NCBI RefSeq assembly: GCF_016411865.1
Contig: NZ_JAEKJA010000012.1
Span: 62,001-126,000 of the forward strand
Direction of reading: 5' to 3'
DNA: 64,000 nucleotides
From: Acuticoccus mangrovi
GTDB lineage: Bacteria > Pseudomonadota > Alphaproteobacteria > Rhizobiales > Amorphaceae
The notes under the pieces: model-generated
Seen by the model: the letters and a program-made list of their open reading frames with translations, nothing else
Database searches by the model: none
What the model was told of the DNA's origin: nothing
Shown here: piece by piece, positions 1 to 64,000 of the stretch
Numbering within the stretch: the first letter of the stretch is position 1
How the letters are laid out: every line of letters begins with the position of its first letter
Translations under genes and position numbers: made by a program

Positions 1-370
1 CCGGCATCGCGGCGACGGCGCCCGCCTTGTCGCTCGTCGTCACGATCAGCCGAACGCCCGCGTCCGCGACCCGGTAGGCGGCCTCGGACTGGGTGGCGTC
101 GGCGGCGATGGGCACCGCGATCGCGCCGGCGCGGATCGCCGCCAGCGTGGCGACGACCCAGTCGACCGAGTTCGCGAGCCAGATCCCCACCGCCCCGCCG
201 GGCGCGAGGCCGAGCGACACGTAGTGCGCCGAAAGCGCCTCCACCTCCGCCGCGAGCCCGGCGTAGGTGAGTGCGCGCGTCTTGTCCTCGTAGGCGATCT
301 TGTCGGGCCACGCCGCGGCCTGCCGTGCCAGAAGCTCGGCGACCGGAGCGATCAGTTGGGTCCGGATCAT
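1..370 (-). CDS. AMP-dependent acyl-CoA synthetase, N-terminal part (runs off window)
   Basis: The 123 visible residues match the start of the ANL superfamily of adenylate-forming ligases, including the usual early LTYAGLAAEVEALSAHY stretch and the following LGLAPGGAVGIWLANS segment. Such enzymes activate a carboxylic acid with ATP and CoA. The P-loop and the rest of the protein lie outside the window, so substrate class cannot be judged. The start ATG (370-368) follows a strong Shine-Dalgarno sequence, GGGGAGGAA. It is the last visible gene of the minus-strand run that begins at 8132, so the acid it activates is probably the one imported and hydroxylated by the upstream products. Confidence 0.85.
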   Translation of the reverse strand, partial: MIRTQLIAPVAELLARQAAAWPDKIAYEDKTRALTYAGLAAEVEALSAHYVSLGLAPGGAVGIWLANSVDWVVATLAAIRAGAIAVPIAADATQSEAAYRVADAGVRLIVTTSDKAGAVAAMP

Positions 371-402
371 ATTGTTATTCCTCCCCGTTCTTGTTGTTCG
401 TG

Positions 403-1158
403 TCAGACCATGCTGAAGCCACCATTCGTGCTGATCACCTGCCCGGTGATCCAGGAGGCGTGATCGGACGCGAGGAACGCCACGAGCGGCGCGACGTCCG
501 CCGGCGTGCCGATCCGTCTCAGCGGGTAGGCACGTACGATCTTATCCATATTCTTGGCGAGGAAGTCGGCATCGGAGTGCGCCGTCTGGACGAGCCCGAG
601 GGACACGGTGTTGACGCACACATTGTTGCGGCCGAGCTCCTTGGCGAGGCTTTTGCCGAGGGCCATCGTTCCGGCACGGCTCGCGGCGGCCATCGCGAGG
701 TTCGCCTCGCCGATGCGCGAGGAATCGCCGATCAGGCTGATGATCCGCCCCCAGTTGGCGGCGATCATGTGCGGCGCCACGGCGTGGCAGCAGTGAATCG
801 CGCCGTAGAGGCAAGTGTCGATCTGGGCCTTCCAGTCGGCGGGGGTGGAATCGACGAACCGGCCGTACTTCACGTAGCCGGCGTTGTTGACGAGGATGTC
901 GAGGGAGCCGAAGTCGGCGACGATCGCGTCGACCATCGCCTTCACCGCGTCATAGTCGACGATGTCGGCCCGGTAGGCCTTCGCGGTACCACCCGCGGCC
1001 TCGATGGCGCTGACCACCTCGGCGGCCTCGGCTTCGGACGAGCGGTAGTTGACCGCCACCGTCGCCCCCTCGGCGGCGAGCGCCTTCGAGATCTCGCCGC
1101 CGGTGTCGCGGCCTCCGCCGGTGACCAGCGCCACGCGGCGGGCAAGGTTGAGTTCCAT
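403..1158 (-). CDS. short-chain dehydrogenase/reductase-like protein with degenerate active site
   Basis: This 251-residue protein has the SDR fold signature: a nucleotide-binding start LVTGGGRDTGGE (residues 11-22), NNAG at 91-94 and a C-terminal ITGQVISTNGG. The classical TGxxxGxG loop is altered, with Asp18 at the central Gly position. The catalytic YxxxK is not visible: where FabG-like proteins read YAAAK, this one reads AAASR (157-161), leaving Ala157 and Arg161. Ser141/Ser146/Ser147 remain near the expected serine. It is 2 bases downstream of the hydroxylase large subunit gene, so it is co-transcribed. It may be a catalytically altered dehydrogenase or a binding protein. The family call is secure, the reaction is not. 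Confidence 0.85.
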   Translation of the reverse strand: MELNLARRVALVTGGGRDTGGEISKALAAEGATVAVNYRSSEAEAAEVVSAIEAAGGTAKAYRADIVDYDAVKAMVDAIVADFGSLDILVNNAGYVKYGRFVDSTPADWKAQIDTCLYGAIHCCHAVAPHMIAANWGRIISLIGDSSRIGEANLAMAAASRAGTMALGKSLAKELGRNNVCVNTVSLGLVQTAHSDADFLAKNMDKIVRAYPLRRIGTPADVAPLVAFLASDHASWITGQVISTNGGFSMV

Positions 1159-1160
1159 GG

Positions 1161-3542
1161 TCACTCCTTTTCGTTGTCGGCGAGCAGCCGTGCGAGCTTC
1201 GAGGGGGTGATCGGCAGCGTGGCGACGCCGACGCCGAGATGGGCGACGGCGTCGCTGACGGCGTTGGCGATGGCCGCCGGTGCGCCGATGGTTCCGCCCT
1301 CCCCCATGCCGCGGAAGCCTCCCGGGTTGGCGGGAAGCTCGGTCTCGAGGTGCGCGACGCCGAGCGACGGCACCTCGGCGGCGGTGGGAATGAGATAGTC
1401 GGCGAGGCTCGCCGAGAGGATCTGCCCCGTTTCGTCGAACTGGAGCTCTTCGAGGAGAGCGACGCCGATGCCCTGGACCACACCGCCGTGCACCTGCCCG
1501 TCGACGACGAGCGGATTGATCATCCGCCCGCAGTCCTCGGCGACGAAGAAGCGGGTAAGGCGGATCGCGAGGGTCTCGGCGTCGATCTCCACCTCGGCGA
1601 GGTGCGTGGCCGAGGTGGTGGTGCCGAGCCGCGGGTCGAAGCTCTCCTGCGCCTCCAGCGTCGCGCGGGCGTCGTGCGGCAGCGCCGCCATGTCGGAGTA
1701 GACGGCCCGGGCGAGGTCGGCGAAGTCGATGCGATGGTTGGTGCCGGGGACGAAGATCACGCCGTCGCCGGTCTCGACCTCGGCGGGATCGACGTCGAAG
1801 AGCAGCGCCGCCGCCGCCTTGACCTTGCCCAAGAGCGTGCGCGTCGCCCGGATCGCGGCGCCGCCGCCGATCACCGCGCTGCGGCTCGCGTAGGTGCCGG
1901 TGCCATGCGCCGCGGCGTCGGTGTCGCCCTGGACCACCGCCACGTCCTGCGGCCGCACGCCGAGCTCCTCGGCGACGATCTGGGCGAGGGTGGTTTCGAG
2001 GCTCTGCCCGTGCGAGGCCATCGCGAAGGTGGCGGTGACGGCGCCGGTGGCGTCGATGCGGATGGTGGCGGTCTCCGAGCCGGTGTTGATCGGCATGCCG
2101 GGGGCGACCGCGATGCGCGAACCGATGCCGGTCAGCTCGGCGTAGCTCGCAAAACCGATGCCGAGCCAGCGGCCGGCGGCGCGCGCCTCCGCCTGCCGCC
2201 GCCGGAACTCGGTGAGGTCGGCCGCGACGCTCGCCGCGTCGAGGCATTCGAGGAAGCCCGAGCGGTCCCAGCGGATCCCCGAGCCGATCCGGAACGGGAA
2301 GTCCTCCGGCCGCACCAGGTTGCGGCGGCGGATCTCGTCGGGCGGCAGGCCGAGCCGGACGGCGGCCATGTCCACGAGGCGCTCCAGCGCGAACACCGCC
2401 ATCGGGCGGCCGACGCCGCGATAGGGGCCGGTCGGCGGCTTCGGCGTGGTCGCGGCCCGCACCCGCCCGCGATAGGCCGCGATGCGGTAGGGTCCGGGCA
2501 GGAAGCTCACCACCTGCACCGGCTCCAGCGCCGCCGTCCACGGATAGATCGAATAGGCGCCGATGTCGCCGATCACCTCGGCCTCGAGGGCGACGAAGCG
2601 CCCCTCGGCGTCCAACCCCAGGCGGGCCTCGACGACCTCGTCGAACCCCTGGCTGGTGGAGGTGAGATCTTCGAGCCGGTCGCCGACATATTTCACCGGC
2701 CGCTCCAGCCGGCGCGCCAATGCGGCGACGATCACCTCCTCGACATAGAGCGACCCCTTGCCGCCGAACCCGCCGCCGACGTCGGGCGCCACGACGCGCA
2801 GCCGGTTGCCCGGCAGATGGAGCAGCGAGGCGAGCGCGTCGCGCACCACGCCCGGGATCTGGGTCGAGGAGAACAGCGTGATGGCGTCGCGCCCGCGATC
2901 GTAGTCGGCGACATAGGCGCGCGTCTCGATCGCGAGCGGCGACTTGCGGGCGAGCCGGAAGGTGCCCTCGACGACGTGGGCGGCCTCGGCGATCGCCGCG
3001 GCGGCGTCGCCGGTCCGGAACTCGCGCTCGAGCACCAGGTTGCCCGGCACTTCCGGATGGAGCTGCGGCGCACCGGGGGCGAGGGCGGCGGCCGGATCGA
3101 TTGCGGCGGCGAGCGGCGCGTAGTCGACCGCGATCGCGGCGGCCGCGTCCTCGGCGCGGTAGCGATCGGCGGCGACCACGATCGCGACCGCCTCGCCCAC
3201 GTAGCGGACCCTGTCGCGCGCGAGCAGCGGGCAGTGGGTGGCGTTGTAGGTCTGCATCCGCGACGTCGCGACGAGGTCGGCGACATCGGCGAAGTCCGCC
3301 GCCGTCAGCACGGCGACGACCCCCGGCATCGCCGCGGCCGCGTTGGTGTCGATCGCGCGGATCTCGGCGTGCGCCTGGTCCGCCCGCACGAAGGCGAGGT
3401 GCAGCATACGGTCGAGCTGGATGTCGGCCGTGTAGCGCCCGGCGCCGGCGAGGAGGCGGGGATCCTCCAGCCGCTGCACGGGCTTGCCGATATATTTCGG
3501 CCGCACGGTCTCCACCGGCGCCAGCGCGAGCGCGTCAGTCAT
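1161..3542 (-). CDS. xanthine dehydrogenase-family molybdopterin-binding large subunit (CoxL-like)
   Basis: The 793-residue protein is the molybdenum-cofactor subunit of a CoxMSL-type hydroxylase. An Ald_Xan_dh N-terminal domain starts around KYIGKPVQRLEDPRLLAGAGRY (from residue 16). The cofactor-binding GGGFGGK lies at 256-262. The active-site loop reads TGPYRGVGRP (371-380), the non-CO-dehydrogenase type, since true CoxL carries a Cys-containing loop. The catalytic Glu region GEGGTIGAPAAI is near the C terminus. Expected chemistry is water-derived hydroxylation of a carbon in an aromatic, heterocyclic or acyl substrate. Its 5' end overlaps the metallo-hydrolase gene by 8 bases. The small and medium subunits are encoded upstream at 4293-5641. 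Confidence 0.93.
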   Translation of the reverse strand: MTDALALAPVETVRPKYIGKPVQRLEDPRLLAGAGRYTADIQLDRMLHLAFVRADQAHAEIRAIDTNAAAAMPGVVAVLTAADFADVADLVATSRMQTYNATHCPLLARDRVRYVGEAVAIVVAADRYRAEDAAAAIAVDYAPLAAAIDPAAALAPGAPQLHPEVPGNLVLEREFRTGDAAAAIAEAAHVVEGTFRLARKSPLAIETRAYVADYDRGRDAITLFSSTQIPGVVRDALASLLHLPGNRLRVVAPDVGGGFGGKGSLYVEEVIVAALARRLERPVKYVGDRLEDLTSTSQGFDEVVEARLGLDAEGRFVALEAEVIGDIGAYSIYPWTAALEPVQVVSFLPGPYRIAAYRGRVRAATTPKPPTGPYRGVGRPMAVFALERLVDMAAVRLGLPPDEIRRRNLVRPEDFPFRIGSGIRWDRSGFLECLDAASVAADLTEFRRRQAEARAAGRWLGIGFASYAELTGIGSRIAVAPGMPINTGSETATIRIDATGAVTATFAMASHGQSLETTLAQIVAEELGVRPQDVAVVQGDTDAAAHGTGTYASRSAVIGGGAAIRATRTLLGKVKAAAALLFDVDPAEVETGDGVIFVPGTNHRIDFADLARAVYSDMAALPHDARATLEAQESFDPRLGTTTSATHLAEVEIDAETLAIRLTRFFVAEDCGRMINPLVVDGQVHGGVVQGIGVALLEELQFDETGQILSASLADYLIPTAAEVPSLGVAHLETELPANPGGFRGMGEGGTIGAPAAIANAVSDAVAHLGVGVATLPITPSKLARLLADNEKE

Positions 3543-4296
3543 ACGCGTCTGCCCCCATCCGCAGGCTCTCCGCCTGCTTCAGGTCGTGGCCGCAGATGAC
3601 GAACGCACCGGTGGCCTCGATCTCCCGGATCTTGGCGTAGGAGGCGAGGAGCGCCGCGGGGTCGACGGCGTTCTTCGGCACCTCGTCGTTGTCGAGGTTG
3701 CGGCGCAGGCTGACGGCGTCGGACACGAGGAGCACCGTGCCGGTGCGTGCGAGCCTCGCTTCGAGCCCCATCAGCCCCGGCGTGTGGCCGGGCAGGTGCA
3801 CGGTGACGAGGCGTCCGTCGCCCATCACGTCGTGCCCGCCGTCCACCGTCTCCATCACCATCGGGTGGTCCCAATCGGCGGGCAGGTAGCCGCGCGCCTC
3901 GCCGTCGGGGGCCCGGGCCGCGGCGAGCTCGGCGTGGTGGACGAGGAAGCGCGCGTTGCGGAAGAACTCGTTGCAGCCGCAGTGATCGGGGTGGAAGTGG
4001 GAATTCACCACCACGTCGATGGCGTCGGGCGAGAGCCCCAGCGCGGCGAGCGAGGTGAGGACGTTGGCGGTGTGCCCGGGCGTCGGCGTCATCGCCGCCG
4101 CGAGGCTGCCCCAGCGTGCCGCGGCATCGACCTGCGCCGCCGGGTGGCAGCCGGTGTCGAACAGGATGTTGCCGCCCGGATGGCGGAACAGAACCGCGAT
4201 CACCGGCAGCTCGATGGTCTCGGCCCGGTCGGCGTCGGGCACGTAGACGCGCCGGCGCATCGTCAGCCGCCCGCCGTCGAGGATGTGCATCTTCAT
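3535..4296 (-). CDS. metallo-beta-lactamase-fold hydrolase (lactonase-like)
   Basis: This 253-residue protein carries the full metal-binding set: HFHPDH at 100-105 (H100, H102, D104, H105), H171 in PGHTPG, D193 and H237. The layout resembles N-acyl-homoserine lactonases and related lactone or thioester hydrolases. I chose the ATG at 4296 because it overlaps the stop of the 2Fe-2S subunit gene as ATGA; the open frame upstream is only an antisense-like extension. The 3' end overlaps the large-subunit start by 8 bases. Its position between two subunit genes suggests it acts on the hydroxylase product, for example by opening a lactone or cleaving a thioester. That role is inference. Confidence 0.88.
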   Translation of the reverse strand: MKMHILDGGRLTMRRRVYVPDADRAETIELPVIAVLFRHPGGNILFDTGCHPAAQVDAAARWGSLAAAMTPTPGHTANVLTSLAALGLSPDAIDVVVNSHFHPDHCGCNEFFRNARFLVHHAELAAARAPDGEARGYLPADWDHPMVMETVDGGHDVMGDGRLVTVHLPGHTPGLMGLEARLARTGTVLLVSDAVSLRRNLDNDEVPKNAVDPAALLASYAKIREIEATGAFVICGHDLKQAESLRMGADAYD

Positions 4297-4775
4297 GCCG
4301 TCACCCCGTCCCGCGCGTCGACGAGGTCGCGCACGGCGCGCACGATGTGCTCGTAGCCGGTGCAGCGGCAGAGGTTGCCGGAGAGGGCGTCGCGGATCTC
4401 CTCGTCGGTGCGCAGCGGGTGGGTCTCGAGGATCTCCGCCACCGTCATCAGGAAGCCGGGGGTGCAGAAGCCGCACTGGAGGGCGTGGTGACGGCGGAAG
4501 GCCTCCTGGATCGGGTGGAGGTTCCGCACCGTGCCGAGCCCCTCCACGGTATCGACGCGCGCCCCGTCGAGCTGGGCGGCGAACAGCAGGCAGGCGCGGG
4601 CGGTCACGCCGTCGAGACGGATGGTGCAGGCGCCGCAGACGCCGTGCTCGCAGCCGACATGGGTGCCGGTGCAGCGCAGACGATCGCGCAGGAAGTCGGA
4701 GGCGAGCATGCGCGGCTCGGCGCGGGCGCGCACCTCCTCGCCGTTGAGGGTCAGGGTGATGTCGATCTCGCTCAT
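4293..4775 (-). CDS. 2Fe-2S subunit of molybdenum hydroxylase (CoxS-like)
   Basis: This 160-residue protein is the iron-sulfur subunit that passes electrons from the molybdenum centre to FAD. The plant-ferredoxin-type cluster ligands are C42, C47, C50 and C62. The second cluster uses C101, C104, C136 and C138 in the diagnostic CGFCTPG and NLCRCTGY motifs. Length is typical for CoxS/XdhC-type subunits (about 155-170). It overlaps the FAD-subunit gene upstream and the metallo-hydrolase gene downstream by 4 bases each (ATGA), which indicates translational coupling. Confidence 0.95.
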   Translation of the reverse strand: MSEIDITLTLNGEEVRARAEPRMLASDFLRDRLRCTGTHVGCEHGVCGACTIRLDGVTARACLLFAAQLDGARVDTVEGLGTVRNLHPIQEAFRRHHALQCGFCTPGFLMTVAEILETHPLRTDEEIRDALSGNLCRCTGYEHIVRAVRDLVDARDGVTA

Positions 4776-5641
4776 TTGACCATTGCCAGAGTGGAGCTGC
4801 GCTCGGCCGCCCGTTCCAGGGCGCGCCGCGCCAGCACGGGGATGAGGCGGCGGCGGTAGTCGGCCGAGGCGTGCATGTCGTCGTTGGGCTCGAGGTCGGC
4901 GGCGGCGTCGGCGACCGCGTCGGCGATGTCGCGCCGGTCGGCGCCCGCGAGCGCCGCCTCGATGGCGGCGAGGCGCATCGGCGCGTCGGCGACGCCGCCG
5001 AGGGCGAGCCGCGCCTCGACGATCCGGTCGCCGTCGAGGCGCACGGTCGCGCCCGCCGCGGCGGCGGCGAAGTCCCCGGCCCGCTGGGCGACCTCCAGGA
5101 AGGCCATGCCGGTGCCCGGCGCCGGCCGGGGAACGCGCACGGCGACGACGATCTCGCCGTCTTCGAGCGCCGTCACCAGCGGTGCGATGAAGAAGCCGTC
5201 GCCGGGTTCGCTGCGCCGGCCGGCGGCGGAGGCGATGTCGATCGAGGCGTCGAGCAGCACCGTCAGGAGCGGCCATTCGGCGGACGGGTCGGCGTGGCAG
5301 AGGCTGCCGCCGATCGTGCCGCGGTTGCGGATCGCGACGTGCGCGACGTTCGCCATCGCCTCGGCCACCACCGGCAGCATGCGGGCCAAGAGCGGGTCGC
5401 GCGCCGCCTCGGCGTGGCGCGTCAGCGCGCCGATCCTGACGGCGTCGCCGTCCTCGACGATGCCGCGCAGCTCGGCGACATGGTTGATGTCGACGATCCG
5501 CTCCGGCTGAACCAGGCGGAAATTCATCATCGGCACCAGGCTCTGGCCGCCGGCGAGCAGCTTCGCGTCGTCGTGGTCGAGCGCCGCGAGGGCCTCCGCG
5601 AGCGTCGTCGGGCGCACATATTCGAACGCAGCCGGCTTCAT
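4772..5641 (-). CDS. FAD-binding subunit of molybdenum hydroxylase (CoxM-like)
   Basis: This 289-residue protein is the FAD subunit of the hydroxylase. The two FAD-contact motifs are AGGQS (residues 30-34) and TIGGS (109-113). They are followed by HADPSAEWP and a CO_deh_flav_C-type C-terminal domain. The start ATG at 5641 follows GGAG with a short spacer and lies directly after the crotonase stop. Together with 4293-4775 and 1161-3542 it completes a three-subunit enzyme in the order M, S, (metallo-hydrolase), L. Confidence 0.95.
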   Translation of the reverse strand: MKPAAFEYVRPTTLAEALAALDHDDAKLLAGGQSLVPMMNFRLVQPERIVDINHVAELRGIVEDGDAVRIGALTRHAEAARDPLLARMLPVVAEAMANVAHVAIRNRGTIGGSLCHADPSAEWPLLTVLLDASIDIASAAGRRSEPGDGFFIAPLVTALEDGEIVVAVRVPRPAPGTGMAFLEVAQRAGDFAAAAAGATVRLDGDRIVEARLALGGVADAPMRLAAIEAALAGADRRDIADAVADAAADLEPNDDMHASADYRRRLIPVLARRALERAAERSSTLAMVK

Positions 5642-5642
5642 C

Positions 5643-6410
5643 TCATGCTCCGACGAAGCGCGGCGCCCGCTTCTCGGCGAAGGCGCGGCGGCCCTCGGCG
5701 TAGTCGGCGCTCGCCGAGGCCGCGTCGATGGCGGCGTCGATGCGGGCGGCGTCGAGCGCGCCGAAGGTGGCGCCATTGAGGATCAGCTTCGCGCCGGCCT
5801 GCGTCAGCGGCGCCTGGTCGGCGAGGGTGGCGGCGAAGGCCTGCGCGGCCGCCAGCGGCTCGTCCGAGACGTCGTCGACGAAGCCGGTGCGCAGGGCGTG
5901 GGCGGCACCAAAGCGCTCCGCCGAATAGAGGATGCGCTTCGCCTCGGTGAGGCCGACGAGGGCGAGAAGCTTGCGCGTCGCCTGCGCCCCATAGACGATC
6001 GAAAGCCGCGCCGCGGGAATGCCGAACAGGGCGTCGCTCGCGGCGAAGCGGAAGTCCGCCGACATCGCGATGTGGGCGCCGCCGCCGAGGGTGTAGCCGC
6101 GGCAGACGGCGATCACCGGCTTGTCGACGTGGGCGATGGCGGCGCATCCGGCGTCGACCGCAACCTCGTAGGCCTTCGACTGCGCGAGATCGTCGCGCAC
6201 GGCGGCGAACTCGGCGATGTCGGCGCCGGTGGAGAAGTCGTCCCCCGCCCCGGCGAGGATGATGACGCGGACCTCGGGGTTCGCGTCGAGGGCGCTGAAG
6301 ACGTCGACGAACCCCCACCACATCGCCAGCGTCACCGAGTTGCGCTGACGCGGGCGGTTGATCGTGACGGTGGCGATGGCGCCGTCGGTCGTGACCGCGA
6401 GATCCGCCAT
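5643..6410 (-). CDS. crotonase / enoyl-CoA hydratase-isomerase family protein
   Basis: This 255-residue protein has the crotonase oxyanion-hole segments STGADIAEF and LGGGAHIAMSADFRF, so it probably binds an acyl-CoA thioester. The hydratase catalytic glutamates are not evident: the first Glu position falls in FGIPAARL (Ala) and the second in TEAKRI (Lys). It may therefore be an isomerase, hydrolase, decarboxylase or ring-modifying crotonase rather than a hydratase. It overlaps the CoxG-like gene by one base (TGATG) and precedes the FAD subunit gene by one base. Context suggests it acts on the CoA ester made by the synthetase at the end of the same run. Confidence 0.9.
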   Translation of the reverse strand: MADLAVTTDGAIATVTINRPRQRNSVTLAMWWGFVDVFSALDANPEVRVIILAGAGDDFSTGADIAEFAAVRDDLAQSKAYEVAVDAGCAAIAHVDKPVIAVCRGYTLGGGAHIAMSADFRFAASDALFGIPAARLSIVYGAQATRKLLALVGLTEAKRILYSAERFGAAHALRTGFVDDVSDEPLAAAQAFAATLADQAPLTQAGAKLILNGATFGALDAARIDAAIDAASASADYAEGRRAFAEKRAPRFVGA

Positions 6411-6871
6411 CAGCCATCCACCTCTTCGGTGACGCCGACCGCCGTGCGGATGTTCTCGAAGAACGCTGCCGCGAGCTTGCGCGCCGTCGAATCGAGCAGG
6501 CGCGAGCCGAGTTGGGCGAGCTTGCCGCCGACATCGGCCGACGCGTCGTAGTTGAGCATCGTCTCGTCGGCCGACACCCGCTCGAGCCGGACCCGCGCCG
6601 AGCCCTTGGCGAAGCCCGCGACGCCGCCCTTGCCGTGCCCCGAGAGGAGATAGCTCTCCTCGGGGACGATCTCGCTCAGCGTCACCTCGCCCTCGAAGCG
6701 GGCCTTCACCGGGCCCACCTTGAGGGCCACCACGGCCGTCATGTGGTCGGGCGCGTCCATCGTCAGCGTCTCGCATCCGGGGATGCAGCGGGCGAGGACG
6801 TCGGGGTCGTTGAGCGCCGCCCAGGCCGTGGCCCGGTCGCAAGGGAGGAGGACGCTGTCCTTGAGGTCCAT
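6410..6871 (-). CDS. CoxG-like SRPBCC-domain protein
   Basis: This 153-residue protein matches the CoxG family (START/SRPBCC fold). It has the MDLKDSVLLPCDRATAWAAL start, IPGCETL and the VGPVKARFEGEV core that is highly recurrent in CoxG proteins. CoxG homologues accompany CoxMSL-type hydroxylases; in carboxydotrophs CoxG is implicated in membrane recruitment of the enzyme. It is encoded in the same overlapping run as the hydroxylase subunits. The ATG at 6871 fits the family start, and the frame upstream of it is non-homologous. Confidence 0.9.
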   Translation of the reverse strand: MDLKDSVLLPCDRATAWAALNDPDVLARCIPGCETLTMDAPDHMTAVVALKVGPVKARFEGEVTLSEIVPEESYLLSGHGKGGVAGFAKGSARVRLERVSADETMLNYDASADVGGKLAQLGSRLLDSTARKLAAAFFENIRTAVGVTEEVDG

Positions 6872-6929
6872 GGGTCTCACCGATTGTGTCTGGCTCGGGG
6901 CGGGCGACGCTCGGGGCGAGCGGGCGCGG

Positions 6930-8132
6930 TCAGTCCGCCTTGACGAGCGGGCAGTCGCTCTCCGACAGCGGCCGGAAGGCCTTGTCGCCGGGGATGGTCT
7001 CAATCAGCTTGTAGACGTCCCATTCACCGGTCGATTCGGCGGGGGTCTTCACCTGATAGACGTACATGTCGTGCACCATGCGCCCGTCCTCGCGGATCTT
7101 GCCGCCGTGGGCGAAGAAGTCCTCGACCGGAAGCTCGCGCATCTTCGCCATCACGGCGTCCGCGTCGGTCGTGCCGGCGGCCTCGACGGCCTTCAGGTAG
7201 TGGAGGGTGGACGAATAGTTTCCGGCATCACCCATGTGCGGCATCTTCCCGGTCTTCGCCTTGAACTTCTCGGCGAAGGCGCGGGTGTCGTCGTCGCGAT
7301 CCCAGTAGAAGCCGTTGGTGAGCACCATGCCCTGCGCCGCCGGCAGCCCCAGCGCCTTGACGTCGGTGAGCCACACGAGCAGCCCGGCGACGAGCTTGCC
7401 GGAATCGGTGAGGCCGAACTCCTGCGCCGACTTCACCGCGTTGATGAACGTCGTACCGGACCCGGCGATGGCGACCACCTCGGCCGGGGAAGCCTGCGCC
7501 TGGAGCATGAAGGCGGAGTGGTCGGCGGTTTCGATCGGATAGAGGACGTTGCCTTCGACCGAGCCGCCCGCCGCCTCCACAATGGCCGAGGCGTCGGCTT
7601 CGAGGGCATGGCCGAACGCGTAGTCGGCGGTGAGGAAGAACCAGCTCTTGTGACCGTCGTCGACGAGATGGTTCGCCGTGCCGTTCGCGAGCGCATAGGT
7701 GTCGTAGGCGTAGTGGATCGAGTTGGGGGTGCAGCCCGCGCCCGTCAGCTTGGACGAGCCGGAGCCGTTGACGATCGCGATGCCGCCCTTCTGCTCGGCG
7801 ATCTGCGCGACGGAGAGCGCGATGCCGGAGTTGATCAGGTCGTTGATCATCGTGACGCCGTCGCTCTCGTACCACTCTTGGGCGAGCGAGGCGGCGACCT
7901 CGGGCTTGTTCTGGTGGTCGCCGACCACGACCTCGACGGGCTCCCCGAGCACCGTTCCGCCGAAGTCCTCGACCGCGAGCTCGACGGCGGCGACCGCGCC
8001 GGGGCCGGCTTCGTGGCTGAACTGTCCGGTCATGTCGGTGAGGACGCCGATCTTCGCCTGATCGGCGAGCGCCGGTCCGGCAACGCAGGTCGCCGCCACG
8101 AGGGCGAGCGCAAGTCGATGGGTCTGCATCAT
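6930..8132 (-). CDS. ABC transporter substrate-binding protein (branched-chain amino acid type)
   Basis: This protein of about 400 residues is a type I periplasmic binding protein. An N-terminal signal peptide ends at a GPALA-D cleavage site, followed by AKIGVLTDMTGQFS, typical of the LivJ/HAAT group. Such proteins in catabolic clusters often bind aromatic acids rather than amino acids. Two adjacent ATGs (8132 and 8129) follow GGAAGG; the second has the better spacing. It is the first gene of the minus-strand run and divergent from livGFHM, which would supply the membrane and ATPase parts. Confidence 0.93.
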   Translation of the reverse strand: MMQTHRLALALVAATCVAGPALADQAKIGVLTDMTGQFSHEAGPGAVAAVELAVEDFGGTVLGEPVEVVVGDHQNKPEVAASLAQEWYESDGVTMINDLINSGIALSVAQIAEQKGGIAIVNGSGSSKLTGAGCTPNSIHYAYDTYALANGTANHLVDDGHKSWFFLTADYAFGHALEADASAIVEAAGGSVEGNVLYPIETADHSAFMLQAQASPAEVVAIAGSGTTFINAVKSAQEFGLTDSGKLVAGLLVWLTDVKALGLPAAQGMVLTNGFYWDRDDDTRAFAEKFKAKTGKMPHMGDAGNYSSTLHYLKAVEAAGTTDADAVMAKMRELPVEDFFAHGGKIREDGRMVHDMYVYQVKTPAESTGEWDVYKLIETIPGDKAFRPLSESDCPLVKAD

Positions 8133-8389
8133 TTCCTTCCCGCAATCTGCGGCTTGCCTGCCGCTATCTAATTGCACAACAAGACTTATAGGCACGAGGG
8201 AGACGGAACATGATCGAAATTATAAGGAGATAGTTGGAGAAATATCCCTTATGATCGATCGAGTGCTGCATCTCCGTGCAACTTATTGACTTGCGCTAAT
8301 AGACTTTAATAGCATCCGCTCGTCAAGCCCGGTCGATGCCGGGGGACATGGTCCGCTGCGGTGGGCCCAAGACAACACAGGGAGGGGAC
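8133..8389 (+). promoter_or_regulatory. divergent promoter region between the binding-protein run and livGFHM
   Basis: This 257-base intergenic stretch is markedly more AT-rich than the flanking genes. It must carry the start signals for both directions. A possible plus-strand promoter is TTGACT (8287-8292) with TAATAG (8308-8313), but the 15-base spacer is short, so the match is weak. No clear operator palindrome was recognised. Confidence 0.4.
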
Positions 8390-9143
8390 GTGGGCGACGC
8401 CAACGCGAACGTCATCGAGACGCGCGGCCTGACGCGCACATTCGGCGGCTTCGTCGCCGTCAAGGACGTCGATTTCGCTGTCCGCAAGCATGCCCTGCAC
8501 GCGCTGATCGGACCGAACGGCGCGGGCAAGAGCACGCTGTTCAACCTCCTCACCCGCTTCCTGCCGGCGACGCGCGGGACGATCGTCTACCGCGGCACCG
8601 ACGTCACCCGCACGCCCCCCGCCACGCTGGCGCGACGCGGGATGGTGCGCTCGTTCCAGATCTCCTCGGTCTTCCCGCACCTGACAACCCACGAGAACGT
8701 GCGCATCGCGCTCCAGTCCCGCCACCGGGAGACCTTCGCCTTCTGGCGCGCCGACCGCTCGCTCAAGCACTATGACGAGGAGGTCCGCACCCTCCTCGCC
8801 GACGTCGGCCTCGAGCCCTACGCCCAGCGCCTCGCGACCGAGCTGCCCTACGGCCGCAAGCGCGCGCTCGAGCTCGCAACGACGCTCGCGATGCAACCCG
8901 ACGTGATCCTGCTCGACGAGCCGATGGCCGGCATGGGCCAGGAGGACATCGCGCGCACCGCCGAGCTGATCCGCCGCGTCGGCGAGGGCCGCACCATCTT
9001 GATGGTGGAGCACAACCTGTCCGTCGTCGCCGACATCTGCGACCGCATCACCGTCTTGCGGCGTGGCGAGATCATCGCCGAAGGCAGCTACGCCGAGGTC
9101 TCCGCCGACCCCGAGGTGCGCCAGGCCTATATCGGCAGCGACC

Positions 9144-9151
<8 letters not shown>
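8390..9151 (+). CDS. livG: branched-chain-type ABC transporter ATP-binding protein (LivG-like)
   Basis: This 253-residue ATPase has Walker [10 protein letters not shown] (41-49), a signature-like LPYGRKR (152-158), Walker B VILLDEP (172-178) and the H-loop H208. The [16 protein letters not shown] segment is typical of LivG. I chose GTG 8390 because GGAGGGG sits just upstream and the family start fits; an in-frame ATG at 8336 would add 18 residues of non-homologous sequence. It overlaps livF by 8 bases. The importer probably uses the binding protein encoded at 6930-8132. Confidence 0.92.
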
Positions 9152-9872
<721 letters not shown>

Positions 9873-9882
9873 GGGGAGGACG

Positions 9883-10761
9883 ATGCTGTCAGTGCCGCTG
9901 GTGGTGCTGCTGGGACAGGTGGTGCTCGGGCTGATCAACGGGGCGTTCTACGCCGTGCTCAGCCTCGGGCTCGCCATCATCTTCGGCATGCTCAACGTGA
10001 TCAACTTCGCCCATGGCGCCTTCTACATGCTGGGCGCCTTCGTCTGCTGGCTCCTCCTCACCCATGTCGGGCTCGGCTACTGGCCCGCGCTCGTCGTGGT
10101 GCCGCTCGTGGTCGGCGCGGTGGGCGTCGTCGTCGAGCGCGTCTTTCTCAGCCGCCTCGCCGGCATCGACCACCTCTACGGGCTCCTCTTCACCTTCGGC
10201 CTGGCGCTCGCCCTCGAAGGCGGGTTCATCTTCGTGTTCGGCGCGGCCGGCAACCCCTATCCGGTGCCCGACGCGCTGCGCGGCATCGTCCGCCTCGGGC
10301 CGCTGATCCTGCCGCTCTACCGCTTCTGGGTGATCACCGCCTCGATCATCGTCTGCCTCGCCGTCTGGCTCCTCATCGAGAAGACGCGCCTCGGCGCGCT
10401 GCTGCGGGCGGCCACCGAGAACCCGCGCCTCGTCACCGCCTTCGGCGTCAACGTCCCGCTGCTGGTAACGCTGACCTACGGCGCCTGCGTCGGCCTCGCG
10501 GGCTTCGCCGGCGTCCTCGCCGCGCCGATCTACCAGGTGAGCCCCACCATGGGCTCCAACCTCATCATCATCGTCTTCGCCGTGGTCGTCATCGGCGGGC
10601 TCGGCTCGATCGGCGGGTCGATCGTCACCGGGCTGGCGCTCGGCGTCATCGAGGGGCTGACCAAGGTGTTCTACCCCGCGGGCTCCACCATCGTGATCTT
10701 CCTCGTGATGGTGCTGGTGCTCATGCTGCGCCCGGCGGGCCTGTTTGGACGGGAGACCTAG
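9883..10761 (+). CDS. livH: branched-chain-type ABC transporter permease (LivH-like)
   Basis: This 292-residue hydrophobic protein begins with the LivH-typical pattern LINGAFYAVLSLGLAIIFG and MLNVINFAHGAFYMLG, followed by about eight membrane segments. A conserved VIGGLGSIGG loop lies near the C terminus. It forms one half of the transmembrane channel with the LivM-like protein encoded 2 bases downstream. An SD-like GAGGGGAGG precedes the ATG. Confidence 0.94.
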   Translation: MLSVPLVVLLGQVVLGLINGAFYAVLSLGLAIIFGMLNVINFAHGAFYMLGAFVCWLLLTHVGLGYWPALVVVPLVVGAVGVVVERVFLSRLAGIDHLYGLLFTFGLALALEGGFIFVFGAAGNPYPVPDALRGIVRLGPLILPLYRFWVITASIIVCLAVWLLIEKTRLGALLRAATENPRLVTAFGVNVPLLVTLTYGACVGLAGFAGVLAAPIYQVSPTMGSNLIIIVFAVVVIGGLGSIGGSIVTGLALGVIEGLTKVFYPAGSTIVIFLVMVLVLMLRPAGLFGRET

Positions 10762-10763
10762 CG

Positions 10764-11741
10764 GTGGCCGCCCTCGTCCTCCCCCTCGTCCGAAGCCGCA
10801 TCCTCGGCGCGCTCGCCCTCGCCGTGCTCGCGGTCGTGCTCGTGATCCTGCCCTACCGGATCTATCCGCTGTTCGTGATGAACGTGTTCGCGCTGGTGCT
10901 GTTCGCCTCGGCGGTGAACCTCGTCGTCGGCTACGCGGGGCTCCTGTCGCTCGGCCATGCCGCCTTCTTCGGTGGCGCGGCCTACGTCACCGCCCACGCG
11001 GCGAAGGCCTGGGCGCTGCCCTTCGAGGTCTCGGTCCTCCTCGGAACCGCCTTCGCTGCACTGCTGGGCCTATTGTTCGGCCTGATCGGCATCCGCCGCC
11101 GCGGCATCTACTTCGCCATGATCACCCTGGCGCTCGCGCAGATGGTGTACTTCCTCGCCGTGCAGCTCCCCTTCACCGGCGGCGAGGACGGCATCCAGTC
11201 GGTGCCCCGCGGCACCCTCCTCGGCATCGTCGACCTCGGGGACATCCGCTCGATGTACTACGTCGTCCTCGCCGGCATGGTCATCGGCCTCGTCGTGATC
11301 TGGCGCACCATCCATTCGCCCTTCGGCCACGTCCTCGCCGCGATCCGCGAGAACGAGGCGCGCGCGGTCTCCCTGGGGCTCGACGTGGCGCGCTACAAGT
11401 TGACCGCCTTCGTCCTCTCCGCCGCCCTGTCGGGCTTCGCCGGCGCGCTCAAGGTGCTGTCGTTCCAGCTCGCGGCGCTCAACAACGTCTCCTGGCACCT
11501 GTCCGGCGAGGTCGTGCTGATGACGCTGATCGGCGGGCTCGGCACCTTCGCCGGACCGATCATCGGCGCCGCCTCCCTCGTCACGCTGGAGCAGATGCTC
11601 GCCACCAGCGGACTGCCGATCTCCCTCGTCATCGGTACGATCTTCATGGTCTGCGTCATGCTGTTCCGCCGCGGCGCGTGGGGCGAGGTGCGCGCCCGCC
11701 TCGCCGCGCTGGCGGACCGTCAGGGCCCGGGGAAATCGTAG
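10764..11741 (+). CDS. livM: branched-chain-type ABC transporter permease (LivM-like)
   Basis: This 325-residue membrane protein shows the LivM pattern YAGLLSLGHAAFFGGAAY and GIRRRGIYFAMITLALAQM, with IRENEARAVSLGLDV in the coupling region and a TLIGGLGTFAGPIIG loop. Translation starts at GTG 10764, 2 bases after the livH stop. Its 3' end overlaps the convergent HxlR gene by 22 bases, and no terminator was seen between them. Confidence 0.93.
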   Translation: MAALVLPLVRSRILGALALAVLAVVLVILPYRIYPLFVMNVFALVLFASAVNLVVGYAGLLSLGHAAFFGGAAYVTAHAAKAWALPFEVSVLLGTAFAALLGLLFGLIGIRRRGIYFAMITLALAQMVYFLAVQLPFTGGEDGIQSVPRGTLLGIVDLGDIRSMYYVVLAGMVIGLVVIWRTIHSPFGHVLAAIRENEARAVSLGLDVARYKLTAFVLSAALSGFAGALKVLSFQLAALNNVSWHLSGEVVLMTLIGGLGTFAGPIIGAASLVTLEQMLATSGLPISLVIGTIFMVCVMLFRRGAWGEVRARLAALADRQGPGKS

Positions 11742-12682
11742 CGCAGGATATAGTCCGTCTCGTTGGCGACGAGCGGTTCCTTGCAGTGGCTGCACACCAC
11801 CTGGGGCACGAAGTCCTGCTGGCAGAGGCGGTGGCGCAGCCGCAGCGGCGGCCGGTCGCCGGTCAGCCAGCGGTCGCCCCAGGCCATCATCACGATCATC
11901 GGCTTGTAGAGATCGCGGCCCATCGCGGTGAAGCGATATTCGTGACGCCCGCCGCCGTAGTGGACGCGGTCGAACACGCCGGCCTCGACGAGGCGGGCGA
12001 GCCGGTCGGCGAGGATGTTTGAGGCGATGCCGAGCTTCTCGCGCATCTCGTCGTAGCGGCGCACGCCGAAATAGGCCTCGCGCAGGACGAGGAAGCTCCA
12101 GCGGTCGCCGATCAGCCCGAGGCTGCGTGCGACCGAGCACGGCCGCACGCGCTGCAGCACCTCGGGGTCGGACGCCCGACGCGTCTTCGCCCGCCGCTGG
12201 ACGGGGCCGAAGCCGGCCCCCGGCCCGTCGCGAAAGTGGACGTCGCGCGCCTCGATGGGCGTCTTGCACTCCGAGCAGACCGTCATCGGGTGGCACTCGT
12301 GGCCGCAGGTCTTGTGGATCAGCTGCAGCGGCGGCGGTGCACCGCCGGCGAGCCACTTGTCGCCGAACTCCATCAGCGAGAGCATCGAGGCGAAGAGATC
12401 CTTGCCGCGCGGGGTGAAGAAATATTGATGCCGGCGCTCGCCCTCGCGGTGGCCGATGACGAGGATCTCGTTGTCGACGAGCGCGGCGAGGCGGTTCGTC
12501 AGCGTCTGCCGCGGAATGCCGAGGCGCGACTGGAGAAGGTCGAACCGGCGCACGCCGAAGAAGGCTTCCCGGATGATGAGGAAGCTCCAGCTGTCGAGGA
12601 CGATCTCGACCGTGTCCCGGACGGAGCAGTTCCGCTCCACGAGGGTCGGGCCATTCGAGAGAGCGTCGATCTGATGCTGCAT
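11720..12682 (-). CDS. transcriptional regulator with two tandem HxlR domains
   Basis: This 320-residue protein contains two complete HxlR winged-helix domains, whereas the family is normally a single domain of about 110-150 residues. The repeats align at SWSFLIIREAFFGVRRF (31-47) and RWSFLVLREAYFGVRRY (194-210). Each is followed by a Cys cluster: C126/C130/C136/C139 and C287/C297/C300 with H284. These could be small zinc ribbons. A single chain could thus mimic the usual homodimer. It is convergent with livM and lies between two catabolic regions, so its target is uncertain. Each repeat starts near an NCSV or PCSV motif, as in classical HxlR proteins. Confidence 0.88.
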   Translation of the reverse strand: MQHQIDALSNGPTLVERNCSVRDTVEIVLDSWSFLIIREAFFGVRRFDLLQSRLGIPRQTLTNRLAALVDNEILVIGHREGERRHQYFFTPRGKDLFASMLSLMEFGDKWLAGGAPPPLQLIHKTCGHECHPMTVCSECKTPIEARDVHFRDGPGAGFGPVQRRAKTRRASDPEVLQRVRPCSVARSLGLIGDRWSFLVLREAYFGVRRYDEMREKLGIASNILADRLARLVEAGVFDRVHYGGGRHEYRFTAMGRDLYKPMIVMMAWGDRWLTGDRPPLRLRHRLCQQDFVPQVVCSHCKEPLVANETDYILRYDFPGP

Positions 12683-12705
12683 GAGGATGATCTAGTCTGA
12701 GAATA

Positions 12706-12731
12706 GCCGCCGCGCCAAGCGCCGCGGCGGC
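12706..12731 (-). terminator. GC-rich hairpin downstream of the LysR gene
   Basis: A perfect 9-base inverted repeat, GCCGCCGCG (12706-12714) and CGCGGCGGC (12723-12731), has an 8-base loop. It starts 5 bases beyond the 3' end of the minus-strand LysR gene. There is no strong T-tract, so it may act as a rho-dependent or weak intrinsic terminator that shields the HxlR gene. Confidence 0.5.
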
Positions 12732-12736
12732 CGACG

Positions 12737-13630
12737 CTACCCCGTCTCCCCGCTCGCGAGGGCGGCGGCCACCTCCAGGAAGCGCGGAAGGGCCGGGTTG
12801 AGGTTCGTCGGCTGCCAGGCGAGGACCTGCTCGACGGTCGGCGGATCGCGCAGCGCACGGAAGCACACCCCCGACACGCCCAGCCGCCCGACCGAGTGCG
12901 GGACGAGCGCGACCCCGATCCCCTCCGCCACGAGGCTGACGATCGTCTGCTGAAGCTGGGTCTCGAGGCGAACGTGCGGCTCGACGCCGGCACGGGCGAG
13001 ATATTCGACGATCGCCGCGCGCAGGGTCGGGGTGGCGTCCTGCGGTGACGCGATCAGCGGCACGCCGGCGAGCATCGCGGCGTCGACGACGTCGTGCGCG
13101 GCGAGCGCGTGACCTTCCGGAAGGGCGAGGACCAGCGGCTCGCGATGGACCACGATGGTCTCGATGCCGCGCACGTCGTCCGGCCGGAACGTCACCACGG
13201 CGTCGAACCGGCCGCTCCCGATGCCGTCGAGGAGGTTCGACGGCATCGCTTCGAGGAGCGTCAGCGTGACGTCCGGGCACTCCGCCAGGAAGCGCCGGGT
13301 GAGGACGGGTACGCTCGCATAGGCGGCGTGCATCATGAACCCGATCGTCAGCGCGCCGAGCTCCCCGGCGCTCGCCCGGCGGGCGTTGCGGCAGGCCTGG
13401 TCCAGCTGGACGAGCACCGCCTTGCTGTCGAGGAGGAAGCGCTCGCCGGCCGGCGTGAGGCGGGCGCTGCGCGAGTGTCGCTCGATGAGCCTCACGCCGA
13501 GGTCCTTCTCGAGCGCGGCGAGCTGCCGGCTCAACGGCGGCTGGGTCACGTTGAGCCGCGCCGCGGCCCGCCCGAAGTGCAGCGTCTCGGCGAGGGCGAC
13601 GAAGTAACGGAGCTGGCGGACGTCGACCAT
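12737..13630 (-). CDS. LysR-family transcriptional regulator
   Basis: This 297-residue protein has a LysR helix-turn-helix at residues 1-60 (VRQLRYFVALAETLHFGRAA, then LNVTQPPLSRQLAALE) and a periplasmic-binding-like effector domain. The family pattern places the start at ATG 13630 rather than at an upstream in-frame codon. It is divergent from the AEC transporter gene, and a T-N11-A box lies between them at 13665-13685. It therefore probably controls that transporter in response to a small organic acid, and also its own gene. Confidence 0.93.
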   Translation of the reverse strand: MVDVRQLRYFVALAETLHFGRAAARLNVTQPPLSRQLAALEKDLGVRLIERHSRSARLTPAGERFLLDSKAVLVQLDQACRNARRASAGELGALTIGFMMHAAYASVPVLTRRFLAECPDVTLTLLEAMPSNLLDGIGSGRFDAVVTFRPDDVRGIETIVVHREPLVLALPEGHALAAHDVVDAAMLAGVPLIASPQDATPTLRAAIVEYLARAGVEPHVRLETQLQQTIVSLVAEGIGVALVPHSVGRLGVSGVCFRALRDPPTVEQVLAWQPTNLNPALPRFLEVAAALASGETG

Positions 13631-13664
13631 GTTACCGATCCGGAATGAATGGGGCACCGAGAAT

Positions 13665-13685
13665 GCATTGGTGTGCATCGAATGC
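13665..13685. promoter_or_regulatory. LysR-type T-N11-A operator
   Basis: The perfect inverted repeat GCATT (13665-13669), 11 bases, AATGC (13681-13685) is the classical LysR box with T and A 11 bases apart. It sits in the 95-base divergent gap between the LysR gene (start 13630) and the AEC transporter gene (start 13726). An overlapping self-complementary AATGCATT lies at 13662-13669. Confidence 0.7.
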
Positions 13686-13725
13686 GCCGTCTATTCCAGC
13701 GGCATTCCTCGAACCGGACCCATCC

Positions 13726-14655
13726 ATGCAGACCCTCGTCGTCGTCCTGCCGATCTTCGCCCTGATCTTCGCCGGCTGGCTCGTCCGCCGCATCGGCGTG
13801 CTCGGGCCCCATGCGACGGTGGAGCTCAACCGCTTCGTCGTCTTCCTCGCCCTCCCCGCGCTCCTGTTCGACATCGTCGCGAGCGCGGACTGGGCCGAGC
13901 TCTGGCAGCCCGGCTTCGTCGCCGCCTTCGGCCTCGGCTCGGCGGCGGTGTTCGTGCTCACGATCTGCCTGCGCCTGAGGGGGCGCTATCTCGCCGACGC
14001 CACCATCGACGGACTGAACGCCGCCTATGCCAACGCCGGCTTCATCGGCTTCCCGCTGGCCGTCGCCATCTTCGGGCCGGCGGCGCTGGCCCCGACCATG
14101 ATCGCGACGATTCTCACGGCGTGCATCCTCTTCGCGGTGGCGCTGATCCTGGTGGAGATCGGCCTCGCCGGCGAGCGGCCGTCGCCCAACATGCTGCGCA
14201 CCGTCGCACTTCGCTTCGCCCGCAGTCCGCTGATCGTGGCGCCCGTCCTCGGCGCCGTCGTGATGGCCTCCGGCGTCGGCCTTCCGGGGCCGGTCGAGCA
14301 CTTCGTCGACCTCCTCGGGCAGGCGGCCTCGCCCTGCGCGCTCATCGCGCTCGGCCTCTTCCTCGCGGAGCCGCGGCCGACCGCCGAACCGGTGACGAGG
14401 ACCACGGTGCTCCTCGGCAGCCTGAAGCTCTTCGGGCAGCCCGCGGCAACATGGCTCCTCGCGGTCGAGGTCTTCCACCTCGCCCCGCCGCTCGCCGCGA
14501 CGGCGACGCTCCTCGCCGCGCTGCCCACCGGGACCGGCCCGTTCATGGTCGCCGAACTCTACGGCCGCGAATCGAGCGTGACGTCCCGCGTCATCCTCGG
14601 CTCCACCATCGCCTCGCTCGCGACGATCACCCCGCTCCTGGCGCTGGTCGGCTAG
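13726..14655 (+). CDS. AEC-family transporter (auxin efflux carrier type)
   Basis: This 309-residue membrane protein starts with VVLPIFALIFAGWLVRRIGVL and has NRFVVFLALPALLFDIVA, the conserved pattern of the AEC (Mem_trans) family. A second inverted half follows, containing ANAGFIGFPL. About ten membrane segments are expected. AEC proteins export or exchange anionic metabolites such as malate or malonate. It is divergent from a LysR gene across a T-N11-A operator. The ATG at 13726 fits the family start; an upstream in-frame ATG would overlap the operator region. Confidence 0.9.
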   Translation: MQTLVVVLPIFALIFAGWLVRRIGVLGPHATVELNRFVVFLALPALLFDIVASADWAELWQPGFVAAFGLGSAAVFVLTICLRLRGRYLADATIDGLNAAYANAGFIGFPLAVAIFGPAALAPTMIATILTACILFAVALILVEIGLAGERPSPNMLRTVALRFARSPLIVAPVLGAVVMASGVGLPGPVEHFVDLLGQAASPCALIALGLFLAEPRPTAEPVTRTTVLLGSLKLFGQPAATWLLAVEVFHLAPPLAATATLLAALPTGTGPFMVAELYGRESSVTSRVILGSTIASLATITPLLALVG

Positions 14656-14673
14656 ACCGACCGCCGAAGGGCC

Positions 14674-14696
14674 GGGCTGCGGACAACCCGCAGCCC
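14674..14696. terminator. bidirectional hairpin between AEC transporter and aldehyde dehydrogenase genes
   Basis: A perfect 9-base stem, GGGCTGCGG (14674-14682) and CCGCAGCCC (14688-14696), has a 5-base loop. It sits between two convergent genes ending at 14655 and 14726, so it can serve both. No clear U-tract follows in either direction. Confidence 0.6.
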
Positions 14697-14725
14697 TCCC
14701 GCCGGCGCCGCCACGGCGGGCTCGG

Positions 14726-16189
14726 CTAGCCCTTCATCGTGGCGAAGCGGGTCTCGAGATAGGCGTCCGTCGCCTCGGAGCCGCCCTCGGTGCCGTAGCC
14801 GGAATCGCCGATGCCGCCGAACGGGACCTCGGCGAGCGCGAGGCCGATGTGGTTCACCGTCAGCATGCCGGAGCGGACCGCGAAGGGCAGCCGCTGGGCG
14901 GTCGCGGCGGAGCCGGTCCAGGCGTAGGCGGCAAGACCGTAGGGCAGCCGGTTCGCCTCGGCGATGGCGTCGTCGAAGTCCTTGAAGCGGTTGACGATCG
15001 CCAGCGGGCCGAACGGCTCCTCGTTCATCACCCGTGCATCGGTCGGAACGTCGGACAGGACTGTCGGTTGGAAGAAGTTGCCCTGGTTGCCGATGCGCTC
15101 GCCGCCGCAGTCGAGCGTCGCGCCCTTGTCGACCGCGTCGCTGATGAGACCCTCGAGGGCCGGGATGCGACGCTCGTTGGCGAGCGGCCCCATCTCGACA
15201 CCCGCCTCGGTGCCGCGGCCGACCTTCACCGCGCCCAGCATCTGCACGAAGCCCTCGCGGAAGCGGTCGAACGCCCCCTCCTGCACCAGAAAGCGCGTCG
15301 GCGAGACGCAGACCTGGCCGGCGTTGCGGATCTTGGAGTCCGCCATCGTCTTCACCGCCTGGTCGATGTCGGCATCGTCGAACACCAGGACGGGGGCGTG
15401 GCCGCCGAGCTCCATCGTGGCGCGCTTCATGTGCTGGCCGGCGAGCGCGGCGAGGTGCTTGCCCACCGGGGTGGAGCCGGTGAACGAGACCTTCCGGATG
15501 ACCGGGTGCGGGATCAGATATTCCGAGATCTCGGCCGGCACGCCGTAGACGAGGCCGATCACCCCGGAGGGGATGCCGGCATCGAGGAAGGCCTGGATCA
15601 GCGCCGCGGGCGAGGCCGGCGTTTCCTCCGGCGCCTTGACGATGATCGAGCAGCCGCTCGCGAGCGCCGCCGACAGCTTGCGGACCACCTGGTTGATCGG
15701 GAAGTTCCAGGGCGTGAAGGCGGCGACCGGGCCCACCGGCACCTTGAAGGTGAGCTGCATGACGCCGGGGGCACGAGAAGGGATCGTCTGGCCGTAGGTG
15801 CGACGAGCCTCCTCAGCGAACCAGTCGATCACCTCGGCCGCGCGCTCGATCTCGCCGGCGGCCTGGCCGAGCGGCTTGCCCTGCTCGAGCGTCATCATGT
15901 GCGCGATGGCGTCGACCCGCCCGCGCAGGAGATCGGCCGCCTTGCGCATCGCCGCGTAGCGCTCCATCACGCCGGTGCGGCTCCAGATCTCGAAACCCTT
16001 CACGGCGGCGGCGAGCGCCCGGTCGAGATCCTCGGTACCCGCATGCGCGACGGTCCCGATCACCTCGTCGGTCGCGGGGTCGCGGACGTCGATCGTCCGG
16101 CCCGAGGCGGCGTCGCACCACTCGTCGTCGATCAGAAGCTGCGTCGACGGGTAGGTACGGGCGGACGGATCGAAGGCCCTCTGCTGCAT
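14726..16189 (-). CDS. NAD(P)-dependent aldehyde dehydrogenase (succinate-semialdehyde dehydrogenase type)
   Basis: This 487-residue enzyme has all ALDH landmarks: oxyanion Asn162 in PWNFP, Lys185 in VKAPEETP, the catalytic Glu260 in MELGG and the nucleophile Cys294 in [12 protein letters not shown]. The [13 protein letters not shown] segment and C-terminal [13 protein letters not shown] resemble the GabD/SSADH group, so a semialdehyde substrate is likely but not proven. The start at 16189 fits the family length; the frame upstream is non-homologous. It is transcribed alone or with the genes from 20368 onward, as all are on the minus strand, but a 186-base gap separates them. Confidence 0.93.
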
Positions 16190-16332
16190 TGTCTGTCTCC
16201 TTGAGGTCGGCCCGCCGTTGCGCGCGAGCCTATGACAACCGTGCTCGACGACCTGCGGCCTTCCCCGCCCGCTCACGCAGCGCGGAGGCCCGCAGCCGGC
16301 ACTTGACGCTCGTCCATAGGGCCGGCCCGGCG

Positions 16333-16349
16333 CGCCCCGCAATGGGGCG
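16333..16349 (-). terminator. short GC hairpin downstream of the dienelactone-hydrolase-like gene
   Basis: The inverted repeat CGCCCC (16333-16338) and GGGGCG (16344-16349) has a 5-base loop and lies 27 bases past the 3' end of the minus-strand gene at 16376. The stem is short and no T-tract follows, so the call is tentative. Confidence 0.3.
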
Positions 16350-16375
16350 AACGCCCGCAGCCGGCCGGCGGCCCG

Positions 16376-17107
16376 TCAGAGCGTGCGGGACCACAGGTCG
16401 AAGAGGCGCTTCCACACGAGCTCCGTCGCGACCGGCGCGTAGGCGCCGCGCTCGGGGAAGCAGAAACCGTGCTTGCATCCCTCGTGAACCTCGACCTGAT
16501 GCGTCACCCCCGCATCCTCCATGGCCTTGGTGAAGATTTCGATCGTCTCGGGCGGGGACGCCGGATCGTCGCCGCCGAAGCCGAAATACATCTCCGCCTG
16601 GACCTTGCCGACCCACAGATGGGGCGACTGCTCCAGCTCGTTGACGAGGCGGACCGCGTAGAGGCCGGCGGCCGACTTGATGCGGTCCGGATAAGCGGCG
16701 GCGGCCCAGGTGACGAACGGGCCGCCCATGCAATATCCGACGCAGCCGACTGGACCCGGCTTCACCTGCGATAGACCGTCGGCGAACGCGATGGCGGCGC
16801 CGGTGTCGTCGATGATCTGCTCGCGGTTCATCGCATGCTGGACGCACGCCCTGACGACGGCCGACATCGTCTCCTCGCGCCGCGGCAGGTCGAACCGCAC
16901 GGTGCCGATCCGGTAGTAGAGGTCCGGCAGCACGACGGCGTAGCCCGCCTTGGCGATCCGCCGCGCGATGTGCTTCAGCTCGTCGCGGAAGCCGGGCGCG
17001 TCCATGTAGAACAAGATCAGCGGCCATTCACCCTCCGCCGAGGGGCTGACGGTGAAGGCCGGCATCCGTCCGTGCCGGGTCGAGATCGACACATCCTGTT
17101 CGAACAT
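16376..17107 (-). CDS. dienelactone hydrolase family protein
   Basis: This 243-residue alpha/beta hydrolase has the DLH-type nucleophile elbow GYCMGG with Cys126, an acid at Asp180/181 in FGGDDPA and His213 in GCKHGF. This is the Cys-Asp-His triad characteristic of DLH. Substrates in the family include dienelactones from modified ortho-cleavage and other cyclic esters. A GTG (17110) and an ATG (17107) are adjacent; I prefer the ATG. It directly follows the first DUF35 gene (stop at 17111), so it is in the thiolase-like/DUF35 operon. Confidence 0.9.
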   Translation of the reverse strand: MFEQDVSISTRHGRMPAFTVSPSAEGEWPLILFYMDAPGFRDELKHIARRIAKAGYAVVLPDLYYRIGTVRFDLPRREETMSAVVRACVQHAMNREQIIDDTGAAIAFADGLSQVKPGPVGCVGYCMGGPFVTWAAAAYPDRIKSAAGLYAVRLVNELEQSPHLWVGKVQAEMYFGFGGDDPASPPETIEIFTKAMEDAGVTHQVEVHEGCKHGFCFPERGAYAPVATELVWKRLFDLWSRTL

Positions 17108-17110
17108 CAC

Positions 17111-17503
17111 CTACTCCGCGATCCGTGCCGCGTGCTGGCGGCGTCCGTCATGATCCACATACTCGAGACTGACGCGTTTGCCGATCCACGATCCCTCCGG
17201 CTCCTCGCCGACGAGGTTGGTCATGATGATCGGCCCTTCGTCGAGCCGCACGGCGACGGCGTTGTAGGGCGGCGGGAAGTCGTCGAAATATTTGCGATGG
17301 AAGACGACCCAGGACAGGATCGTGCCGGTGCCGGCGATCGGCTTCCATTCCGTCTCCATCGACAGGCACTTGGGGCAGATCGGCGATGGCGGGTAGCGGT
17401 ACGTCCCGCATGTCTTGCAGGCCATCAGCGCGAGCTTGCCGTTCTCGATGCTCTGCCACATCGGCGCATCCGAGAGGCTCATGACTGGGGTGGTCTTGCC
17501 CAT
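17111..17503 (-). CDS. DUF35 OB-fold/zinc-ribbon protein, partner of the thiolase-like protein
   Basis: This 130-residue protein has an N-terminal rubredoxin-like zinc ribbon with C29, C32, C43 and C46, followed by an OB-fold ending in VSLEYVDHDG. DUF35 (ChsH2-like) proteins bind thiolase-like enzymes and acyl-CoA. They are required partners in steroid side-chain hydration and retro-aldol cleavage (ChsH2, Ltp2). Its gene is 2 bases downstream of the thiolase-like gene at 17506, which supports a direct complex. Confidence 0.88.
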   Translation of the reverse strand: MGKTTPVMSLSDAPMWQSIENGKLALMACKTCGTYRYPPSPICPKCLSMETEWKPIAGTGTILSWVVFHRKYFDDFPPPYNAVAVRLDEGPIIMTNLVGEEPEGSWIGKRVSLEYVDHDGRRQHAARIAE

Positions 17504-17505
17504 CT

Positions 17506-18687
17506 CTACCTCCCGTAGATGATCGACACCGCCTTGCCGGCGACGTCGGACGAGTAGTGGACGAAATTGCAGTCGGGCACCTGGCGCTTGCCGCAGGTGC
17601 CGCGGACCTGGCGCACCGCCTCGATCTGGTGCCCCCACCCCTGCATGTAGCTCTCCGACAGATGCCCGCCGGAGGTGTTGACCGGCAGCGTGCCGCCGAG
17701 CGCATGCTGGCCTTCGGCGAGAAACTTGCCCGCCCCGCCGGGTGGACAGTAGCCGTAGCCTTCGAGGGCCAGCGGGATGTGGCAGGAGAAGCTGTCGTAG
17801 ATCTGCGCCGAGGAGATGTCCTGCGGCCCGACGCCGGCCATGTCGAACACCTGGCGCGCCACCTTCTGCTGAGCGGGCAGGTAGTACTCGGTCAGCCGCG
17901 GCTCCAGGCTGGTGGCGCCGCTGTTGAGGTCGTAGCGGCCGACGCCGTGGATCACCACCGGGTCGGGCCGCAGCGACCGCGCCCGCTCCGCCTCACAGAT
18001 GATCAGCGCGACGCCGCCGTCGTTGATGAGGCAGTAGTCGAAGAGGTGCAGCGGCTCGCAGACGAAGGCCGAGGTGAGATAGTCCTCGATGGTGATGGGC
18101 TTCTGCATTACCGCTTCGGGGTTGAGGCTCGCGGCGGCGCGTTGGGCGACGGCGACCTGTCCGAGCTCCTCCGGCTTCAGCCCCGTCTCCTCCATGTAGC
18201 GGCGGAACATCAGCGCGTAGAGCGCGCCCTGGGAGGTGAAGCCCCACGGCGCGTGATAGACGTAGGACAGGAACGAGGCGCCGCCGGCCGCGTTGGTGCC
18301 GCCGTAGTTCACCTTCTGGCTGCGCTGGGCGTTGCCGTAGACGAGGGCGACGACCTCGGCGAGGCCGGACTTGATCGCCATGCAGGCCTGGATCACCGCG
18401 AGCATCGCGTCGGCCTGGCCGCCCCAACGCACGTCGAGGCCGAGCACCTCGCCCATGCGCTCGTACGGCGTCGTCGGCCCGACGATCAGCCCGTCGATAT
18501 CGTCGCGCTTCAGGCCGCTGTCCTCGAGCGCCCGCACGAACGCGAGCGCGCCGAGCCCGACAGAATCGAGCGTCGCCTTCTCGCCGGCGCGTTGCGCGCG
18601 ATAGTCGGTGTGCCAGTCGGTGTGGCCGACCCCGACCACCGACGCGACCTTGCTGAGGCCTTTGCGCTCTTCGTCCGCTGCTTGCAC
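17506..18687 (-). CDS. thiolase-like (SCP-x/Ltp2-type) protein lacking the nucleophilic cysteine
   Basis: This 393-residue protein has the thiolase fold of the lipid-transfer-protein group, with QIYDSFSCHIPLALEGYGYC and VNTSGGHLSESYMQGWG near the C terminus. Counting back from the conserved helix in IQACMAIKSG, the position of the acyl-accepting Cys of true thiolases is Gln, so Claisen condensation or thiolysis is unlikely. A retro-aldolase role like Ltp2 fits the adjacent DUF35 gene. Translation appears to start at GTG 18687 behind GGAGGA. Tandem duplication with the pair at 18803-20368 is likely. Confidence 0.88.
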   Translation of the reverse strand: MQAADEERKGLSKVASVVGVGHTDWHTDYRAQRAGEKATLDSVGLGALAFVRALEDSGLKRDDIDGLIVGPTTPYERMGEVLGLDVRWGGQADAMLAVIQACMAIKSGLAEVVALVYGNAQRSQKVNYGGTNAAGGASFLSYVYHAPWGFTSQGALYALMFRRYMEETGLKPEELGQVAVAQRAAASLNPEAVMQKPITIEDYLTSAFVCEPLHLFDYCLINDGGVALIICEAERARSLRPDPVVIHGVGRYDLNSGATSLEPRLTEYYLPAQQKVARQVFDMAGVGPQDISSAQIYDSFSCHIPLALEGYGYCPPGGAGKFLAEGQHALGGTLPVNTSGGHLSESYMQGWGHQIEAVRQVRGTCGKRQVPDCNFVHYSSDVAGKAVSIIYGR

Positions 18688-18802
18688 AGTTCCTCCAACT
18701 CGTTGTTCGTATTGGCAACGGCGGTGCCCGGCGTGGTTCGCCGCCGGACGCGCATACCCTGCCGGATGGACCGATCGTCCGGCGCCCCGCGAGGCGGCGG
18801 CA

Positions 18803-19195
18803 TCATGTGGGGGTGAAGACGGGCACCTTGTATTCGCCGCTCGTCGGCACGAAGGCGACGCGGACGGGCTGACCGGTCGTCAGCTCCTCCGGTCGGGCGT
18901 TGACGATGTTCGTCATCATGGTCGGCCCTTCCGCGAGGGTCACGTAGGCGAGGATGTAGGGGGCCGCCGTCCGCCGCATCGGCGCAAACGCATAGATCGT
19001 CCCCTCCCCGGACGCCTCGCGGAAGGCGGTGTCGTCGGAGAAGCAGAACGGGCAGCGCGCCCGCGGATACCAATGGGCGCGCTCGCACACGTTGCACCAT
19101 TTGACGAGGAACCGATCCTCCTTCGTCGCATCCCAGAAGGGCTGGTTTTCCGGCTGCACGACCGGCTCGGGATTGATGAAACCGTCGAGATCCAT
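18803..19195 (-). CDS. DUF35 OB-fold/zinc-ribbon protein, second copy
   Basis: This 130-residue protein has zinc-ribbon cysteines C34, C37, C48 and C51 and an OB-fold that ends PVRVAFVPTSG. It is a divergent paralogue of 17111-17503 with the same length. Its ATG is 3 bases from the stop of the upstream thiolase-like gene, so the two are coupled. Expected role: acyl-CoA binding partner of the 19199-20368 product. Confidence 0.88.
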   Translation of the reverse strand: MDLDGFINPEPVVQPENQPFWDATKEDRFLVKWCNVCERAHWYPRARCPFCFSDDTAFREASGEGTIYAFAPMRRTAAPYILAYVTLAEGPTMMTNIVNARPEELTTGQPVRVAFVPTSGEYKVPVFTPT

Positions 19196-19198
19196 GGC

Positions 19199-20368
19199 TC
19201 AGCCGCGCTCCAGAATGATCGTCGACGAGGCGTGCCGCACGCCGAGCTGTCCGCCGATCGCATTGGCGAGGGCGAGGTCGCAGTCCGGCACCTGGACGGC
19301 GGGGTGCGCTTCCCCGCGGATCTGGCGCACCGCCTCCAGCGCCTTCGTCATCCCGCCACGGTTGACGGGGTGGTTGTTGCAGAGCCCGCCGCCGTCGGTG
19401 TTGACCGCGAGCCGGCCACTGCCGGAGATGAGCCCGCCGTCGGACACGAAGGCGCCGATCTCGCCCTTCTCGCAGAAGCCGAGATCCTCGAGCTGCACCA
19501 TCGCGGTGATGGTGAAGCTGTCGTAGATCGAGGCGTAGCGGATGTCGGCCGGCGTGACGTTCGCCTGGGCGTAGGCTGTCGCGCCGGAGCGCCGGGCGCC
19601 GCTGTCGGTGATCTCGGCATAGCCGCCGGCCTGGCCGTAGGGCGCCTCGCCACAGCCGATCACCTTGACGAGCGGCCGGTCGAGGCTCTTCGCGATCTCC
19701 TCACGCGTGACGACGAGGGCGCCGCCGCCGTCAGTGACGACGCAGCAATCGAGCCGGTGCAAGGGATCGGCGACGAGCGGCGAGTTCACCACGTCCTCGA
19801 CCGTGACCACGTTGCGCAGCTTGGCGTTGGGGTTGTGCTGGGCGTGGTGGGAGAAGGCGACCTTGACCCAGGCCATCTGCTCCGCCGTGGTGCCGTAGAG
19901 GTGGGCGTGCCGCTGCGCGACCATCGCATAGACGCCGAGGATCTGGATGCCGAACGGATGCTCGAACTCGAAGTCCGGCTGGTTCGGATTGTCGGCGCGC
20001 TTCAGCGAGCCTTTGGCCTTGCCTTCCTGGCGCGGGCGGCCGGCGAGCGTGATCAGCGCGACATCGCACTTGCCGGCGGCGATCGCCTGGCAAGCGTGCG
20101 CGACGTGGATGAGGTAGGACGATCCCGAGGTGTTCGTCGTGTCCACGTGGCGCAGGTTGAGGTTCATGTAGTCGGCCATCGACAAAGGGCCGGTGCCGGG
20201 CGTGTCGGGGCCACAGAACAGCCCGTCGACGTCGTCCTTCGTCAGGCCGGCGTCGGCGAGCGCCCCGGCGGCGACCTCGGCGTGGAGCTGCGCGACCGAT
20301 CGGTCCGGCGCGTCGCGCAAGGGGTGCTCGTACGCACCGACGATATAGCCGAGCCCTGGCCGCCGCAT
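19199..20368 (-). CDS. thiolase-like (SCP-x/Ltp2-type) protein, second copy, no nucleophilic cysteine
   Basis: This 389-residue protein has the same lipid-transfer thiolase layout as 17506-18687: GLTKDDVDGLFCGPDT near the start, then YASIYDSFTITAMVQLEDLGFC and VNTDGGGLCNNHPVNRGG at the end. The region TSGSSYLIHVAHACQAI replaces the CxSG nucleophile motif, so the reactive Cys is missing here too. The likely start is ATG 20368, with family similarity beginning at RRPGLGYIVGAYEHP. It is the first gene of the minus-strand run and divergent from a LysR gene. Confidence 0.88.
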   Translation of the reverse strand: MRRPGLGYIVGAYEHPLRDAPDRSVAQLHAEVAAGALADAGLTKDDVDGLFCGPDTPGTGPLSMADYMNLNLRHVDTTNTSGSSYLIHVAHACQAIAAGKCDVALITLAGRPRQEGKAKGSLKRADNPNQPDFEFEHPFGIQILGVYAMVAQRHAHLYGTTAEQMAWVKVAFSHHAQHNPNAKLRNVVTVEDVVNSPLVADPLHRLDCCVVTDGGGALVVTREEIAKSLDRPLVKVIGCGEAPYGQAGGYAEITDSGARRSGATAYAQANVTPADIRYASIYDSFTITAMVQLEDLGFCEKGEIGAFVSDGGLISGSGRLAVNTDGGGLCNNHPVNRGGMTKALEAVRQIRGEAHPAVQVPDCDLALANAIGGQLGVRHASSTIILERG

Positions 20369-20553
20369 TCCCCATCCCTTTGCGATGTTCTTGACTTTGC
20401 GCGAGGATAGGCAGCTCACCCGCCGCATTCAAACGCTCATACGTCGGCCATGGGTTGAGAAAAACTCATCGACCGTCTGTCAGTCCGCGCTTCTGGCCGC
20501 TGCACGGGCGGTGTAGGCTCGTAGCGGTTGCTGGTTCGGAGCGGAACGTCACG
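20369..20553. promoter_or_regulatory. divergent regulatory gap between thiolase-like operon and LysR gene
   Basis: This 185-base gap separates divergent starts. It contains the small inverted repeat TGAG-AAAAA-CTCA (20456-20468) and another CTCAT at 20436-20440, which could be part of a LysR binding region. The repeat is short, so the assignment is tentative. Confidence 0.35.
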
Positions 20554-21498
20554 ATGGCGCGTCGATTGCCCCCTCTCAACGCCCTGCGCGCCCTGGAGGC
20601 GGCCGGCCGGCATCTGAGCTTCACCCAGGCGGCCAACGAGCTGAACGTCACCCCGGGCGCCGTCAGCCGGCAGATCAAGCTGCTCGAGGAGACGCTGGGG
20701 CTGCAGCTCTTCGAGCGGAAGGCCGGCGCGCTGGAGGCGACGCCGCGCTGCCGGGACTACGCGCAGGTTCTCTCCGACGTGTTCAGCCGCATCGAGACGG
20801 CGACGAACCGGCTGACCGACGTCGACCGCGACCGCGAGCTTTGCATCTCGGCCTCGGTGACCTTCACCCTCCTCTGGCTCGTGCCGCGGATGACCGCGTT
20901 CCACGAGCGGCACCCCGAGTGGCAGCTTCGCCTGACCGCCGCCGTGCCCCCGCCCCGCCTCAACGACGGCGGCAAGGCGGACGTCTTCATCCAGCTCAAC
21001 GCCGGGACGGAGACCGACCTCAGCTGCGAGCGCCTGCTCGGCAACGATCTCATCCCGGTCTGCAGCCCGGCGCTGTTGGAGAGCGGGCCGCCGCTCGTGA
21101 CACCGGCCGACCTCAACCGCCATCGCCTGCTCCACTCGCTGCTGCGGCCGATGCATTGGCCGCATTGGCTCGCCGCGGCGGGGGTGACGGAGGTCGACGG
21201 CGAGGCGGGCCATTTCCACGGCACGTCGGCGCTCTGCTATCAGGCGGCCATCGAAGGGCTCGGCGTCGCCATCGCGCAGCTCAATTTCGTGGTCGACGAC
21301 CTCGTATCCGGGCGCCTCGTCACGCCGTTCCGCGTGATCGCGGAGGATCGCGAGGCGTTCCACTTCATCAGGGGAACCAAGCCGCGCACGGCCAAGCTCG
21401 ACCAGTTCGAGGCCTGGATCTTCGAGGAGGCGGCGCGCCACGAGGCGTGGGTGCGCAGCCTGACCGCCGACTATCAGCGGCTGCCCCCGGCCTGCTGA
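20554..21498 (+). CDS. LysR-family regulator (GcvA-like subgroup)
   Basis: This 314-residue regulator opens with RRLPPLNALRALEAAGRHLSF and ELNVTPGAVSRQIKLLEETL, the typical GcvA-subgroup HTH, and has the LysR effector domain after residue 90. It is divergent from the thiolase-like/DUF35 operon, so that operon is the most likely target. The 3' end overlaps the convergent MFS gene by 25 bases. Start ATG 20554 matches the family start; upstream in-frame sequence is not conserved in character. Confidence 0.92.
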   Translation: MARRLPPLNALRALEAAGRHLSFTQAANELNVTPGAVSRQIKLLEETLGLQLFERKAGALEATPRCRDYAQVLSDVFSRIETATNRLTDVDRDRELCISASVTFTLLWLVPRMTAFHERHPEWQLRLTAAVPPPRLNDGGKADVFIQLNAGTETDLSCERLLGNDLIPVCSPALLESGPPLVTPADLNRHRLLHSLLRPMHWPHWLAAAGVTEVDGEAGHFHGTSALCYQAAIEGLGVAIAQLNFVVDDLVSGRLVTPFRVIAEDREAFHFIRGTKPRTAKLDQFEAWIFEEAARHEAWVRSLTADYQRLPPAC

Positions 21499-22730
21499 GG
21501 CGCCTCGAAGCGTGCCGCGATCTCGTCGCAGTGCAGCGCCAGCCACAGAATGAAGATCGCGGCGAGGATCGCCGCGGCGGCCACCGTGGGACGCAGGCCG
21601 AACACGTCGGCGAGCGCCCCGGTGACGAGCGCCCCGACCGCCGGGCTCGCCTTGAGGATGAGGCCGAACAGGGCGAGGACGCGGCCGCGCACCTCGTCCG
21701 GCACGCCGAGCTGAAGGAGGGTCTGCGCCGAGATGCCGGTGAGCGTCCAGCAGCAGCCGGCACCCATGATGAGGAGGAGGGCCACCGGGAAGGAGGACGT
21801 CGTGGCGAAGAGGGTGACGGTGATCGCGCCGCACAGCGCCGCCGTGACCATCGTGCGCGTCATCGGGCTGCCCGGGCGACGGTTGGCGACCCACAGGCCA
21901 CCGAGCGCCGCCCCGATACCGACCGACGAGGTGAGCATCGCGAGACCGTCCGCCCCCCGGCCGAAAACGCGGTCCGAGAAGCCCGGCAGCAGCTCGATCA
22001 ACGGCCGCGAGGCGACGCCGGTGACGATCATGGCGAGAAGCACGGTGCCCGCCGCACGGTCGCGCATCACGTAGGTGATGCCCTCGCCGAGATCGGCAAG
22101 GAAGCTGCTGCCGCGCCGGGCGGGCGCCGCCGCGAGGGCCGGCAGCCGGACGAGCGCCCAGACGAAGACGGCGTAGCTCACCGCGTTCAGGGCGAAGACC
22201 CAGGCGACGCCGGCGGTCGAGATCAGCACACCGGCGATGCCGGGTCCGATGAAGCGGGCGAGGTTGAACGTGATCGCGTTGATCGCCACCGCCGAACCCA
22301 AGACCTCGCGCGGGACCATCAGCGAGATCATCGCGAGGCGCGCCGGCTGAGCGAACGCGGTGATGACGCCGAGGACGAGCGTGATCGTGAACAGCGACCC
22401 GATCGTCAGCCCGCCGGCGAGGTAGAGCGCAGCGAGGCCGATCGCCTGCAGCAGGCCGAGCGCCTGCATCAGCAAGAGCACGCGCCGCCGGTTCCAGCGG
22501 TCAGCGGCGACGCCCGCGACCGGGCCGACGATGACGGTCGGGAACAGGTCGGCAAAGGCGACGATGCCGAGCCACGTCGCCGAATGGGTCAGCTCCCAGG
22601 CGAGGTAGCCGACCGAGATGCGCTGCATCCACGTGCCGATCAGCGATGTGGCGTTGCCGATCGTATAGATGCGGTAAGGGCCCGGCCCGAGCGCTTTGCG
22701 GGCGCCTTCGAACTTTGGGAAGCGGATCAT
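21474..22730 (-). CDS. MFS transporter (EntS/MFS_3-like exporter)
   Basis: This 418-residue membrane protein has the MFS_3 pattern: NATSLIGTWMQRISVGYLAW in the first helix, then GPVAGVAADRWNRRRVLL as the loop 2-3 motif, and a repeated PDEVRGRVLALFGL loop in the second half. About 11-12 helices are visible. Members export siderophores, drugs or metabolites. Substrate is unknown. It is convergent with the LysR gene and divergent from the CoA-transferase genes. Confidence 0.88.
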   Translation of the reverse strand: MIRFPKFEGARKALGPGPYRIYTIGNATSLIGTWMQRISVGYLAWELTHSATWLGIVAFADLFPTVIVGPVAGVAADRWNRRRVLLLMQALGLLQAIGLAALYLAGGLTIGSLFTITLVLGVITAFAQPARLAMISLMVPREVLGSAVAINAITFNLARFIGPGIAGVLISTAGVAWVFALNAVSYAVFVWALVRLPALAAAPARRGSSFLADLGEGITYVMRDRAAGTVLLAMIVTGVASRPLIELLPGFSDRVFGRGADGLAMLTSSVGIGAALGGLWVANRRPGSPMTRTMVTAALCGAITVTLFATTSSFPVALLLIMGAGCCWTLTGISAQTLLQLGVPDEVRGRVLALFGLILKASPAVGALVTGALADVFGLRPTVAAAAILAAIFILWLALHCDEIAARFEAPQQAGGSR

Positions 22731-22801
22731 CGGGATGGGCGTCCCGGGCGGGCGATGTCCGGCCTCGCGGTCGGCGGACGGATGTTCAACAACGGCATGA
22801 C

Positions 22802-22816
22802 TTTTCGTCGTTTGAC
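22802..22816 (+). promoter_or_regulatory. recurrent upstream motif, copy 1
   Basis: The 15-mer TTTTCGTCGTTTGAC lies in the gap between the MFS gene and the split CoA-transferase genes, 156 bases before the start at 22973. An identical 15-mer occurs at 30539-30553, and near-copies occur at 26400-26414 and, on the minus strand, 51513-51527. All lie in intergenic DNA upstream of catabolic genes, so a shared regulator is plausible. Confidence 0.5.
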
Positions 22817-22972
22817 TGTAGAGGCGACGCGACGGCTAATCGGTCGCAGGATAGACACTCCGGTTTATCCTAAACGGTTGAGTAGTCAACGTCACAACGT
22901 AGAGAATGCACCCACCGAATATGAATTGCAAAGGAGGGAAGACGTATCCGCACTGCCTTGGGAAGTTCAGCA

Positions 22973-23908
22973 ATGCCGCCGTTTCTTTCAATTGATATCG
23001 AAGAGCGGCATTCTAAAGACGACGAACCTGCCGTCACCGAGGCGATCGCGTTCTGCGGACGCATCTTGTCCGACCTTGGTGCCCGTGTCGTCAGCAATGC
23101 GGCGGAGAACACCTTTCGTGACGCCCGGACCCGCCTGTTCCTGTCGCTTGGCAAGGCGCATGGCGCACCGGCCGAGCGCCCGCGGCTCGCCCTCGTGGGC
23201 GGCGCGTCCGCCGCGGGAGCCGAGACGAGCGTACGCGTCGCGCTGCTGCCCGAGGGCTCGCCCGACATTCCGATGTCCGAGTTCACGCTGATGGCGGCGA
23301 CGGGGCTGCTCGATCTGATCGGCGATCCTGCGCGGGAGCCGCTGCGCCTGCCCGCGGGCCAGCTCGCGCGCGCGGCGGGCCTTGCCGCGTTCACCGCCGC
23401 CGCCGGGCTGATCCGCGGCGGGGTGGCGGGATCGGCGCACGTGTCGCTGCTCGACGTCGGCCTGTGGCTCAACTGGAAGAGCTTCGTCCTCGCGCGCGAG
23501 ACCGGCCGAGCGCCGCACCGCCTCGGCCGGGGTGCCGAGTGGCAGGTCCTCGCCTGCCGCGACGGCTTCATCGGCCTCGTCTATCGTGAGCAGGACTGGG
23601 ACGCTGTGAAGGCGCTCGTCGGCGACCCCCGCCTCGACGATCCCGGATTCGACCTGCGCGCCGACCGCAAGGCGCGCTCGGCGGAAATCGTCGCGATCGT
23701 GGAAGAGCGGATCGCCGATCGCACCCGCGCCGACATCATGGCCTTCGCCAGCGCGCACCGGATTCCGCTCGGCCCGGTGCTGACCACCGCCGAGGTCATC
23801 GACGACCCCCACTCCGTCGCCCGCGGCGCCTTCGTGAAGGCGGAGGGCGCCCTCCTTCCCCGGCTGCCGGTCCTGTGGAACGGCAGCCCCCTCGAGACCC
23901 GACCATGA
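22973..23908 (+). CDS. family III CoA-transferase-like subunit lacking the catalytic aspartate
   Basis: This 311-residue protein resembles CaiB/BaiF (family III) CoA-transferases through its middle and end, for example GLIRGG with VSLLDVGLWL, and the late RIPLGPVLTTAEVIDDPHSVARGAF. The position of the catalytic Asp (Asp169 of formyl-CoA transferase) reads LPAGQLARAAG, with Gln130 instead. The N-terminal Rossmann half is also degenerate. Together with the next gene, overlapping by ATGA, it probably forms a heteromeric enzyme in which this subunit is non-catalytic. Start ATG 22973 was preferred over TTG 22958. Confidence 0.85.
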   Translation: MPPFLSIDIEERHSKDDEPAVTEAIAFCGRILSDLGARVVSNAAENTFRDARTRLFLSLGKAHGAPAERPRLALVGGASAAGAETSVRVALLPEGSPDIPMSEFTLMAATGLLDLIGDPAREPLRLPAGQLARAAGLAAFTAAAGLIRGGVAGSAHVSLLDVGLWLNWKSFVLARETGRAPHRLGRGAEWQVLACRDGFIGLVYREQDWDAVKALVGDPRLDDPGFDLRADRKARSAEIVAIVEERIADRTRADIMAFASAHRIPLGPVLTTAEVIDDPHSVARGAFVKAEGALLPRLPVLWNGSPLETRP

Positions 23909-25032
23909 CCCCTCTCAAAGGCGTAACCGTCCTCGACCTCGGGATCATCACCGCGGGGGCGGCGACGTCCGCCCTCCTCGCCGATCTCGGCGCCGACGTG
24001 ATCAAGATCGAATCGCCCACCTACAAGGACCCGTTCCGGATCTGGGTGTCGTCGTCGCCGCAGGATCGCGACAAGCTCTCCCCTCACTTCGGCGCGACGA
24101 ACCGGGGCAAGAAGGCCCTCGCCGTCAACCTCAAGGAGCCCGAGGGGCGCGACTGCTTCCTGCGCCTCGTCGCCCGGGCCGACGTGGTGGTGGAGAACTT
24201 CCGCCGCGGCGTGCTCGACAAGCTCGGCATCGGCTTCGAGGCGCTCAAGGCGGCGAACCCGCGTGTCGTTCTCGCCTCGATTTCGAGCCAGGGCGAGACC
24301 GGCCCCGACGCGATGCACGTCTCCTACGGCTCCACGCTCGAATGCGTCGCGGGGATGGCCTGGCTCCTCGGCTACGACGACGGACGGCCGACCGTGAGCG
24401 GCGTCGACCTCAACTACCCCGATCAGGTCGCCGCGATCTTCGCCGCCGGGATGATCGTGTCGGCGGTCCACGCCGTGGAGAACGGCGCCGAGGCGGTCCA
24501 TCTCGACCTGTCGCAGCGCGAGCTCACGTCGTTCATGATCGGCGACAGCTTCGCGAACCCGGAAGCGGTACCCGCCCGGGGCAACGCCGACCCCCGCTTC
24601 GCGCTGCAGGACTGCCTGAAAGCCGCGGACGGCCGGTGGGTCGCGCTCAGCGTGCGCGAGGCCGACGCGGTGGCGCACCCGCACGTCGGCACCCCAACCG
24701 CGGCGGCCGAGTGGATCGCCGCGCGCCCCGCCGACGAGGCCGTGGATGCGCTGACGGCGGCCGGGATCGCTGCCGCGGTGGCTGCGACCGGCGTCGAGAT
24801 CCTCGACGCGAAGCCCTGGTCCACCGCGATGATCGAGACGCCCGACGGCGCCATCCTGAAGGGAACGCCGTTCGACATCGGCACTCCCCATGCCGATCTC
24901 GTGGCGCCGGTGTTCGGCGGTGACACGGTCGAGGTGCTGGAGCGGCTCGGTGGCTATAGCCGCGAGGAGATCCGCACGCTGATCGAGCGCGGCATCGTCG
25001 CCGCGCCCGAGACCGCGGAAGCGGCGGAGTAG
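23905..25032 (+). CDS. family III (CaiB/BaiF) CoA-transferase, catalytic subunit
   Basis: This 375-residue protein begins GVTVLDLGIITAGAATSALLADLGADVIKIE, a textbook family III start. It carries the catalytic Asp173 in DLNYPDQVAA. These enzymes move CoA between a donor thioester and a carboxylate through an aspartyl anhydride and thioester. The ATG overlaps the preceding subunit's stop (ATGA). The C-terminal part is shorter than in many homologues (about 400 residues). A hairpin at 25024-25050 spans its stop. Confidence 0.92.
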   Translation: MTPLKGVTVLDLGIITAGAATSALLADLGADVIKIESPTYKDPFRIWVSSSPQDRDKLSPHFGATNRGKKALAVNLKEPEGRDCFLRLVARADVVVENFRRGVLDKLGIGFEALKAANPRVVLASISSQGETGPDAMHVSYGSTLECVAGMAWLLGYDDGRPTVSGVDLNYPDQVAAIFAAGMIVSAVHAVENGAEAVHLDLSQRELTSFMIGDSFANPEAVPARGNADPRFALQDCLKAADGRWVALSVREADAVAHPHVGTPTAAAEWIAARPADEAVDALTAAGIAAAVAATGVEILDAKPWSTAMIETPDGAILKGTPFDIGTPHADLVAPVFGGDTVEVLERLGGYSREEIRTLIERGIVAAPETAEAAE

Positions 25033-25050
25033 GCGCCCCGCCTACTCCGC
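25024..25050. terminator. bidirectional hairpin overlapping two convergent stop codons
   Basis: An 11-base perfect inverted repeat (25024-25034 and 25040-25050) with a 5-base loop covers the last codons and stop of the CoA-transferase gene and those of the convergent hydrolase gene (ends 25042). The stem core is GGAGTAGGC with GCCTACTCC. The mirrored GlyGlu-stop coding makes the hairpin part of both ORFs. Confidence 0.6.
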
Positions 25051-25878
25051 GACGATGGTGTTGCGCAGCACGCCCACGCCGCCGATCTCGACCTCGACGA
25101 CGTCGCCGGGCTTCATCCACACCGGCGGCTTGCGGGCCTTGCCCACCCCCTCCGGCGTGCCCGTCATGATGAGGTCGCCCGGCCGAAGCTCCGTGAACAC
25201 CGAGACGAAGGCGATGATCGCGCCGATGTCGAAGATCATCTTCGAGGTGTCGGAGTGCTGCATCACGGTGCCGTTGAGCCGGGTTTCCAGCGTCAGCGCG
25301 GAGGGGTCGGGGATCTCGTCGGCGGTCACGATCCACGGGCCGATGCCGCCGGTGGAGGGAAAATTCTTCCCGACGATCGCCTTGTAGCGGGACTGGAAAT
25401 CGCGCAGCGAGCCGTCGTTGAAGCACGTGTAGCCGAACACGTGCTCGAGCGCCCGCTCGGCCGGAATGTCCCGGCCCGGCTTGCCGATCACGACGCAGAC
25501 CTCGCCCTCATAGTCGAGCGCGTCGGAGGCGCGCGGGCGCACGATCGGCCCCTCGTGCGGCGTCAGCGACAGCAGCGTACGCATGAAGAGGCCGGGATAT
25601 TTCGGCGGCGTCGCGTCGGCCCCCTCGGCGAGGTGGTCGACGTAGTTGCGCCCGACGCAGAGGACCTTGCCCGGACGCGTGATCGGCAGGGCATAGGTCA
25701 CGTCGGTGAGGCGGTAGCGCGGCGCGTCGGCCGGCAGCGGCAGGGTGTCGCCGAGGCCCATGGCGATGGCGTCCTCCACCGTCTCACATCCCGGCAGCGC
25801 CGTGAGGTCCGACACCATGTCGCCCTCGACGAGGCCCCAGGCCGAGCGCGCGGCGATCGTGTAGCTTGCGACGCGCAT
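25042..25878 (-). CDS. fumarylacetoacetate hydrolase family protein
   Basis: This 278-residue protein has the FAH-fold core: GRNYVDHLAEGA, FMRTLLSLTPHEGPI, the metal-ligand region LDYEGEVCVVIGKPGRDI and GYTCFNDGSLRDFQ, ending MTGTPEGVG. These enzymes hydrolyse or decarboxylate 2-oxo and beta-diketo acids such as acylpyruvates or 2-hydroxymuconate derivatives. It is co-directional with and 2 bases upstream of nothing further on the minus strand, because the CoA-transferase converges on it. The NTF2-like gene precedes it by 2 bases. Confidence 0.92.
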   Translation of the reverse strand: MRVASYTIAARSAWGLVEGDMVSDLTALPGCETVEDAIAMGLGDTLPLPADAPRYRLTDVTYALPITRPGKVLCVGRNYVDHLAEGADATPPKYPGLFMRTLLSLTPHEGPIVRPRASDALDYEGEVCVVIGKPGRDIPAERALEHVFGYTCFNDGSLRDFQSRYKAIVGKNFPSTGGIGPWIVTADEIPDPSALTLETRLNGTVMQHSDTSKMIFDIGAIIAFVSVFTELRPGDLIMTGTPEGVGKARKPPVWMKPGDVVEVEIGGVGVLRNTIVAE

Positions 25879-25880
25879 CG

Positions 25881-26318
25881 CTAGCCTCGGCGCTTGAACG
25901 CGGGCGTCGAGCGCAGGTCCGCCATCAGCCAGGTGTCGCCCTCGTAGCGGAACTTCGCCTGGTAGACGCCGATGCTGCTCGGCAGATCCATCGGTGCCGC
26001 GCCCCTGTCGTCGAGATCGTCGCCGGTGTAGACGAACGCGGTGGAGTAGAACTGCGCCGCCGCGGTGCCGTCGTCGGCGACGTCGACGAGCACGTTGCTC
26101 AGAAGGTGGCGCGAATGACGGTCGGTGCCGCGCTTGTCCATCGCGGCGAGGAGGCCCTCGCGCCCGCGCAGGTCCTTGCCCGCGCGCCGCCAGCAGCCAT
26201 CGGGGGTCATCACCGCGGCCATGACGTCGAAGTCACGGCTGTCGAGCGCGACGTAGAAGCGCTTGATCTGCTTCTCGATGGCAAGTTCGGCGGCCTGTCC
26301 CATGGTCGTATCTGTCAC
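25881..26318 (-). CDS. NTF2-like / SnoaL-type small protein
   Basis: This 145-residue protein has the layout of nuclear-transport-factor-2-like proteins: an N-terminal helix EKQIKRFYVALDSRDFDVM, a central APDGCW-like turn (TPDGCWRR), and a strand-rich end FRYEGDTWLMADLR. Such proteins act as isomerases, dehydratases or the small subunit of aromatic dioxygenases (beta subunit). No alpha subunit is nearby. I chose GTG 26318 because AGGGAGG precedes it at good spacing; ATG 26303 is the alternative. It is 2 bases upstream of the FAH gene. Confidence 0.78.
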   Translation of the reverse strand: MTDTTMGQAAELAIEKQIKRFYVALDSRDFDVMAAVMTPDGCWRRAGKDLRGREGLLAAMDKRGTDRHSRHLLSNVLVDVADDGTAAAQFYSTAFVYTGDDLDDRGAAPMDLPSSIGVYQAKFRYEGDTWLMADLRSTPAFKRRG

Positions 26319-26399
26319 GAAATCCTCCCTTTTCTGTCGAGAGGATCACGCCCCCGGCGCGGTGACGGTCAACCGAAATAACCGCACATGGCGCATGCG

Positions 26400-26414
26400 T
26401 TTTAATCGTTTGAC
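26400..26414 (+). promoter_or_regulatory. recurrent upstream motif, copy 2
   Basis: TTTTAATCGTTTGAC matches copy 1 at 13 of 15 positions. It lies in the divergent gap between the NTF2-like gene (start 26318, minus) and the TPP-enzyme gene (start 26464, plus), 49 bases before the latter. A self-complementary GCATGC sits just before it. Confidence 0.45.
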
Positions 26415-26463
26415 CGGATGGCGAGCGGACGCGGAAAACAACCAACCACAGCGGGAGGACGGG

Positions 26464-28005
26464 ATGAACGGCGCGGAAAGTCTGGTGGCGACCCTGGTGA
26501 ATGCGGGGGTCGAGGTGTGTTTTGCCAACCCCGGTACGTCCGAACTGCATCTCGTCGCGGCGCTCGACCGCGTGCCGGGCATGCGCTGCGTCCTGTGCCT
26601 GTTCGAGGGCGGCGTGACCGGCGCGGCGGACGGCTACGCCCGCATGGCCGGCAAGCCGGCGGCGACGCTGCTTCATCTCGGCCCCGGCCTCGGCAACGGC
26701 TTCGCCAACCTGCACAACGCCCGCCGCGCGCACACGCCCGTCCTCAACGTGGTGGGCGAGCATGCGACCTATCACATGGCGTTCGACGCCCCGCTGACGT
26801 CGGACATCCAGGCCGTCGCCGGCGCGGTCTCGGCGCACGTGGACACGGTGCGCGAGGCGTCGGCTCTCGGGGCGGCGGGTGCCCGCGCGCTCGCCGCCGC
26901 CCAGTCCGGGATGGGCCACGTCTCGACGCTCATCGTGCATGCCGACGCCGCCTGGACCGAGGGCGGGATCGTCGCCGATCCCGTCGCCCCGACGCCGCCG
27001 GCCGCGCCGGAGCCGGAGCGGGTCCGGGCCGCCGCCGAGGCGCTGCGGGCGGGTCAGGCGATGATCCTCGCCGGCAACCTCGGCGCCCGGCGCGAGGCGC
27101 TGCTCCTCGCCTCCGCCATCGCGGCCAAGACCGGCGCGCGGCTCGCCACCATCGGCCGCAATCCGCGGCTCGAGCGTGGCGCGGGCACGGCGGTGGCCGA
27201 ACGGCTCGCCAATCCCGCCGGCCCGCAGTCCAAGGCGCTCGCGGACGTGCGCAACCTCATCCTCGTCGGCGAGGGCGAGCCGATCACCTTCTTCGGCCAC
27301 CCCAACCGACCGAGCCGCACCACCCATCCGGACTGCGCCATGCTCCATCTCGCCGACCCGCACGACGACGCCCTCGCGGCGCTGCGGGCGCTCGCGGACG
27401 AGGTGGGCGCGAGGACGGCCGACGCGGTCCTCGAGCCCTACGCCCCGCCGGAGCTGCCGACCGGGCCGCTCAACCCCGACAGCGTCGCGGCGGTGGTCGG
27501 TGCGCTGCTGCCGGAGAACGCGGTGGTCGCCGACGAATCGATCACCGTCGGCCGCTCGCTGCACAAGTTCACCCGCAGCTCGGCACCGCACGACTGGATG
27601 CACCTTCCGGGCGGGGCGATCGGCATCGGCATTCCTCTCGCCACCGGTGCCGCCGTCGCGGTGCCCGACCGCAAGGTCATCAACCTGCAGGCCGACGGCA
27701 GCGGCATGTACACGGTGCAGGCGCTCTGGACCCAGGCGCGCGAGAACCTCGACGTCCTCACCGTCGTCTGGTCGAACCGCAGCTACAAGATCCTGCGCGA
27801 CGAGCTCGGCAATGTCGGCCTGCCCAACCCCGGCCCCACCGCCTTGTCGATGCTCGACCTGTCGAACCCGGAGATCGGCTGGGTGGGAATCGCCCGCGGC
27901 TTCGGCGTCGAGGCCGAGCAGGTGGACACTCTGGAGGGCTTCATCGCGGCCTTCCGCGACGGCATCGCCCACCGCGGCCCGCGGCTCATCGAAGTGGTGC
28001 TCTAG
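26464..28005 (+). CDS. thiamine-diphosphate enzyme (acetolactate synthase / benzoylformate decarboxylase type)
   Basis: This 513-residue protein has the three-domain TPP-enzyme layout. The catalytic Glu48 lies in CLFEGGVTGAADGYARM. The TPP/Mg motif starts LQADGSGMYTVQALW and ends VVWSN near residues 405-435. The N-terminal FANPGTSELHLV pattern is seen in benzoylformate-decarboxylase-like and ALS-like proteins. The central Rossmann-like domain lacks an obvious FAD-binding signature, so a decarboxylase or carboligase role is more likely than acetolactate synthesis. The ATG follows GGGAGGAC. The 3' end overlaps the LysR gene by 4 bases. Confidence 0.9.
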   Translation: MNGAESLVATLVNAGVEVCFANPGTSELHLVAALDRVPGMRCVLCLFEGGVTGAADGYARMAGKPAATLLHLGPGLGNGFANLHNARRAHTPVLNVVGEHATYHMAFDAPLTSDIQAVAGAVSAHVDTVREASALGAAGARALAAAQSGMGHVSTLIVHADAAWTEGGIVADPVAPTPPAAPEPERVRAAAEALRAGQAMILAGNLGARREALLLASAIAAKTGARLATIGRNPRLERGAGTAVAERLANPAGPQSKALADVRNLILVGEGEPITFFGHPNRPSRTTHPDCAMLHLADPHDDALAALRALADEVGARTADAVLEPYAPPELPTGPLNPDSVAAVVGALLPENAVVADESITVGRSLHKFTRSSAPHDWMHLPGGAIGIGIPLATGAAVAVPDRKVINLQADGSGMYTVQALWTQARENLDVLTVVWSNRSYKILRDELGNVGLPNPGPTALSMLDLSNPEIGWVGIARGFGVEAEQVDTLEGFIAAFRDGIAHRGPRLIEVVL

Positions 28006-28898
28006 ACCGTGGCGCGCGTCGCCGCGGCCTCTTCCCGGATCCAGCCGACGAACTGCTGCACCACGTCGTCGCTCTCGAACGGCACGGCGTAGACGACATG
28101 AAAGGTCGCATCGATAGGGATGCCGCCGGGGAACGGGGCGACCAGCCGTCCGGCGGCGAGATCGTCCGCCACGAACGCGTCCATCGCGATGGCGAACCCG
28201 GCGCCTCCGAGGGCGGCCTGATAGGCCATCGACGAGCTGGAGAAGGCCACGACCTCGGCGGACGCCCCGTCGACGTTCTTCGCATCGAGCCAGGCCTTCC
28301 AGTCCGCCGGCCGCTTCTCGGAAACGAGCAGCTGCAGCTCGAGGAGGTCGGCCGGCTCCGCGACGGGATGCTTGTCCAGGAAGGACGGGCTGCAGACGGG
28401 AAGGAGCGCCACGCGGAACAGCGGCTCCGCCACCTCGTTCGGCCGCGCGCCGGCGAGGCGAACCGCCACGTCGACGTCCGCCGTGCCGAGGTCCGGCGGC
28501 GGATCGAACAGGCTCGCGACGTCGATCCCCTGCTCCGGAAATTGCGCGTGATAGCGACTGAGGCGCGGCAGCAGCCAGCGCAGGGAGAAGGTCACCGGCG
28601 CGTAGATCTGCAGCTTGCGCTGCACATCGCGGGCGACGAAGGCGCGGGTGGCGCGATCGATCCGCGCGAACGCCTCGAACAGCTCCGCGGCATAGATTCG
28701 GCTCGCATCGTTCGGGACCACCTCACGGTAGTTCCGGTCGAACAGCGAGCGGCCCAGATAGTCCTCGAGCCCGCGCACCTGGCGCGAGATCGCGCCGGGG
28801 GTCACGAACAGCTCGTCGGCCGCCTTGGTGAAGCTCGCGTGGCGGGCCGCCACCTCGAATGCGCGCAGGGCGTTCAACGGCGGCAGACGCCAGGACAT
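28002..28898 (-). CDS. LysR-family regulator (GcvA-like subgroup)
   Basis: This 298-residue regulator starts WRLPPLNALRAFEVAARHASF with an HTH reading ELFVTPGAISRQVRGLEDYL, the same subgroup as the protein at 20554-21498. It is divergent from the GST-like/alpha-beta hydrolase genes across an 83-base gap. A small palindrome GAGAACTC lies at 28903-28910. Likely target: the divergent genes and possibly neighbours in the catabolic cluster. Confidence 0.92.
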   Translation of the reverse strand: MSWRLPPLNALRAFEVAARHASFTKAADELFVTPGAISRQVRGLEDYLGRSLFDRNYREVVPNDASRIYAAELFEAFARIDRATRAFVARDVQRKLQIYAPVTFSLRWLLPRLSRYHAQFPEQGIDVASLFDPPPDLGTADVDVAVRLAGARPNEVAEPLFRVALLPVCSPSFLDKHPVAEPADLLELQLLVSEKRPADWKAWLDAKNVDGASAEVVAFSSSSMAYQAALGGAGFAIAMDAFVADDLAAGRLVAPFPGGIPIDATFHVVYAVPFESDDVVQQFVGWIREEAAATRATV

Positions 28899-28981
28899 TT
28901 GAGAACTCCCCCCTACTACGCCAGGTCAAGCTGGAGCGCTGAAAACCGCGCTCTTCTGAGGGGAATGCTAGGCTTCGATTG

Positions 28982-29626
28982 ATGATTGCTCAAGAGACCA
29001 ATGAAGACGCACTCCGGCTGATCGGCTCCCGCCGCTCACCCTATGTGCGCAAGACCACCCTCTTCGCCCACGAAGCGGGGCTCGCCGGGCGGATCGCTCT
29101 GGTGCCCGTCGTCGTCAACATGCGCATGCTCGATCCGGACCCCGTCAATCCTCACCCGCTGAAGCAGGTGCCGACGCTGATCGCCCCCTCGGGCGAAGCG
29201 ATCTACGATTCGTTCGTGATCTGTAGCTGGCTCGCCGAGGCGGCCGGACCGGCGGGCCAGGCTCTCTTCGAGGGTCCCCGCGGCCGCACCGAGGTCCTGA
29301 CCCGGCACGCCCTCGCCCAGTCGACGATGGATCATCAGATCCGCCTCTACAGCGAGCGGCGGCGCTTTCCCGATCAACCGGAGAGCGACTTCGCCCGCGG
29401 CGTGGGGGCCCGGCTCGGCTGGGGCTGCGACGCCCTCGAGGACGACGCCGGCGGATGGATGGTGGGCCCCTTCGATCTCGGTCAGATCGCCGCGGCCGCG
29501 ATGCTGAGCTACATGGACTTCCGCTTCGCCGACCTAGCCTGGCGCGACGGCCGGCCCAAGCTCGCCGCATGGTTCGACGGGCTCGCGGAGCGCCCCTCGA
29601 TGCTCGCCACGGTGTACCAGGGATGA
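28982..29626 (+). CDS. glutathione S-transferase family protein
   Basis: This 214-residue protein has the thioredoxin-like N-terminal GST domain with SRRSPYVRKTTLFAHEAGL as the active-site helix start, cis-Pro in KQVPTLI and the glutathione-binding IYDSFVICSWLAE. An all-helical C-terminal domain follows. Members in catabolic clusters act as isomerases or dehalogenases. The upstream TTG at 28979 is adjacent; ATG 28982 is preferred. It overlaps the alpha/beta hydrolase by ATGA. Confidence 0.88.
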   Translation: MIAQETNEDALRLIGSRRSPYVRKTTLFAHEAGLAGRIALVPVVVNMRMLDPDPVNPHPLKQVPTLIAPSGEAIYDSFVICSWLAEAAGPAGQALFEGPRGRTEVLTRHALAQSTMDHQIRLYSERRRFPDQPESDFARGVGARLGWGCDALEDDAGGWMVGPFDLGQIAAAAMLSYMDFRFADLAWRDGRPKLAAWFDGLAERPSMLATVYQG

Positions 29627-30426
29627 GCCCGGCGGAGATCGGCTATGCCGACGTCAACGGCGTCGCGCTGCGCTATGCCGTGCGCCGCACCGGCCGGCCC
29701 CGCCTCGTGCTCGTGCACGAGATGGGCGGCTCGCTCGAAAGCTGGGACGAAGCGGCGGACTCGCTCGCCGCACATTGGGAGATCCTGAGCTACGACGCCC
29801 GCGGCGCGGGCTTGTCGGAGAAGATCATCGGCACGGTGACGATCGACGATCTCGCCGCGGACCTTCTCGCGCTGCTCGACCGGATCGGCTGGACCGGGCC
29901 GGTGCGCGCGGCCGGCACCGCGGTCGGCGCGGCGACCGCCATCCGCGCGGCGGTGCGCACACCGGACCGCTTCCGCGCACTCGCCGCCCTCTCCCCGGCC
30001 CTCGGGGTGCCGCCGGATCGCCGCGCCGCGACCTATGCCACCGCGGAGACGATCGAGCGGACCGGCGTGCGCGCCGCCACGGACCACCGCTGGGACCGGG
30101 CCTGGCCGCCCCATCTGCGCGACGATCCGGCGCGGGCCGAGGCCGCACGCTGCCGTAAGCTCGGACACGATCCGAAGAGCTTCGCCGCCCTCTACCGCAT
30201 GGTCGCCGAGATGAACCTCGCGCCGGACCTTGCGCGCCTGTCCTGCCCGACCCTCGTGCTCGCAGGACGTTTCGACGCAACCCGTCCGCCGGAGCAGGTC
30301 GCGGCGGTCGCGGCGGCGATCCCCGGCGCCACCTATGAGGTCGTCGACAGCGGCCACGTCATGCAGGCGATCTCGCCGTCGATCATCGCCGACCGTCTCG
30401 ACCGGTTCTTCGCTGCGACAGACTGA
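29623..30426 (+). CDS. alpha/beta-hydrolase fold protein without nucleophile serine
   Basis: This 267-residue protein follows the alpha/beta-hydrolase plan: oxyanion segment VHEMGGSLESWDEAA, strand-turn YDARGAGLSE, acid Asp218 in AGRFDATRP and His245 in DSGHVMQ. The nucleophile elbow, normally GxSxG, reads GTAVG (98-102), with Ala100 where Ser is expected. Serine-hydrolase chemistry is therefore unlikely unless another residue substitutes. It could be a cofactor-free lyase or decarboxylase, or a binding protein. The gene overlaps the GST-like gene by ATGA, so the pair is co-expressed. Confidence 0.85.
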   Translation: MSPAEIGYADVNGVALRYAVRRTGRPRLVLVHEMGGSLESWDEAADSLAAHWEILSYDARGAGLSEKIIGTVTIDDLAADLLALLDRIGWTGPVRAAGTAVGAATAIRAAVRTPDRFRALAALSPALGVPPDRRAATYATAETIERTGVRAATDHRWDRAWPPHLRDDPARAEAARCRKLGHDPKSFAALYRMVAEMNLAPDLARLSCPTLVLAGRFDATRPPEQVAAVAAAIPGATYEVVDSGHVMQAISPSIIADRLDRFFAATD

Positions 30427-30538
30427 CTTTCGTTTTTCTCAAGCGAGCATGGCGGAATACGCCGCGCAGGGCCGCGAATTGACAGTTTTGGATGGTCGCG
30501 CCCGCGTTCGGCATGAACGAAACTCAAAATTAGTCCAT

Positions 30539-30553
30539 TTTTCGTCGTTTGAC
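30539..30553 (+). promoter_or_regulatory. recurrent upstream motif, copy 3
   Basis: TTTTCGTCGTTTGAC is identical to copy 1 (22802-22816). It lies 83 bases upstream of the crotonase start at 30637, in a 210-base intergenic gap. Here the core extends to the inverted repeat GTCGT-TTG-ACGAC (30545-30557), which resembles a dimeric operator. Confidence 0.5.
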
Positions 30554-30636
30554 GACCTCTGGCGCGCCGCTCACCCTGATCGCATAACGCAGCAAGAACG
30601 ACGATCCCGCCGAGAGCGGGGCGCGGGGAGACGAAA

Positions 30637-31425
30637 GTGGCGATTGAAGTTGAGCGGCGCGGTCATATCGCCATCGTCACCCTGAACCGACCGGAAGCAC
30701 TCAACGCCATCGATCCCGAAACGCGTGTCGAGTTCCGCGCCGTGATGGCCGACCTCGGCGCCGACGCGGACGTTCGCGTGGTGATCCTGACCGGCGCCGG
30801 CGAGCGCGCCTTCTGCACCGGCTCCGATCTGAAGAAGACCATGCCGCCGGCGGAGAGCTTCGCCTCGCTGGCGTTCGGCTCCACCGAGCAGAAGGTGCAG
30901 ACCGAGACGATCACCAACGCTCTCGCGATCCCACAGCCGGTGATCTGCGCGGTCAACGGCATCGCGGTGGCCGGTGGGCTCGAGCTGGCGCTCGCCTGCG
31001 ACATTCGCATCGCCGTCGACACCGCGAGCTTCGGCCTCTCCGAAGTGCGCGTCGGCTCGATCCCCGGCGGCGGCGGGACCCAGCGCCTACCGCGCACGAT
31101 CGGCCTCACCAACGCCATGCCGATGCTCCTGAGCGGCGAGCGGATCAACGCCGCCGACGCGCTGCGGATCGGCCTCGTCTGGCAGCTGGTGCCCGCCGAC
31201 GAATTGATGCCGACGGTTCTGGCGCTCGCCGAGCGGATCGCGTCGAACGCACCGCTCGCGGTGCGGGCGGTGAAGATGCTCGCCCATCGCGGGCTCGGGA
31301 TGCCGCTCGCGGAAGGCATCGAGCTCGAGCGCATGACGGCCGGCGTTCTGCGCGACAGCAAGGATCGGATCGAAGGCCGCCGGGCCTTCGCCGAGAAGCG
31401 CAAGCCGGTGTACCGCGGCGAATAG
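30637..31425 (+). CDS. enoyl-CoA hydratase/isomerase family protein
   Basis: This 262-residue crotonase has the oxyanion segments FCTGSDLKK and NGIAVAGGLELALACDIRIA. The first catalytic Glu is present in FGLSEVRVGSIPGGGGTQRLPR; the second position, in NAMPMLL, is Pro. This fits hydratases that use one Glu, or isomerases. It starts at GTG 30637 behind GGGGAG. It begins a plus-strand run of seven genes with the ABC importer and PcaIJ-like CoA-transferase. Confidence 0.93.
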   Translation: MAIEVERRGHIAIVTLNRPEALNAIDPETRVEFRAVMADLGADADVRVVILTGAGERAFCTGSDLKKTMPPAESFASLAFGSTEQKVQTETITNALAIPQPVICAVNGIAVAGGLELALACDIRIAVDTASFGLSEVRVGSIPGGGGTQRLPRTIGLTNAMPMLLSGERINAADALRIGLVWQLVPADELMPTVLALAERIASNAPLAVRAVKMLAHRGLGMPLAEGIELERMTAGVLRDSKDRIEGRRAFAEKRKPVYRGE

Positions 31426-31470
31426 ATCGCCCGGCCGAATAACAACGACCACTAAGAACGGGAGGATACG

Positions 31471-32496
31471 ATGCTCGACAGACGAACGTTGATTTGCGGG
31501 ACGATGGCCGTGGCGGCGCTGGCCGCCGTCGGCGCCGCGCCCGCCCTCGCGGCCGATCAGGCGCTGATCGACGCGGCGACGAAGGAAGGCTCGGTCAACT
31601 GGTACACTTCGCTGATCCAGGACCAGGCCGCCCGTCCCCTCGCCCGCGCCTTCGAGGAGAAATACCCCGGCATCTCGGTGGAGATCATCGCCGGCAAGTC
31701 CGCCGATCTCCTTCTGAAAATCAACGACGAGCTCGCCGCCGGGCGACTCCATGCCGACGTCCACCACGGCGGCAGCGTCGTGCCGAAGCTGCTCGCGATG
31801 GACGCGATCCAGCCCTACGTGCCGCCGTCGGCCGCCAACCTGCCCGACGACATGAAGGACCCGGACGGCTACTGGGTCGCCGAGGTCGTGAGCTTCCTCG
31901 TGCCCGCCTACAACACCGACATGGTGCCGGCGGAGGAGGCGCCGAAGACCTACGAGGATCTCCTCGATCCCAAGTGGAAGGGCGCGATCGCCTGGGCGGC
32001 GACGATGACGCAGGGTGGCCCTCCGGGGTTCATCGGCACCGTGCTCGGCCTCATGGGGCAGGAGAAGGGCATGGAGTATCTGCGCAAGCTGAGCGAGCAG
32101 AACATCGTCAACGTGCCGGCCAATCAGCGCGTCACGCTGGATCAGGTCATCGCCGGCGAATATCCGCTAGCGCTCAGCACCTTCTCCCACCACACCGACA
32201 TCTCGCAGGAAGACGGCGCGCCGGTGCAGTGGATCGCACTGCAGCCGAAGGTGACGAACACCATCGACTCCACCTTCCTGATGAAGGGCGCGCCGCATCC
32301 GAACGCGGGCAAGCTGTTCATCGACTTCATCGTCTCTGATGCCGGTCAGAAGGTCTTGGCCGACGCCGGCTACATTCCCGCCAACCCCAAGTTCCGCAAT
32401 CCGGAGCGCAGCCCCGAGGCGTTCGCCCTGACCCCGAGCCTCGTCGCCGCGCACCTCAACGACTGGGTGGCGATCTACGACGAGCTCTTCAAGTGA
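31471..32496 (+). CDS. ABC transporter substrate-binding protein (family 1, AfuA/FbpA-like)
   Basis: This 341-residue protein has a Tat-like or Sec signal peptide (DRRTLICGTMAVAALAAVG, cleavage after APALA) and the FbpA-type start EGSVNWYTSLIQDQAARPLARAFEEKYPG. Family members bind ferric ion, but many in catabolic loci bind organic anions or phosphonates. The Tyr-Tyr ferric ligand pair is not evident near the C terminus, so an organic substrate seems more likely. Its stop overlaps the permease GTG (GTGA). An SD GGGAGG precedes the ATG. Confidence 0.9.
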   Translation: MLDRRTLICGTMAVAALAAVGAAPALAADQALIDAATKEGSVNWYTSLIQDQAARPLARAFEEKYPGISVEIIAGKSADLLLKINDELAAGRLHADVHHGGSVVPKLLAMDAIQPYVPPSAANLPDDMKDPDGYWVAEVVSFLVPAYNTDMVPAEEAPKTYEDLLDPKWKGAIAWAATMTQGGPPGFIGTVLGLMGQEKGMEYLRKLSEQNIVNVPANQRVTLDQVIAGEYPLALSTFSHHTDISQEDGAPVQWIALQPKVTNTIDSTFLMKGAPHPNAGKLFIDFIVSDAGQKVLADAGYIPANPKFRNPERSPEAFALTPSLVAAHLNDWVAIYDELFK

Positions 32497-34250
32497 CGGA
32501 CAGTCCGACCATGGACGGGGGGGCCTACCCGGCACCCCGTCGCCCCGCACCAACCCGCGCCAGCTGGCGCGGACGGGGCATCGAGCTCACGGTGCCCACG
32601 GTCGTCCTGACGGTGATCATCGCGGTGCTCGTGCTGCCGCCGCTCGCCATGCTGGTGCGCACGAGCCTCATCGACTACTCCGACGGCTCGTTCGGCCTCG
32701 TGAACTACCGCAAGCTCTTCGCCGAGCCCGAGCTCTACCTCACCACCATCAACTCCGTCGTCTTCGCGGCCGGCGCGACGTGCGTGTCCCTCCTCATCGG
32801 TGCCTGCGTCGCCTGGATCGTGGAGCGCACCAACGCGCCCTTCCGCGGCCTCGCCTACGTCACGACCATCGTCTCGCTCGGGACCCCCGCGATCCTCTAT
32901 GTCTGCGGCTGGATCTTTCTCCTCGGCCGCGCCGGTCCGCTGAACTCCGCCTGGCGGGCGCTCACCGGATCGTTCCAGCCTCTCGTCAACGTCTATTCGA
33001 TTCCCGGGATGATCCTGATCGAGGGCCTCCTTTGGGTGCCGCTCGTCTTCCTCCTGTGCGGGGCGACGTTCAAGCGGCAGAACGCCGACCTCGAGGAGGC
33101 CGCACGCATGTCCGGCGCGTCCGTGATCGCGACGGTGCGGCGCGTCTCGCTTCCGCTCGCCAAGCCGGCGCTCTACGGTCTCGCGATCTTCATCTTCATC
33201 CGCAATCTCGAAGCGTTCGACGTGCCGGTGCTGCTCGGCATGCCCGGCGGCATCAAGCTGCTCACGTCCGACATCTACCTCACGATGACGCGCGTGCCCC
33301 CCGACCTCGGCCACGCCAGCGCCTTCGCGGTGGTGATGATCGCCTTCATCTCCGTCCTCCTCTATTTCTACGGCCGTGTCTCGGCCAATGCGGACCGCTT
33401 CGCCAGCATCACGGGGAAGGGCTTCCGCCCGCGCCCGTTCGATCTCGGCCGGTTCCGCTGGGTCGGCGGCCTCGTGGTGGTGCTGCACTTCACGCTGGTC
33501 CTGGCGCTGCCGATCATCGCCGTCTTGTGGAACTCGATCACCCCGTTCGTGCGTGCGTTCAGCGTGAAGGCGCTCGGCAACCTGACGCTGCGCAACTACA
33601 CCTACGTGCTGACCGACAGCCACTATCTGCACCTCGCCTGGAACACGGTGCTCGCGGCGAGCGTCGCGGCGACCGTCGCGGTGGCACTGACGGCGGTGGC
33701 GGCGTGGTTCGCCGTGCGGCGCTGGCCGGCCTCGGGCGGTCTGACGCAGCTCGTCAGCCTGCCGATCGTGTTCCCCGGCATCGTGCTCGGCGTGGCGATG
33801 ATCCAGATCGCGCTGCGCACGCCCTTCGGCCTCTACGGCACGATCTGGCTGATCGCGATCGCCTTCCTGATCCGCTACCTGCCCTACGGCATGCGCTACG
33901 CCCAACCGGCGATGATGCAGATCCACCGCGAGCTGGAGGAGGCCGCCGGCATCTCCGGCGCCACCCAGCCGGGCATCTTCCGGCGCGTGGTGCTGCCGCT
34001 CGCAGCGCCGGCGCTCATCGCCGGATGGCTCTTCATCTTCCTCCTCGCCGCCAAGGAGCTGTCGATCGCCGTGCTGCTCGCCGGTGCCCGATCCAAGACC
34101 ATCGCGGTCGCCATGTTTGACCAGTGGACCAACGGCGAAGCCGGCGAAGTCGCTGCGCTCGGCATCATCTGGACCATCGTCATGTCCTGCTGCGCCGGGC
34201 TGATGCATTACCTTTCCCGCGGCGACATGAAGTCGCGCGGCACGCAGTAA
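32493..34250 (+). CDS. ABC transporter permease, two fused domains (AfuB/FbpB-like)
   Basis: This 585-residue protein contains two BPD_transp_1 domains of about six helices each, with EAA-loop motifs EEAARMSGASVIATVRRVSLPLAKPAL-like in the first half and EEAAGISGATQPGIFRRVVLPLAAPAL-like in the second. The single chain thus supplies both halves of the channel, as in FbpB-type importers. Translation starts at GTG 32493, coupled to the binding-protein stop; ATG 32511 is an alternative. Confidence 0.92.
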   Translation: MTDSPTMDGGAYPAPRRPAPTRASWRGRGIELTVPTVVLTVIIAVLVLPPLAMLVRTSLIDYSDGSFGLVNYRKLFAEPELYLTTINSVVFAAGATCVSLLIGACVAWIVERTNAPFRGLAYVTTIVSLGTPAILYVCGWIFLLGRAGPLNSAWRALTGSFQPLVNVYSIPGMILIEGLLWVPLVFLLCGATFKRQNADLEEAARMSGASVIATVRRVSLPLAKPALYGLAIFIFIRNLEAFDVPVLLGMPGGIKLLTSDIYLTMTRVPPDLGHASAFAVVMIAFISVLLYFYGRVSANADRFASITGKGFRPRPFDLGRFRWVGGLVVVLHFTLVLALPIIAVLWNSITPFVRAFSVKALGNLTLRNYTYVLTDSHYLHLAWNTVLAASVAATVAVALTAVAAWFAVRRWPASGGLTQLVSLPIVFPGIVLGVAMIQIALRTPFGLYGTIWLIAIAFLIRYLPYGMRYAQPAMMQIHRELEEAAGISGATQPGIFRRVVLPLAAPALIAGWLFIFLLAAKELSIAVLLAGARSKTIAVAMFDQWTNGEAGEVAALGIIWTIVMSCCAGLMHYLSRGDMKSRGTQ

Positions 34251-34259
34251 GGGGCCAGC

Positions 34260-35411
34260 GTGAGAGACTCCACCAGCATGACCCTCGAGGTCGAGAACCT
34301 GTCCAAGCTCTACTGGACGCCCAACGCGACGTTTCCTGGCGGCGGTATCCAGCCGATCAGCTTCAACCTCGCACCCGGCACCTTCTTCACGCTGCTCGGG
34401 CCGTCGGGCTGCGGCAAGACGACGACGCTGCGCTGTGTCGCCGGTCTCGAGATCCCGGACGAGGGACGGCTCACGCTCGGTCCCACCGTGTTCTTCGACG
34501 CCGCCCGCCGGACCAACGTGCCGCTCAACAAGCGCAACATCGGCATGGTGTTCCAGAGCTACGCGATCTGGCCGCACATGTCGGTGTTCGAGAACGTCGC
34601 CTTCCCGCTGCGGGTGCGGCGGGAGCTGAAGCTCCGGGCCGAAGAGGTCCGCGAGATGGTCGCCCGGGCGCTCGCCACCGTCGGTCTCGAAGGCTACGCC
34701 GACCGCTCGGCAACGCAGCTCTCCGGCGGCCAGCAGCAGCGTGTCGCCCTCGCCCGCGCCATCGTGCGCCAGCCGGGCCTCCTCCTCCTCGACGAGCCGC
34801 TGTCGAACCTCGACGCGCTGCTGCGCGACGAGATGCGCAACGAGCTGAAGCGCCTGCAGCGGCAGATCGGCATCACCACGATCTACGTGACGCACGACCA
34901 GGCCGAGGCGCTCGAGATGTCCGACGTCATCGCCGTCATCAACGCCGGCGTGGTGGAGCAGATGGGTTCGCCCCGGGAGATCTACGACCGTCCCCGCAGT
35001 GCGTTCGTGGCCGGCTTCATGGGGGCGACGAACCTGCTGCCGGCGACGGCCCGCAGCGCGCAGAAGGGCGACAGCTCCGGAACCGTCGCGATCGACAGCG
35101 GCGAGGCGCTCAGCACGTGGTTCCCCTACGACATCGGCGCCGGCAGCCGCATCGCGCTGTCCATCCGGCCGGAGGCGGTCACGGTCGCGCCGGCGGGGAC
35201 CGCCGCACCGCAGGGCTGGAACCGCCTCACGGGCACTGTGATCGGCTCGGGCTTTCTCGGCAACATCGTTCGCTATACGGTGGCGCTCCCCCATGGGCGA
35301 ATCCACGCTCACCAGCCGCCCGACCGCATCTTCGCGGAGGGCGAGACCGTCGAACTACATTTCGCGCCGGACCGGACGCTCGGCTTGTCCGACAACCGCG
35401 CCGCCGCGTAA
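34260..35411 (+). CDS. ABC transporter ATP-binding protein (AfuC/PotA-like)
   Basis: This 383-residue ATPase has Walker A GPSGCGKTT (47-55), the Q-loop FQSYAIWPHMSVFENVAFPL, signature LSGGQQQR, Walker B LLLLDEPLSNLD and H-loop VTHDQ. A C-terminal TOBE domain begins near LPATARSAQKG. It energises the importer encoded by the two upstream genes. It begins with GTG 34260 behind AAGGGG. Confidence 0.93.
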   Translation: MRDSTSMTLEVENLSKLYWTPNATFPGGGIQPISFNLAPGTFFTLLGPSGCGKTTTLRCVAGLEIPDEGRLTLGPTVFFDAARRTNVPLNKRNIGMVFQSYAIWPHMSVFENVAFPLRVRRELKLRAEEVREMVARALATVGLEGYADRSATQLSGGQQQRVALARAIVRQPGLLLLDEPLSNLDALLRDEMRNELKRLQRQIGITTIYVTHDQAEALEMSDVIAVINAGVVEQMGSPREIYDRPRSAFVAGFMGATNLLPATARSAQKGDSSGTVAIDSGEALSTWFPYDIGAGSRIALSIRPEAVTVAPAGTAAPQGWNRLTGTVIGSGFLGNIVRYTVALPHGRIHAHQPPDRIFAEGETVELHFAPDRTLGLSDNRAAA

Positions 35412-35424
35412 GGAGAGCCTTTCA

Positions 35425-36117
35425 ATGATCGACAAACGCGTCGCCGACCTCGCCGCGGCGCTCGAGGGCATCAGCGACGGTGCCGTGGTGATGATCGGCG
35501 GCTTCGGCGCCGTCGGGCAGCCGGACGCGCTGGTCGATGCGCTCGCCGAGCTCGGCCCGCGCGAGCTGACCATCATCGCCAACAACGCGGGATGGAGTGC
35601 CGAGACCGGCATCCCGCGTCTCATGGACCTCGGCCTCGTGCGCAAGATCATCTGCTCGTTTCCGAAGGGGTCGACGGTCTTCAAGGATCTGTTCACCGCC
35701 GGCAAGATCGAGCTGGAGCTCGTGCCGCAAGGCACTCTCGCCGAGCGCATCCGCTGCGGCGGCGCCGGCATTCCGGCCTTCTACACGGCGACCGCCGCCG
35801 GCACGCGCCTCGCCGAGGGCAAGGAGGTGCGTACCTTCAGGGGCCGCGAGTGCGTGATGGAAGAGGCGCTCACCGCCGACGTCGCCCTCGTCGAGGCGTG
35901 GCAGGCCGACCGGTGGGGCAATCTCGTCTTTCGGGGGTCCGGGCGGAACTTCAATCCCATCATGGCGATGGCCGCCGAGCTGACGATCGTGCAGGCACAC
36001 CAGTTCGCCAACGAGCTCGATCCCAACGTCATCGTCACGCCAGGGATCTTCGTCAACCGTGTGGTGCAGGTGGACAGCCGGGTCGAGAAGCTGCTCGCTG
36101 CACAGAAGGCTTCGTGA
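35425..36117 (+). CDS. 3-oxoacid CoA-transferase subunit A (PcaI-like)
   Basis: This 230-residue subunit belongs to family I CoA-transferases. It has the GGFGAVGQPDALVDAL oxyanion and CoA-binding start, SFPKGSTVFKDLFTAGKIELE and the family motif IVQAHQFANELDPNVIVTPGIFV. It resembles 3-oxoadipate:succinyl-CoA transferase alpha (PcaI) more than acetoacetate types, but substrate is inferred. An SD AAGGAGAG precedes the ATG. The next gene, beginning 7 bases past the stop, encodes the beta subunit. Confidence 0.9.
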   Translation: MIDKRVADLAAALEGISDGAVVMIGGFGAVGQPDALVDALAELGPRELTIIANNAGWSAETGIPRLMDLGLVRKIICSFPKGSTVFKDLFTAGKIELELVPQGTLAERIRCGGAGIPAFYTATAAGTRLAEGKEVRTFRGRECVMEEALTADVALVEAWQADRWGNLVFRGSGRNFNPIMAMAAELTIVQAHQFANELDPNVIVTPGIFVNRVVQVDSRVEKLLAAQKAS

Positions 36118-36124
36118 GGGAATG

Positions 36125-36781
36125 ATGAGCGAGACGATCGAGAAAGCGCTGGGCGATGATCGCGTTGCCATGACGCGGCGGCTCGCCGGGGACATCGCCG
36201 ACGGCTGGTACGTCAACCTCGGCGTCGGCATGCCGACGAAGGTCGCCGACATGATCGACGACGGCCGCGAGGTGATGTTCCACTCCGAGAACGGCATCCT
36301 CGGCATGGGTCCGACGCCGGCCGAGGACGAGATCGACCCCTGGCTGGTGAACGCAGGCAAGAAGGCGGTTTCGCTGACACCCGGCGCCGCGCTGTTCCAT
36401 CACGCCGACAGCTTCGCCATGATCCGCGGCGGGCACATCGACCTGTGCGTGCTCGGCGGCTACGAGGTGGCCGAGAACGGCGACCTCGCCAACTGGACGA
36501 CGCCATCCGGTGACATCCTGCCGGCCGTCGGCGGTGCCATGGACCTCGCCGTCGGGGCGAAGCGGGTCTGGGTGCTGATGCAGCACACCACCCGCGACGG
36601 CGCCGCCAAGCTGGTTCGGCGCTGCACCTATCCGTTGACCGCCCCGGCCGCCGTCGACCGCGTCTATACCGAGCTCGGCACCTTCGCGGTCACCGAAGAG
36701 GGCTTCCGTGTGCTCACCCTCGCCGACGGTGTCAGCCTGGCGGATGTGCAGGCCCGGACGGACGCGCCGATCCATGGCTGA
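36125..36781 (+). CDS. 3-oxoacid CoA-transferase subunit B (PcaJ-like)
   Basis: This 218-residue subunit carries the catalytic Glu in SENGILGMGPTP, preceded by YVNLGVGMPTKVADMI. This is the glutamyl-CoA-forming motif of family I CoA-transferase beta subunits. Two ATGs (36122 and 36125) are adjacent, and the second has better spacing from GAGGG. The 3' end overlaps the following gene by 8 bases. The pair would activate a 3-oxo or dicarboxylic acid with CoA from succinyl-CoA or another donor. Confidence 0.9.
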   Translation: MSETIEKALGDDRVAMTRRLAGDIADGWYVNLGVGMPTKVADMIDDGREVMFHSENGILGMGPTPAEDEIDPWLVNAGKKAVSLTPGAALFHHADSFAMIRGGHIDLCVLGGYEVAENGDLANWTTPSGDILPAVGGAMDLAVGAKRVWVLMQHTTRDGAAKLVRRCTYPLTAPAAVDRVYTELGTFAVTEEGFRVLTLADGVSLADVQARTDAPIHG

Positions 36782-37631
36782 CGCCGCCGGCGCTCCGGCG
36801 ATGCGCCGGAGCATGCGGCAGATCCTTGCCGGCGACGCGTGCGTCCACCCCGCGTCGATCTACGACGCGATGACCGCGCGTGCCGCGGCGAAGCTCGGCT
36901 ACCAGGTGGGCATGCTGGGCGGGTCGGTGGCGGCGCTCGCCGTCCTCGGCGCGCCGGACCACACGCTGCTGTCGCTCGACGAGCTGGCGGGGCTGTGCCG
37001 CCGGATCTGCCGCACCGGCGCGCTGCCGCTGATCGTCGACGCCGACCACGGCTTCGGCAACGCGCTCAACGCCATGCGCTGCGTCGAGGAGCTGGAGAAT
37101 GCCGGCGTCGCCGCGCTCACGCTGGAAGACACGCTGCTGCCGCGCCCGTTCGGCGCGGCCGACACGGCGCTGATCTCGCTCGAGGAGGCGCGCGGCAAGG
37201 TCGCCGCGGCGATCGCGGCGCGGCGCGATCCGAGCCTCGTCGTCGCGGCACGGACCGACGCGCGCCTGCAGGACACGCCGGAGCTCACCCGGCGCGCGGA
37301 AGCCTACGCCGACGCCGGCGCCGACGCCGTGTTCCTCACCGGCGTGCGGACCCGTGAGGAGGTCGAGGCCGTGCGCGCCGCGACGGGCCTGCCCATTCTC
37401 CTCGCCGCAGCCAAGGGCGAGCTCGAGGGCGCCGACCTCGCCGCTCTCGGGGTGCGGGTGTGCCTGACCGGGCACCGCACCTTCCCCGCCGCCCTCGCCG
37501 CGGCCTGGGACACCCTCGCGGGGGGCTCGACCGCGTCGCGCCCCGATCCCGCCGCGCTCGTCAAGGATCTCAGCGACACCACACTCTACGCCGGCTACAT
37601 CGCGCGCTATCTGAGCCTCCCGGCCAACTGA
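36774..37631 (+). CDS. isocitrate lyase/PEP mutase superfamily enzyme (oxaloacetate decarboxylase-like)
   Basis: This 285-residue protein has the ICL/PEPM beta-barrel pattern: VHPASIYDAMTARAAAKLGY, the metal-binding LPLIVDADHGFGNALN and ALTLEDTLLPRPFG. The loop after LEDT lacks the KKCGH-type Cys of isocitrate lyases, so lyases of substituted malates or oxaloacetate decarboxylase-like activity are better candidates. It overlaps the CoA-transferase beta gene by 8 bases. It closes the plus-strand run and might cleave or decarboxylate a pathway product. Confidence 0.88.
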   Translation: MADAAGAPAMRRSMRQILAGDACVHPASIYDAMTARAAAKLGYQVGMLGGSVAALAVLGAPDHTLLSLDELAGLCRRICRTGALPLIVDADHGFGNALNAMRCVEELENAGVAALTLEDTLLPRPFGAADTALISLEEARGKVAAAIAARRDPSLVVAARTDARLQDTPELTRRAEAYADAGADAVFLTGVRTREEVEAVRAATGLPILLAAAKGELEGADLAALGVRVCLTGHRTFPAALAAAWDTLAGGSTASRPDPAALVKDLSDTTLYAGYIARYLSLPAN

Positions 37632-38711
37632 CCGCTCCGCCCTGCTCCACGGGCACTGCCGGCGCTATTTCCACGCGGGTGGCTCCGACAAGGTAACGAA
37701 CGGGCCAGACCTTCGGCATATGGGGGATGACCGTGTTCGTCAGGTGGTACGCCTGCGTGTTCTGGGGCAGAATCACGTCGGCTATCCGCCGGCCGCGCTG
37801 CTGAACGCGGGCAATCGCCGGCCGTAGTCGGACGGCGGGAGAGCGATTCGCACATCGTTCCGGGCAAGCTCCTCAGCGAGGATCTCGCCTGACGCGGCGG
37901 TGATCCCTGCCCCCTGACCCGACACCAGCGCCAGTCAATGGATCGCATCCCCCAACGGCATCGCGCGCCTCCGCCACCCATCGAGCCGCTCCACGAGCGA
38001 GCGGGTGTCGACGACCGCCGCCGGGCGGACCTTCGCGCCGAGCAGCCTCCGATGGAGAAGCCATGTACGGTCGACGACAGGACATTAAAGCCGCGCGTGT
38101 CTTCTCCGAACTCAACACCTCGGCACCGACGGCTGGCGGCATCCTAGGCCATTGACCAGGTGCACCCGTGGCGACGTCAGCAATTGACATTCGGGTCTGC
38201 CGCGATCCTCCGTTCCGGACGGTCACCACCCTGCGTCGTCCGGACTTACGCGTGCCGCATTTGCAGAAATATACCCATCAAATAATAATATCATGCCATC
38301 CCGTTTCTCGTCGCCTTGATTCTCCTCCTGTGCTTGACTCTTGTCAAATCGGAGCACTCGGTTATCGTCTGTAGTCCGCTGCAGCGACTCCGAGTCAGGC
38401 AGACAGTCCTGCGCCCGCTTTTAACGAAGAATGTTTCACTTGACACGAGAATCACAAACTTAATGAAACATCCTCATGAGATGACGCAGCAGAAACGATG
38501 CTCTTTGCATTATTGCAACCTTCACCTTTGCCAATCAATTGCCTCAAGGAACATTCACTCGCCACTTGACGTCCCCAACTTTCCACTCCCGCCGGCGAGA
38601 AGTTAAATCCACTAGCGTACACTCAATATGTAACCTCACAAAGAATACATATTTCACAATCACACACACTACCTCCTGCTTCACGCCAACCAGATATCGA
38701 GGCCACCTTCT
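37632..38711. other. 1.08-kb gene-poor stretch at the edge of an AT-rich island
   Basis: No intact gene was recognised. The first part (to about 38.2 kb) is GC-rich and contains a degraded LysR-like remnant on the minus strand. From about 38.24 kb the sequence becomes conspicuously AT-rich and continues so into the two following genes. Only short, uncharacteristic frames are present. This is likely a recombination boundary. Confidence 0.6.
37790..38092 (-). pseudogene. degraded remnant resembling the C-terminal part of a LysR regulator
   Basis: Read on the minus strand, this region gives VRPAAVVDTRSLVERL, an internal stop, then LALVSGQGAGITAASGEIL and AEELARNDVRIALPPSDYG. These resemble the effector-domain end of LysR regulators, where a conserved GxG turn precedes a residue stretch like LAEELARG. 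No HTH was found nearby and the frame contains at least two stops. Low confidence, based only on pattern. Confidence 0.3.
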
Positions 38712-39305
38712 GTGATAATTACTGATACACTTATCATGATCCATATGCAGAAATGCGCAGGCACTGCTTTTGCAAAATCTATTATTCGCAGACAACCGGA
38801 CGCATTGTATTGGGGTTATGATCCAGAAGGAGAATTACGATCGAAGGCATGGGCTTCTATCGGCCTTTGGAAGCACTCGACTGCATATGAAATCTATAAT
38901 GCCGTACCAAGGAAAACTTGGAATGCTGCATACAAAGTACTCGTTTCGGCTCGACATCCTGTCGAGCGAACATTATCACATTACGCACATTATGTTCACA
39001 AACATAAATTGGATATGTCTCTACATACATTTATTCATTCATCCCATTTAAGCACTATTCAACAATATATAACCTCTCCTGACGGAGCAATACTAGTAGA
39101 TGACATCGTGATGTTTGATCAACTCGAAGAGGGACTCGCGCGAGTTCGCAAGAATACAGCATTGCCTGCACTGGAGCTCAAAATAGAGAATCAAAATCGA
39201 AAGAAAACTGACATTCTGTCTACAACCGTACTTGAGCAGCCTGACTTGCGCTATCTCAAGAGTATATGTCGATGGGAACTTAATTATTTTGGCTGGGAGG
39301 CGTAG
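38712..39305 (+). CDS. sulfotransferase-like protein
   Basis: This 197-residue protein has the PAPS 5'-phosphosulfate loop-like HMQKCAGTAF (11-20) and the 3'-phosphate-like motif SARHPVERTLSHY (79-91). It is short compared with typical sulfotransferases (about 250-300). Codon usage is AT-rich, unlike all neighbours, which suggests transfer. A GTG at 38712 is the first candidate start; ATG 38736 is an alternative. The next gene follows within 4 bases, so the two are probably an operon. Confidence 0.75.
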   Translation: MIITDTLIMIHMQKCAGTAFAKSIIRRQPDALYWGYDPEGELRSKAWASIGLWKHSTAYEIYNAVPRKTWNAAYKVLVSARHPVERTLSHYAHYVHKHKLDMSLHTFIHSSHLSTIQQYITSPDGAILVDDIVMFDQLEEGLARVRKNTALPALELKIENQNRKKTDILSTTVLEQPDLRYLKSICRWELNYFGWEA

Positions 39306-39309
39306 ATCA

Positions 39310-40182
39310 TTGGATATTAATTACAACACGGTTCGATCAACTCTTACTTCGAAAAACTATTACGCACGATACCGACGATTTATTACTTACGAATATGAAG
39401 AGGTTGCAGGACATTATTTTCGCCGCTGCATAGGCACGGCGGGAGATCACCGTCACATCGCGTTTCTCGGTGCCGCTCAGGTGTTCGGCTGCCATGTCGA
39501 CGATCCCTTTCCCTCCCAAACAGCGCGCGGCCTCGATGTGAACGCCTACAACGTCGGCGTGGCAGGCGCGGGCCCTGGATACTTCCTCTCCCGACCAGAG
39601 TTGATCGACATTGCAAACGCCTGCGACGTCGTCGTTCTCCAAATCATGTCGGGGAGTTCCGTTTCGTTTCCTGGCCTAACCGTCCATCCCGTGTTCAATG
39701 CACAACACATCGACCCTGCCTCAGGCAAACTGAAGACTAAGCGAAAAAACAAACTCTACTTCGCCGACAAACTCGCTGCCGGTCCAGACATATTCAAGGA
39801 AACGATCCTGAGGATGCGGACCGCATATGTCGAGCAATACAAAGATCTCATACGCGCGATCAGGGTCCCGGTCGTTCCGATATGGACGTCCGCCCATGAG
39901 CCGGGAGAACTCCCCTTGGATCCGTCTACTATCAACGCAGCGCTTGGTTCGTTTCCACAACTGGTCGACATCCATCTGGTGGAGGCAATTGAAGGGCTTT
40001 CGTCACCGGCCGTCTGGGCGATCGCCCCGCTTGAGCCCAAGCGGCTTCCGCTCCGCTGGCGCGAAAACTGCTGCTCAACACCAGGGAATAAGAAAGAACT
40101 CAACGTTGGATACTATCTGTCGGAAACATTCCACAAGAAAGCCAGGGAACTTCTGATTGAGCGCCTGTCCGAGATCCTTTAG
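39310..40182 (+). CDS. hypothetical protein, DUF6473/SGNH-like character
   Basis: This 290-residue protein is not assigned by motif with certainty. It has a central Rossmann-like stretch (HIAFLGAAQVFGCHV, then DVVVLQIMSGSSVSFPGL) reminiscent of the hypothetical family often found next to sulfotransferases in Rhodobacteraceae. No catalytic Ser-Asp-His set was confirmed. The start is inferred as TTG 39310, because GGGAGG (39296-39301) lies at 8 bases distance and no ATG fits. Its GC content rises in the second half compared with the sulfotransferase-like gene. Confidence 0.65.
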   Translation: MDINYNTVRSTLTSKNYYARYRRFITYEYEEVAGHYFRRCIGTAGDHRHIAFLGAAQVFGCHVDDPFPSQTARGLDVNAYNVGVAGAGPGYFLSRPELIDIANACDVVVLQIMSGSSVSFPGLTVHPVFNAQHIDPASGKLKTKRKNKLYFADKLAAGPDIFKETILRMRTAYVEQYKDLIRAIRVPVVPIWTSAHEPGELPLDPSTINAALGSFPQLVDIHLVEAIEGLSSPAVWAIAPLEPKRLPLRWRENCCSTPGNKKELNVGYYLSETFHKKARELLIERLSEIL

Positions 40183-40552
40183 AGCGTGGGCTCCCGCCGA
40201 GCATCCAAGCAGCGCCCCGCGATGGCTGAGAGCCTTCCCACTGTCGCGGGCCCGTCAGATCGGGCCTTCAGCAAAGGACGAGGATTGGGGTTGGTTCAGC
40301 TCGATCCGATGCCAGGCACCTCACACTTTTGAGCCGTTTCCGGAGTTGATGCGCGAATGCGGCGGCACCGTGCACCATCCTATTAGCGAAGGAACGTCAC
40401 GACGAGCATGTCGACAACGGCTTCCACCGGCCCGGTTGGCACCCTCGAAGCACGGACCTAAAGCGTTCGCCGAGCGAGCCACGTATCTGGGCGAGCCGGA
40501 GCCCCCCTCTGACCGTCTGACGTCGGACACCCAAAAGCCGTCCTCGTCGGCG
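40183..40552. other. 370-base intergenic stretch, no recognisable gene
   Basis: The stretch separates the plus-strand island gene from the minus-strand TRAP transporter. A 69-codon frame (40321-40530, minus) has no family character. No strong hairpin or repeat was recognised. Confidence 0.5.
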
Positions 40553-41836
40553 TCAGCGCATGAGGGACGGGAGCCAGAGTGCGATGCCCGGGAAGGCGAT
40601 CAGGAGGGCGATCAAGGCGAGCATGCCGACGACGAAAGGCAGCGCGCCGAGCATCACGTCCTCCATGCCGCCGCGTCGCCGGATCGCCTGCACCACGTAG
40701 AGGTTGATGCCGACCGGCGGCGTGATCAACGCCACCTCCAGCAAGATGATGAGGACGATGCCGAACCAGATCGGATCGTAGCCGAGCTTGACGACGACCG
40801 GGGCGACGAGGGGGGTCATCGTCACCAGCATCGACAGGCTCTCCAGAACGCAGCCGAGCGCGATGAAGAACAGCACAATGAGCGCCATGGTCGCCGTCGG
40901 CGAGAGCCCGAGGGACGCGACGAACCGCGTCAGGCCCTGCGGAATCCCGAGGAAGGAGAGGACGAAGTTCAGATAGTAGGACGCGAGGACGATGAGCATG
41001 ATCATCGCCGTCGTGCGCATGGTGCCGACGAAGGCGCCGTGCAGCATCGCGAACGTCAACCGGCGGTGCGCCGCGGCGAGGATCAGCGCGAAGACGACGC
41101 CGAGCGCGGCGGCCTCCGTCGGTGTCGCGACCCCGGCATAGATCGAGCCGACGACGACCAAGAAGAGCGCCACGATCGGCGCGATGCCCGGAAGACTGGC
41201 GAACCGCTGACGCCAGGTGGCCTCGACCCTGGCGCCGCCGAACGCCGGCCGCACGACGCACACGACGATCACGATCGCGGCGAACAGGACGGCGAGCAGC
41301 AGGCCCGGCACCATGGCGGCGAGGTAGAGCTGCGGGATCGAGGTCTGCGTCATCATCCCGTAGAGGATGAGGTGGATCGACGGCGGGATGAGGATGCCGA
41401 GCGTGCCGCCGCCCGCGAGGCTGCCGAGAAACAGCCGCTCGTTGTAGCCGCGCCGCTCGACCTCGGGCAGGGCCACGGTGCCGATGGTCGCGGCCGTCGC
41501 GACGGACGAACCGGAGGTCGCCGAGAACAGCGTCGAGGCGGCGATGTTGGCGTGCAGCAGGCCGCCCGGCAGCCGATTGAGCCACACCGCGACGGCGGAA
41601 TACATGCGCTCCGCGACGCCCGCCCGCAGGAGGATTTCGCCGAGCAGCACGAACAGCGGGATCGTCGTCAGCGTGAACTCGTTGGCGACGTTCCAGAAGA
41701 TCTCCGACCCCGCCACGTAGAGCGGCATCGGCGAATAGGCCGCGCCCATGACGAGGGCGACGATCACGAGGACCGCCGCGATGGGCAGCGACAACAGGAT
41801 GAGGCCGAACAAGAGGCCGAACGCTTGCGCGACCAT
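40553..41836 (-). CDS. dctM: TRAP transporter large permease (DctM-like)
   Basis: This 427-residue membrane protein matches DctM in length and pattern: IPLFVLLGEILLRAGVA, SATSGSSVATAATIG, and LGILIPPSIHLILYG followed by further helices and TPPVGINLYV near the end. It is the transport-driving subunit of a tripartite sodium-coupled importer for organic acids. Its ATG overlaps the DctQ stop by one base (TGATG). A preceding TTG is adjacent but less likely. Confidence 0.94.
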   Translation of the reverse strand: MVAQAFGLLFGLILLSLPIAAVLVIVALVMGAAYSPMPLYVAGSEIFWNVANEFTLTTIPLFVLLGEILLRAGVAERMYSAVAVWLNRLPGGLLHANIAASTLFSATSGSSVATAATIGTVALPEVERRGYNERLFLGSLAGGGTLGILIPPSIHLILYGMMTQTSIPQLYLAAMVPGLLLAVLFAAIVIVVCVVRPAFGGARVEATWRQRFASLPGIAPIVALFLVVVGSIYAGVATPTEAAALGVVFALILAAAHRRLTFAMLHGAFVGTMRTTAMIMLIVLASYYLNFVLSFLGIPQGLTRFVASLGLSPTATMALIVLFFIALGCVLESLSMLVTMTPLVAPVVVKLGYDPIWFGIVLIILLEVALITPPVGINLYVVQAIRRRGGMEDVMLGALPFVVGMLALIALLIAFPGIALWLPSLMR

Positions 41837-42465
41837 CAACGCGCCTCCGTGGACTGCGCGACGGCCTCGCTCGCCTCGTCCTCGGGACGCGTCACGCCGT
41901 GGCGTTGGGTGATCGCCCGCGGCGAGCGGGCGAGGAGATCGCGCACGGCCTGCAGCAGCGCGACGAGGAGGCAGACCCCGAACACCAGGATGCCGAAGAG
42001 CCAGAGACCCTGCGGCACGACGAGCGGCATCTGCAGCGTCGACGCCGAGTGGGAGTTGCGCGCCCAGGAGGTCGAGAGCACCAGCCAGCTCGAGTAGGTC
42101 AGGAAGGCGGCGACGGCGAGAAGCGACACCATGGCGCTGAGATCGAGCAGGGCGCGCGGGACGATCGGCAGCCTCGCATAGAGAATGTCGATGCGGATGT
42201 GCGCCCGTGCGTGGAAGGCGGAGGCGAGCGACCAGCTGATCCCGATCGCGAACAGATAGGAGGCGATCTCGTCCACGTTTCCGAGGTTGCGGCCGATGCT
42301 CGCACGCATCGCGACATCGGCCGCCACCATCAGCCCCATGACGAGAACCGCCCAGCCACTCGCCAGCACCATCGCGTGCGCGAGGGCCCGGCAGGCGAGG
42401 TCGGCGCGGTCGATGGCGCCGCCTCGGCTGTCCGGCATGGCCGTTCCCCCGCGCCGGTCCGTCAT
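41836..42465 (-). CDS. dctQ: TRAP transporter small permease (DctQ-like)
   Basis: This 209-residue four-helix protein has the DctQ pattern GNVDEIASYLFAIGISWSLASAF and ARAHIRIDILYARLP. Its ATG overlaps the DctP stop by ATGA, so translation is coupled. The N-terminal 25 residues are polar before the first helix. Confidence 0.92.
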   Translation of the reverse strand: MTDRRGGTAMPDSRGGAIDRADLACRALAHAMVLASGWAVLVMGLMVAADVAMRASIGRNLGNVDEIASYLFAIGISWSLASAFHARAHIRIDILYARLPIVPRALLDLSAMVSLLAVAAFLTYSSWLVLSTSWARNSHSASTLQMPLVVPQGLWLFGILVFGVCLLVALLQAVRDLLARSPRAITQRHGVTRPEDEASEAVAQSTEAR

Positions 42466-43493
42466 TTCGCGGCGGCGAGGCCCGTGATGGCGCCGACCGT
42501 CTCGTTCCACCCGTCGATGCAGTCCTGCGAGCAGCGCGCCGCCCACTGCGGAAGGATCGCCTCCTCCAGGATGCGCTTGCGGGCGGCGTCGTCCTCGTCG
42601 GACACGGGCACGAAGGTCATGTCGGCGGCCTCGCCGTAGGGGCACTCGCCGTTGCCCGTGTCGCAGGCGATGCCGGCGGCGTCATCGACTTCCACCTGCT
42701 TCCACAGCTTCGCTTCGAGGCCGGCGACGGAGTCGGACAGCGCGCTCTGCTCGTCTTCGGAGAGGCCGTCCCAGAAGCCCTTGTTCGCCGCGATCAGCGT
42801 GAGGCCCCAGCCGAGACGCAGACCGTAGAGGCTCGACGTGACCTCGGGGAACTTGAACGAGTAGCCGGTGAGCGTGCCGGTGAAGGCGCAGTCCACCACG
42901 CCGCGCTGCAGGCTCGGGACGACCTCCGCCAACGGCACGCCGACACCGGTGCCGCCGGCCGCCTCGATGAAGTCGTTCATGCTGGCGCCGTAGTAGCGGA
43001 TCTTGAGGCCGTCGAAGTCGGACATCGATTCGACCGGCTCGCGGCAGTACATCACCTGGCTGGGATTGGGATAGATGCCGAGATAGACGAGGCCGTGGTT
43101 CTCGACCAGCGAGGCCTCGAGCATCGGCCGGTAGGCGTCGACGGCCTCGCGCAGCGTCGGCAGATCCTGGATCACACCGGCGAGCTCGATGCCCTCGATC
43201 ACCGGATCGTCCGACACCGAGTAGCCGACGACGATGTGGGCGACATCGAACACACCCATGCTGGCGAGCCGCAGGATCTCCTCGCCGGAGAGGCCCAGCT
43301 CGGAGTAGTTGGACAGCTTGGCCTCGAGCGCGCCGCCGGTCTGGTCGCCCAGCTCTTCGGTCCAGAACGGCTGCTCGATGAGGCCGAATGCGTTGAGGCT
43401 CGACCAGGGGGCGACGACGCTGACGCGCGTCTGTGCCGACGCTGCGGTGGCGAGGCTCGCGGCGAGCGCCGCACCGATTAGAAGCTTCTTCAC
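42462..43493 (-). CDS. dctP: TRAP transporter substrate-binding protein (DctP-like)
   Basis: This 343-residue protein has a signal peptide (KKLLIGAALAASLATAASA-Q). The DctP-family domain includes ELGLSGEEILRLASMGVFDVAH and LKIRYYGASMNDFIEAAGGTG with GVVDCAFTG. Substrate specificity is carried by the conserved Arg near KIR. A start at GTG 43493 is preceded by GGAG at 7 bases. Cys pairs near the C terminus (ARCSQDC) are unusual. It is encoded downstream of HyuA, so the cargo is probably the HyuAB substrate or a precursor. Confidence 0.92.
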   Translation of the reverse strand: MKKLLIGAALAASLATAASAQTRVSVVAPWSSLNAFGLIEQPFWTEELGDQTGGALEAKLSNYSELGLSGEEILRLASMGVFDVAHIVVGYSVSDDPVIEGIELAGVIQDLPTLREAVDAYRPMLEASLVENHGLVYLGIYPNPSQVMYCREPVESMSDFDGLKIRYYGASMNDFIEAAGGTGVGVPLAEVVPSLQRGVVDCAFTGTLTGYSFKFPEVTSSLYGLRLGWGLTLIAANKGFWDGLSEDEQSALSDSVAGLEAKLWKQVEVDDAAGIACDTGNGECPYGEAADMTFVPVSDEDDAARKRILEEAILPQWAARCSQDCIDGWNETVGAITGLAAAK

Positions 43494-43503
43494 TATGCTC
43501 TCC

Positions 43504-43535
43504 GGGGTGGGGTGGGGGCCATGTGGGGGGTGGGG
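43504..43535. repeat. G-rich/C-rich intergenic element (copy 1)
   Basis: Between the HyuA stop and the DctP start the plus strand shows G-runs GGGG, GGGG, GGGGG, GGGGGG and GGGG separated by 1-6 bases. The minus-strand transcript is C-rich here. This is a potential G-quadruplex on the plus strand. Related GGGGGCC-containing elements lie at 45687-45715 and 49341-49353, each just after a stop codon. Confidence 0.45.
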
Positions 43536-43539
43536 ACCA

Positions 43540-45651
43540 TTAGTCGGCAATCGCCGGCTGAGTGGGGGCGTCGGCTTCAGCCAACACGTCGACCTTGGGC
43601 GCGACGGCGATGTCGAGCCATCCATGCGCCGTTACGCTGACGCGGTCGCCGGCGTGCAGGGCGACGGTGGTCGTCTCGCTTTCGATGAGGGCGGGTCCGT
43701 CAATCCGGTGACCCGGCGCCATCGCCTCGAAGGCGAACACCGGGGCCTCGACGAAGCGGCCGCCGGTGTGGATCGTCCGCGCCCCAACCGGCGCGATCGG
43801 GCGCGTGGCGGGCGCCAGCGGACGCGCCGCGTCGCCACGCTCCACTTCGCCGACGACGGCGACACGCGCATTGACGAGGTCGACGTCCTGCCCAGGCGAG
43901 GAATAGGTGTAGAGGTCCTCGTGACGGCGGTGGAAGCGGTCCACCACCGCATCGGCGAGGCCGGGCGCGGCGAAGTCGATGCCGTCGAGGGGAACGTTGA
44001 TCTCGAAGATCTGCTCGCCGTAGCGCATCTCCGCCGATCGTTCGATCCGCAGCCGCTCGGCGAACCGGTCCGGCAGGCGTGCCCGCGCGTCCGCCTCCAG
44101 CTCGTCGAAAAGCGCGCGCAGGGCGGTGTCGGAGAGGGCCGCGCTGTCGCCCACGCGCGAGCGCGCCACCTCGTATCGGAGGTCGCTGGCGAGCATCCCC
44201 CACGCGCACAGCACCGAGGCGATGGTCGGCACCACGACGCGCGTCACGCCGATCTCGCGCGCCACCTCCGCGGCGTGGAGCCCCGCGGCCCCGCCGAAGG
44301 CGACGATGGTGAAGTTGCGCGGATCGACGCCGCGCCGCAGCGTCATCAAGCGGATGCCGTCGGCCATCTTCACGTTGATGAGGCGGTGGATCCCGACGGC
44401 AGTGCCGATCCGGTCGAGGCCGATCTTGCCGGCAAGGTCGTCGATGGCCGCTTCGGCGGCGGCGCGGTCGAGGGTGCCGCGACCGCCCGCGAAGGCGTCG
44501 TCGGCGAGGTAGCCGAGCACGAGATTGCTGTCGGTCACCGTGGCCTCGGTACCGCCTTGGCCGTAGCAGGCCGGACCCGGAACGGCGCCCGCCGAGCGCG
44601 GGCCGACGGTGAAGCTGCCGGTCCCGTCCGGGCTCGCGAGCGACCCGCCGCCCGCACCGATGGAGTGGATGTCGTAGCTGCGCAGCGCGATGCGCTCGCC
44701 CGCGAGGCCGCGCTCGGAGGTGAGCGCCACACGCCCATCGGCGATCAGCGAGATTTCGGTCGACGTGCCGCCCATGTCGAACGGGATGACGTTGCGCTCG
44801 CCGATGAGGTCGGCGCAGGCGCGCGCCCCCGCGATTCCGCCCGCCGGCCCCGAGAGGCAGGTGCCCGCCGCCAGCGCGATGGCGTCCGCCACCTGGGTGA
44901 TCCCGCCGTGCGACAGGATCACGAACAGCGGACCGTCGAAGCCCGCCTCCGCGAGGCGCCCGGTGAGGCGCTGCATGTAGCGCTTCACCACCGGGCCGAT
45001 GGCGGCGTTGACGACGGTGGTCGACAGCCGCTCGTACTCCTTGATCTGCGGCAGCACCGCCGAGGAGACCGAGACGTAGGCCTCCGGCATCATCTCCGCG
45101 ACGATCTCGGCCGCCCGCGCCTCGTGCGCGGCGTTGCGATAGGCGTGCAGAAAGCAGATCGCGACCGACGTGACGCCGCGTTCGCGCAGATGCTCGACCT
45201 CGCGCCGCACCGCCGCTTCGTCCAGCGGCTGCGCGACGGTGCCGTCGTGCGCGATCCTCTCGGGCACACCGCGGCGCAGCGCGCGGGGGACGAGCGGCTC
45301 GGGCGGCGCCATCAGCAGATTGTAGCGCTCGGGCTTCAGGCCCTCCCGCATTTCCAGGATGTCGCGATGCCCCGCCGTGGTCAGGAGGCCCACCTTCGCC
45401 CCCTTGCGCTCGAGCATCGCGTTGGTGGCGACGGTGGTGCCGTGAACGATCCGCTCGGTGCGCCCCAACAGGGCGGCGGTCGACAGATCGAGGCGGGCGG
45501 CGAGCTCCTCCAGCCCGGCGAGGACGCCGATGGACTGGTCCTCGGGCGTCGACAGCGACTTCGCGATCACGGTCGCGCCATCAGGATCGATGGCGACGAA
45601 GTCGGTGAACGTCCCGCCCACGTCTATGCCGATGGTGTAGGTCGTGCTCAT
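43540..45651 (-). CDS. hydantoinase A/oxoprolinase family subunit (HyuA-like)
   Basis: This 703-residue protein has the ATP-grasp-unrelated actin-like ATPase motifs of the family: DVGGTFTDFVAI near residues 10-21, HGTTVATNAMLERKGA and FDMGGTSTEISLI, then SAGAVPGPACYGQGGTEATVTD. With HyuB it forms an ATP-dependent enzyme that opens 5-oxoproline or hydantoin-like rings, or carboxylates ketones. Length is normal for HyuA (about 680-720). The HyuB gene lies 69 bases upstream and the TRAP importer genes downstream. Confidence 0.93.
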   Translation of the reverse strand: MSTTYTIGIDVGGTFTDFVAIDPDGATVIAKSLSTPEDQSIGVLAGLEELAARLDLSTAALLGRTERIVHGTTVATNAMLERKGAKVGLLTTAGHRDILEMREGLKPERYNLLMAPPEPLVPRALRRGVPERIAHDGTVAQPLDEAAVRREVEHLRERGVTSVAICFLHAYRNAAHEARAAEIVAEMMPEAYVSVSSAVLPQIKEYERLSTTVVNAAIGPVVKRYMQRLTGRLAEAGFDGPLFVILSHGGITQVADAIALAAGTCLSGPAGGIAGARACADLIGERNVIPFDMGGTSTEISLIADGRVALTSERGLAGERIALRSYDIHSIGAGGGSLASPDGTGSFTVGPRSAGAVPGPACYGQGGTEATVTDSNLVLGYLADDAFAGGRGTLDRAAAEAAIDDLAGKIGLDRIGTAVGIHRLINVKMADGIRLMTLRRGVDPRNFTIVAFGGAAGLHAAEVAREIGVTRVVVPTIASVLCAWGMLASDLRYEVARSRVGDSAALSDTALRALFDELEADARARLPDRFAERLRIERSAEMRYGEQIFEINVPLDGIDFAAPGLADAVVDRFHRRHEDLYTYSSPGQDVDLVNARVAVVGEVERGDAARPLAPATRPIAPVGARTIHTGGRFVEAPVFAFEAMAPGHRIDGPALIESETTTVALHAGDRVSVTAHGWLDIAVAPKVDVLAEADAPTQPAIAD

Positions 45652-45686
45652 GCGTCCTCGGGGCCCGGTGTACTGATGGGGAAGGC

Positions 45687-45715
45687 GGGGGCCGTTGCTG
45701 GTGGGCGGCGGGGAC
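45687..45715. repeat. G-rich/C-rich intergenic element (copy 2)
   Basis: The plus strand reads GGGGGCC, then GTTGCTGGTGGG and GCGGGGACC. It lies in the 69-base gap between HyuB and HyuA, a few bases beyond the HyuB stop. It shares GGGGCC(G)TTGCTGGT with the element at 49341-49353 and GGGGGCC...GGGGACC with the element at 43504-43535. Confidence 0.45.
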
Positions 45716-45720
45716 CGCCG

Positions 45721-47394
45721 TTAGGGGGTGACGAGTTCCTCGTCGACATCGTGGGCGCGGGCGGCCGGCGTGCGCTCGGCGGGATCGCCCCAGCCGCCGC
45801 CACCGCCGGAGCGGATCGCGAACACGCTGCCGGGCGCGATCTCGAGCCCGAACTGCTTCGTCGCGAGACGGCTCGCCTCGCCGTCCGTGACGAGACGGTA
45901 GTCGTGCGGGGCGCCATCGCGGCCGCCGGCGATGCCGGCCGCACCATGACGCGCGCCTTCGCCGGCGGTGTGGGCGTAGGCGGGAACTTCGACCCGGAGG
46001 TCGAGCGTCGTTCCGACGCCTCCGCGATAGCGGCCGTCTCCGCCGGAATCAGGGCGGAACTCGTGCTGCTCGAACACCAGCGGGAAGCGCGCCTCGGTCA
46101 CCTCGATCGAGCCGAACTTGATGCCGCCGACGGAGTGCCATTCGCCGGCGCCCGACCACCCGTCGCCGACCGGTGAGGCGCCGCCCCCCGGCCGCGCGTG
46201 GAACATGTGCCAGATGAAGGTACGCCCGTTGCGCGGGTTCTCGCCGGTGATCGAGATGCGGAAGCGGCGCGACCATCCGCCGGAGCAGCGCTCGGGGCAG
46301 GCGTGCTGGAGCGCGCGCACGATGGCCTCGACGATCTCGTTCGCCGGGTGGGTGGTCGCGAGCGTCACCGGCACGTTGGCATCCGGGTGGACGATCGACC
46401 CGGGCCGCAGCTTCACGTCGAGCACGCGAAACACCCCGTCATTCTTCGGAATGTCCGCGTCGATGAGGTAGGCGAGAGCCATCGCGACGGAGGCCTGGGT
46501 GTTGGCGAAGGGCGAGTTGACGAAGCTCTTCGACTGATCGTCGCTGCCGGTGAGGTCGACGGTGAGATCGCTGCCGCTGACGGTCACGCGGGCGCGGATG
46601 GCGACGTCCTGCCGGCCGCGTCCGTCGTCGTCGAGATAGGCGGTGCCCTCGTAGGTCCCATCCGGCCACTCGGAGACGATCGCGCGCGTCCGCGCCTCGG
46701 CGCCGCTCATGATCTCCTCGACCGCGCGGTGCACCACGGTGCCGCCGAATTCGCGGTAGAGCTGCGACAGCGAGCGCTCGCCGAGGTGCGCGGCGCCGAT
46801 CATCGCGTCGAGATCGCCCTTGAACTCCCGCGGCAGGCGCACGTTCATCAGGATCATGTCGAGCACGTCGCCTCTGAGCCGGCCCCGCTCGGCGAGCTTG
46901 AGCGGGGGAATGCGCAGGCCTTCCTGCCAGATCTCGGTGGCGTTCGGGTTGTAGGCGCCGTGGGTGGCGCCGCCGATGTCGCCCATATGGGCGCGCACGA
47001 CCGTCCAGAGCCGGCGCTCGCCGTCGAAGAAGACCGGCGCGAAGATGGTGACGTCCGGCAGGTGGCTGCCGCCGGCATAGGGATCGTTGAGGACGAAGAG
47101 ATCGCCCTCGGCGACGTCGTCGGCGAAACGCTCCTCGAGCGCGCGCACGGCCCAGGGCAACGCGCCGACGTGGACGGGGATGTGGTCGGCCTGAGCGACC
47201 AGCCGGCAGTCGCGGTCGACGATACCCATGGAGAAATCGCGGCTGGCATTGAGGATCTGCGAGTAGGCGGTGCGCAGCATCGCCTCGCCCATCTCCTCCA
47301 CGATCGCGCTCAGGCGATGCTGGATGACCGCCCGCGAGATCGGGTCGAGCCGATCGGTCTGTTCCCTCGGCAAGGTGTGCTCCGCTTCGTCCAT
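45721..47394 (-). CDS. hydantoinase B/oxoprolinase family subunit (HyuB-like)
   Basis: This 557-residue protein has the HyuB pattern: EEMGEAMLRTAYSQILNASRDFSMGIVD at the start, LNDPYAGGSHLPDVTIFAPVF and AHMGDIGGATHGAYNPNAT in the middle, and PPRSGGGGGWGDPA-like ending. It supplies the other half of the ring-opening or carboxylating enzyme. The best start is ATG 47394; an upstream TTG at 47433 would lengthen it by 13 residues but has no SD either. It is downstream of a LysR gene on the same strand. Confidence 0.93.
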   Translation of the reverse strand: MDEAEHTLPREQTDRLDPISRAVIQHRLSAIVEEMGEAMLRTAYSQILNASRDFSMGIVDRDCRLVAQADHIPVHVGALPWAVRALEERFADDVAEGDLFVLNDPYAGGSHLPDVTIFAPVFFDGERRLWTVVRAHMGDIGGATHGAYNPNATEIWQEGLRIPPLKLAERGRLRGDVLDMILMNVRLPREFKGDLDAMIGAAHLGERSLSQLYREFGGTVVHRAVEEIMSGAEARTRAIVSEWPDGTYEGTAYLDDDGRGRQDVAIRARVTVSGSDLTVDLTGSDDQSKSFVNSPFANTQASVAMALAYLIDADIPKNDGVFRVLDVKLRPGSIVHPDANVPVTLATTHPANEIVEAIVRALQHACPERCSGGWSRRFRISITGENPRNGRTFIWHMFHARPGGGASPVGDGWSGAGEWHSVGGIKFGSIEVTEARFPLVFEQHEFRPDSGGDGRYRGGVGTTLDLRVEVPAYAHTAGEGARHGAAGIAGGRDGAPHDYRLVTDGEASRLATKQFGLEIAPGSVFAIRSGGGGGWGDPAERTPAARAHDVDEELVTP

Positions 47395-47427
47395 GAAGAC
47401 GGGACGGTAGCGACGGGAACTCGACCG

Positions 47428-47450
47428 TTCCAATACGGAATATATATATT
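47428..47450 (-). promoter_or_regulatory. AT-rich promoter-like gap before HyuB
   Basis: A short gap between the LysR stop and HyuB holds a run of alternating T and A (47440-47450), a possible minus-strand -10 region, and an imperfect inverted repeat TTCC-GTATT-GGAA (47427-47439). The LysR product may act here. Evidence is weak. Confidence 0.3.
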
Positions 47451-48375
47451 ATTTTCTGGTTTCGATGATGTTCAGATCCGGTCGGACGCGGGTCTCGCTG
47501 GCGTCTTCGTCGATCAAATCCAACAAATCTTGTGCAAGACTTGCCCCATCATTGGGCACCCAGGCCGCATAGAGCTCAACATCTGGGCTCGTGTCGATCA
47601 AGGGGCGGAACACGACCCCCTCGATCTGAAGCCGGCGGGCGGAGCGCGGGACGAGAGCGATCCCCATGCCGCTGCCGACCAGACACAGCATGGTCATGAT
47701 CTGCTGCGCGTCCTGGATCATCGACGGAACGAAGCCCGCCGACCGGCAGACGTGCAGGATGAGGTCGCGAAAGGCGGGCGCCTCCTTGCTCTCGAAGATC
47801 ACCAGCGGCGCGCCGTTCAGCTCGGCCAGGCGGATGGCGTCCTGACGCGCCCGCGGGTGGTCGGCGGGCAGCGCCACGACGAACGGGTCGGTGTGGACGA
47901 GCTTGATCGCGAATTGATCGTCCGGCACCGGCGGGCGCAGGAAGCCGAGATGGATGTCGCCCGCGGCGAGCGCGACGAGCTGAGCCGGCGAGGACATCTC
48001 CCGCAAGGCCAGCTGGACGTTCGGCCGCCGGCGGCCGAACGCGCGCAGGGCCGGGGCGGCGAACTCGAGCGCCGCCGTCCCGGTGACGCCGATGACGAGA
48101 CGGCCGCCGTCGCCGACCCCCGCACGCCGCGTCGTCGCCTCGGCGCGGGCGACCTGCGACAGGATCAACCTCGCCTCACGCAGCAGGGTCTGCCCCGCGG
48201 GGGTGAGGCCGATCGGGCGGGTCGACCGGTCGAACAGCTCGACGCCGAGGTCCGCCTCGAGCGCCTTCATCTGCTGCGACAGCGGCGGCTGCGCGATGTT
48301 GAGGAGCTCCGACGCGCGGCCGAAGTGCCGCTGTTCCGCAAGGGTTACGAAGTACCTGAGTTGGCGGAGATCCAT
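47449..48375 (-). CDS. LysR-family transcriptional regulator
   Basis: This 308-residue protein has the LysR HTH in LRQLRYFVTLAEQRHFGRAS and LLNIAQPPLSQQMKALEADL at residues 3-45, then the effector domain with GSGMGIALVPRSA. It lies upstream of hyuB-hyuA-dctPQM on the same strand, a common arrangement for an activator of a downstream operon. The start ATG 48375 was set by family similarity. Confidence 0.92.
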   Translation of the reverse strand: MDLRQLRYFVTLAEQRHFGRASELLNIAQPPLSQQMKALEADLGVELFDRSTRPIGLTPAGQTLLREARLILSQVARAEATTRRAGVGDGGRLVIGVTGTAALEFAAPALRAFGRRRPNVQLALREMSSPAQLVALAAGDIHLGFLRPPVPDDQFAIKLVHTDPFVVALPADHPRARQDAIRLAELNGAPLVIFESKEAPAFRDLILHVCRSAGFVPSMIQDAQQIMTMLCLVGSGMGIALVPRSARRLQIEGVVFRPLIDTSPDVELYAAWVPNDGASLAQDLLDLIDEDASETRVRPDLNIIETRK

Positions 48376-48556
48376 TGCCAATCGGTCGACCTGCTCATGA
48401 CGGGGCACGGCTTCCGATTGGCGGCGGACAAGGCCCGGGGCCGATAGCCGGATAGGACTCGGCGGCCGCCGAAGGAGACGCCGAGGGTGCAGCGAACAAT
48501 AACGCGTCTTCGAGCGCGTCGGAAGAGGCCGCCGGGATCGTTCCGCATCGCCGCAA

Positions 48557-48587
48557 CGATCCCGCCGAACGGGGTTCGGCGGGATCG
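48557..48587 (-). terminator. strong 14-base-pair hairpin
   Basis: A perfect inverted repeat, CGATCCCGCCGAAC (48557-48570) and GTTCGGCGGGATCG (48574-48587), has a 3-base loop. It lies 28 bases beyond the stop of the truncated permease on the minus strand. The transcript after the stem has only a short T run (GTT). It is the strongest hairpin in the window. Confidence 0.65.
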
Positions 48588-48615
48588 GTATGGCTCCGGC
48601 GGTTCGCCCGCTCGG

Positions 48616-49335
48616 TCAGGAGGCCTCGCTCGGCTGCGCCTGCAGGGCCGGCTTGCGCACGTGCTCCGGCAGCAGCAGGCCGCACAGGATCGCGGTCAGC
48701 CCGCCCGTCGTGATGCCCGAGCCGAAGATCTGCTTCCACAGCGGCGGCAGGATGTTCAGGACGTCCGGCAGGAGCTGCACGCCGAGGCCCATGCCGACGG
48801 AGAGCGCCACCGTGATCGTGTCCTTCTTCGTCAGATGGTTGCTGCCGATGATGCGGATCCCGGACACCACGATCAGGCTGAACATGACGAAGGTCGACCC
48901 GCCGAGCACCGGGCGCGGGATCTGCTGGAGCACCGCGCCGAGGATCGGGAACAGCCCGAGGCTCACCAGGATCACCGCGACGACGAAGGCGGCGAGGGCG
49001 ACGTTCGTGCCGTTGCCGAAGTCGGCCGAGCCGGCGCCGCCGCCGATGTCGCGGATCGAGACGAGGATCAGGCTCATGCCGATCAGCACCACCACGCTGC
49101 CGGAGACCACCGGGGTGATGACCCGCCTGAGCCACGGCAGGGCGTAGGCGATGCCGATCTCGATAAAGCTCGCGACGGCGCAGACGCCGAAGATCGTGGC
49201 GAGCACCTCTTCGGGCGTGGCGCCGCCTTCCTGGGCGATCTTACCCGACGTGATCAGCGCGGCGACGAACGCGACGCTCGTGCCCTGGAGGCTGAGGAGG
49301 CCCGATCCGACCGGGGCCGGCCGGGATGATGCGTG
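48616..49335 (-). pseudogene. 5'-truncated NCS2-type xanthine/uracil permease
   Basis: Only the C-terminal half (about 240 residues of 430-480) is present. It includes the family-typical VGSGLLSLQGTSVAF start and FPILGAVLQQIPRPVLGGSTFVMF, then VSGIRIIGSNHLTKKD and later helices. The frame is open leftward to an in-frame stop at 49354-49356, which is the stop of the class II aldolase gene. No start codon or SD is available near the homology start. A deletion or insertion apparently joined this remnant to the aldolase operon. An internal GTG at 49206 would give 196 residues but no SD precedes it. Confidence 0.85.
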
Positions 49336-49340
49336 GTGTG

Positions 49341-49353
49341 GGGGCCTTGCTGG
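49341..49353. repeat. G-rich/C-rich intergenic element (copy 3)
   Basis: GGGGCCTTGCTGGT-like sequence sits directly at the aldolase stop codon (49354). It closely matches GGGGCCGTTGCTGGT at 45688-45702, differing by one base. It also marks the junction with the truncated permease. Confidence 0.4.
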
Positions 49354-50109
49354 TCAGTCGCGATAGCTTGCGTCGCGGCGTTCGATCATTCTGATCAGTG
49401 CCGGCCACTCGGCCTTGCCGCCTTCTCGGTCGTAGGCGTCCCACTGCCCTGCGGCCTGCGCGCAAGTTGCCGCATCGGGAATGATGATCGGATCCCCGCT
49501 CGCCTGCGCGTCGAGCTGGGTGCGACACGCCGTGACGAGATAGTACATGTCGACGACGGCCTCCCCGATCGAGCGGCCGGTCGTCAGCAGACCATGGTTT
49601 CGCAGGATCATCGCGCGGTTCTGCCCGAGATCCTTGCAGAGCTGCTCGCCCTCGGAGAGATCGGAGATGCCGTCATACTGGTGGTAGCTGAGACGATCGA
49701 AGAAGCGCATCGACGCCTGAGTCATGAACAACAGGCCCCCCTTCAGGGCCGAGACGGACATGCCGGCGTCCGAATGGATGTGCGCCAAGGCGTTGAGGTC
49801 GGGACGGGCGCGCAGCAGGGCGCTGTGAATGGCGTACCCGGCAGCGTTGACGTTGGAGGATTCGTCCGAGACCTGATCGATGTGGAGCCTGATGAGGCTC
49901 GATGCCGTCACCTCCTCGAAGAGCAGCTCGTGCGGCTTGATGAGGAAGTAGTCGGGGTCGCCAGGCACTCTGAGGGTCAGGTGGTTGGAGACGAGGCTGG
50001 TCCATCCGAAGGCGTCGATGATCCGGTGAGCCGCTGCGAGCGCAAGTCGCGCAGCGGCCTCGTCGGTCAGGCGTTCGGCATCCATCCAGCGATCCGAAAC
50101 AGTCGTCAT
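49354..50109 (-). CDS. class II aldolase/adducin family protein
   Basis: This 251-residue protein has zinc ligands His110 and His112 in AHIHSD and His172 in RNHGLL, the class II aldolase/adducin pattern. Members include L-fuculose-phosphate aldolases and hydroxy-acid decarboxylases or epimerases. Homologues in acid-catabolic loci act without sugar phosphates. It starts at ATG 50109, 33 bases beyond the binding-protein stop (50143). Its stop is adjacent to the NCS2 remnant. Confidence 0.9.
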   Translation of the reverse strand: MTTVSDRWMDAERLTDEAAARLALAAAHRIIDAFGWTSLVSNHLTLRVPGDPDYFLIKPHELLFEEVTASSLIRLHIDQVSDESSNVNAAGYAIHSALLRARPDLNALAHIHSDAGMSVSALKGGLLFMTQASMRFFDRLSYHQYDGISDLSEGEQLCKDLGQNRAMILRNHGLLTTGRSIGEAVVDMYYLVTACRTQLDAQASGDPIIIPDAATCAQAAGQWDAYDREGGKAEWPALIRMIERRDASYRD

Positions 50110-50142
50110 GGGATACCTGTGACGGTTAGGGGTGATCGGTTC

Positions 50143-50949
50143 TTACTTCTTGTAGTAATCGGCCCACATGTCTGGCTCGACGGTCAGCGCGCCACCGATA
50201 TATTTCTCGTGGATCTTCTTGAGCGTTCCATCATCCATCGCGGACATGATGATGTCCTCGAGCGCCAGACGCCACTTGGAGTCGTCCTGACGAATGATCA
50301 TGACGAAGGGGTCGGGGCGGAAGGTCTTCGGCATGACGACAAGGTTGTCGTCTTGCGCGGCGAACTTGGCGAGAACGGAGTAGGACGTCGTCACCGCGTC
50401 CACACGGCCGCTTTGGAGCGCCAGCACGGCGTTCGGATACTCCTGGAAATAGACCAGCTCGGCGGTCGGCTGTCGTTTGACCAGCTGGTCGCCGTCGAGC
50501 GAGCCTTGCACCGTCCCGACCTTGTGGTTGGCGAGGTCGTCGAGGGTGGTGATGCCGGAGTCCTTGCGAACCAGGATGGTCTGACCATCGATCTGGTAGG
50601 GCTGCGTGAAGTCGACGATCTTGGCCCGCTCGCGTGTCGGGTTGCTCGCCGCCATCAGAATGTCGATGTTACCGTTCAGGAGCAGCGGGATCTTGGTCTT
50701 GGAAATGACCTCGACCATCTCGAGCTCGACGCCGAGCTTTTCGGCGACATAGTGGGCGAAGTCGATCTCGGTGCCGACCCAGCTGCCGTCGCGGTCGATG
50801 AAGCCGACCGGCGGGAAGTCCTTGCGCAGACCGATCTTGACGGTGCCGCGCGCCTTCACCTCGTCGAGCAGGGACTCGGCGCTGGCGAGGCCAGACGTGA
50901 AGATCAACGACAGCGCGAGCACGCCCGCCGCTACGTTCCGGTAGAACAT
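50143..50949 (-). CDS. polar-amino-acid-type ABC substrate-binding protein (no permease nearby)
   Basis: This 268-residue protein has a signal peptide (GVLALSLIFTSGLASA-E) and a type II PBP domain, SBP_bac_3-like: VKIGLRKDFPPVGFIDRDG and VGTEIDFAHYVAEKLG. It is a clear paralogue of the protein at 62152-62994; both share WVGxEIDFA, TVQGS and ELVYFQEYPxALLAL. No permease or ATPase gene follows in this operon, so it may use another transporter or be a receptor. Confidence 0.92.
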   Translation of the reverse strand: MFYRNVAAGVLALSLIFTSGLASAESLLDEVKARGTVKIGLRKDFPPVGFIDRDGSWVGTEIDFAHYVAEKLGVELEMVEVISKTKIPLLLNGNIDILMAASNPTRERAKIVDFTQPYQIDGQTILVRKDSGITTLDDLANHKVGTVQGSLDGDQLVKRQPTAELVYFQEYPNAVLALQSGRVDAVTTSYSVLAKFAAQDDNLVVMPKTFRPDPFVMIIRQDDSKWRLALEDIIMSAMDDGTLKKIHEKYIGGALTVEPDMWADYYKK

Positions 50950-50975
50950 CTCAAGTCTCCATTTCTTTGCTTGAA

Positions 50976-51476
50976 TCAGCCGAAGACCTTGTCTTCGGAG
51001 AGGATCACGTCGACCTGCTTGTTGGCATCGCTGTAGCCGTCGACATCATTGCCTTCGGGGTCGAGCCGAAGCAGGACGTCTTCGGTCGACGTGACCGAGG
51101 CCCCCACCCGCAGCATGACCAAGGGGCCGGAGGCGTCGGCCTGGAAGCGGTAGAAGGCGGTACCGGGCAGGAACACGCCTTCGTTCGGGCCGACCGTCTT
51201 GGTCTCCCCGTCCGGGCCGTAGAAGGTCGCCTTGCCCTGCAGGATGACGAAGACGTGCTCCTCGTTCGGGTGGCGATGCAGCTCGTTCTCGCCGAGCCCG
51301 GCGTAGGTCTTGAGGATGACCGACATGGTCTTGCCGGCGGCCATCGGGATCTCGGTGCGGCCCTGCTCGGGCAGGGTGGCCCGCAGCCGGAAGAAGGTCG
51401 GCCCCTCGGTTTCCGCCAGCGTCTCCAGACGCTGTCTCAGATCTTCGGTGCTCACGGCGTACTCAACGTCTGCCAT
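50976..51476 (-). CDS. cupin-domain protein
   Basis: This 166-residue protein has the first cupin motif HRHPNEEHVFVILQG (H67, H69, E73) typical of a metal site. The second motif, expected PGxxHxxxN, reads PGTAFYRF, without His. It is the first gene of the minus-strand operon with the binding protein and aldolase and is divergent from the 2-hydroxyacid dehydrogenase. It may be a small isomerase, an oxygenase-like protein, or a sensor. The start at ATG 51476 suits the family size. Confidence 0.86.
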   Translation of the reverse strand: MADVEYAVSTEDLRQRLETLAETEGPTFFRLRATLPEQGRTEIPMAAGKTMSVILKTYAGLGENELHRHPNEEHVFVILQGKATFYGPDGETKTVGPNEGVFLPGTAFYRFQADASGPLVMLRVGASVTSTEDVLLRLDPEGNDVDGYSDANKQVDVILSEDKVFG

Positions 51477-51507
51477 TTCGGCCTGACTCCATCTTGGCTT
51501 AAGTCGA

Positions 51508-51527
51508 TTGTCGACAAACGACGATAT
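51508..51527. promoter_or_regulatory. palindrome plus recurrent motif, copy 4
   Basis: The perfect palindrome TTGTCGACAA (51508-51517) resembles GntR/FCD operator halves. On the minus strand the overlapping 15-mer ATATCGTCGTTTGTC (51513-51527) matches copy 1 of the recurrent motif at 12 of 15 positions. It lies 37 bases upstream of the cupin start and 224 bases from the divergent dehydrogenase. No GntR gene is in the window. Confidence 0.5.
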
Positions 51528-51750
51528 GCGTATACTGGCCAAGACCCGTTGCACTGTCAACGCTTCCGCGTGCACAAGAATGCGGCTCAAACCGCCCTCT
51601 ATTGAGCAAATCCGACAACGAAATCAGGCAAGTTCAGTAGAGGCGGAAGCCAGCACGTGGCGAGACGCGAGCGCGGCGCTCACCCGCTCCGCGCCGCGGC
51701 CGCACGGCACATCACCAACGCACCCAACCCGACACGGAGCCCCGTCGACA

Positions 51751-52713
51751 GTGACCAGTCCCGACCAGCCCCTCCTCGCCCTGGTCCATCACGAGGAGGC
51801 CGAGACGCTCGCCAGGCACATCGCCGCCCTCGCGCCGGACCTACACCTGGAGCTCGCCGCCGACCCGGACGCGCTGGCACAGGCGTCCCAGCGGGCGGAC
51901 ATCATCCTGACGGGCCGCCTGCCGGCCGGCTTCGTGTTTCCGCCGTCCGGCGTCACGTGGCTGCAGTCGACAAGTTCCGGCATCGACTACCTCATCCCGA
52001 TGCTCACGAACCTCCCGGACGTCCTCATCTGCAACGCCAAGGGGCTGCACGCCGACGCGATGGCGGACTACGCGTTCTGCATGATGACGGCATTGCTCAT
52101 CGACCTGCCCCGCCTGCAGCGCGAGCAGGCCGCGCGGGTCTGGTCGCCGCGCTCGGTCCCGACGTTGCGGTCCCGCAGCCTCGCGGTCCTCGGGCAAGGC
52201 CCCGTCGGGCTCGAGATCGCCCGCCGCGGTGCCGATCTCGGAATGCGGGTGACGGCCGTGTCGCGGTCGGGCGACAGCGGACCGGACGGCCTCGCCGCAC
52301 GTCGCCCCGTCGAGGCCCTTCACGAGATCCTCCCCGACAGCGACGTCGTGGTGCTCGCCCTGCCGTCCACGCCGCAGACGCGGCATCTGATCGACGCCGA
52401 CGCCCTCGCGCTGATGCGGCCGGACGCGATCCTCGTGAATATCGCGCGCGGTGCCGTCGTCGATGAAGCGGCCCTCGTCGCCGCGCTGCAGGAGAGCCGC
52501 CTCGGCGCCGCGGCGCTCGATGTGTTCGAGCAGGAGCCGCTGGCGGCGGACAGCCCGCTCTGGGCGATGCCGAATGTCATCATCACCCCCCACATGTCCG
52601 GCAATCCCGCGGACTTCTGTGCCTCGATGGCGCACCTCTTCGTCGACAACTACCGGCGTTTTCGGGACGGCACGGATCTTCTGAACGTCGTCGACTGGCG
52701 CCGGGGATATTGA
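51751..52713 (+). CDS. D-2-hydroxyacid dehydrogenase family protein
   Basis: This 320-residue protein has the NAD-binding LAVLGQGPVGLEIARRG and the catalytic Arg in VNIARGAVVDE, Glu in FEQEPLAADSPLW and His in ITPHMSG of the D-2-hydroxyacid dehydrogenase family (glyoxylate/hydroxypyruvate reductase type). It reduces or oxidises 2-hydroxy acids. The start at GTG 51751 gives the usual length; an open frame upstream is not conserved. It is divergent from the cupin operon. No terminator was seen before the convergent PrpF gene, 101 bases away. Confidence 0.9.
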   Translation: MTSPDQPLLALVHHEEAETLARHIAALAPDLHLELAADPDALAQASQRADIILTGRLPAGFVFPPSGVTWLQSTSSGIDYLIPMLTNLPDVLICNAKGLHADAMADYAFCMMTALLIDLPRLQREQAARVWSPRSVPTLRSRSLAVLGQGPVGLEIARRGADLGMRVTAVSRSGDSGPDGLAARRPVEALHEILPDSDVVVLALPSTPQTRHLIDADALALMRPDAILVNIARGAVVDEAALVAALQESRLGAAALDVFEQEPLAADSPLWAMPNVIITPHMSGNPADFCASMAHLFVDNYRRFRDGTDLLNVVDWRRGY

Positions 52714-52814
52714 GGGCGGCGCATATGGCGATCCGCGCCGCATCGGGGCGCGGCGCGGCGGCTTTGGACGGCCGGCGACCGTCCCGCGCCGCCCTTACCG
52801 CGCCCGGACCTTGA

Positions 52815-53930
52815 TTAGACGTAGACCTTCCCGTCCATGATCAGCCGCGCGGTGCGGACGACGCCGATGAACGGCGCCTTCGCGCCAAGCCGAACCTCGG
52901 CCCGGATCACGCCGGATGGATGCCCGAAGCGGACGGTCTCGGCATCGGCGGCGGCCCCGCGCAGACGGTGCACCAATGTCCCCGGCGTGCACGCTGCCGC
53001 CGCGGTGCAGACGGTTTCGGCCACGCCATACGCCTTGTGCAGGCTCCGGCAGAAGAACTCCCGGCTGATGAAGTCGACCTCGTCCGCCGAGACGAGCGCT
53101 CCCGAGCCATACGCCTTGTAGGCCGCCGGGGAGCCGACCGCCGCGAGAAGCGGGATGTTCTCGCTCACCGATCCATCCGCCATCACGATGCCGCACATCG
53201 TCGCGACGTGGGTCCGAATGGCCTCGACGCGGTCGATCAGATCCGATCGGGGATCGATTTCGGCGGGGCCGTCCGTCGCGGCGAGGCCGAGCGCCTCCAA
53301 GGCGATGAAGGCCATCGGATTGCCGGCGTCGACGATGGACAGCTCGACCTCGCCGACGCCGGGGACCGTGACCCGATCGACGGGTCGCCCGGTGGGCAGA
53401 AGCGATCCGGTGCTCGACCCGACCGTCGCACCGAAATCGAGGAGGATCGGCGCGCCGGTCCCCGGAACGCCGGCGACGGTGGCCTCTCCCGCCTCCGCCG
53501 CTCGGCCGTCCGCGCAGGCCACCCGAGCCTCGACGCAGCGGCCGGTATTGGTCAGATGGACGCGAACATTGACCGCCGCGCCCCGCGCCGCGACGTAGCC
53601 GGCGTTCACCGCGTAGGCGGCGACAGCGGCCAGAACGTTGCCGCAATTGCCGGTGTAGTCGACGTAGCCGACCTCGATGCCGACCTGGGCGAACGTATAG
53701 TCGATGTCCGCCTCCGGGACGGTCGGTGGCCCGACGATGGCGAGCTTGCTCGTGAGCGGGTCCGCCCCGCCGAGGCCGTCGATCTGCCGTCGGTCCGGGC
53801 TTCCGAAGACCTTCAGGATGATGCCGTCACGGGCCGGCCCCGGCGGCGGCAGTTCGCTTTCGGAGAGGATCACGGCCTTGCTCGAGCCGCCCCGCATCAG
53901 GGTGCAGGAGAGTGACTGGGTCATGGACAT
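52815..53930 (-). CDS. PrpF family protein
   Basis: This 371-residue protein belongs to the PrpF/diaminopimelate-epimerase-like fold: CTLMRGGSSKAVIL at the start, DYTGNCGNVLAAVAAYAV in the middle and GSGALVSADEVDFISREFF near the end. PrpF proteins isomerise aconitate-type double bonds (2-methylaconitate) or tautomerise 4-oxalomesaconate. Here it sits right after LeuC, so it may process a dehydration product of that enzyme. Two ATGs (53930, 53924) are possible; the first is nearer to GAGGGG. Confidence 0.9.
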   Translation of the reverse strand: MSMTQSLSCTLMRGGSSKAVILSESELPPPGPARDGIILKVFGSPDRRQIDGLGGADPLTSKLAIVGPPTVPEADIDYTFAQVGIEVGYVDYTGNCGNVLAAVAAYAVNAGYVAARGAAVNVRVHLTNTGRCVEARVACADGRAAEAGEATVAGVPGTGAPILLDFGATVGSSTGSLLPTGRPVDRVTVPGVGEVELSIVDAGNPMAFIALEALGLAATDGPAEIDPRSDLIDRVEAIRTHVATMCGIVMADGSVSENIPLLAAVGSPAAYKAYGSGALVSADEVDFISREFFCRSLHKAYGVAETVCTAAAACTPGTLVHRLRGAAADAETVRFGHPSGVIRAEVRLGAKAPFIGVVRTARLIMDGKVYV

Positions 53931-53937
53931 CTTCCCC

Positions 53938-55347
53938 TCAGCGATCGTAGTCGCGCACGTCGACGAGGTGTCCGGCGACGGCCGCGGCCGCGGCCATCGC
54001 CGGGCTCATCAGGTGCGTGCGGGCGCGCCGCCCCTGGCGCCCCTCGAAGTTGCGGTTGGACGTCGAGGCGCACCGCTCGCCCGGCGCCAGACTGTCGGCG
54101 TTCATGCCGAGGCACATGGAACAGCCCGCCTCGCGCCACTCGAACCCGGCCTCTTTGAAGATCTTGTCGAGCCCCTCGCGTTCGGCCATCGCCTTCACGA
54201 GACCGGACCCCGGCACCGCGAGGCCCTGCACGTGGCCGCTGATGCGCCGGCCCGCCAAAATCTCCGCCGCCGCGCGCAGATCCTCGATCCGCGAATTCGT
54301 GCACGAGCCGATGAACACCTTGTCGATCGGAATGTCCTGGAGCGGCGTTCCGGGCGTCAGACCCATGTAGGACAGCGAGCGCTCCATCGCGGCGCGCCGG
54401 GACGGGCTCTGAAGCGCCGTCGGATCGGGCACGCAGTCGGTGATGGCGAGCACATCCTGCGGGGAGGTGCCCCAGGTCACGTGCGGTTCGATCTCGTTCG
54501 CATCGAAGAGGACGGCGTTGTCGTACGTCGCGTCGTCGTCCGTCGCGAGCGTCTGCCAATAGTCGAGCGCGCGGTTCCACATCTCACCGCGCGGCGCCAT
54601 CGGGCGGCCTTCGAGGTAAGCATAGGTTTTCTCGTCCGGGGCGATCAGGCCGGCCCGCGCTCCGGCCTCGATCGACATGTTGCAGACGGTCATCCGCGCT
54701 TCCATGCTGAGCGCGCGGATCGCCGAGCCGGTGTACTCCACCACGTGCCCCGTCGCCCCGGAGGTCCCGAGCCGGCCGATGACGTAGAGAATGAGGTCCT
54801 TCGCGCTGACGTGTCGCGGCAGCGTGCCGACCACCTCCACCTTCATCCGTTTCAACGCCTTCTGGATCAGCGTCTGGGTCGCGAGCACGTGCTCGACCTC
54901 GGAAGTGCCGATGCCGAACGCCAGCGCGCCGAACGCCCCATGCGTCGCGGTGTGGCTGTCACCGCACACGATCGTCATCCCGGGGAGGGTGATCCCCTGC
55001 TCCGGCCCGATCACGTGGACGATGCCCTGGCGCACGTCGTTGAGGCCGAAGAACGGAATGCCGTACTCGGCGCAGTTGGCTTCCAGCAGCTCCACCTGGA
55101 TGCGGCTTTCGGGATCCTCGATCGGCCCGGTCCGCGGGGTCGTGGGCACGTTGTGGTCGGCGACCGCGAAGGTCGCGCTCGGTCGGTGCACCCCGCGGCC
55201 GGTGAGCTTCAGGCCTTCGAAGGCCTGCGGGCTCGTCACCTCGTGCACGAGATGGCGGTCGATATAGAGCCAGCAGCACCCGTTCTCGTCGCGGGTCACC
55301 AGATGGTCGTCCCATATCTTCTCGATAATCGTGCGGCCTGTCGCCAT
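53938..55347 (-). CDS. leuC: aconitase-family large subunit (LeuC-like)
   Basis: This 469-residue protein matches the LeuC layout, with [4Fe-4S] ligands C349 (IGSCTNSR), C409 and C412 (GCSMCLGM). The length is that of authentic 3-isopropylmalate dehydratase large subunits. Such subunits need a LeuD small subunit, which is not found anywhere in the window. Neighbours PrpF and MmgE/PrpD point to a related hydroxy-acid dehydratase, for example of a citrate- or malate-like intermediate. A GTG (55350) precedes the ATG (55347); the ATG is preferred. It lies 7 bases from the PrpF gene. Confidence 0.92.
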
Positions 55348-55534
55348 CACGCGCCTTTCTGCCTACTGCTGGGGCCTGTCCGACGAGCGCTCGCTCGTTC
55401 GACCGCCTCTGATCCGTTGTTCTCGTGCCCGGTCCGGGCGGCACACGGCCGATGCGTCGCCAAAGCGGGCTCGAGAGAAGCGAAGTGTCGCGTGCAGCCG
55501 TCCGGCTTCCGTCGACCCGCATGAGACGAGCGAG

Positions 55535-55565
55535 CGCCCCGCCGTCCGGCCGGAATGGCGGGGCG
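55535..55565 (-). terminator. hairpin downstream of the MmgE/PrpD gene
   Basis: A perfect 9-base inverted repeat, CGCCCCGCC (55535-55543) and GGCGGGGCG (55557-55565), has a 13-base loop and lies 14 bases past the gene's stop (55580). There is no strong T-tract. It separates MmgE/PrpD from LeuC, whose start is 188 bases further on, so LeuC-PrpF may have its own promoter. Confidence 0.5.
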
Positions 55566-55579
55566 TCGGCTCGTCGGAG

Positions 55580-56998
55580 CTAGACCGTCGTCAGCCCGAA
55601 GAGCGCCCCCGGCTGGTCCTGATTTTCGAGGTCGAAGACGAACGCGATGATGTCGTCGATGCGATCGGGGGAGAGGAGGCCGTCGCCGCACTCGATGAAC
55701 TTGTCGCGCAGCATGGCGTCGCTCATCCGATTGGTCGGCTCGCCCACCAGCTCCTCACGGTTGACCCGCCGCCGGAAGGACCGGCCGTCCTTCAGACGGA
55801 TCTCGGTTTCGCCGGTCGGGATCGTCAGATCGAATTCGGGCTCGTACTCCAGCTGCACCTTGTCGATCATCGCGCGCACGACATCGCTGGTGTAGTTGTC
55901 CTCGTTGTAGATACCCGCCGAGATCTTTCCCTCGAGCGCGGCCATCGCGGTCAGGAAGTACGTGCTGTGGTCGGCGGTCTCCTTGTTGCGCGGGTATTTC
56001 TTCACGGGATCGCCGGTGTGGATCAGGGTCCGCTTGTTGGTGCGCACGATCACCGTGTCGATATCGTCCGGCGCGATCCCGTGTTCCGTCACGAGCTGGC
56101 ATGTCGCCGTCAGGTGGCCATGGTTGGTGGCCTCCGCCGGCAGGCTCTTGATCACGGTGTGAAGGATCCAGGAGCAGCCCGGCCCACAGCTCCCGTCGCC
56201 GTTCCCCCAGGAGAACATCTCGTCGCCGCCGAGAACCGCCTGGGCGAAGCCTTTGGGGCCTTCGATGATCCGCAGCGGGCCCGTCAGCCCGCGCCGCGCC
56301 AGCTCGACCGCCTGGTAACCCCGCTCCGAGATCATGCCGTCGGCAAGGTTCTTGGTCATCGTGTACTCTTCGCCGTCGGCATCGAGGATATCGAGCCCGA
56401 CGGTGAGGCTGCCGGCAACCCCCATGGCGTTCGCAATCTGCGGTCCCGACGCGCCAAGAAGACGCCCCGCCATGGCGACGCTGCCGTAGACGAGGGTCGA
56501 GCCATGGTGGAACTTGCGCGCCTCGAGCGACACCCGGAAGCCCGACAGGAGACGCCCGACGACCTCGTAGCCGACGGCGATCGCCTCGATGATGTCCCGC
56601 CCCGACGCGCCGACCTTCTCGCCGAGGCACAACGCGACCGGGAGCGCGCCGCTCGGGTGCGCCGCCACGAGATCGTTGACGCCGATGGGGATCGGAAGGT
56701 CGTCGTTGTAATCGAGGTAACGGACCATCGCCTGGTTGGCGATGATGGCCGCCGACATGCCGACCTTGTGGCCGGAGCCGATCAGCGTCGCCTCGCCGGC
56801 GCCGCCCTGCGCCTGCGCCCAGTCGGTGACGATCCCACCGGTCGGGCTGCGATACCCGCCGATGCCGCAGGCGAGCGCATCGACGATCAGCCGCTTCGTC
56901 AGGGCAAGCGCTTCGGCTGAAAGATCCCCCTTCGGGAGCCCGGCGGCAAAATCTCCGAGCTGCTCGGAGACGGACGAACCGATATGCGCCTGCATCAT
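55580..56998 (-). CDS. MmgE/PrpD family protein (2-methylcitrate dehydratase-like)
   Basis: This 472-residue protein has MmgE/PrpD hallmarks: LIVDALACGIGGYRS near residue 40-55, NQAMVRYLDYNDD, AAHPSGALPVALCLGE and FHHGSTLVYGSVAMAGRLLG. These Fe-independent lyases dehydrate 2-methylcitrate or related hydroxy acids. Two ATGs (56998, 56995) are adjacent. The gene lies 133 bases from HyuB on the same strand. Together with LeuC and PrpF it gives three possible dehydration/isomerisation steps. Confidence 0.92.
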   Translation of the reverse strand: MMQAHIGSSVSEQLGDFAAGLPKGDLSAEALALTKRLIVDALACGIGGYRSPTGGIVTDWAQAQGGAGEATLIGSGHKVGMSAAIIANQAMVRYLDYNDDLPIPIGVNDLVAAHPSGALPVALCLGEKVGASGRDIIEAIAVGYEVVGRLLSGFRVSLEARKFHHGSTLVYGSVAMAGRLLGASGPQIANAMGVAGSLTVGLDILDADGEEYTMTKNLADGMISERGYQAVELARRGLTGPLRIIEGPKGFAQAVLGGDEMFSWGNGDGSCGPGCSWILHTVIKSLPAEATNHGHLTATCQLVTEHGIAPDDIDTVIVRTNKRTLIHTGDPVKKYPRNKETADHSTYFLTAMAALEGKISAGIYNEDNYTSDVVRAMIDKVQLEYEPEFDLTIPTGETEIRLKDGRSFRRRVNREELVGEPTNRMSDAMLRDKFIECGDGLLSPDRIDDIIAFVFDLENQDQPGALFGLTTV

Positions 56999-57131
56999 AA
57001 TCAGTGACCTCGGTGGTGGGGCAGACCTTCGGGCGCCGCTATCGGCGCGAACTGCCATCGATGGGGTGTTTCAGAAGACGGTCCGGCCGTGCCGGCGAGG
57101 CCGCCGGCGCGGGGAACTGGGCCGCACCGGC

Positions 57132-59150
57132 TCATCCGGGCCGCGCGCCGGGGAGTGGGCGGATCCGCGAGGTGCCGCCGACGTCGAGGGCGAGGATCGC
57201 GCGGGCGATCGTCCCGAGGGGCACTTCGTCGTCGGCGACGTCGTCCGTCGCCTCGAGCCATGCCCGCAGCGGCGCCCCGGTGTCGCTGACGATCTCCACG
57301 AGCGCCCCGCTGCCGCCGAGCGCATCGGTGGTGGCCGGTGAGAGACGCAGGATCCGCCGACCATCGCGGAAGGTGTCTTCGCCGCCGGCAACGACGAGAC
57401 CCCGGTCTCCTGTCGCCCCGGCGGCCCGCGCTTCCGCCGTCGCCGCAGCGTCGAGCACGCCGTCGCGCACGATGACGCCGTAGCGCTCCGCCGCACGCGC
57501 TTCGGTGATGATGCCCTCGTGGAGGTCGGCGAGAACCTTGTCGACGGGGCGCTCCAGGGGCGAGCCGTAGCCACCGCCGCCGCCGGACTGCAGCACCGCG
57601 ATGTCGCCCTTCACCATCGGAAAGCCGGAGATCTTGCCCGGAATGGGAGACGGGGAGATCACCTCCTCGCCGCGCACGACGTAGAAGTTGTTTGGCGCGG
57701 CGGCATAGCCGGCACACACGCCGTACGGCGGCAGAATGTTGCGGTCCGAGAGCTCGGAGAACTTGCCCTCGTCGGCGAGAAGGCGGACCTCGCGATGCAT
57801 GCCGAGGCCGCCGCGATAGGTGCCGTCGCCGCACGAATCCGGTCGAAGCGTGCACGCTTCCACCAACAGAGCGTGTTCGATCTCCACGGACTCCACGGGT
57901 TGGATCGAGGCGAAGTCGCCCTCGTCGTAGGCCCGCAGGGTGTGGTGGCCGTCGTGACCGTTGTAGCCGCCGGTGCCGCCGGCCGGATATTCGTAGAAGA
58001 TCGTCTGCCGGTCGCGCGCGCGGTTGTAGGAGCCGATGTAGGTGTGGTTCGACGCACCCTTGATGTCGCCGGACACGTAGCGGGGCACGGCGCGCGCCAG
58101 AGCCCCCATCACCACCGATTCGACACGGCGCCGAATCTCGGTGTAGCCGCCGGTCGCGCCGGGCGGCTTCACGTTGACGATGGACCCTTCGGGCGCCGCC
58201 ACGGTGATCGGCACGAACGCGCCGTGGTTGATCGGCCCTTCGGGGTCGAGCAGAGCCTTGAGGGCGACGAAGCTGCCCATCGCGGCGACCGCGAGGCTGC
58301 CGTTGGTCGGCCCGGCCAGCTGAGGGGACGAGCCGGCGAAGTCGATCGACAGCGTGTCGCCGTCGACGGTGATGGCAACGCGCAACAGGACCGGATTGCC
58401 GGTCCGCAGATCGGCATCCATGTAGTCTTCGTAGTAGTAGGTGCCGGGCGTGATGGCGGTGATGGCCGAGCGCATGCGCCGCTCCGCCCGATCGATGAGC
58501 CCGCGCATGACGGCGGTCACGGCCGGGAAGGTAAACCGCGACACGAGCTGATCGAGGCGGGTCGCCGCCGTGTTGCAGCACGACAGCATGGCGAAGAAGT
58601 CGCCTTCCCGCTCGTCCGGCACGCGGACGTTGGAGAAGATGAGCCGCAGCAGCGCATCCACCGGTTTGCCGCGCTCGTGCACCTTCACGAAGGGAATTCG
58701 CAGCCCTTCCTGGTGGAACTCCGTCGCCTCGCCGGAGATGCTGCCCGGCGTCATGCCGCCGACGTCACCCCAGTGGGCGCGGGTGCAGATGAAGCCGAGG
58801 AGATCGTCGCCGCAAAAATGCGGGACGATCATCGCCACGTCGTTCATGTGCGTGCCGGACGTATAGGGATCGTTGACGAGGATCACGTCGCCCGGGTGGA
58901 GATCGCCGCCGAAGAAGGCCCGCGCCTCGCGCACCTGCCACGGCAGCGGCAGGATGTGCGCCGGACTGTCCTCCGACTGCGCGACGAGGTTGCCCGAGGC
59001 GTCGAGCAGCGCGCAGGAGAAGTCGTGCCCCTCATAGATGATCGACGAGTGGGCGGTGCGGATCATCGTCACCCGCATCTCGCGCACGGTGGAGACGAAA
59101 TATTCCTGGATGATCTCGAGCGTAACGAGATCGATGTCGCTGTCCGTCAC
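57132..59150 (-). CDS. hydantoinase B/oxoprolinase family subunit, second copy
   Basis: This 672-residue protein has the HyuB pattern: VSTVREMRVTMIRTAHSSIIYEGHDFSCALLD near the start, NDPYTSGTHMNDVAMI and THWGDVGGM-like segments, and a C-terminal GGGGGYGSPLERP. It is longer than the other HyuB (557 residues) because of an extra C-terminal domain (about residues 530-672) containing LDVGGTSRIRPLPG. The GTG start overlaps the HyuA stop by GTGA. Confidence 0.92.
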   Translation of the reverse strand: MTDSDIDLVTLEIIQEYFVSTVREMRVTMIRTAHSSIIYEGHDFSCALLDASGNLVAQSEDSPAHILPLPWQVREARAFFGGDLHPGDVILVNDPYTSGTHMNDVAMIVPHFCGDDLLGFICTRAHWGDVGGMTPGSISGEATEFHQEGLRIPFVKVHERGKPVDALLRLIFSNVRVPDEREGDFFAMLSCCNTAATRLDQLVSRFTFPAVTAVMRGLIDRAERRMRSAITAITPGTYYYEDYMDADLRTGNPVLLRVAITVDGDTLSIDFAGSSPQLAGPTNGSLAVAAMGSFVALKALLDPEGPINHGAFVPITVAAPEGSIVNVKPPGATGGYTEIRRRVESVVMGALARAVPRYVSGDIKGASNHTYIGSYNRARDRQTIFYEYPAGGTGGYNGHDGHHTLRAYDEGDFASIQPVESVEIEHALLVEACTLRPDSCGDGTYRGGLGMHREVRLLADEGKFSELSDRNILPPYGVCAGYAAAPNNFYVVRGEEVISPSPIPGKISGFPMVKGDIAVLQSGGGGGYGSPLERPVDKVLADLHEGIITEARAAERYGVIVRDGVLDAAATAEARAAGATGDRGLVVAGGEDTFRDGRRILRLSPATTDALGGSGALVEIVSDTGAPLRAWLEATDDVADDEVPLGTIARAILALDVGGTSRIRPLPGARPG

Positions 59151-61162
59151 CGCCGACGCTCCATTCTGATGTTGCCGTGTTTGCAGAGTCCGGCGGTCCA
59201 GCCGGGCGGCACGTAGGTCGTGCAGCTGAACTCCTCGATGACCGCGGGGCCCTCGACGACGCAGCCCGGCGAAAGGTCGTCGCGATCGTAGACCGCGCTC
59301 TCGCTCCACTGGCCGCGCCAGTAGGTCGGGCGCGAGCCGCTCGGCTCCGGCATCACACCGGCATCGAGCGTGTCGATCCGCGGCTGCGTGACCTTTCCTT
59401 GCACCACGACCCGCACGGTGACCACTTCGATCGGCTTGTCGCTCCGCACGAAGCCGTAGCGGGTGCGGTAGAGCGTCTCGAAGCGCTGGCGCATGGTCTC
59501 TTCGGTGTCGCCCGCGGTGACGGGAACGCCGATCTCGAAGGCCTGGCCGCGATAGCGCAACTCGATGTGGGTTTCGGCGGAGACGGCGTCGCTCTCGAAC
59601 CCGTCGGCCATGAGCTGCTCGCGCCCGCGTTCGACCAGCTCCGCGGCGGTGTCCACGAGCTGGGCGAAGCCGGCGGCGGTGAAGGTGCCAATGGCGGTCG
59701 CCGCATAGTCGTAACGCAGGTTCGCCCCGGTGAGGCCGAAGGCGGACAGGTTGCCCGCGTAGGGCGGCACCAGGATCTCGTCGATGCCCAGCTCCTCGGC
59801 GATTTCCGCGCTGTGCAGCGGGCCGGCCCCGCCGAGGGGCAGCAGCGTGAAGAGGCGCGGATCGTGGCCCCGCTCGACCGAGATCTCGCGAATGGCGCTG
59901 ACCATCCGGGCGACGGCGAGCCGCACCACGCCCTCGGTGAGGAGATCGGCGTCGCCATAGCCGGTGGCGGCGACGAGGCGATCGCGGGCCGCCTCCGCGG
60001 CACTCCGATCGATCGTCATGCGACCGCCGAGAAGCGTCGCCTCGCCGAGCCGGCCGAGGAGCAGATCAGCGTCCGTCACGGTCAGCTCGGCGCCACCGCG
60101 GCCGTAGCAGGCCGGCCCCGGCGTGGCGCCGGCGCTGCGCGGACCCACCCGCAGGCTGTCGTCGATGTCGACCCAGGCGATGCTGCCTCCGCCGGCCCCG
60201 ACGGTGTTGATGTCGAGCTGCGGCACCTTGAGCGGCATGCTCGCGATCATGCTTTCCGAGGCCATCATAGGCTTCAGCCCCTGCACCAGAGAGACGTCGG
60301 TGCTGGTGCCGCCCATGTCGCAGGTGATGAAGTTCTCGACCCCCGCCTCGCGACACACGAGAAGCGCGCCGTTCACCCCACCCGCCGGGCCGGAGAGGAT
60401 CGTGCGGAACGGCTCGGTGCCGGCCTTTTGGGCCGTCATGATGCCGCCGTTCGAGCCCATCACGTAGAAGCTCTGGTCGCGCTCGCTGACGAACTTTCCA
60501 AGCCGCTCGAGGTAGCCTTCCATCTTTGGAAGGACGAAGCCGTTCACGACGGCGCTCGACAGCCGCTCGTACTCGCGGAATTCGGGAACGATGCTCGACG
60601 ACGTGATGATCTTCGCGCGATTGAGCTTGCTGCGGAGAAAATTCGCGACGAGCCGCTCGTGGGCGTCGTTCTTGTACGCGTGAAGCAGGCAGATCACGAC
60701 GACGTCGGCGTCGATCTCCTGAAGCGCCTGGGCCGCCTGCTCGAGCGTGGCCGGATCGGGTGCCCGCAGGACGGAGCCGTCCGCCATGATCCGCTCGTCC
60801 ACCTCGATGCGCTGCGACCGGGGCACGAGCGGCGGTGCCTTGACGAAGCGCGTGTTGAAGAGGCCAGGGCCGGCACGGCGCGTTCGCCCGATTTCGAGGA
60901 GATCGCGGAAGCCCTTCGTCATCACGACCGCGAGCTTCGCCCCCTTGCGCTCCAGCAGTGCGTTGGTCGCCACGGTGGTGCCGTGCACCACGCGCGAGCC
61001 CGGCGCGTCGCACTCGCGGGACTCGCTCAGGATGCGCTCGACGGCCTCCGCCGGGTTGGCCGGGGTCGACGGTACCTTGGCGATCTGGACGCGGCCGGTC
61101 GTCACATCGTGGAGAGCGAGGTCGGTGAAGGTGCCGCCGGTGTCGATCCCTATGATTTTCAT
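59147..61162 (-). CDS. hydantoinase A/oxoprolinase family subunit, second copy
   Basis: This 671-residue protein has GIDTGGTFTDLAL at the start (residues 5-17), HGTTVATNALLERKGA, CDMGGTSTDVSLVQG and AGATPGPACYGRGGAELTVTD. It is a paralogue of 43540-45651 but clearly diverged. Expected function: ATP-dependent ring opening or carboxylation with the coupled HyuB. The adjacent NAD-dependent epimerase and polar-amino-acid-type importer suggest a small polar substrate. Confidence 0.93.
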   Translation of the reverse strand: MKIIGIDTGGTFTDLALHDVTTGRVQIAKVPSTPANPAEAVERILSESRECDAPGSRVVHGTTVATNALLERKGAKLAVVMTKGFRDLLEIGRTRRAGPGLFNTRFVKAPPLVPRSQRIEVDERIMADGSVLRAPDPATLEQAAQALQEIDADVVVICLLHAYKNDAHERLVANFLRSKLNRAKIITSSSIVPEFREYERLSSAVVNGFVLPKMEGYLERLGKFVSERDQSFYVMGSNGGIMTAQKAGTEPFRTILSGPAGGVNGALLVCREAGVENFITCDMGGTSTDVSLVQGLKPMMASESMIASMPLKVPQLDINTVGAGGGSIAWVDIDDSLRVGPRSAGATPGPACYGRGGAELTVTDADLLLGRLGEATLLGGRMTIDRSAAEAARDRLVAATGYGDADLLTEGVVRLAVARMVSAIREISVERGHDPRLFTLLPLGGAGPLHSAEIAEELGIDEILVPPYAGNLSAFGLTGANLRYDYAATAIGTFTAAGFAQLVDTAAELVERGREQLMADGFESDAVSAETHIELRYRGQAFEIGVPVTAGDTEETMRQRFETLYRTRYGFVRSDKPIEVVTVRVVVQGKVTQPRIDTLDAGVMPEPSGSRPTYWRGQWSESAVYDRDDLSPGCVVEGPAVIEEFSCTTYVPPGWTAGLCKHGNIRMERRR

Positions 61163-61168
61163 GCTGTT

Positions 61169-62143
61169 CTACCCGAAGTGGGCGCGCGAGGCGGTCAGCC
61201 ACTTGTCGAAGTGGGCCAGCCCATCGCGCAGATGATAGTGCGGCGTGTAGTCGAGCACCCGGTGCGCCCGATCGTAGGAGAGCGGCCCGAGCGGCTGCTC
61301 GAGGACACCGTTGCGCACGACCATCGGCCCGTCGCCGAGCTCCATCGTGGCATCGGGATAGAGCTCGCGGATGGCCGCCGCGATCTGCTTCCAGGTCAGC
61401 ACGACTCCGGTGCCGATATTGTAGGACCGGCCCTCGAGCCGCTCGGGCGCGACATCGAGCGCGGCGAGCGTGGCCCGGGTGATGTCGAGGATGTAGACGG
61501 GCTCCTTGGTTTGGTCCCCGCCGCGAGCCATGTGGAACGGCTTACCGATCTGCGCCGCCTCGAGCATGTCCTGGATGACGTTGCCCCTCAGGCCCGCCGG
61601 TCGACCGGGCCCGTAGATGTGCGGCATGCGCAGCGAGACGAAGTCGACCCCGAAGGCTGACGCGTAGACGTTGCCCCACTTCTCGGCGGCGAGCTTGGTC
61701 ACGCCGTAGGGAGAATCGGGGTCGGTGGGATGGAGCTCGTCCACCGGCTCATACTGGCCCGGCCCGTAGACACTCTGGGAGCTGATGAGGACGATGCGGC
61801 CGAGGTCGAGGGAACGGGCCGCCTCGAGCACGTTGGTGATGCCGAGCAGATTGGTGGTGATGGTTCGCACCGGATTGTCGATGGACAGACCCGCGCCCAC
61901 GATCGCCGCGGCGTGCACGACCCGCTTGGCGCCGGAGTGGGTCAACGCCCGCAGCAGCGCGAAGGAGTCGAGGATGTCGCCGAAGTAGAACGGCGCCGCC
62001 GCGATCGGATCGGAGTCGGAGATGGCCGTCGGGGGTCGCTGGTCGAAGAGCGCGACGGGTACGCCTTGGTCGAGCAGGGCTCTCGCGACGGAGGCTCCGA
62101 TAAAGCCCCCGCCACCCGTCACGAGGACGGTGTCATGTGTCAT
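61169..62143 (-). CDS. NAD-dependent epimerase/dehydratase family protein
   Basis: This 324-residue extended SDR has the Rossmann motif TGGGGFIG (9-16) and an intact catalytic set: Ser122-Ser124 region in LISSQS and Tyr146/Lys150 in YGVTK. Members act on nucleotide sugars, but in catabolic loci they may oxidise or epimerise hydroxy acids or lactones. It is 6 bases from HyuA, so same operon. The start at ATG 62143 matches the family; the upstream frame is not conserved. Confidence 0.9.
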   Translation of the reverse strand: MTHDTVLVTGGGGFIGASVARALLDQGVPVALFDQRPPTAISDSDPIAAAPFYFGDILDSFALLRALTHSGAKRVVHAAAIVGAGLSIDNPVRTITTNLLGITNVLEAARSLDLGRIVLISSQSVYGPGQYEPVDELHPTDPDSPYGVTKLAAEKWGNVYASAFGVDFVSLRMPHIYGPGRPAGLRGNVIQDMLEAAQIGKPFHMARGGDQTKEPVYILDITRATLAALDVAPERLEGRSYNIGTGVVLTWKQIAAAIRELYPDATMELGDGPMVVRNGVLEQPLGPLSYDRAHRVLDYTPHYHLRDGLAHFDKWLTASRAHFG

Positions 62144-62151
62144 CGGATCTC

Positions 62152-62994
62152 TCACTTGGAGTAGTATTCGGGCCAGACAGGGATCTCGAAGTTGATCGTG
62201 CCGCCCATGTGTTTCGCGTAGAGGTCGCGGATGGTCCCGTCGCTCCAGGCATCCATAATGGTCTTCTGAAGGAACAGCCGCCATTCTGAGTCGTCATGAC
62301 GCACGCCGAGCACCCACGGATCGGGCTTGAACGGCGGTCCGACCAGAACGAGGCTGTCGTCGGCATCGGCAAACTTGCGCAAGGTCAGGTCGGTCGTGCT
62401 CATGGCGTCGATCCGCCCCTGCTTGAGCGCCAACAGCGCCTGCGGATATTCTTGGAAGTAGACGAGCTCGGCATCCGGCTGGAAGGCCAGCACGCCCTTG
62501 GCGTCGTTCGAACCCTGCACGGTGCCGACTTTCTTACCGCCGACATCCGCAATACTGTTGATCCCGCTCCCCTTCTCGACCAGAAGCGCTTGGCCGCCCA
62601 GGAAATAGGGGTCCGTGAAGTCGATGACCTTGCCGCGCTCGACGGTGGGGTTCATCACGGCGATGATCATGTCGACGTTGCCGTTGACGAGCATCGGAAT
62701 GCGGGTCCGCGAGGTCACGGGGATGAGCTCAAGCTTTACGCCGAGCTTGTCGGCGATGTACTTCGCGAAATCGATCTCGAAGCCGACCCACTCGCCATTC
62801 CGGTCGATGTAGCCGGCCGGCGGAAAGTCGTTGCGGGCGCCGGCGATCAACGTTCCCCGCTCCTTCACCACGTCCAACGTCGATTCGCCGGGACCCTGGG
62901 CGGCGGCGTCGGTCGAGAGGGATGGGAGGGCCGCGGCGACAAGACCGAGCGCGAGCGCGGTGGCCGAAGCGTACTTTTTGAAGAACGTGTTCAT
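62152..62994 (-). CDS. polar-amino-acid-type ABC substrate-binding protein
   Basis: This 280-residue protein has a signal peptide (residues 1-33, ending DAAAQG-like) and an SBP_bac_3 domain: LIAGARNDFPPAGYIDRNG and VGFEIDFAKYIADKLG. It is the paralogue of 50143-50949. The permease genes precede it on the minus strand, so here the importer is complete except for the ATPase, which may lie beyond 64000. Confidence 0.93.
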   Translation of the reverse strand: MNTFFKKYASATALALGLVAAALPSLSTDAAAQGPGESTLDVVKERGTLIAGARNDFPPAGYIDRNGEWVGFEIDFAKYIADKLGVKLELIPVTSRTRIPMLVNGNVDMIIAVMNPTVERGKVIDFTDPYFLGGQALLVEKGSGINSIADVGGKKVGTVQGSNDAKGVLAFQPDAELVYFQEYPQALLALKQGRIDAMSTTDLTLRKFADADDSLVLVGPPFKPDPWVLGVRHDDSEWRLFLQKTIMDAWSDGTIRDLYAKHMGGTINFEIPVWPEYYSK

Positions 62995-63100
62995 GGGCTT
63001 CCTTTCCTGCGGGTCGGATTGGACGACGGCGCGTTGGATGCACCTCCCCCGTTCGGGCTCTCCACGAACCCGTCGGATGCGCCTGGTGGATGGGTCGGAT

Positions 63101-63769
63101 TTAGGCTTTTTGGAATGTTCCGTGACGAATCATACGCTTTATCTCGATCCGTCGTGTATATCTCGATACTATAGTACAAGGTATAAAGTATACAAGAGCA
63201 ACGAATGCAAATATTTCAATCGGTTTGAATTCTCTATTATTGACGATCGTCGCTGCGCGAAAGAGATCGACAATGCCGATTACGAATACAACCGATGTCG
63301 TCTTGTAGACCATCACAGCCTGGCTCATGAGGGCCGGCGTCATGTTGGCAAATGCCTGCGGCAGCACGATGTGTCTCAGGATCTGGACGAGATTCAGGCC
63401 GGTTGCCCGCCCCGCCTCCACGTTCCCATGGTCGATCGAGTTGATGCCTGCCCGGACGATTTCGGCCGAATACGCCGTGTTGAACACGATCAGCGCGACG
63501 AGACCGGCGGTGTAGGCCGGAACCGCCCCGACCAGGTGGGGAAGAAGAAAGTAGATCCAGAAGATCAACATCAGGACCGGAATCCCGCGGATCGTCTCGA
63601 TGAGGAGCAGGGCGGGCAGCCGCAGCACGCGGTGTCCCGACGCCCGGGCGAGCGCCAGCGGCGTGCCGAGAAGCAGGCCACCGATCAGCGTGAACACGGT
63701 GAGATGGACCGTGGTCCACAAACCGGTCGAGAGAAAGTACAGATTGTCGGTGATGACGGAAAAATTCAT
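63101..63769 (-). CDS. amino-acid-type ABC transporter permease
   Basis: This 222-residue five-helix permease has the HisM/GlnP-family pattern: TVHLTVFTLIGGLLLGTPLALAR, ETIRGIPVLMLIFWIYFLLP and the EAA-like NVEAGRATGLNLVQILRHIVLPQA loop. Start ATG 63769 (GTG 63775 is an alternative). It pairs with the partly visible permease upstream. Confidence 0.92.
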   Translation of the reverse strand: MNFSVITDNLYFLSTGLWTTVHLTVFTLIGGLLLGTPLALARASGHRVLRLPALLLIETIRGIPVLMLIFWIYFLLPHLVGAVPAYTAGLVALIVFNTAYSAEIVRAGINSIDHGNVEAGRATGLNLVQILRHIVLPQAFANMTPALMSQAVMVYKTTSVVFVIGIVDLFRAATIVNNREFKPIEIFAFVALVYFIPCTIVSRYTRRIEIKRMIRHGTFQKA

Positions 63770-63779
63770 GCTCACCCCA

Positions 63780-64000
63780 TCAGGCCGCCGCGGTGACGTT
63801 AGCCATCGCCGTCATGTCTTTGGTGACACGCGATTTCGTCTTGCGATTGAGCCGGTGCTCGAGAATATACGCGCCCGCGCCGACGATCCCGCCGACGGCG
63901 AGATAGGCGAGCGTCGCCGCCGTGGCCGCCTCGAAGCCGCGGAAGGAATAGGCTTCGATCTGCTGCGTCTGGAAGGTGAGCTCCGGGATCGAGATCGTCA
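63780..64000 (-). CDS. amino-acid-type ABC transporter permease, C-terminal part (runs off window)
   Basis: The visible 73 codons read TISIPELTFQTQQIEAYSFRG, then EAATAATLAYLAVGGIVGAGAYILEHRLNRK and a short polar tail, the standard C terminus of a GlnP/HisM-type permease. It lies 10 bases upstream of the second permease gene. The start is outside the window. Confidence 0.9.
   Translation of the reverse strand, partial: TISIPELTFQTQQIEAYSFRGFEAATAATLAYLAVGGIVGAGAYILEHRLNRKTKSRVTKDMTAMANVTAAA

Follow-up and report, generated by a model that had tools for sequence, protein, structure and literature searches.

Two thiolase-fold/DUF35 pairs of Acuticoccus mangrovi are probable acyl-CoA retro-aldolases of an apparently non-steroid catabolic gene cluster

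The window analysed here, a stretch of 64,000 nucleotides of Acuticoccus mangrovi DNA, contains two adjacent gene pairs, each encoding a thiolase-fold protein that lacks the nucleophilic cysteine and a DUF35 protein. We propose, with a probability of roughly 60%, that the pairs (ThlA/DUF35A and ThlB/DUF35B) are two heteromeric acyl-CoA retro-aldolases that share a pathway for the breakdown of a non-steroid acid. We infer the reactions, the complexes, the single shared pathway and the substrate from the residues, the gene pairing, the tracking of DUF35 proteins with their thiolases, the gene context and the predicted fold. The best reading of the gene cluster is that of an aldolytic beta-oxidation module for an apparently non-steroid acid. 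Five of its genes lie at 16376-20368:

19199..20368, minus strand: ThlA, a thiolase-fold protein of 389 aa, NCBIfam PRK08142 family (Gly82, Y282-D-S-F, N-H333-P, Cys330)
18803..19195, minus strand: DUF35A, 130 aa, zinc ribbon and OB fold, stand-alone partner of ThlA
17506..18687, minus strand: ThlB, a thiolase-fold protein of 393 aa (Gln91, Y297-D-S-F, Y347)
17111..17503, minus strand: DUF35B, 130 aa, zinc ribbon and OB fold, stand-alone partner of ThlB
16376..17110, minus strand: dienelactone-hydrolase-family protein (DLH), its start abutting DUF35B

These open reading frames translate without internal stops. The first-pass annotation had described two thiolase-like/DUF35 pairs with members a few bases apart, and this is what we found: DUF35A starts 3 bp after the ThlA stop and DUF35B 2 bp after ThlB, with 115 bp between DUF35A and ThlB and 0 bp between DUF35B and DLH. 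Pfam places Thiolase_C_1 in ThlA and ThlB (151.7 and 111.6 bits), zf-ChsH2 and OB_ChsH2_C in both DUF35 proteins and DLH in the hydrolase. ThlA scores 663.2 bits against NCBIfam PRK08142 (NF006010), above the curated cut-off of 462 bits, and ThlB, at 178.5 bits, is a non-member. Both DUF35 proteins have the Cys4 zinc ribbon C-x2-C-x10-C-x2-C, and neither is fused to a MaoC hydratase.

When the nucleophile column is anchored on the cysteine of the Pyrococcus furiosus thiolase 7yvy, the alignment places Gly82 of ThlA and Gln91 of ThlB there, and no cysteine, in agreement with what had been read from the two sequences at the outset. At 60% identity or more, 31/31 ThlA matches keep Gly82 (30 distinct, L121 repeating L044). 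At 55% or more, position 91 of the 59 ThlB matches is glutamine in 54, glutamate in two, valine in two and asparagine in one, and never cysteine. The register of ThlB is less certain because its loop is shorter, and no cysteine occurs anywhere in that loop. Counts of 17 ThlA and 82 ThlB from another tally include copies of the window itself (L003, L004, L005) and were set aside. Where thiolases have HDAF or HDCF, both proteins have YDSF; the tyrosine, aspartate and phenylalanine of this YDxF motif are invariant, the tyrosine being Y282 in 31/31 ThlA matches (30 distinct) and Y297 in 59/59 ThlB matches. At the position of the second tyrosine of Ltp2 (Tyr344), ThlB has Y347 (58/58 matches covering the site) and ThlA has His333 instead (31/31). 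ThlA retains the His-Pro of the thiolase GHP motif, and the loop that carries it also contains Cys330, three residues before His333 and present in 30/31 matches; the GHP histidine is missing from ThlB.

Two characterised systems share some of these features. In Ltp2-ChsH2, the steroid C3 side-chain aldolase of Thermomonospora curvata (PDB 6ok1), the thiolase fold likewise lacks a nucleophilic cysteine, and a YDxF tyrosine base and a C4 zinc-ribbon DUF35 partner are common to it and to both pairs, although its motif is YDHF (His296) rather than YDSF. Sal-Shy, the bile-acid C5 side-chain aldolase of Comamonas testosteroni (PDB 9myr), has the same fold, tyrosine base and type of partner, with glycine at the nucleophile position as in ThlA, but its catalytic Cys304, in YDCY, is serine in ThlA and ThlB and its Shy zinc site is Cys3His1 rather than Cys4. 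In ChsH2 and Shy the DUF35 domain is fused to a hydratase, whereas DUF35A and DUF35B stand alone. A study of TcLtp2 and CtSal, in which CtSal was coupled to CtSad, describes mutants of the equivalent tyrosine and second residue, and a Cys-to-Ser mutant of CtSal with undetectable activity (PMC12329534), so the serine of YDSF cannot be assumed to replace Cys304 of Sal. The kinship with these aldolases extends to the YDxF tyrosine in both proteins and to the second tyrosine in ThlB; ThlA has neither the second tyrosine of Ltp2 nor the cysteine of Sal. On the best reading, retro-aldol cleavage is the probable activity of ThlB, and probably also of ThlA, where the site would be Tyr-His (or Tyr-Cys330). 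The double retro-aldolase system suggested in the first-pass annotation is supported in part, by the cysteine-less fold, the YDxF tyrosine, the second tyrosine of ThlB and the tracking DUF35 partners.

The strongest competing explanation, which we regard as unlikely, is that only ThlB is a retro-aldolase and that ThlA does something else, for example acyl transfer, condensation or decarboxylation, through Cys330 or His333 of the GHP loop. The near-invariance of both residues and the retained thiolase His-Pro speak for it, as does the restriction of Cys330 to ThlA orthologues, other sequences in our tree with histidine at the His333 column having serine or alanine at that of Cys330. ThlA also belongs to a separate clade that it shares with proteins resembling 4u4e, a 'putative thiolase' of Sphaerobacter thermophilus. 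That uncharacterised protein has YDSF and His-Pro as ThlA does, no nucleophilic cysteine and serine at the Cys330 column, and it is the best PDB relative of both ThlA and ThlB by sequence, followed by Sal for ThlA and by Ltp2 for ThlB; the predicted folds put the same chains on top. The ranking of Sal directly after 4u4e by both measures argues against a different function for ThlA, as do the glycine in its nucleophile column, the tyrosine where thiolases have histidine at the base position, and the existence of related Tyr/His-Pro proteins that manage without Cys330. Mean pLDDT was 92.1 for ThlB and 81.2 for ThlA, in which the loop with His333 is poorly predicted (below 50 at 327-329 and 331-336).

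A non-catalytic or carrier role for ThlA and ThlB, as subunits binding acyl-CoA on behalf of other enzymes of the cluster, is very improbable: the thiolase catalytic residues are indeed gone, but the invariant tyrosine, aspartate and phenylalanine of YDxF, together with a conserved second residue, are what is expected of a working site. Least probable of all are ordinary thiolases cleaving 3-ketoacyl-CoA, of the BbsAB or SCP2 type, for which the common fold, the DUF35 partner and the names of plasmid relatives might speak, but which the alignment contradicts through a nucleophile column without cysteine in 31 ThlA and 59 ThlB matches, through YDSF in place of HDAF/HDCF and, in ThlB, through the loss of the GHP histidine. 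The benzoylsuccinyl-CoA thiolase BbsAB itself (7pxp) also combines thiolase-fold and DUF35-type subunits, but it has the nucleophilic cysteine and HDAF that ThlA and ThlB lack, and GHP. The BbsAB pathway is served by a CaiB-family CoA-transferase, whose structure is among the relatives of CaiB2.

DUF35 sequences track those of their thiolases. Of 61 ThlB matches with 55% identity or more, 59 have a DUF35 gene no further than 300 bp away and the other two sit at contig ends; the thiolase and DUF35 distances of 77 non-redundant pairs show a mirror correlation of r=0.863, from which shared ancestry has not been removed (0/2000 permutations as high, maximum 0.159). A pattern demanding four zinc-ligand residues found no DUF35-like reading frame downstream of 30/153 thiolase-like ones. 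ThlA and ThlB, about 30% identical, fall into separate clades in a tree of 79 sequences, which were retained from 165 collected by similarity to ThlA and ThlB (the remainder being more than 78% identical to a retained one) and include eight solved chains; the aldolase tyrosine replaces the thiolase histidine in 73 of the 79. The separate clades rule out a recent tandem duplication of the pairs, and the DUF35 identities also speak against it: 0.40-0.67 among DUF35A proteins, 0.25-0.74 among DUF35B proteins and at most 0.35 between the two groups.

Around these five genes of the two pairs and DLH, the window contains the following:

14726..16189, minus strand: aldehyde dehydrogenase (ALDH), succinate-semialdehyde-dehydrogenase-like but below that family's cut-off; start set at ATG
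20455..21498, plus strand: LysR-type regulator, divergent from thlA
22958..23908, plus strand: CaiB1, family III CoA-transferase subunit, partial family match
23875..25032, plus strand: CaiB2, family III CoA-transferase subunit
25042..25878, minus strand: FAH-family hydrolase
26263..28005, plus strand: thiamine-diphosphate (ThDP) enzyme, NCBIfam PRK07586; true start uncertain, probably later
28979..29626, plus strand: glutathione-S-transferase-like protein
29623..30426, plus strand: alpha/beta hydrolase, putatively enol-lactonase-like
30637..31425, plus strand: enoyl-CoA hydratase/isomerase (ECH), candidate source of 3-hydroxyacyl-CoA
31471..35411, plus strand: ABC importer (SBP_bac_6 binding protein, permease, ATPase)
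35425..36781, plus strand: CoA-transferase (PF01144) subunits A and B
36708..37631, plus strand: PEP-mutase-family protein whose closest solved relative is PA4872 oxaloacetate decarboxylase; position of the true start uncertain

Formyl-CoA transferase and benzylsuccinate CoA-transferase are among the solved relatives of CaiB2. For the ThDP enzyme, the PDB held no match at E<=1e-40. In the pathway that we envisage, the importer would take up the acid and the CoA-transferases would attach CoA, after which ECH would hydrate the substrate, unless the 3-hydroxyacyl-CoA is delivered ready-made. Tyr297 of ThlB would remove the proton of the beta-hydroxyl, the C-C bond would break, and Tyr347 would protonate the enolate with release of acyl-CoA and an aldehyde or ketone; in ThlA the base would be Tyr282 and the acid His333 or Cys330. 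The DUF35 proteins may shape the substrate cleft, and an aldehyde product, if formed, could be oxidised by the SSADH-like ALDH. Such a set would mirror the hydratase-aldolase-aldehyde dehydrogenase logic of the Sal-Shy bile-acid pathway, here with CoA-transferases for activation.

A setting outside steroid metabolism, as originally suggested, is borne out to the extent that no steroid gene, and no steroid-ring gene in particular, was recognised among the scanned window neighbours, which sets the cluster apart from the Ltp2 and Sal systems and disfavours a steroid pathway. The ThDP enzyme, FAH, DLH and alpha/beta hydrolase are suggestive of chemistry on carboxylic acids, lactones and 2-oxoacids, but the neighbours fix no substrate, and the branched or cyclic acyl-CoA once put forward is backed by no result, either way. 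Neighbours of relatives are in a like vein (MmgE/PrpD, IlvD, 2-hydroxyacid dehydrogenase, FAD-linked oxidase).

The non-steroid use of such retro-aldolases is not a new idea. IpfE of the sphingomonads is, we presume, a DUF35 protein. The degradation of ibuprofen has been given a retro-aldolase step, and ipfDE are named as the genes for the thiolase (PMC9195938). The SCP-X-thiolase-like IpfD, with IpfE, is credited with removing the acyl-CoA group by what is called retro-aldolase cleavage, outside steroid degradation (PMC9195938, PMC6063337), a like role that we compare by these descriptions. The ring dioxygenase of the ibuprofen pathway was not seen among the scanned window genes. Another paper mentions an Alcaligenes cluster, itself uncharacterised, in which a thiolase is accompanied by a DUF35_N protein (PMC11160463). 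Our literature search, with subscription journals mostly outside its reach, found no publication on the present cluster and none on 4u4e.

If these proteins are aldolases, the names thiolase and acetyl-CoA acetyltransferase mislead metabolic reconstruction, and the enzymes would be C-C lyases outside steroids and, in reverse, C-C forming catalysts. The two pairs also make it possible to test directly how a single fold comes to use tyrosine, histidine or cysteine as general acid. We put forward more tentatively, and would not bet on it at even odds, the broader proposition that ThlA stands for a class of thiolase-fold aldolases not characterised before, of the Tyr-His (or Tyr-Cys330) type, and that with the Tyr-Tyr ThlB it forms a dedicated, widespread, CoA-transferase-driven pathway of non-steroid aldolytic beta-oxidation, its members misannotated as thiolases or acetyl-CoA acetyltransferases.

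Both pairs occur together in 16 of the 96 loci examined (15 distinct), in a survey whose identity thresholds were chosen in this analysis and whose flanks extended to at most 10 kb; L139, L140 and L142 repeat L086, L058 and L044, and L138 may repeat another. The company of the two-pair loci varies among CoA-transferases, enoyl-CoA hydratase, lactone hydrolases, aldehyde dehydrogenase and importer, with ECH in 10 of the 16 and ALDH in three. The DLH-like neighbour pointed out in the first-pass annotation is recurrent, being found in 10 of these 16. ThlB occurs without ThlA in 43/59 loci, and joint action of the two is therefore not required. Contig titles place the relatives in Alpha- and Betaproteobacteria, Actinobacteria (Streptomyces, Pseudonocardia) and Chloroflexi, with Bosea, Mesorhizobium and Caulobacter isolates among the holders of the cluster, and annotated plasmid relatives bear the names 'thiolase family protein' or 'acetyl-CoA acetyltransferase'. 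Acyl-CoA dehydrogenases lie near the thiolase-like gene in two more distant loci (L117, L118).

ThlA and ThlB, the two thiolase-fold proteins of the window, are each followed by a zinc-ribbon DUF35 partner in a series of six genes, which lie in this order:

19199-20368, minus strand, ThlA, first
18803-19195, minus strand, DUF35A, second, after ThlA
17506-18687, minus strand, ThlB, third, after DUF35A
17111-17503, minus strand, DUF35B, fourth, after ThlB
16376-17110, minus strand, dienelactone-hydrolase-family protein, fifth, after DUF35B
14726-16189, minus strand, aldehyde dehydrogenase (ALDH), sixth, its start placed at ATG

The gaps are 3 bp between ThlA and DUF35A and 2 bp between ThlB and DUF35B, and DUF35B directly abuts the dienelactone-hydrolase-family gene. 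With 663 bits against a cut-off of 462, ThlA is placed in NCBIfam PRK08142; in the same profile search ThlB exceeded no NCBIfam model at its cut-off.

When the two proteins are aligned with solved chains, Gly82 of ThlA and Gln91 of ThlB fall in the nucleophilic Cys column of the Pyrococcus furiosus thiolase 7yvy, and so the first-pass annotation was right that Gly and Gln replace the thiolase Cys. Both proteins have YDSF where thiolases have HDAF or HDCF. In the steroid side-chain aldolase TcLtp2 the base is Tyr294 (of YDHF) and the acid Tyr344; in the bile-acid aldolase CtSal the base Tyr302 and the acid Cys304 both belong to YDCY, and Gln352 is the counterpart of Tyr344 (PMC12329534). The Ltp2 active site is matched by the base-column Tyr of both proteins and at the Tyr344 column of ThlB (Tyr347), but not at that column in ThlA, which has His333. 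The ThlB comparison used 59 matches, all distinct, at 55% identity or more. None varies at Y297, D298, S299 or F300, and Y347 occurs in each of the 58 that extend over it; at position 91, 54 have Q, two E, two V and one N. ThlB thus carries the same two Tyr residues as Ltp2, but Ser in place of the His of YDHF. For ThlA, 31 matches of at least 60% identity were compiled (15 from a similarity search and 16 from a class search; 30 are distinct, L121 duplicating L044): G82, Y282, D283, F285, N332, H333 and P334 are invariant, and S284 and Cys330 each occur in 30 of the 31. ThlA therefore combines Tyr with His, and Cys330 of its GHP loop is a candidate catalytic residue. In our tree set of 79 sequences Cys330 is limited to ThlA orthologues; other sequences with His at the Tyr344 column, including the Sphaerobacter thermophilus putative thiolase 4u4e, have Ser or Ala there. 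The Ser of YDSF is no safe stand-in for the Cys of Sal, because activity was undetectable in CtSal Cys304Ser (PMC12329534). Neither protein fits every defining feature of Ltp2 or Sal that we tested, and for this reason we class both as variants.

The closest PDB relatives by sequence, ahead of all Cys-bearing thiolases, are 4u4e, Sal and Ltp2 for ThlA and 4u4e, Ltp2 and Sal for ThlB. AlphaFold2 models had a mean pLDDT of 92.1 for ThlB (63 input sequences) and 81.2 for ThlA (33), the His333 loop of ThlA being predicted with low confidence. Foldseek against the PDB returned 4u4e and then Ltp2 (6ok1) for ThlB, and 4u4e, Sal (9myr) and Ltp2 for ThlA, an order that ranks without proving function since other thiolase-fold proteins also score well.

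Sequence comparison points to two old lineages. We rooted a FastTree tree of the 79 on the Cys-bearing thiolases and 4yzo. ThlA shares a clade with 4u4e and further Tyr/His proteins (support 0.97), and ThlB lies in a separate clade of Tyr-Tyr proteins with TcLtp2 deeper (0.98); CtSal falls close to the base of the Tyr-type group, a weakly supported placement. Relatives of ThlB share 28-36% identity with ThlA. Within the family ThlA sides with 4u4e, and ThlB is the more Ltp2-like in its predicted working. The residue types at the base, third-motif and second-site positions (Y-S-Y 26, Y-N-Y 15, Y-A-H 13, Y-S-H 7, Y-A-Y 3, Y-C-Q 2, Y-C-Y 2 and single cases) are no census, since the set was gathered by similarity to ThlA and ThlB. 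The thiolase His occupies the base position in six of the 79. The rule that Tyr-type proteins are Cys-less does not hold strictly: three of them place a Cys no more than one column from the nucleophile position. A divergent thiolase-like protein (L106, from about 18573 onwards) has YTSF, Ala at the nucleophile column and a long branch.

DUF35A and DUF35B both contain the zinc ribbon C-x2-C-x10-C-x2-C, a Cys4 form shared with the Ltp2 partner ChsH2 and unlike the Cys3His1 form of Shy (PMC12329534). Of 61 ThlB matches (at least 55% identity, loci L035-L116), 59 have a DUF35 gene no more than 300 bp away, and the two others (L077, L087) reach a contig edge. Thiolase and DUF35 distance matrices correlate at r=0.863 (77 non-redundant pairs, shared descent left in), a value reached by none of 2000 permutations (highest 0.159). 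DUF35A proteins are 0.40-0.67 identical among themselves but at most 0.35 to any DUF35B.

At analyst-set identity thresholds, ThlB occurs in 59 of 96 related loci, ThlA (at least 60% identity) in 23 and both in 16 (15 distinct, L142 duplicating L044); 43 of the 59 ThlB loci lack ThlA. Gene absences are weak evidence here, because flanks extend to about 10 kb at most. The 16 loci with both thiolases contain DUF35A (16), DUF35B (16), the family III CoA-transferase subunits CaiB2 (14) and CaiB1 (12), a lactonase-like hydrolase (13), an importer binding protein (12), permease (10) and ATPase (7), the dienelactone-hydrolase-like gene (10), an enoyl-CoA hydratase/isomerase, ECH (10), LysR regulators of the 28002 (9) and 20455 (3) types, CoA-transferase subunits A (8) and B (7), MmgE/PrpD (7), a ThDP enzyme (5), GST (4), PEP-mutase-like (3), FAH (3), ALDH (3) and IlvD (2). 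A CaiB-type gene lies within 4 kb of ThlB in 43 of the 61 matches. All these recurrent neighbours except MmgE/PrpD and IlvD are window genes spanning 14.7-37.6 kb, so the thiolase/DUF35 genes probably belong to a larger cluster, over 20 kb long, though its genes in the window lie on both strands. Adjoining it at 4772-11741 are a branched-chain/urea-type ABC importer, a molybdopterin-dehydrogenase-type FAD subunit and an enoyl-CoA hydratase, apparently a separate pathway.

Bile-acid side-chain removal uses the hydratase Shy, the aldolase Sal and the aldehyde dehydrogenase Sad (PMC12329534), whose window counterparts would be ECH, the two thiolase/DUF35 pairs and the SSADH-like ALDH. The presence of these genes together with CoA-transferases leads us to propose an aldolytic beta-oxidation module, whose reactions, order and substrate we infer: CoA-transferases would supply the thioester, hydration would be followed by retro-aldol cleavage, aldehyde oxidation and re-activation, and each of the two aldolases would act on an intermediate of its own. 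Among the window genes scanned (4.8-37.6 kb) we recognised neither a 3-hydroxyacyl-CoA dehydrogenase nor an acyl-CoA dehydrogenase nor any steroid-ring gene; in the related loci the scan covered selected genes. A non-steroid retro-aldol step of this type has already been proposed for ibuprofen degradation, where a retro-aldolase releases propionyl-CoA and the thiolase is assigned to ipfDE (PMC9195938; PMC6063337). Our literature search found no paper combining 4U4E with thiolase and none on the ThlA/ThlB cluster.

Near the cluster in L053, at 4961-5824, is a gene for an FAS1_DH (MaoC-like dehydratase region) protein, a possible hydratase making the aldolase substrate; L056 has a seemingly similar ORF. 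Three thiolase-like and two to three DUF35 genes lie within about 10 kb in L099, L100, L113 and L114 (Chloroflexi, uncultured bacterium). ThlB-like/DUF35 genes also occur in metagenome bins titled Bordetella parapertussis (L092, L094, L097, L109), names that look wrong, and, at 41-44% identity, on Chelativorans and Rhodococcus plasmids from oil-contaminated soil (L117, L118), adjoining acyl-CoA dehydrogenases, CoA-transferases or F420 oxidoreductases. The A. mangrovi genome itself has another two thiolase-like/DUF35 pairs in tandem (L137, contig C16, about 8952-13104), downstream of a CaiB-type gene and close to the contig end, whose thiolase-like proteins have the base-position Tyr and no nucleophile Cys, one combining YDNF with Tyr and the other YDAF with His.
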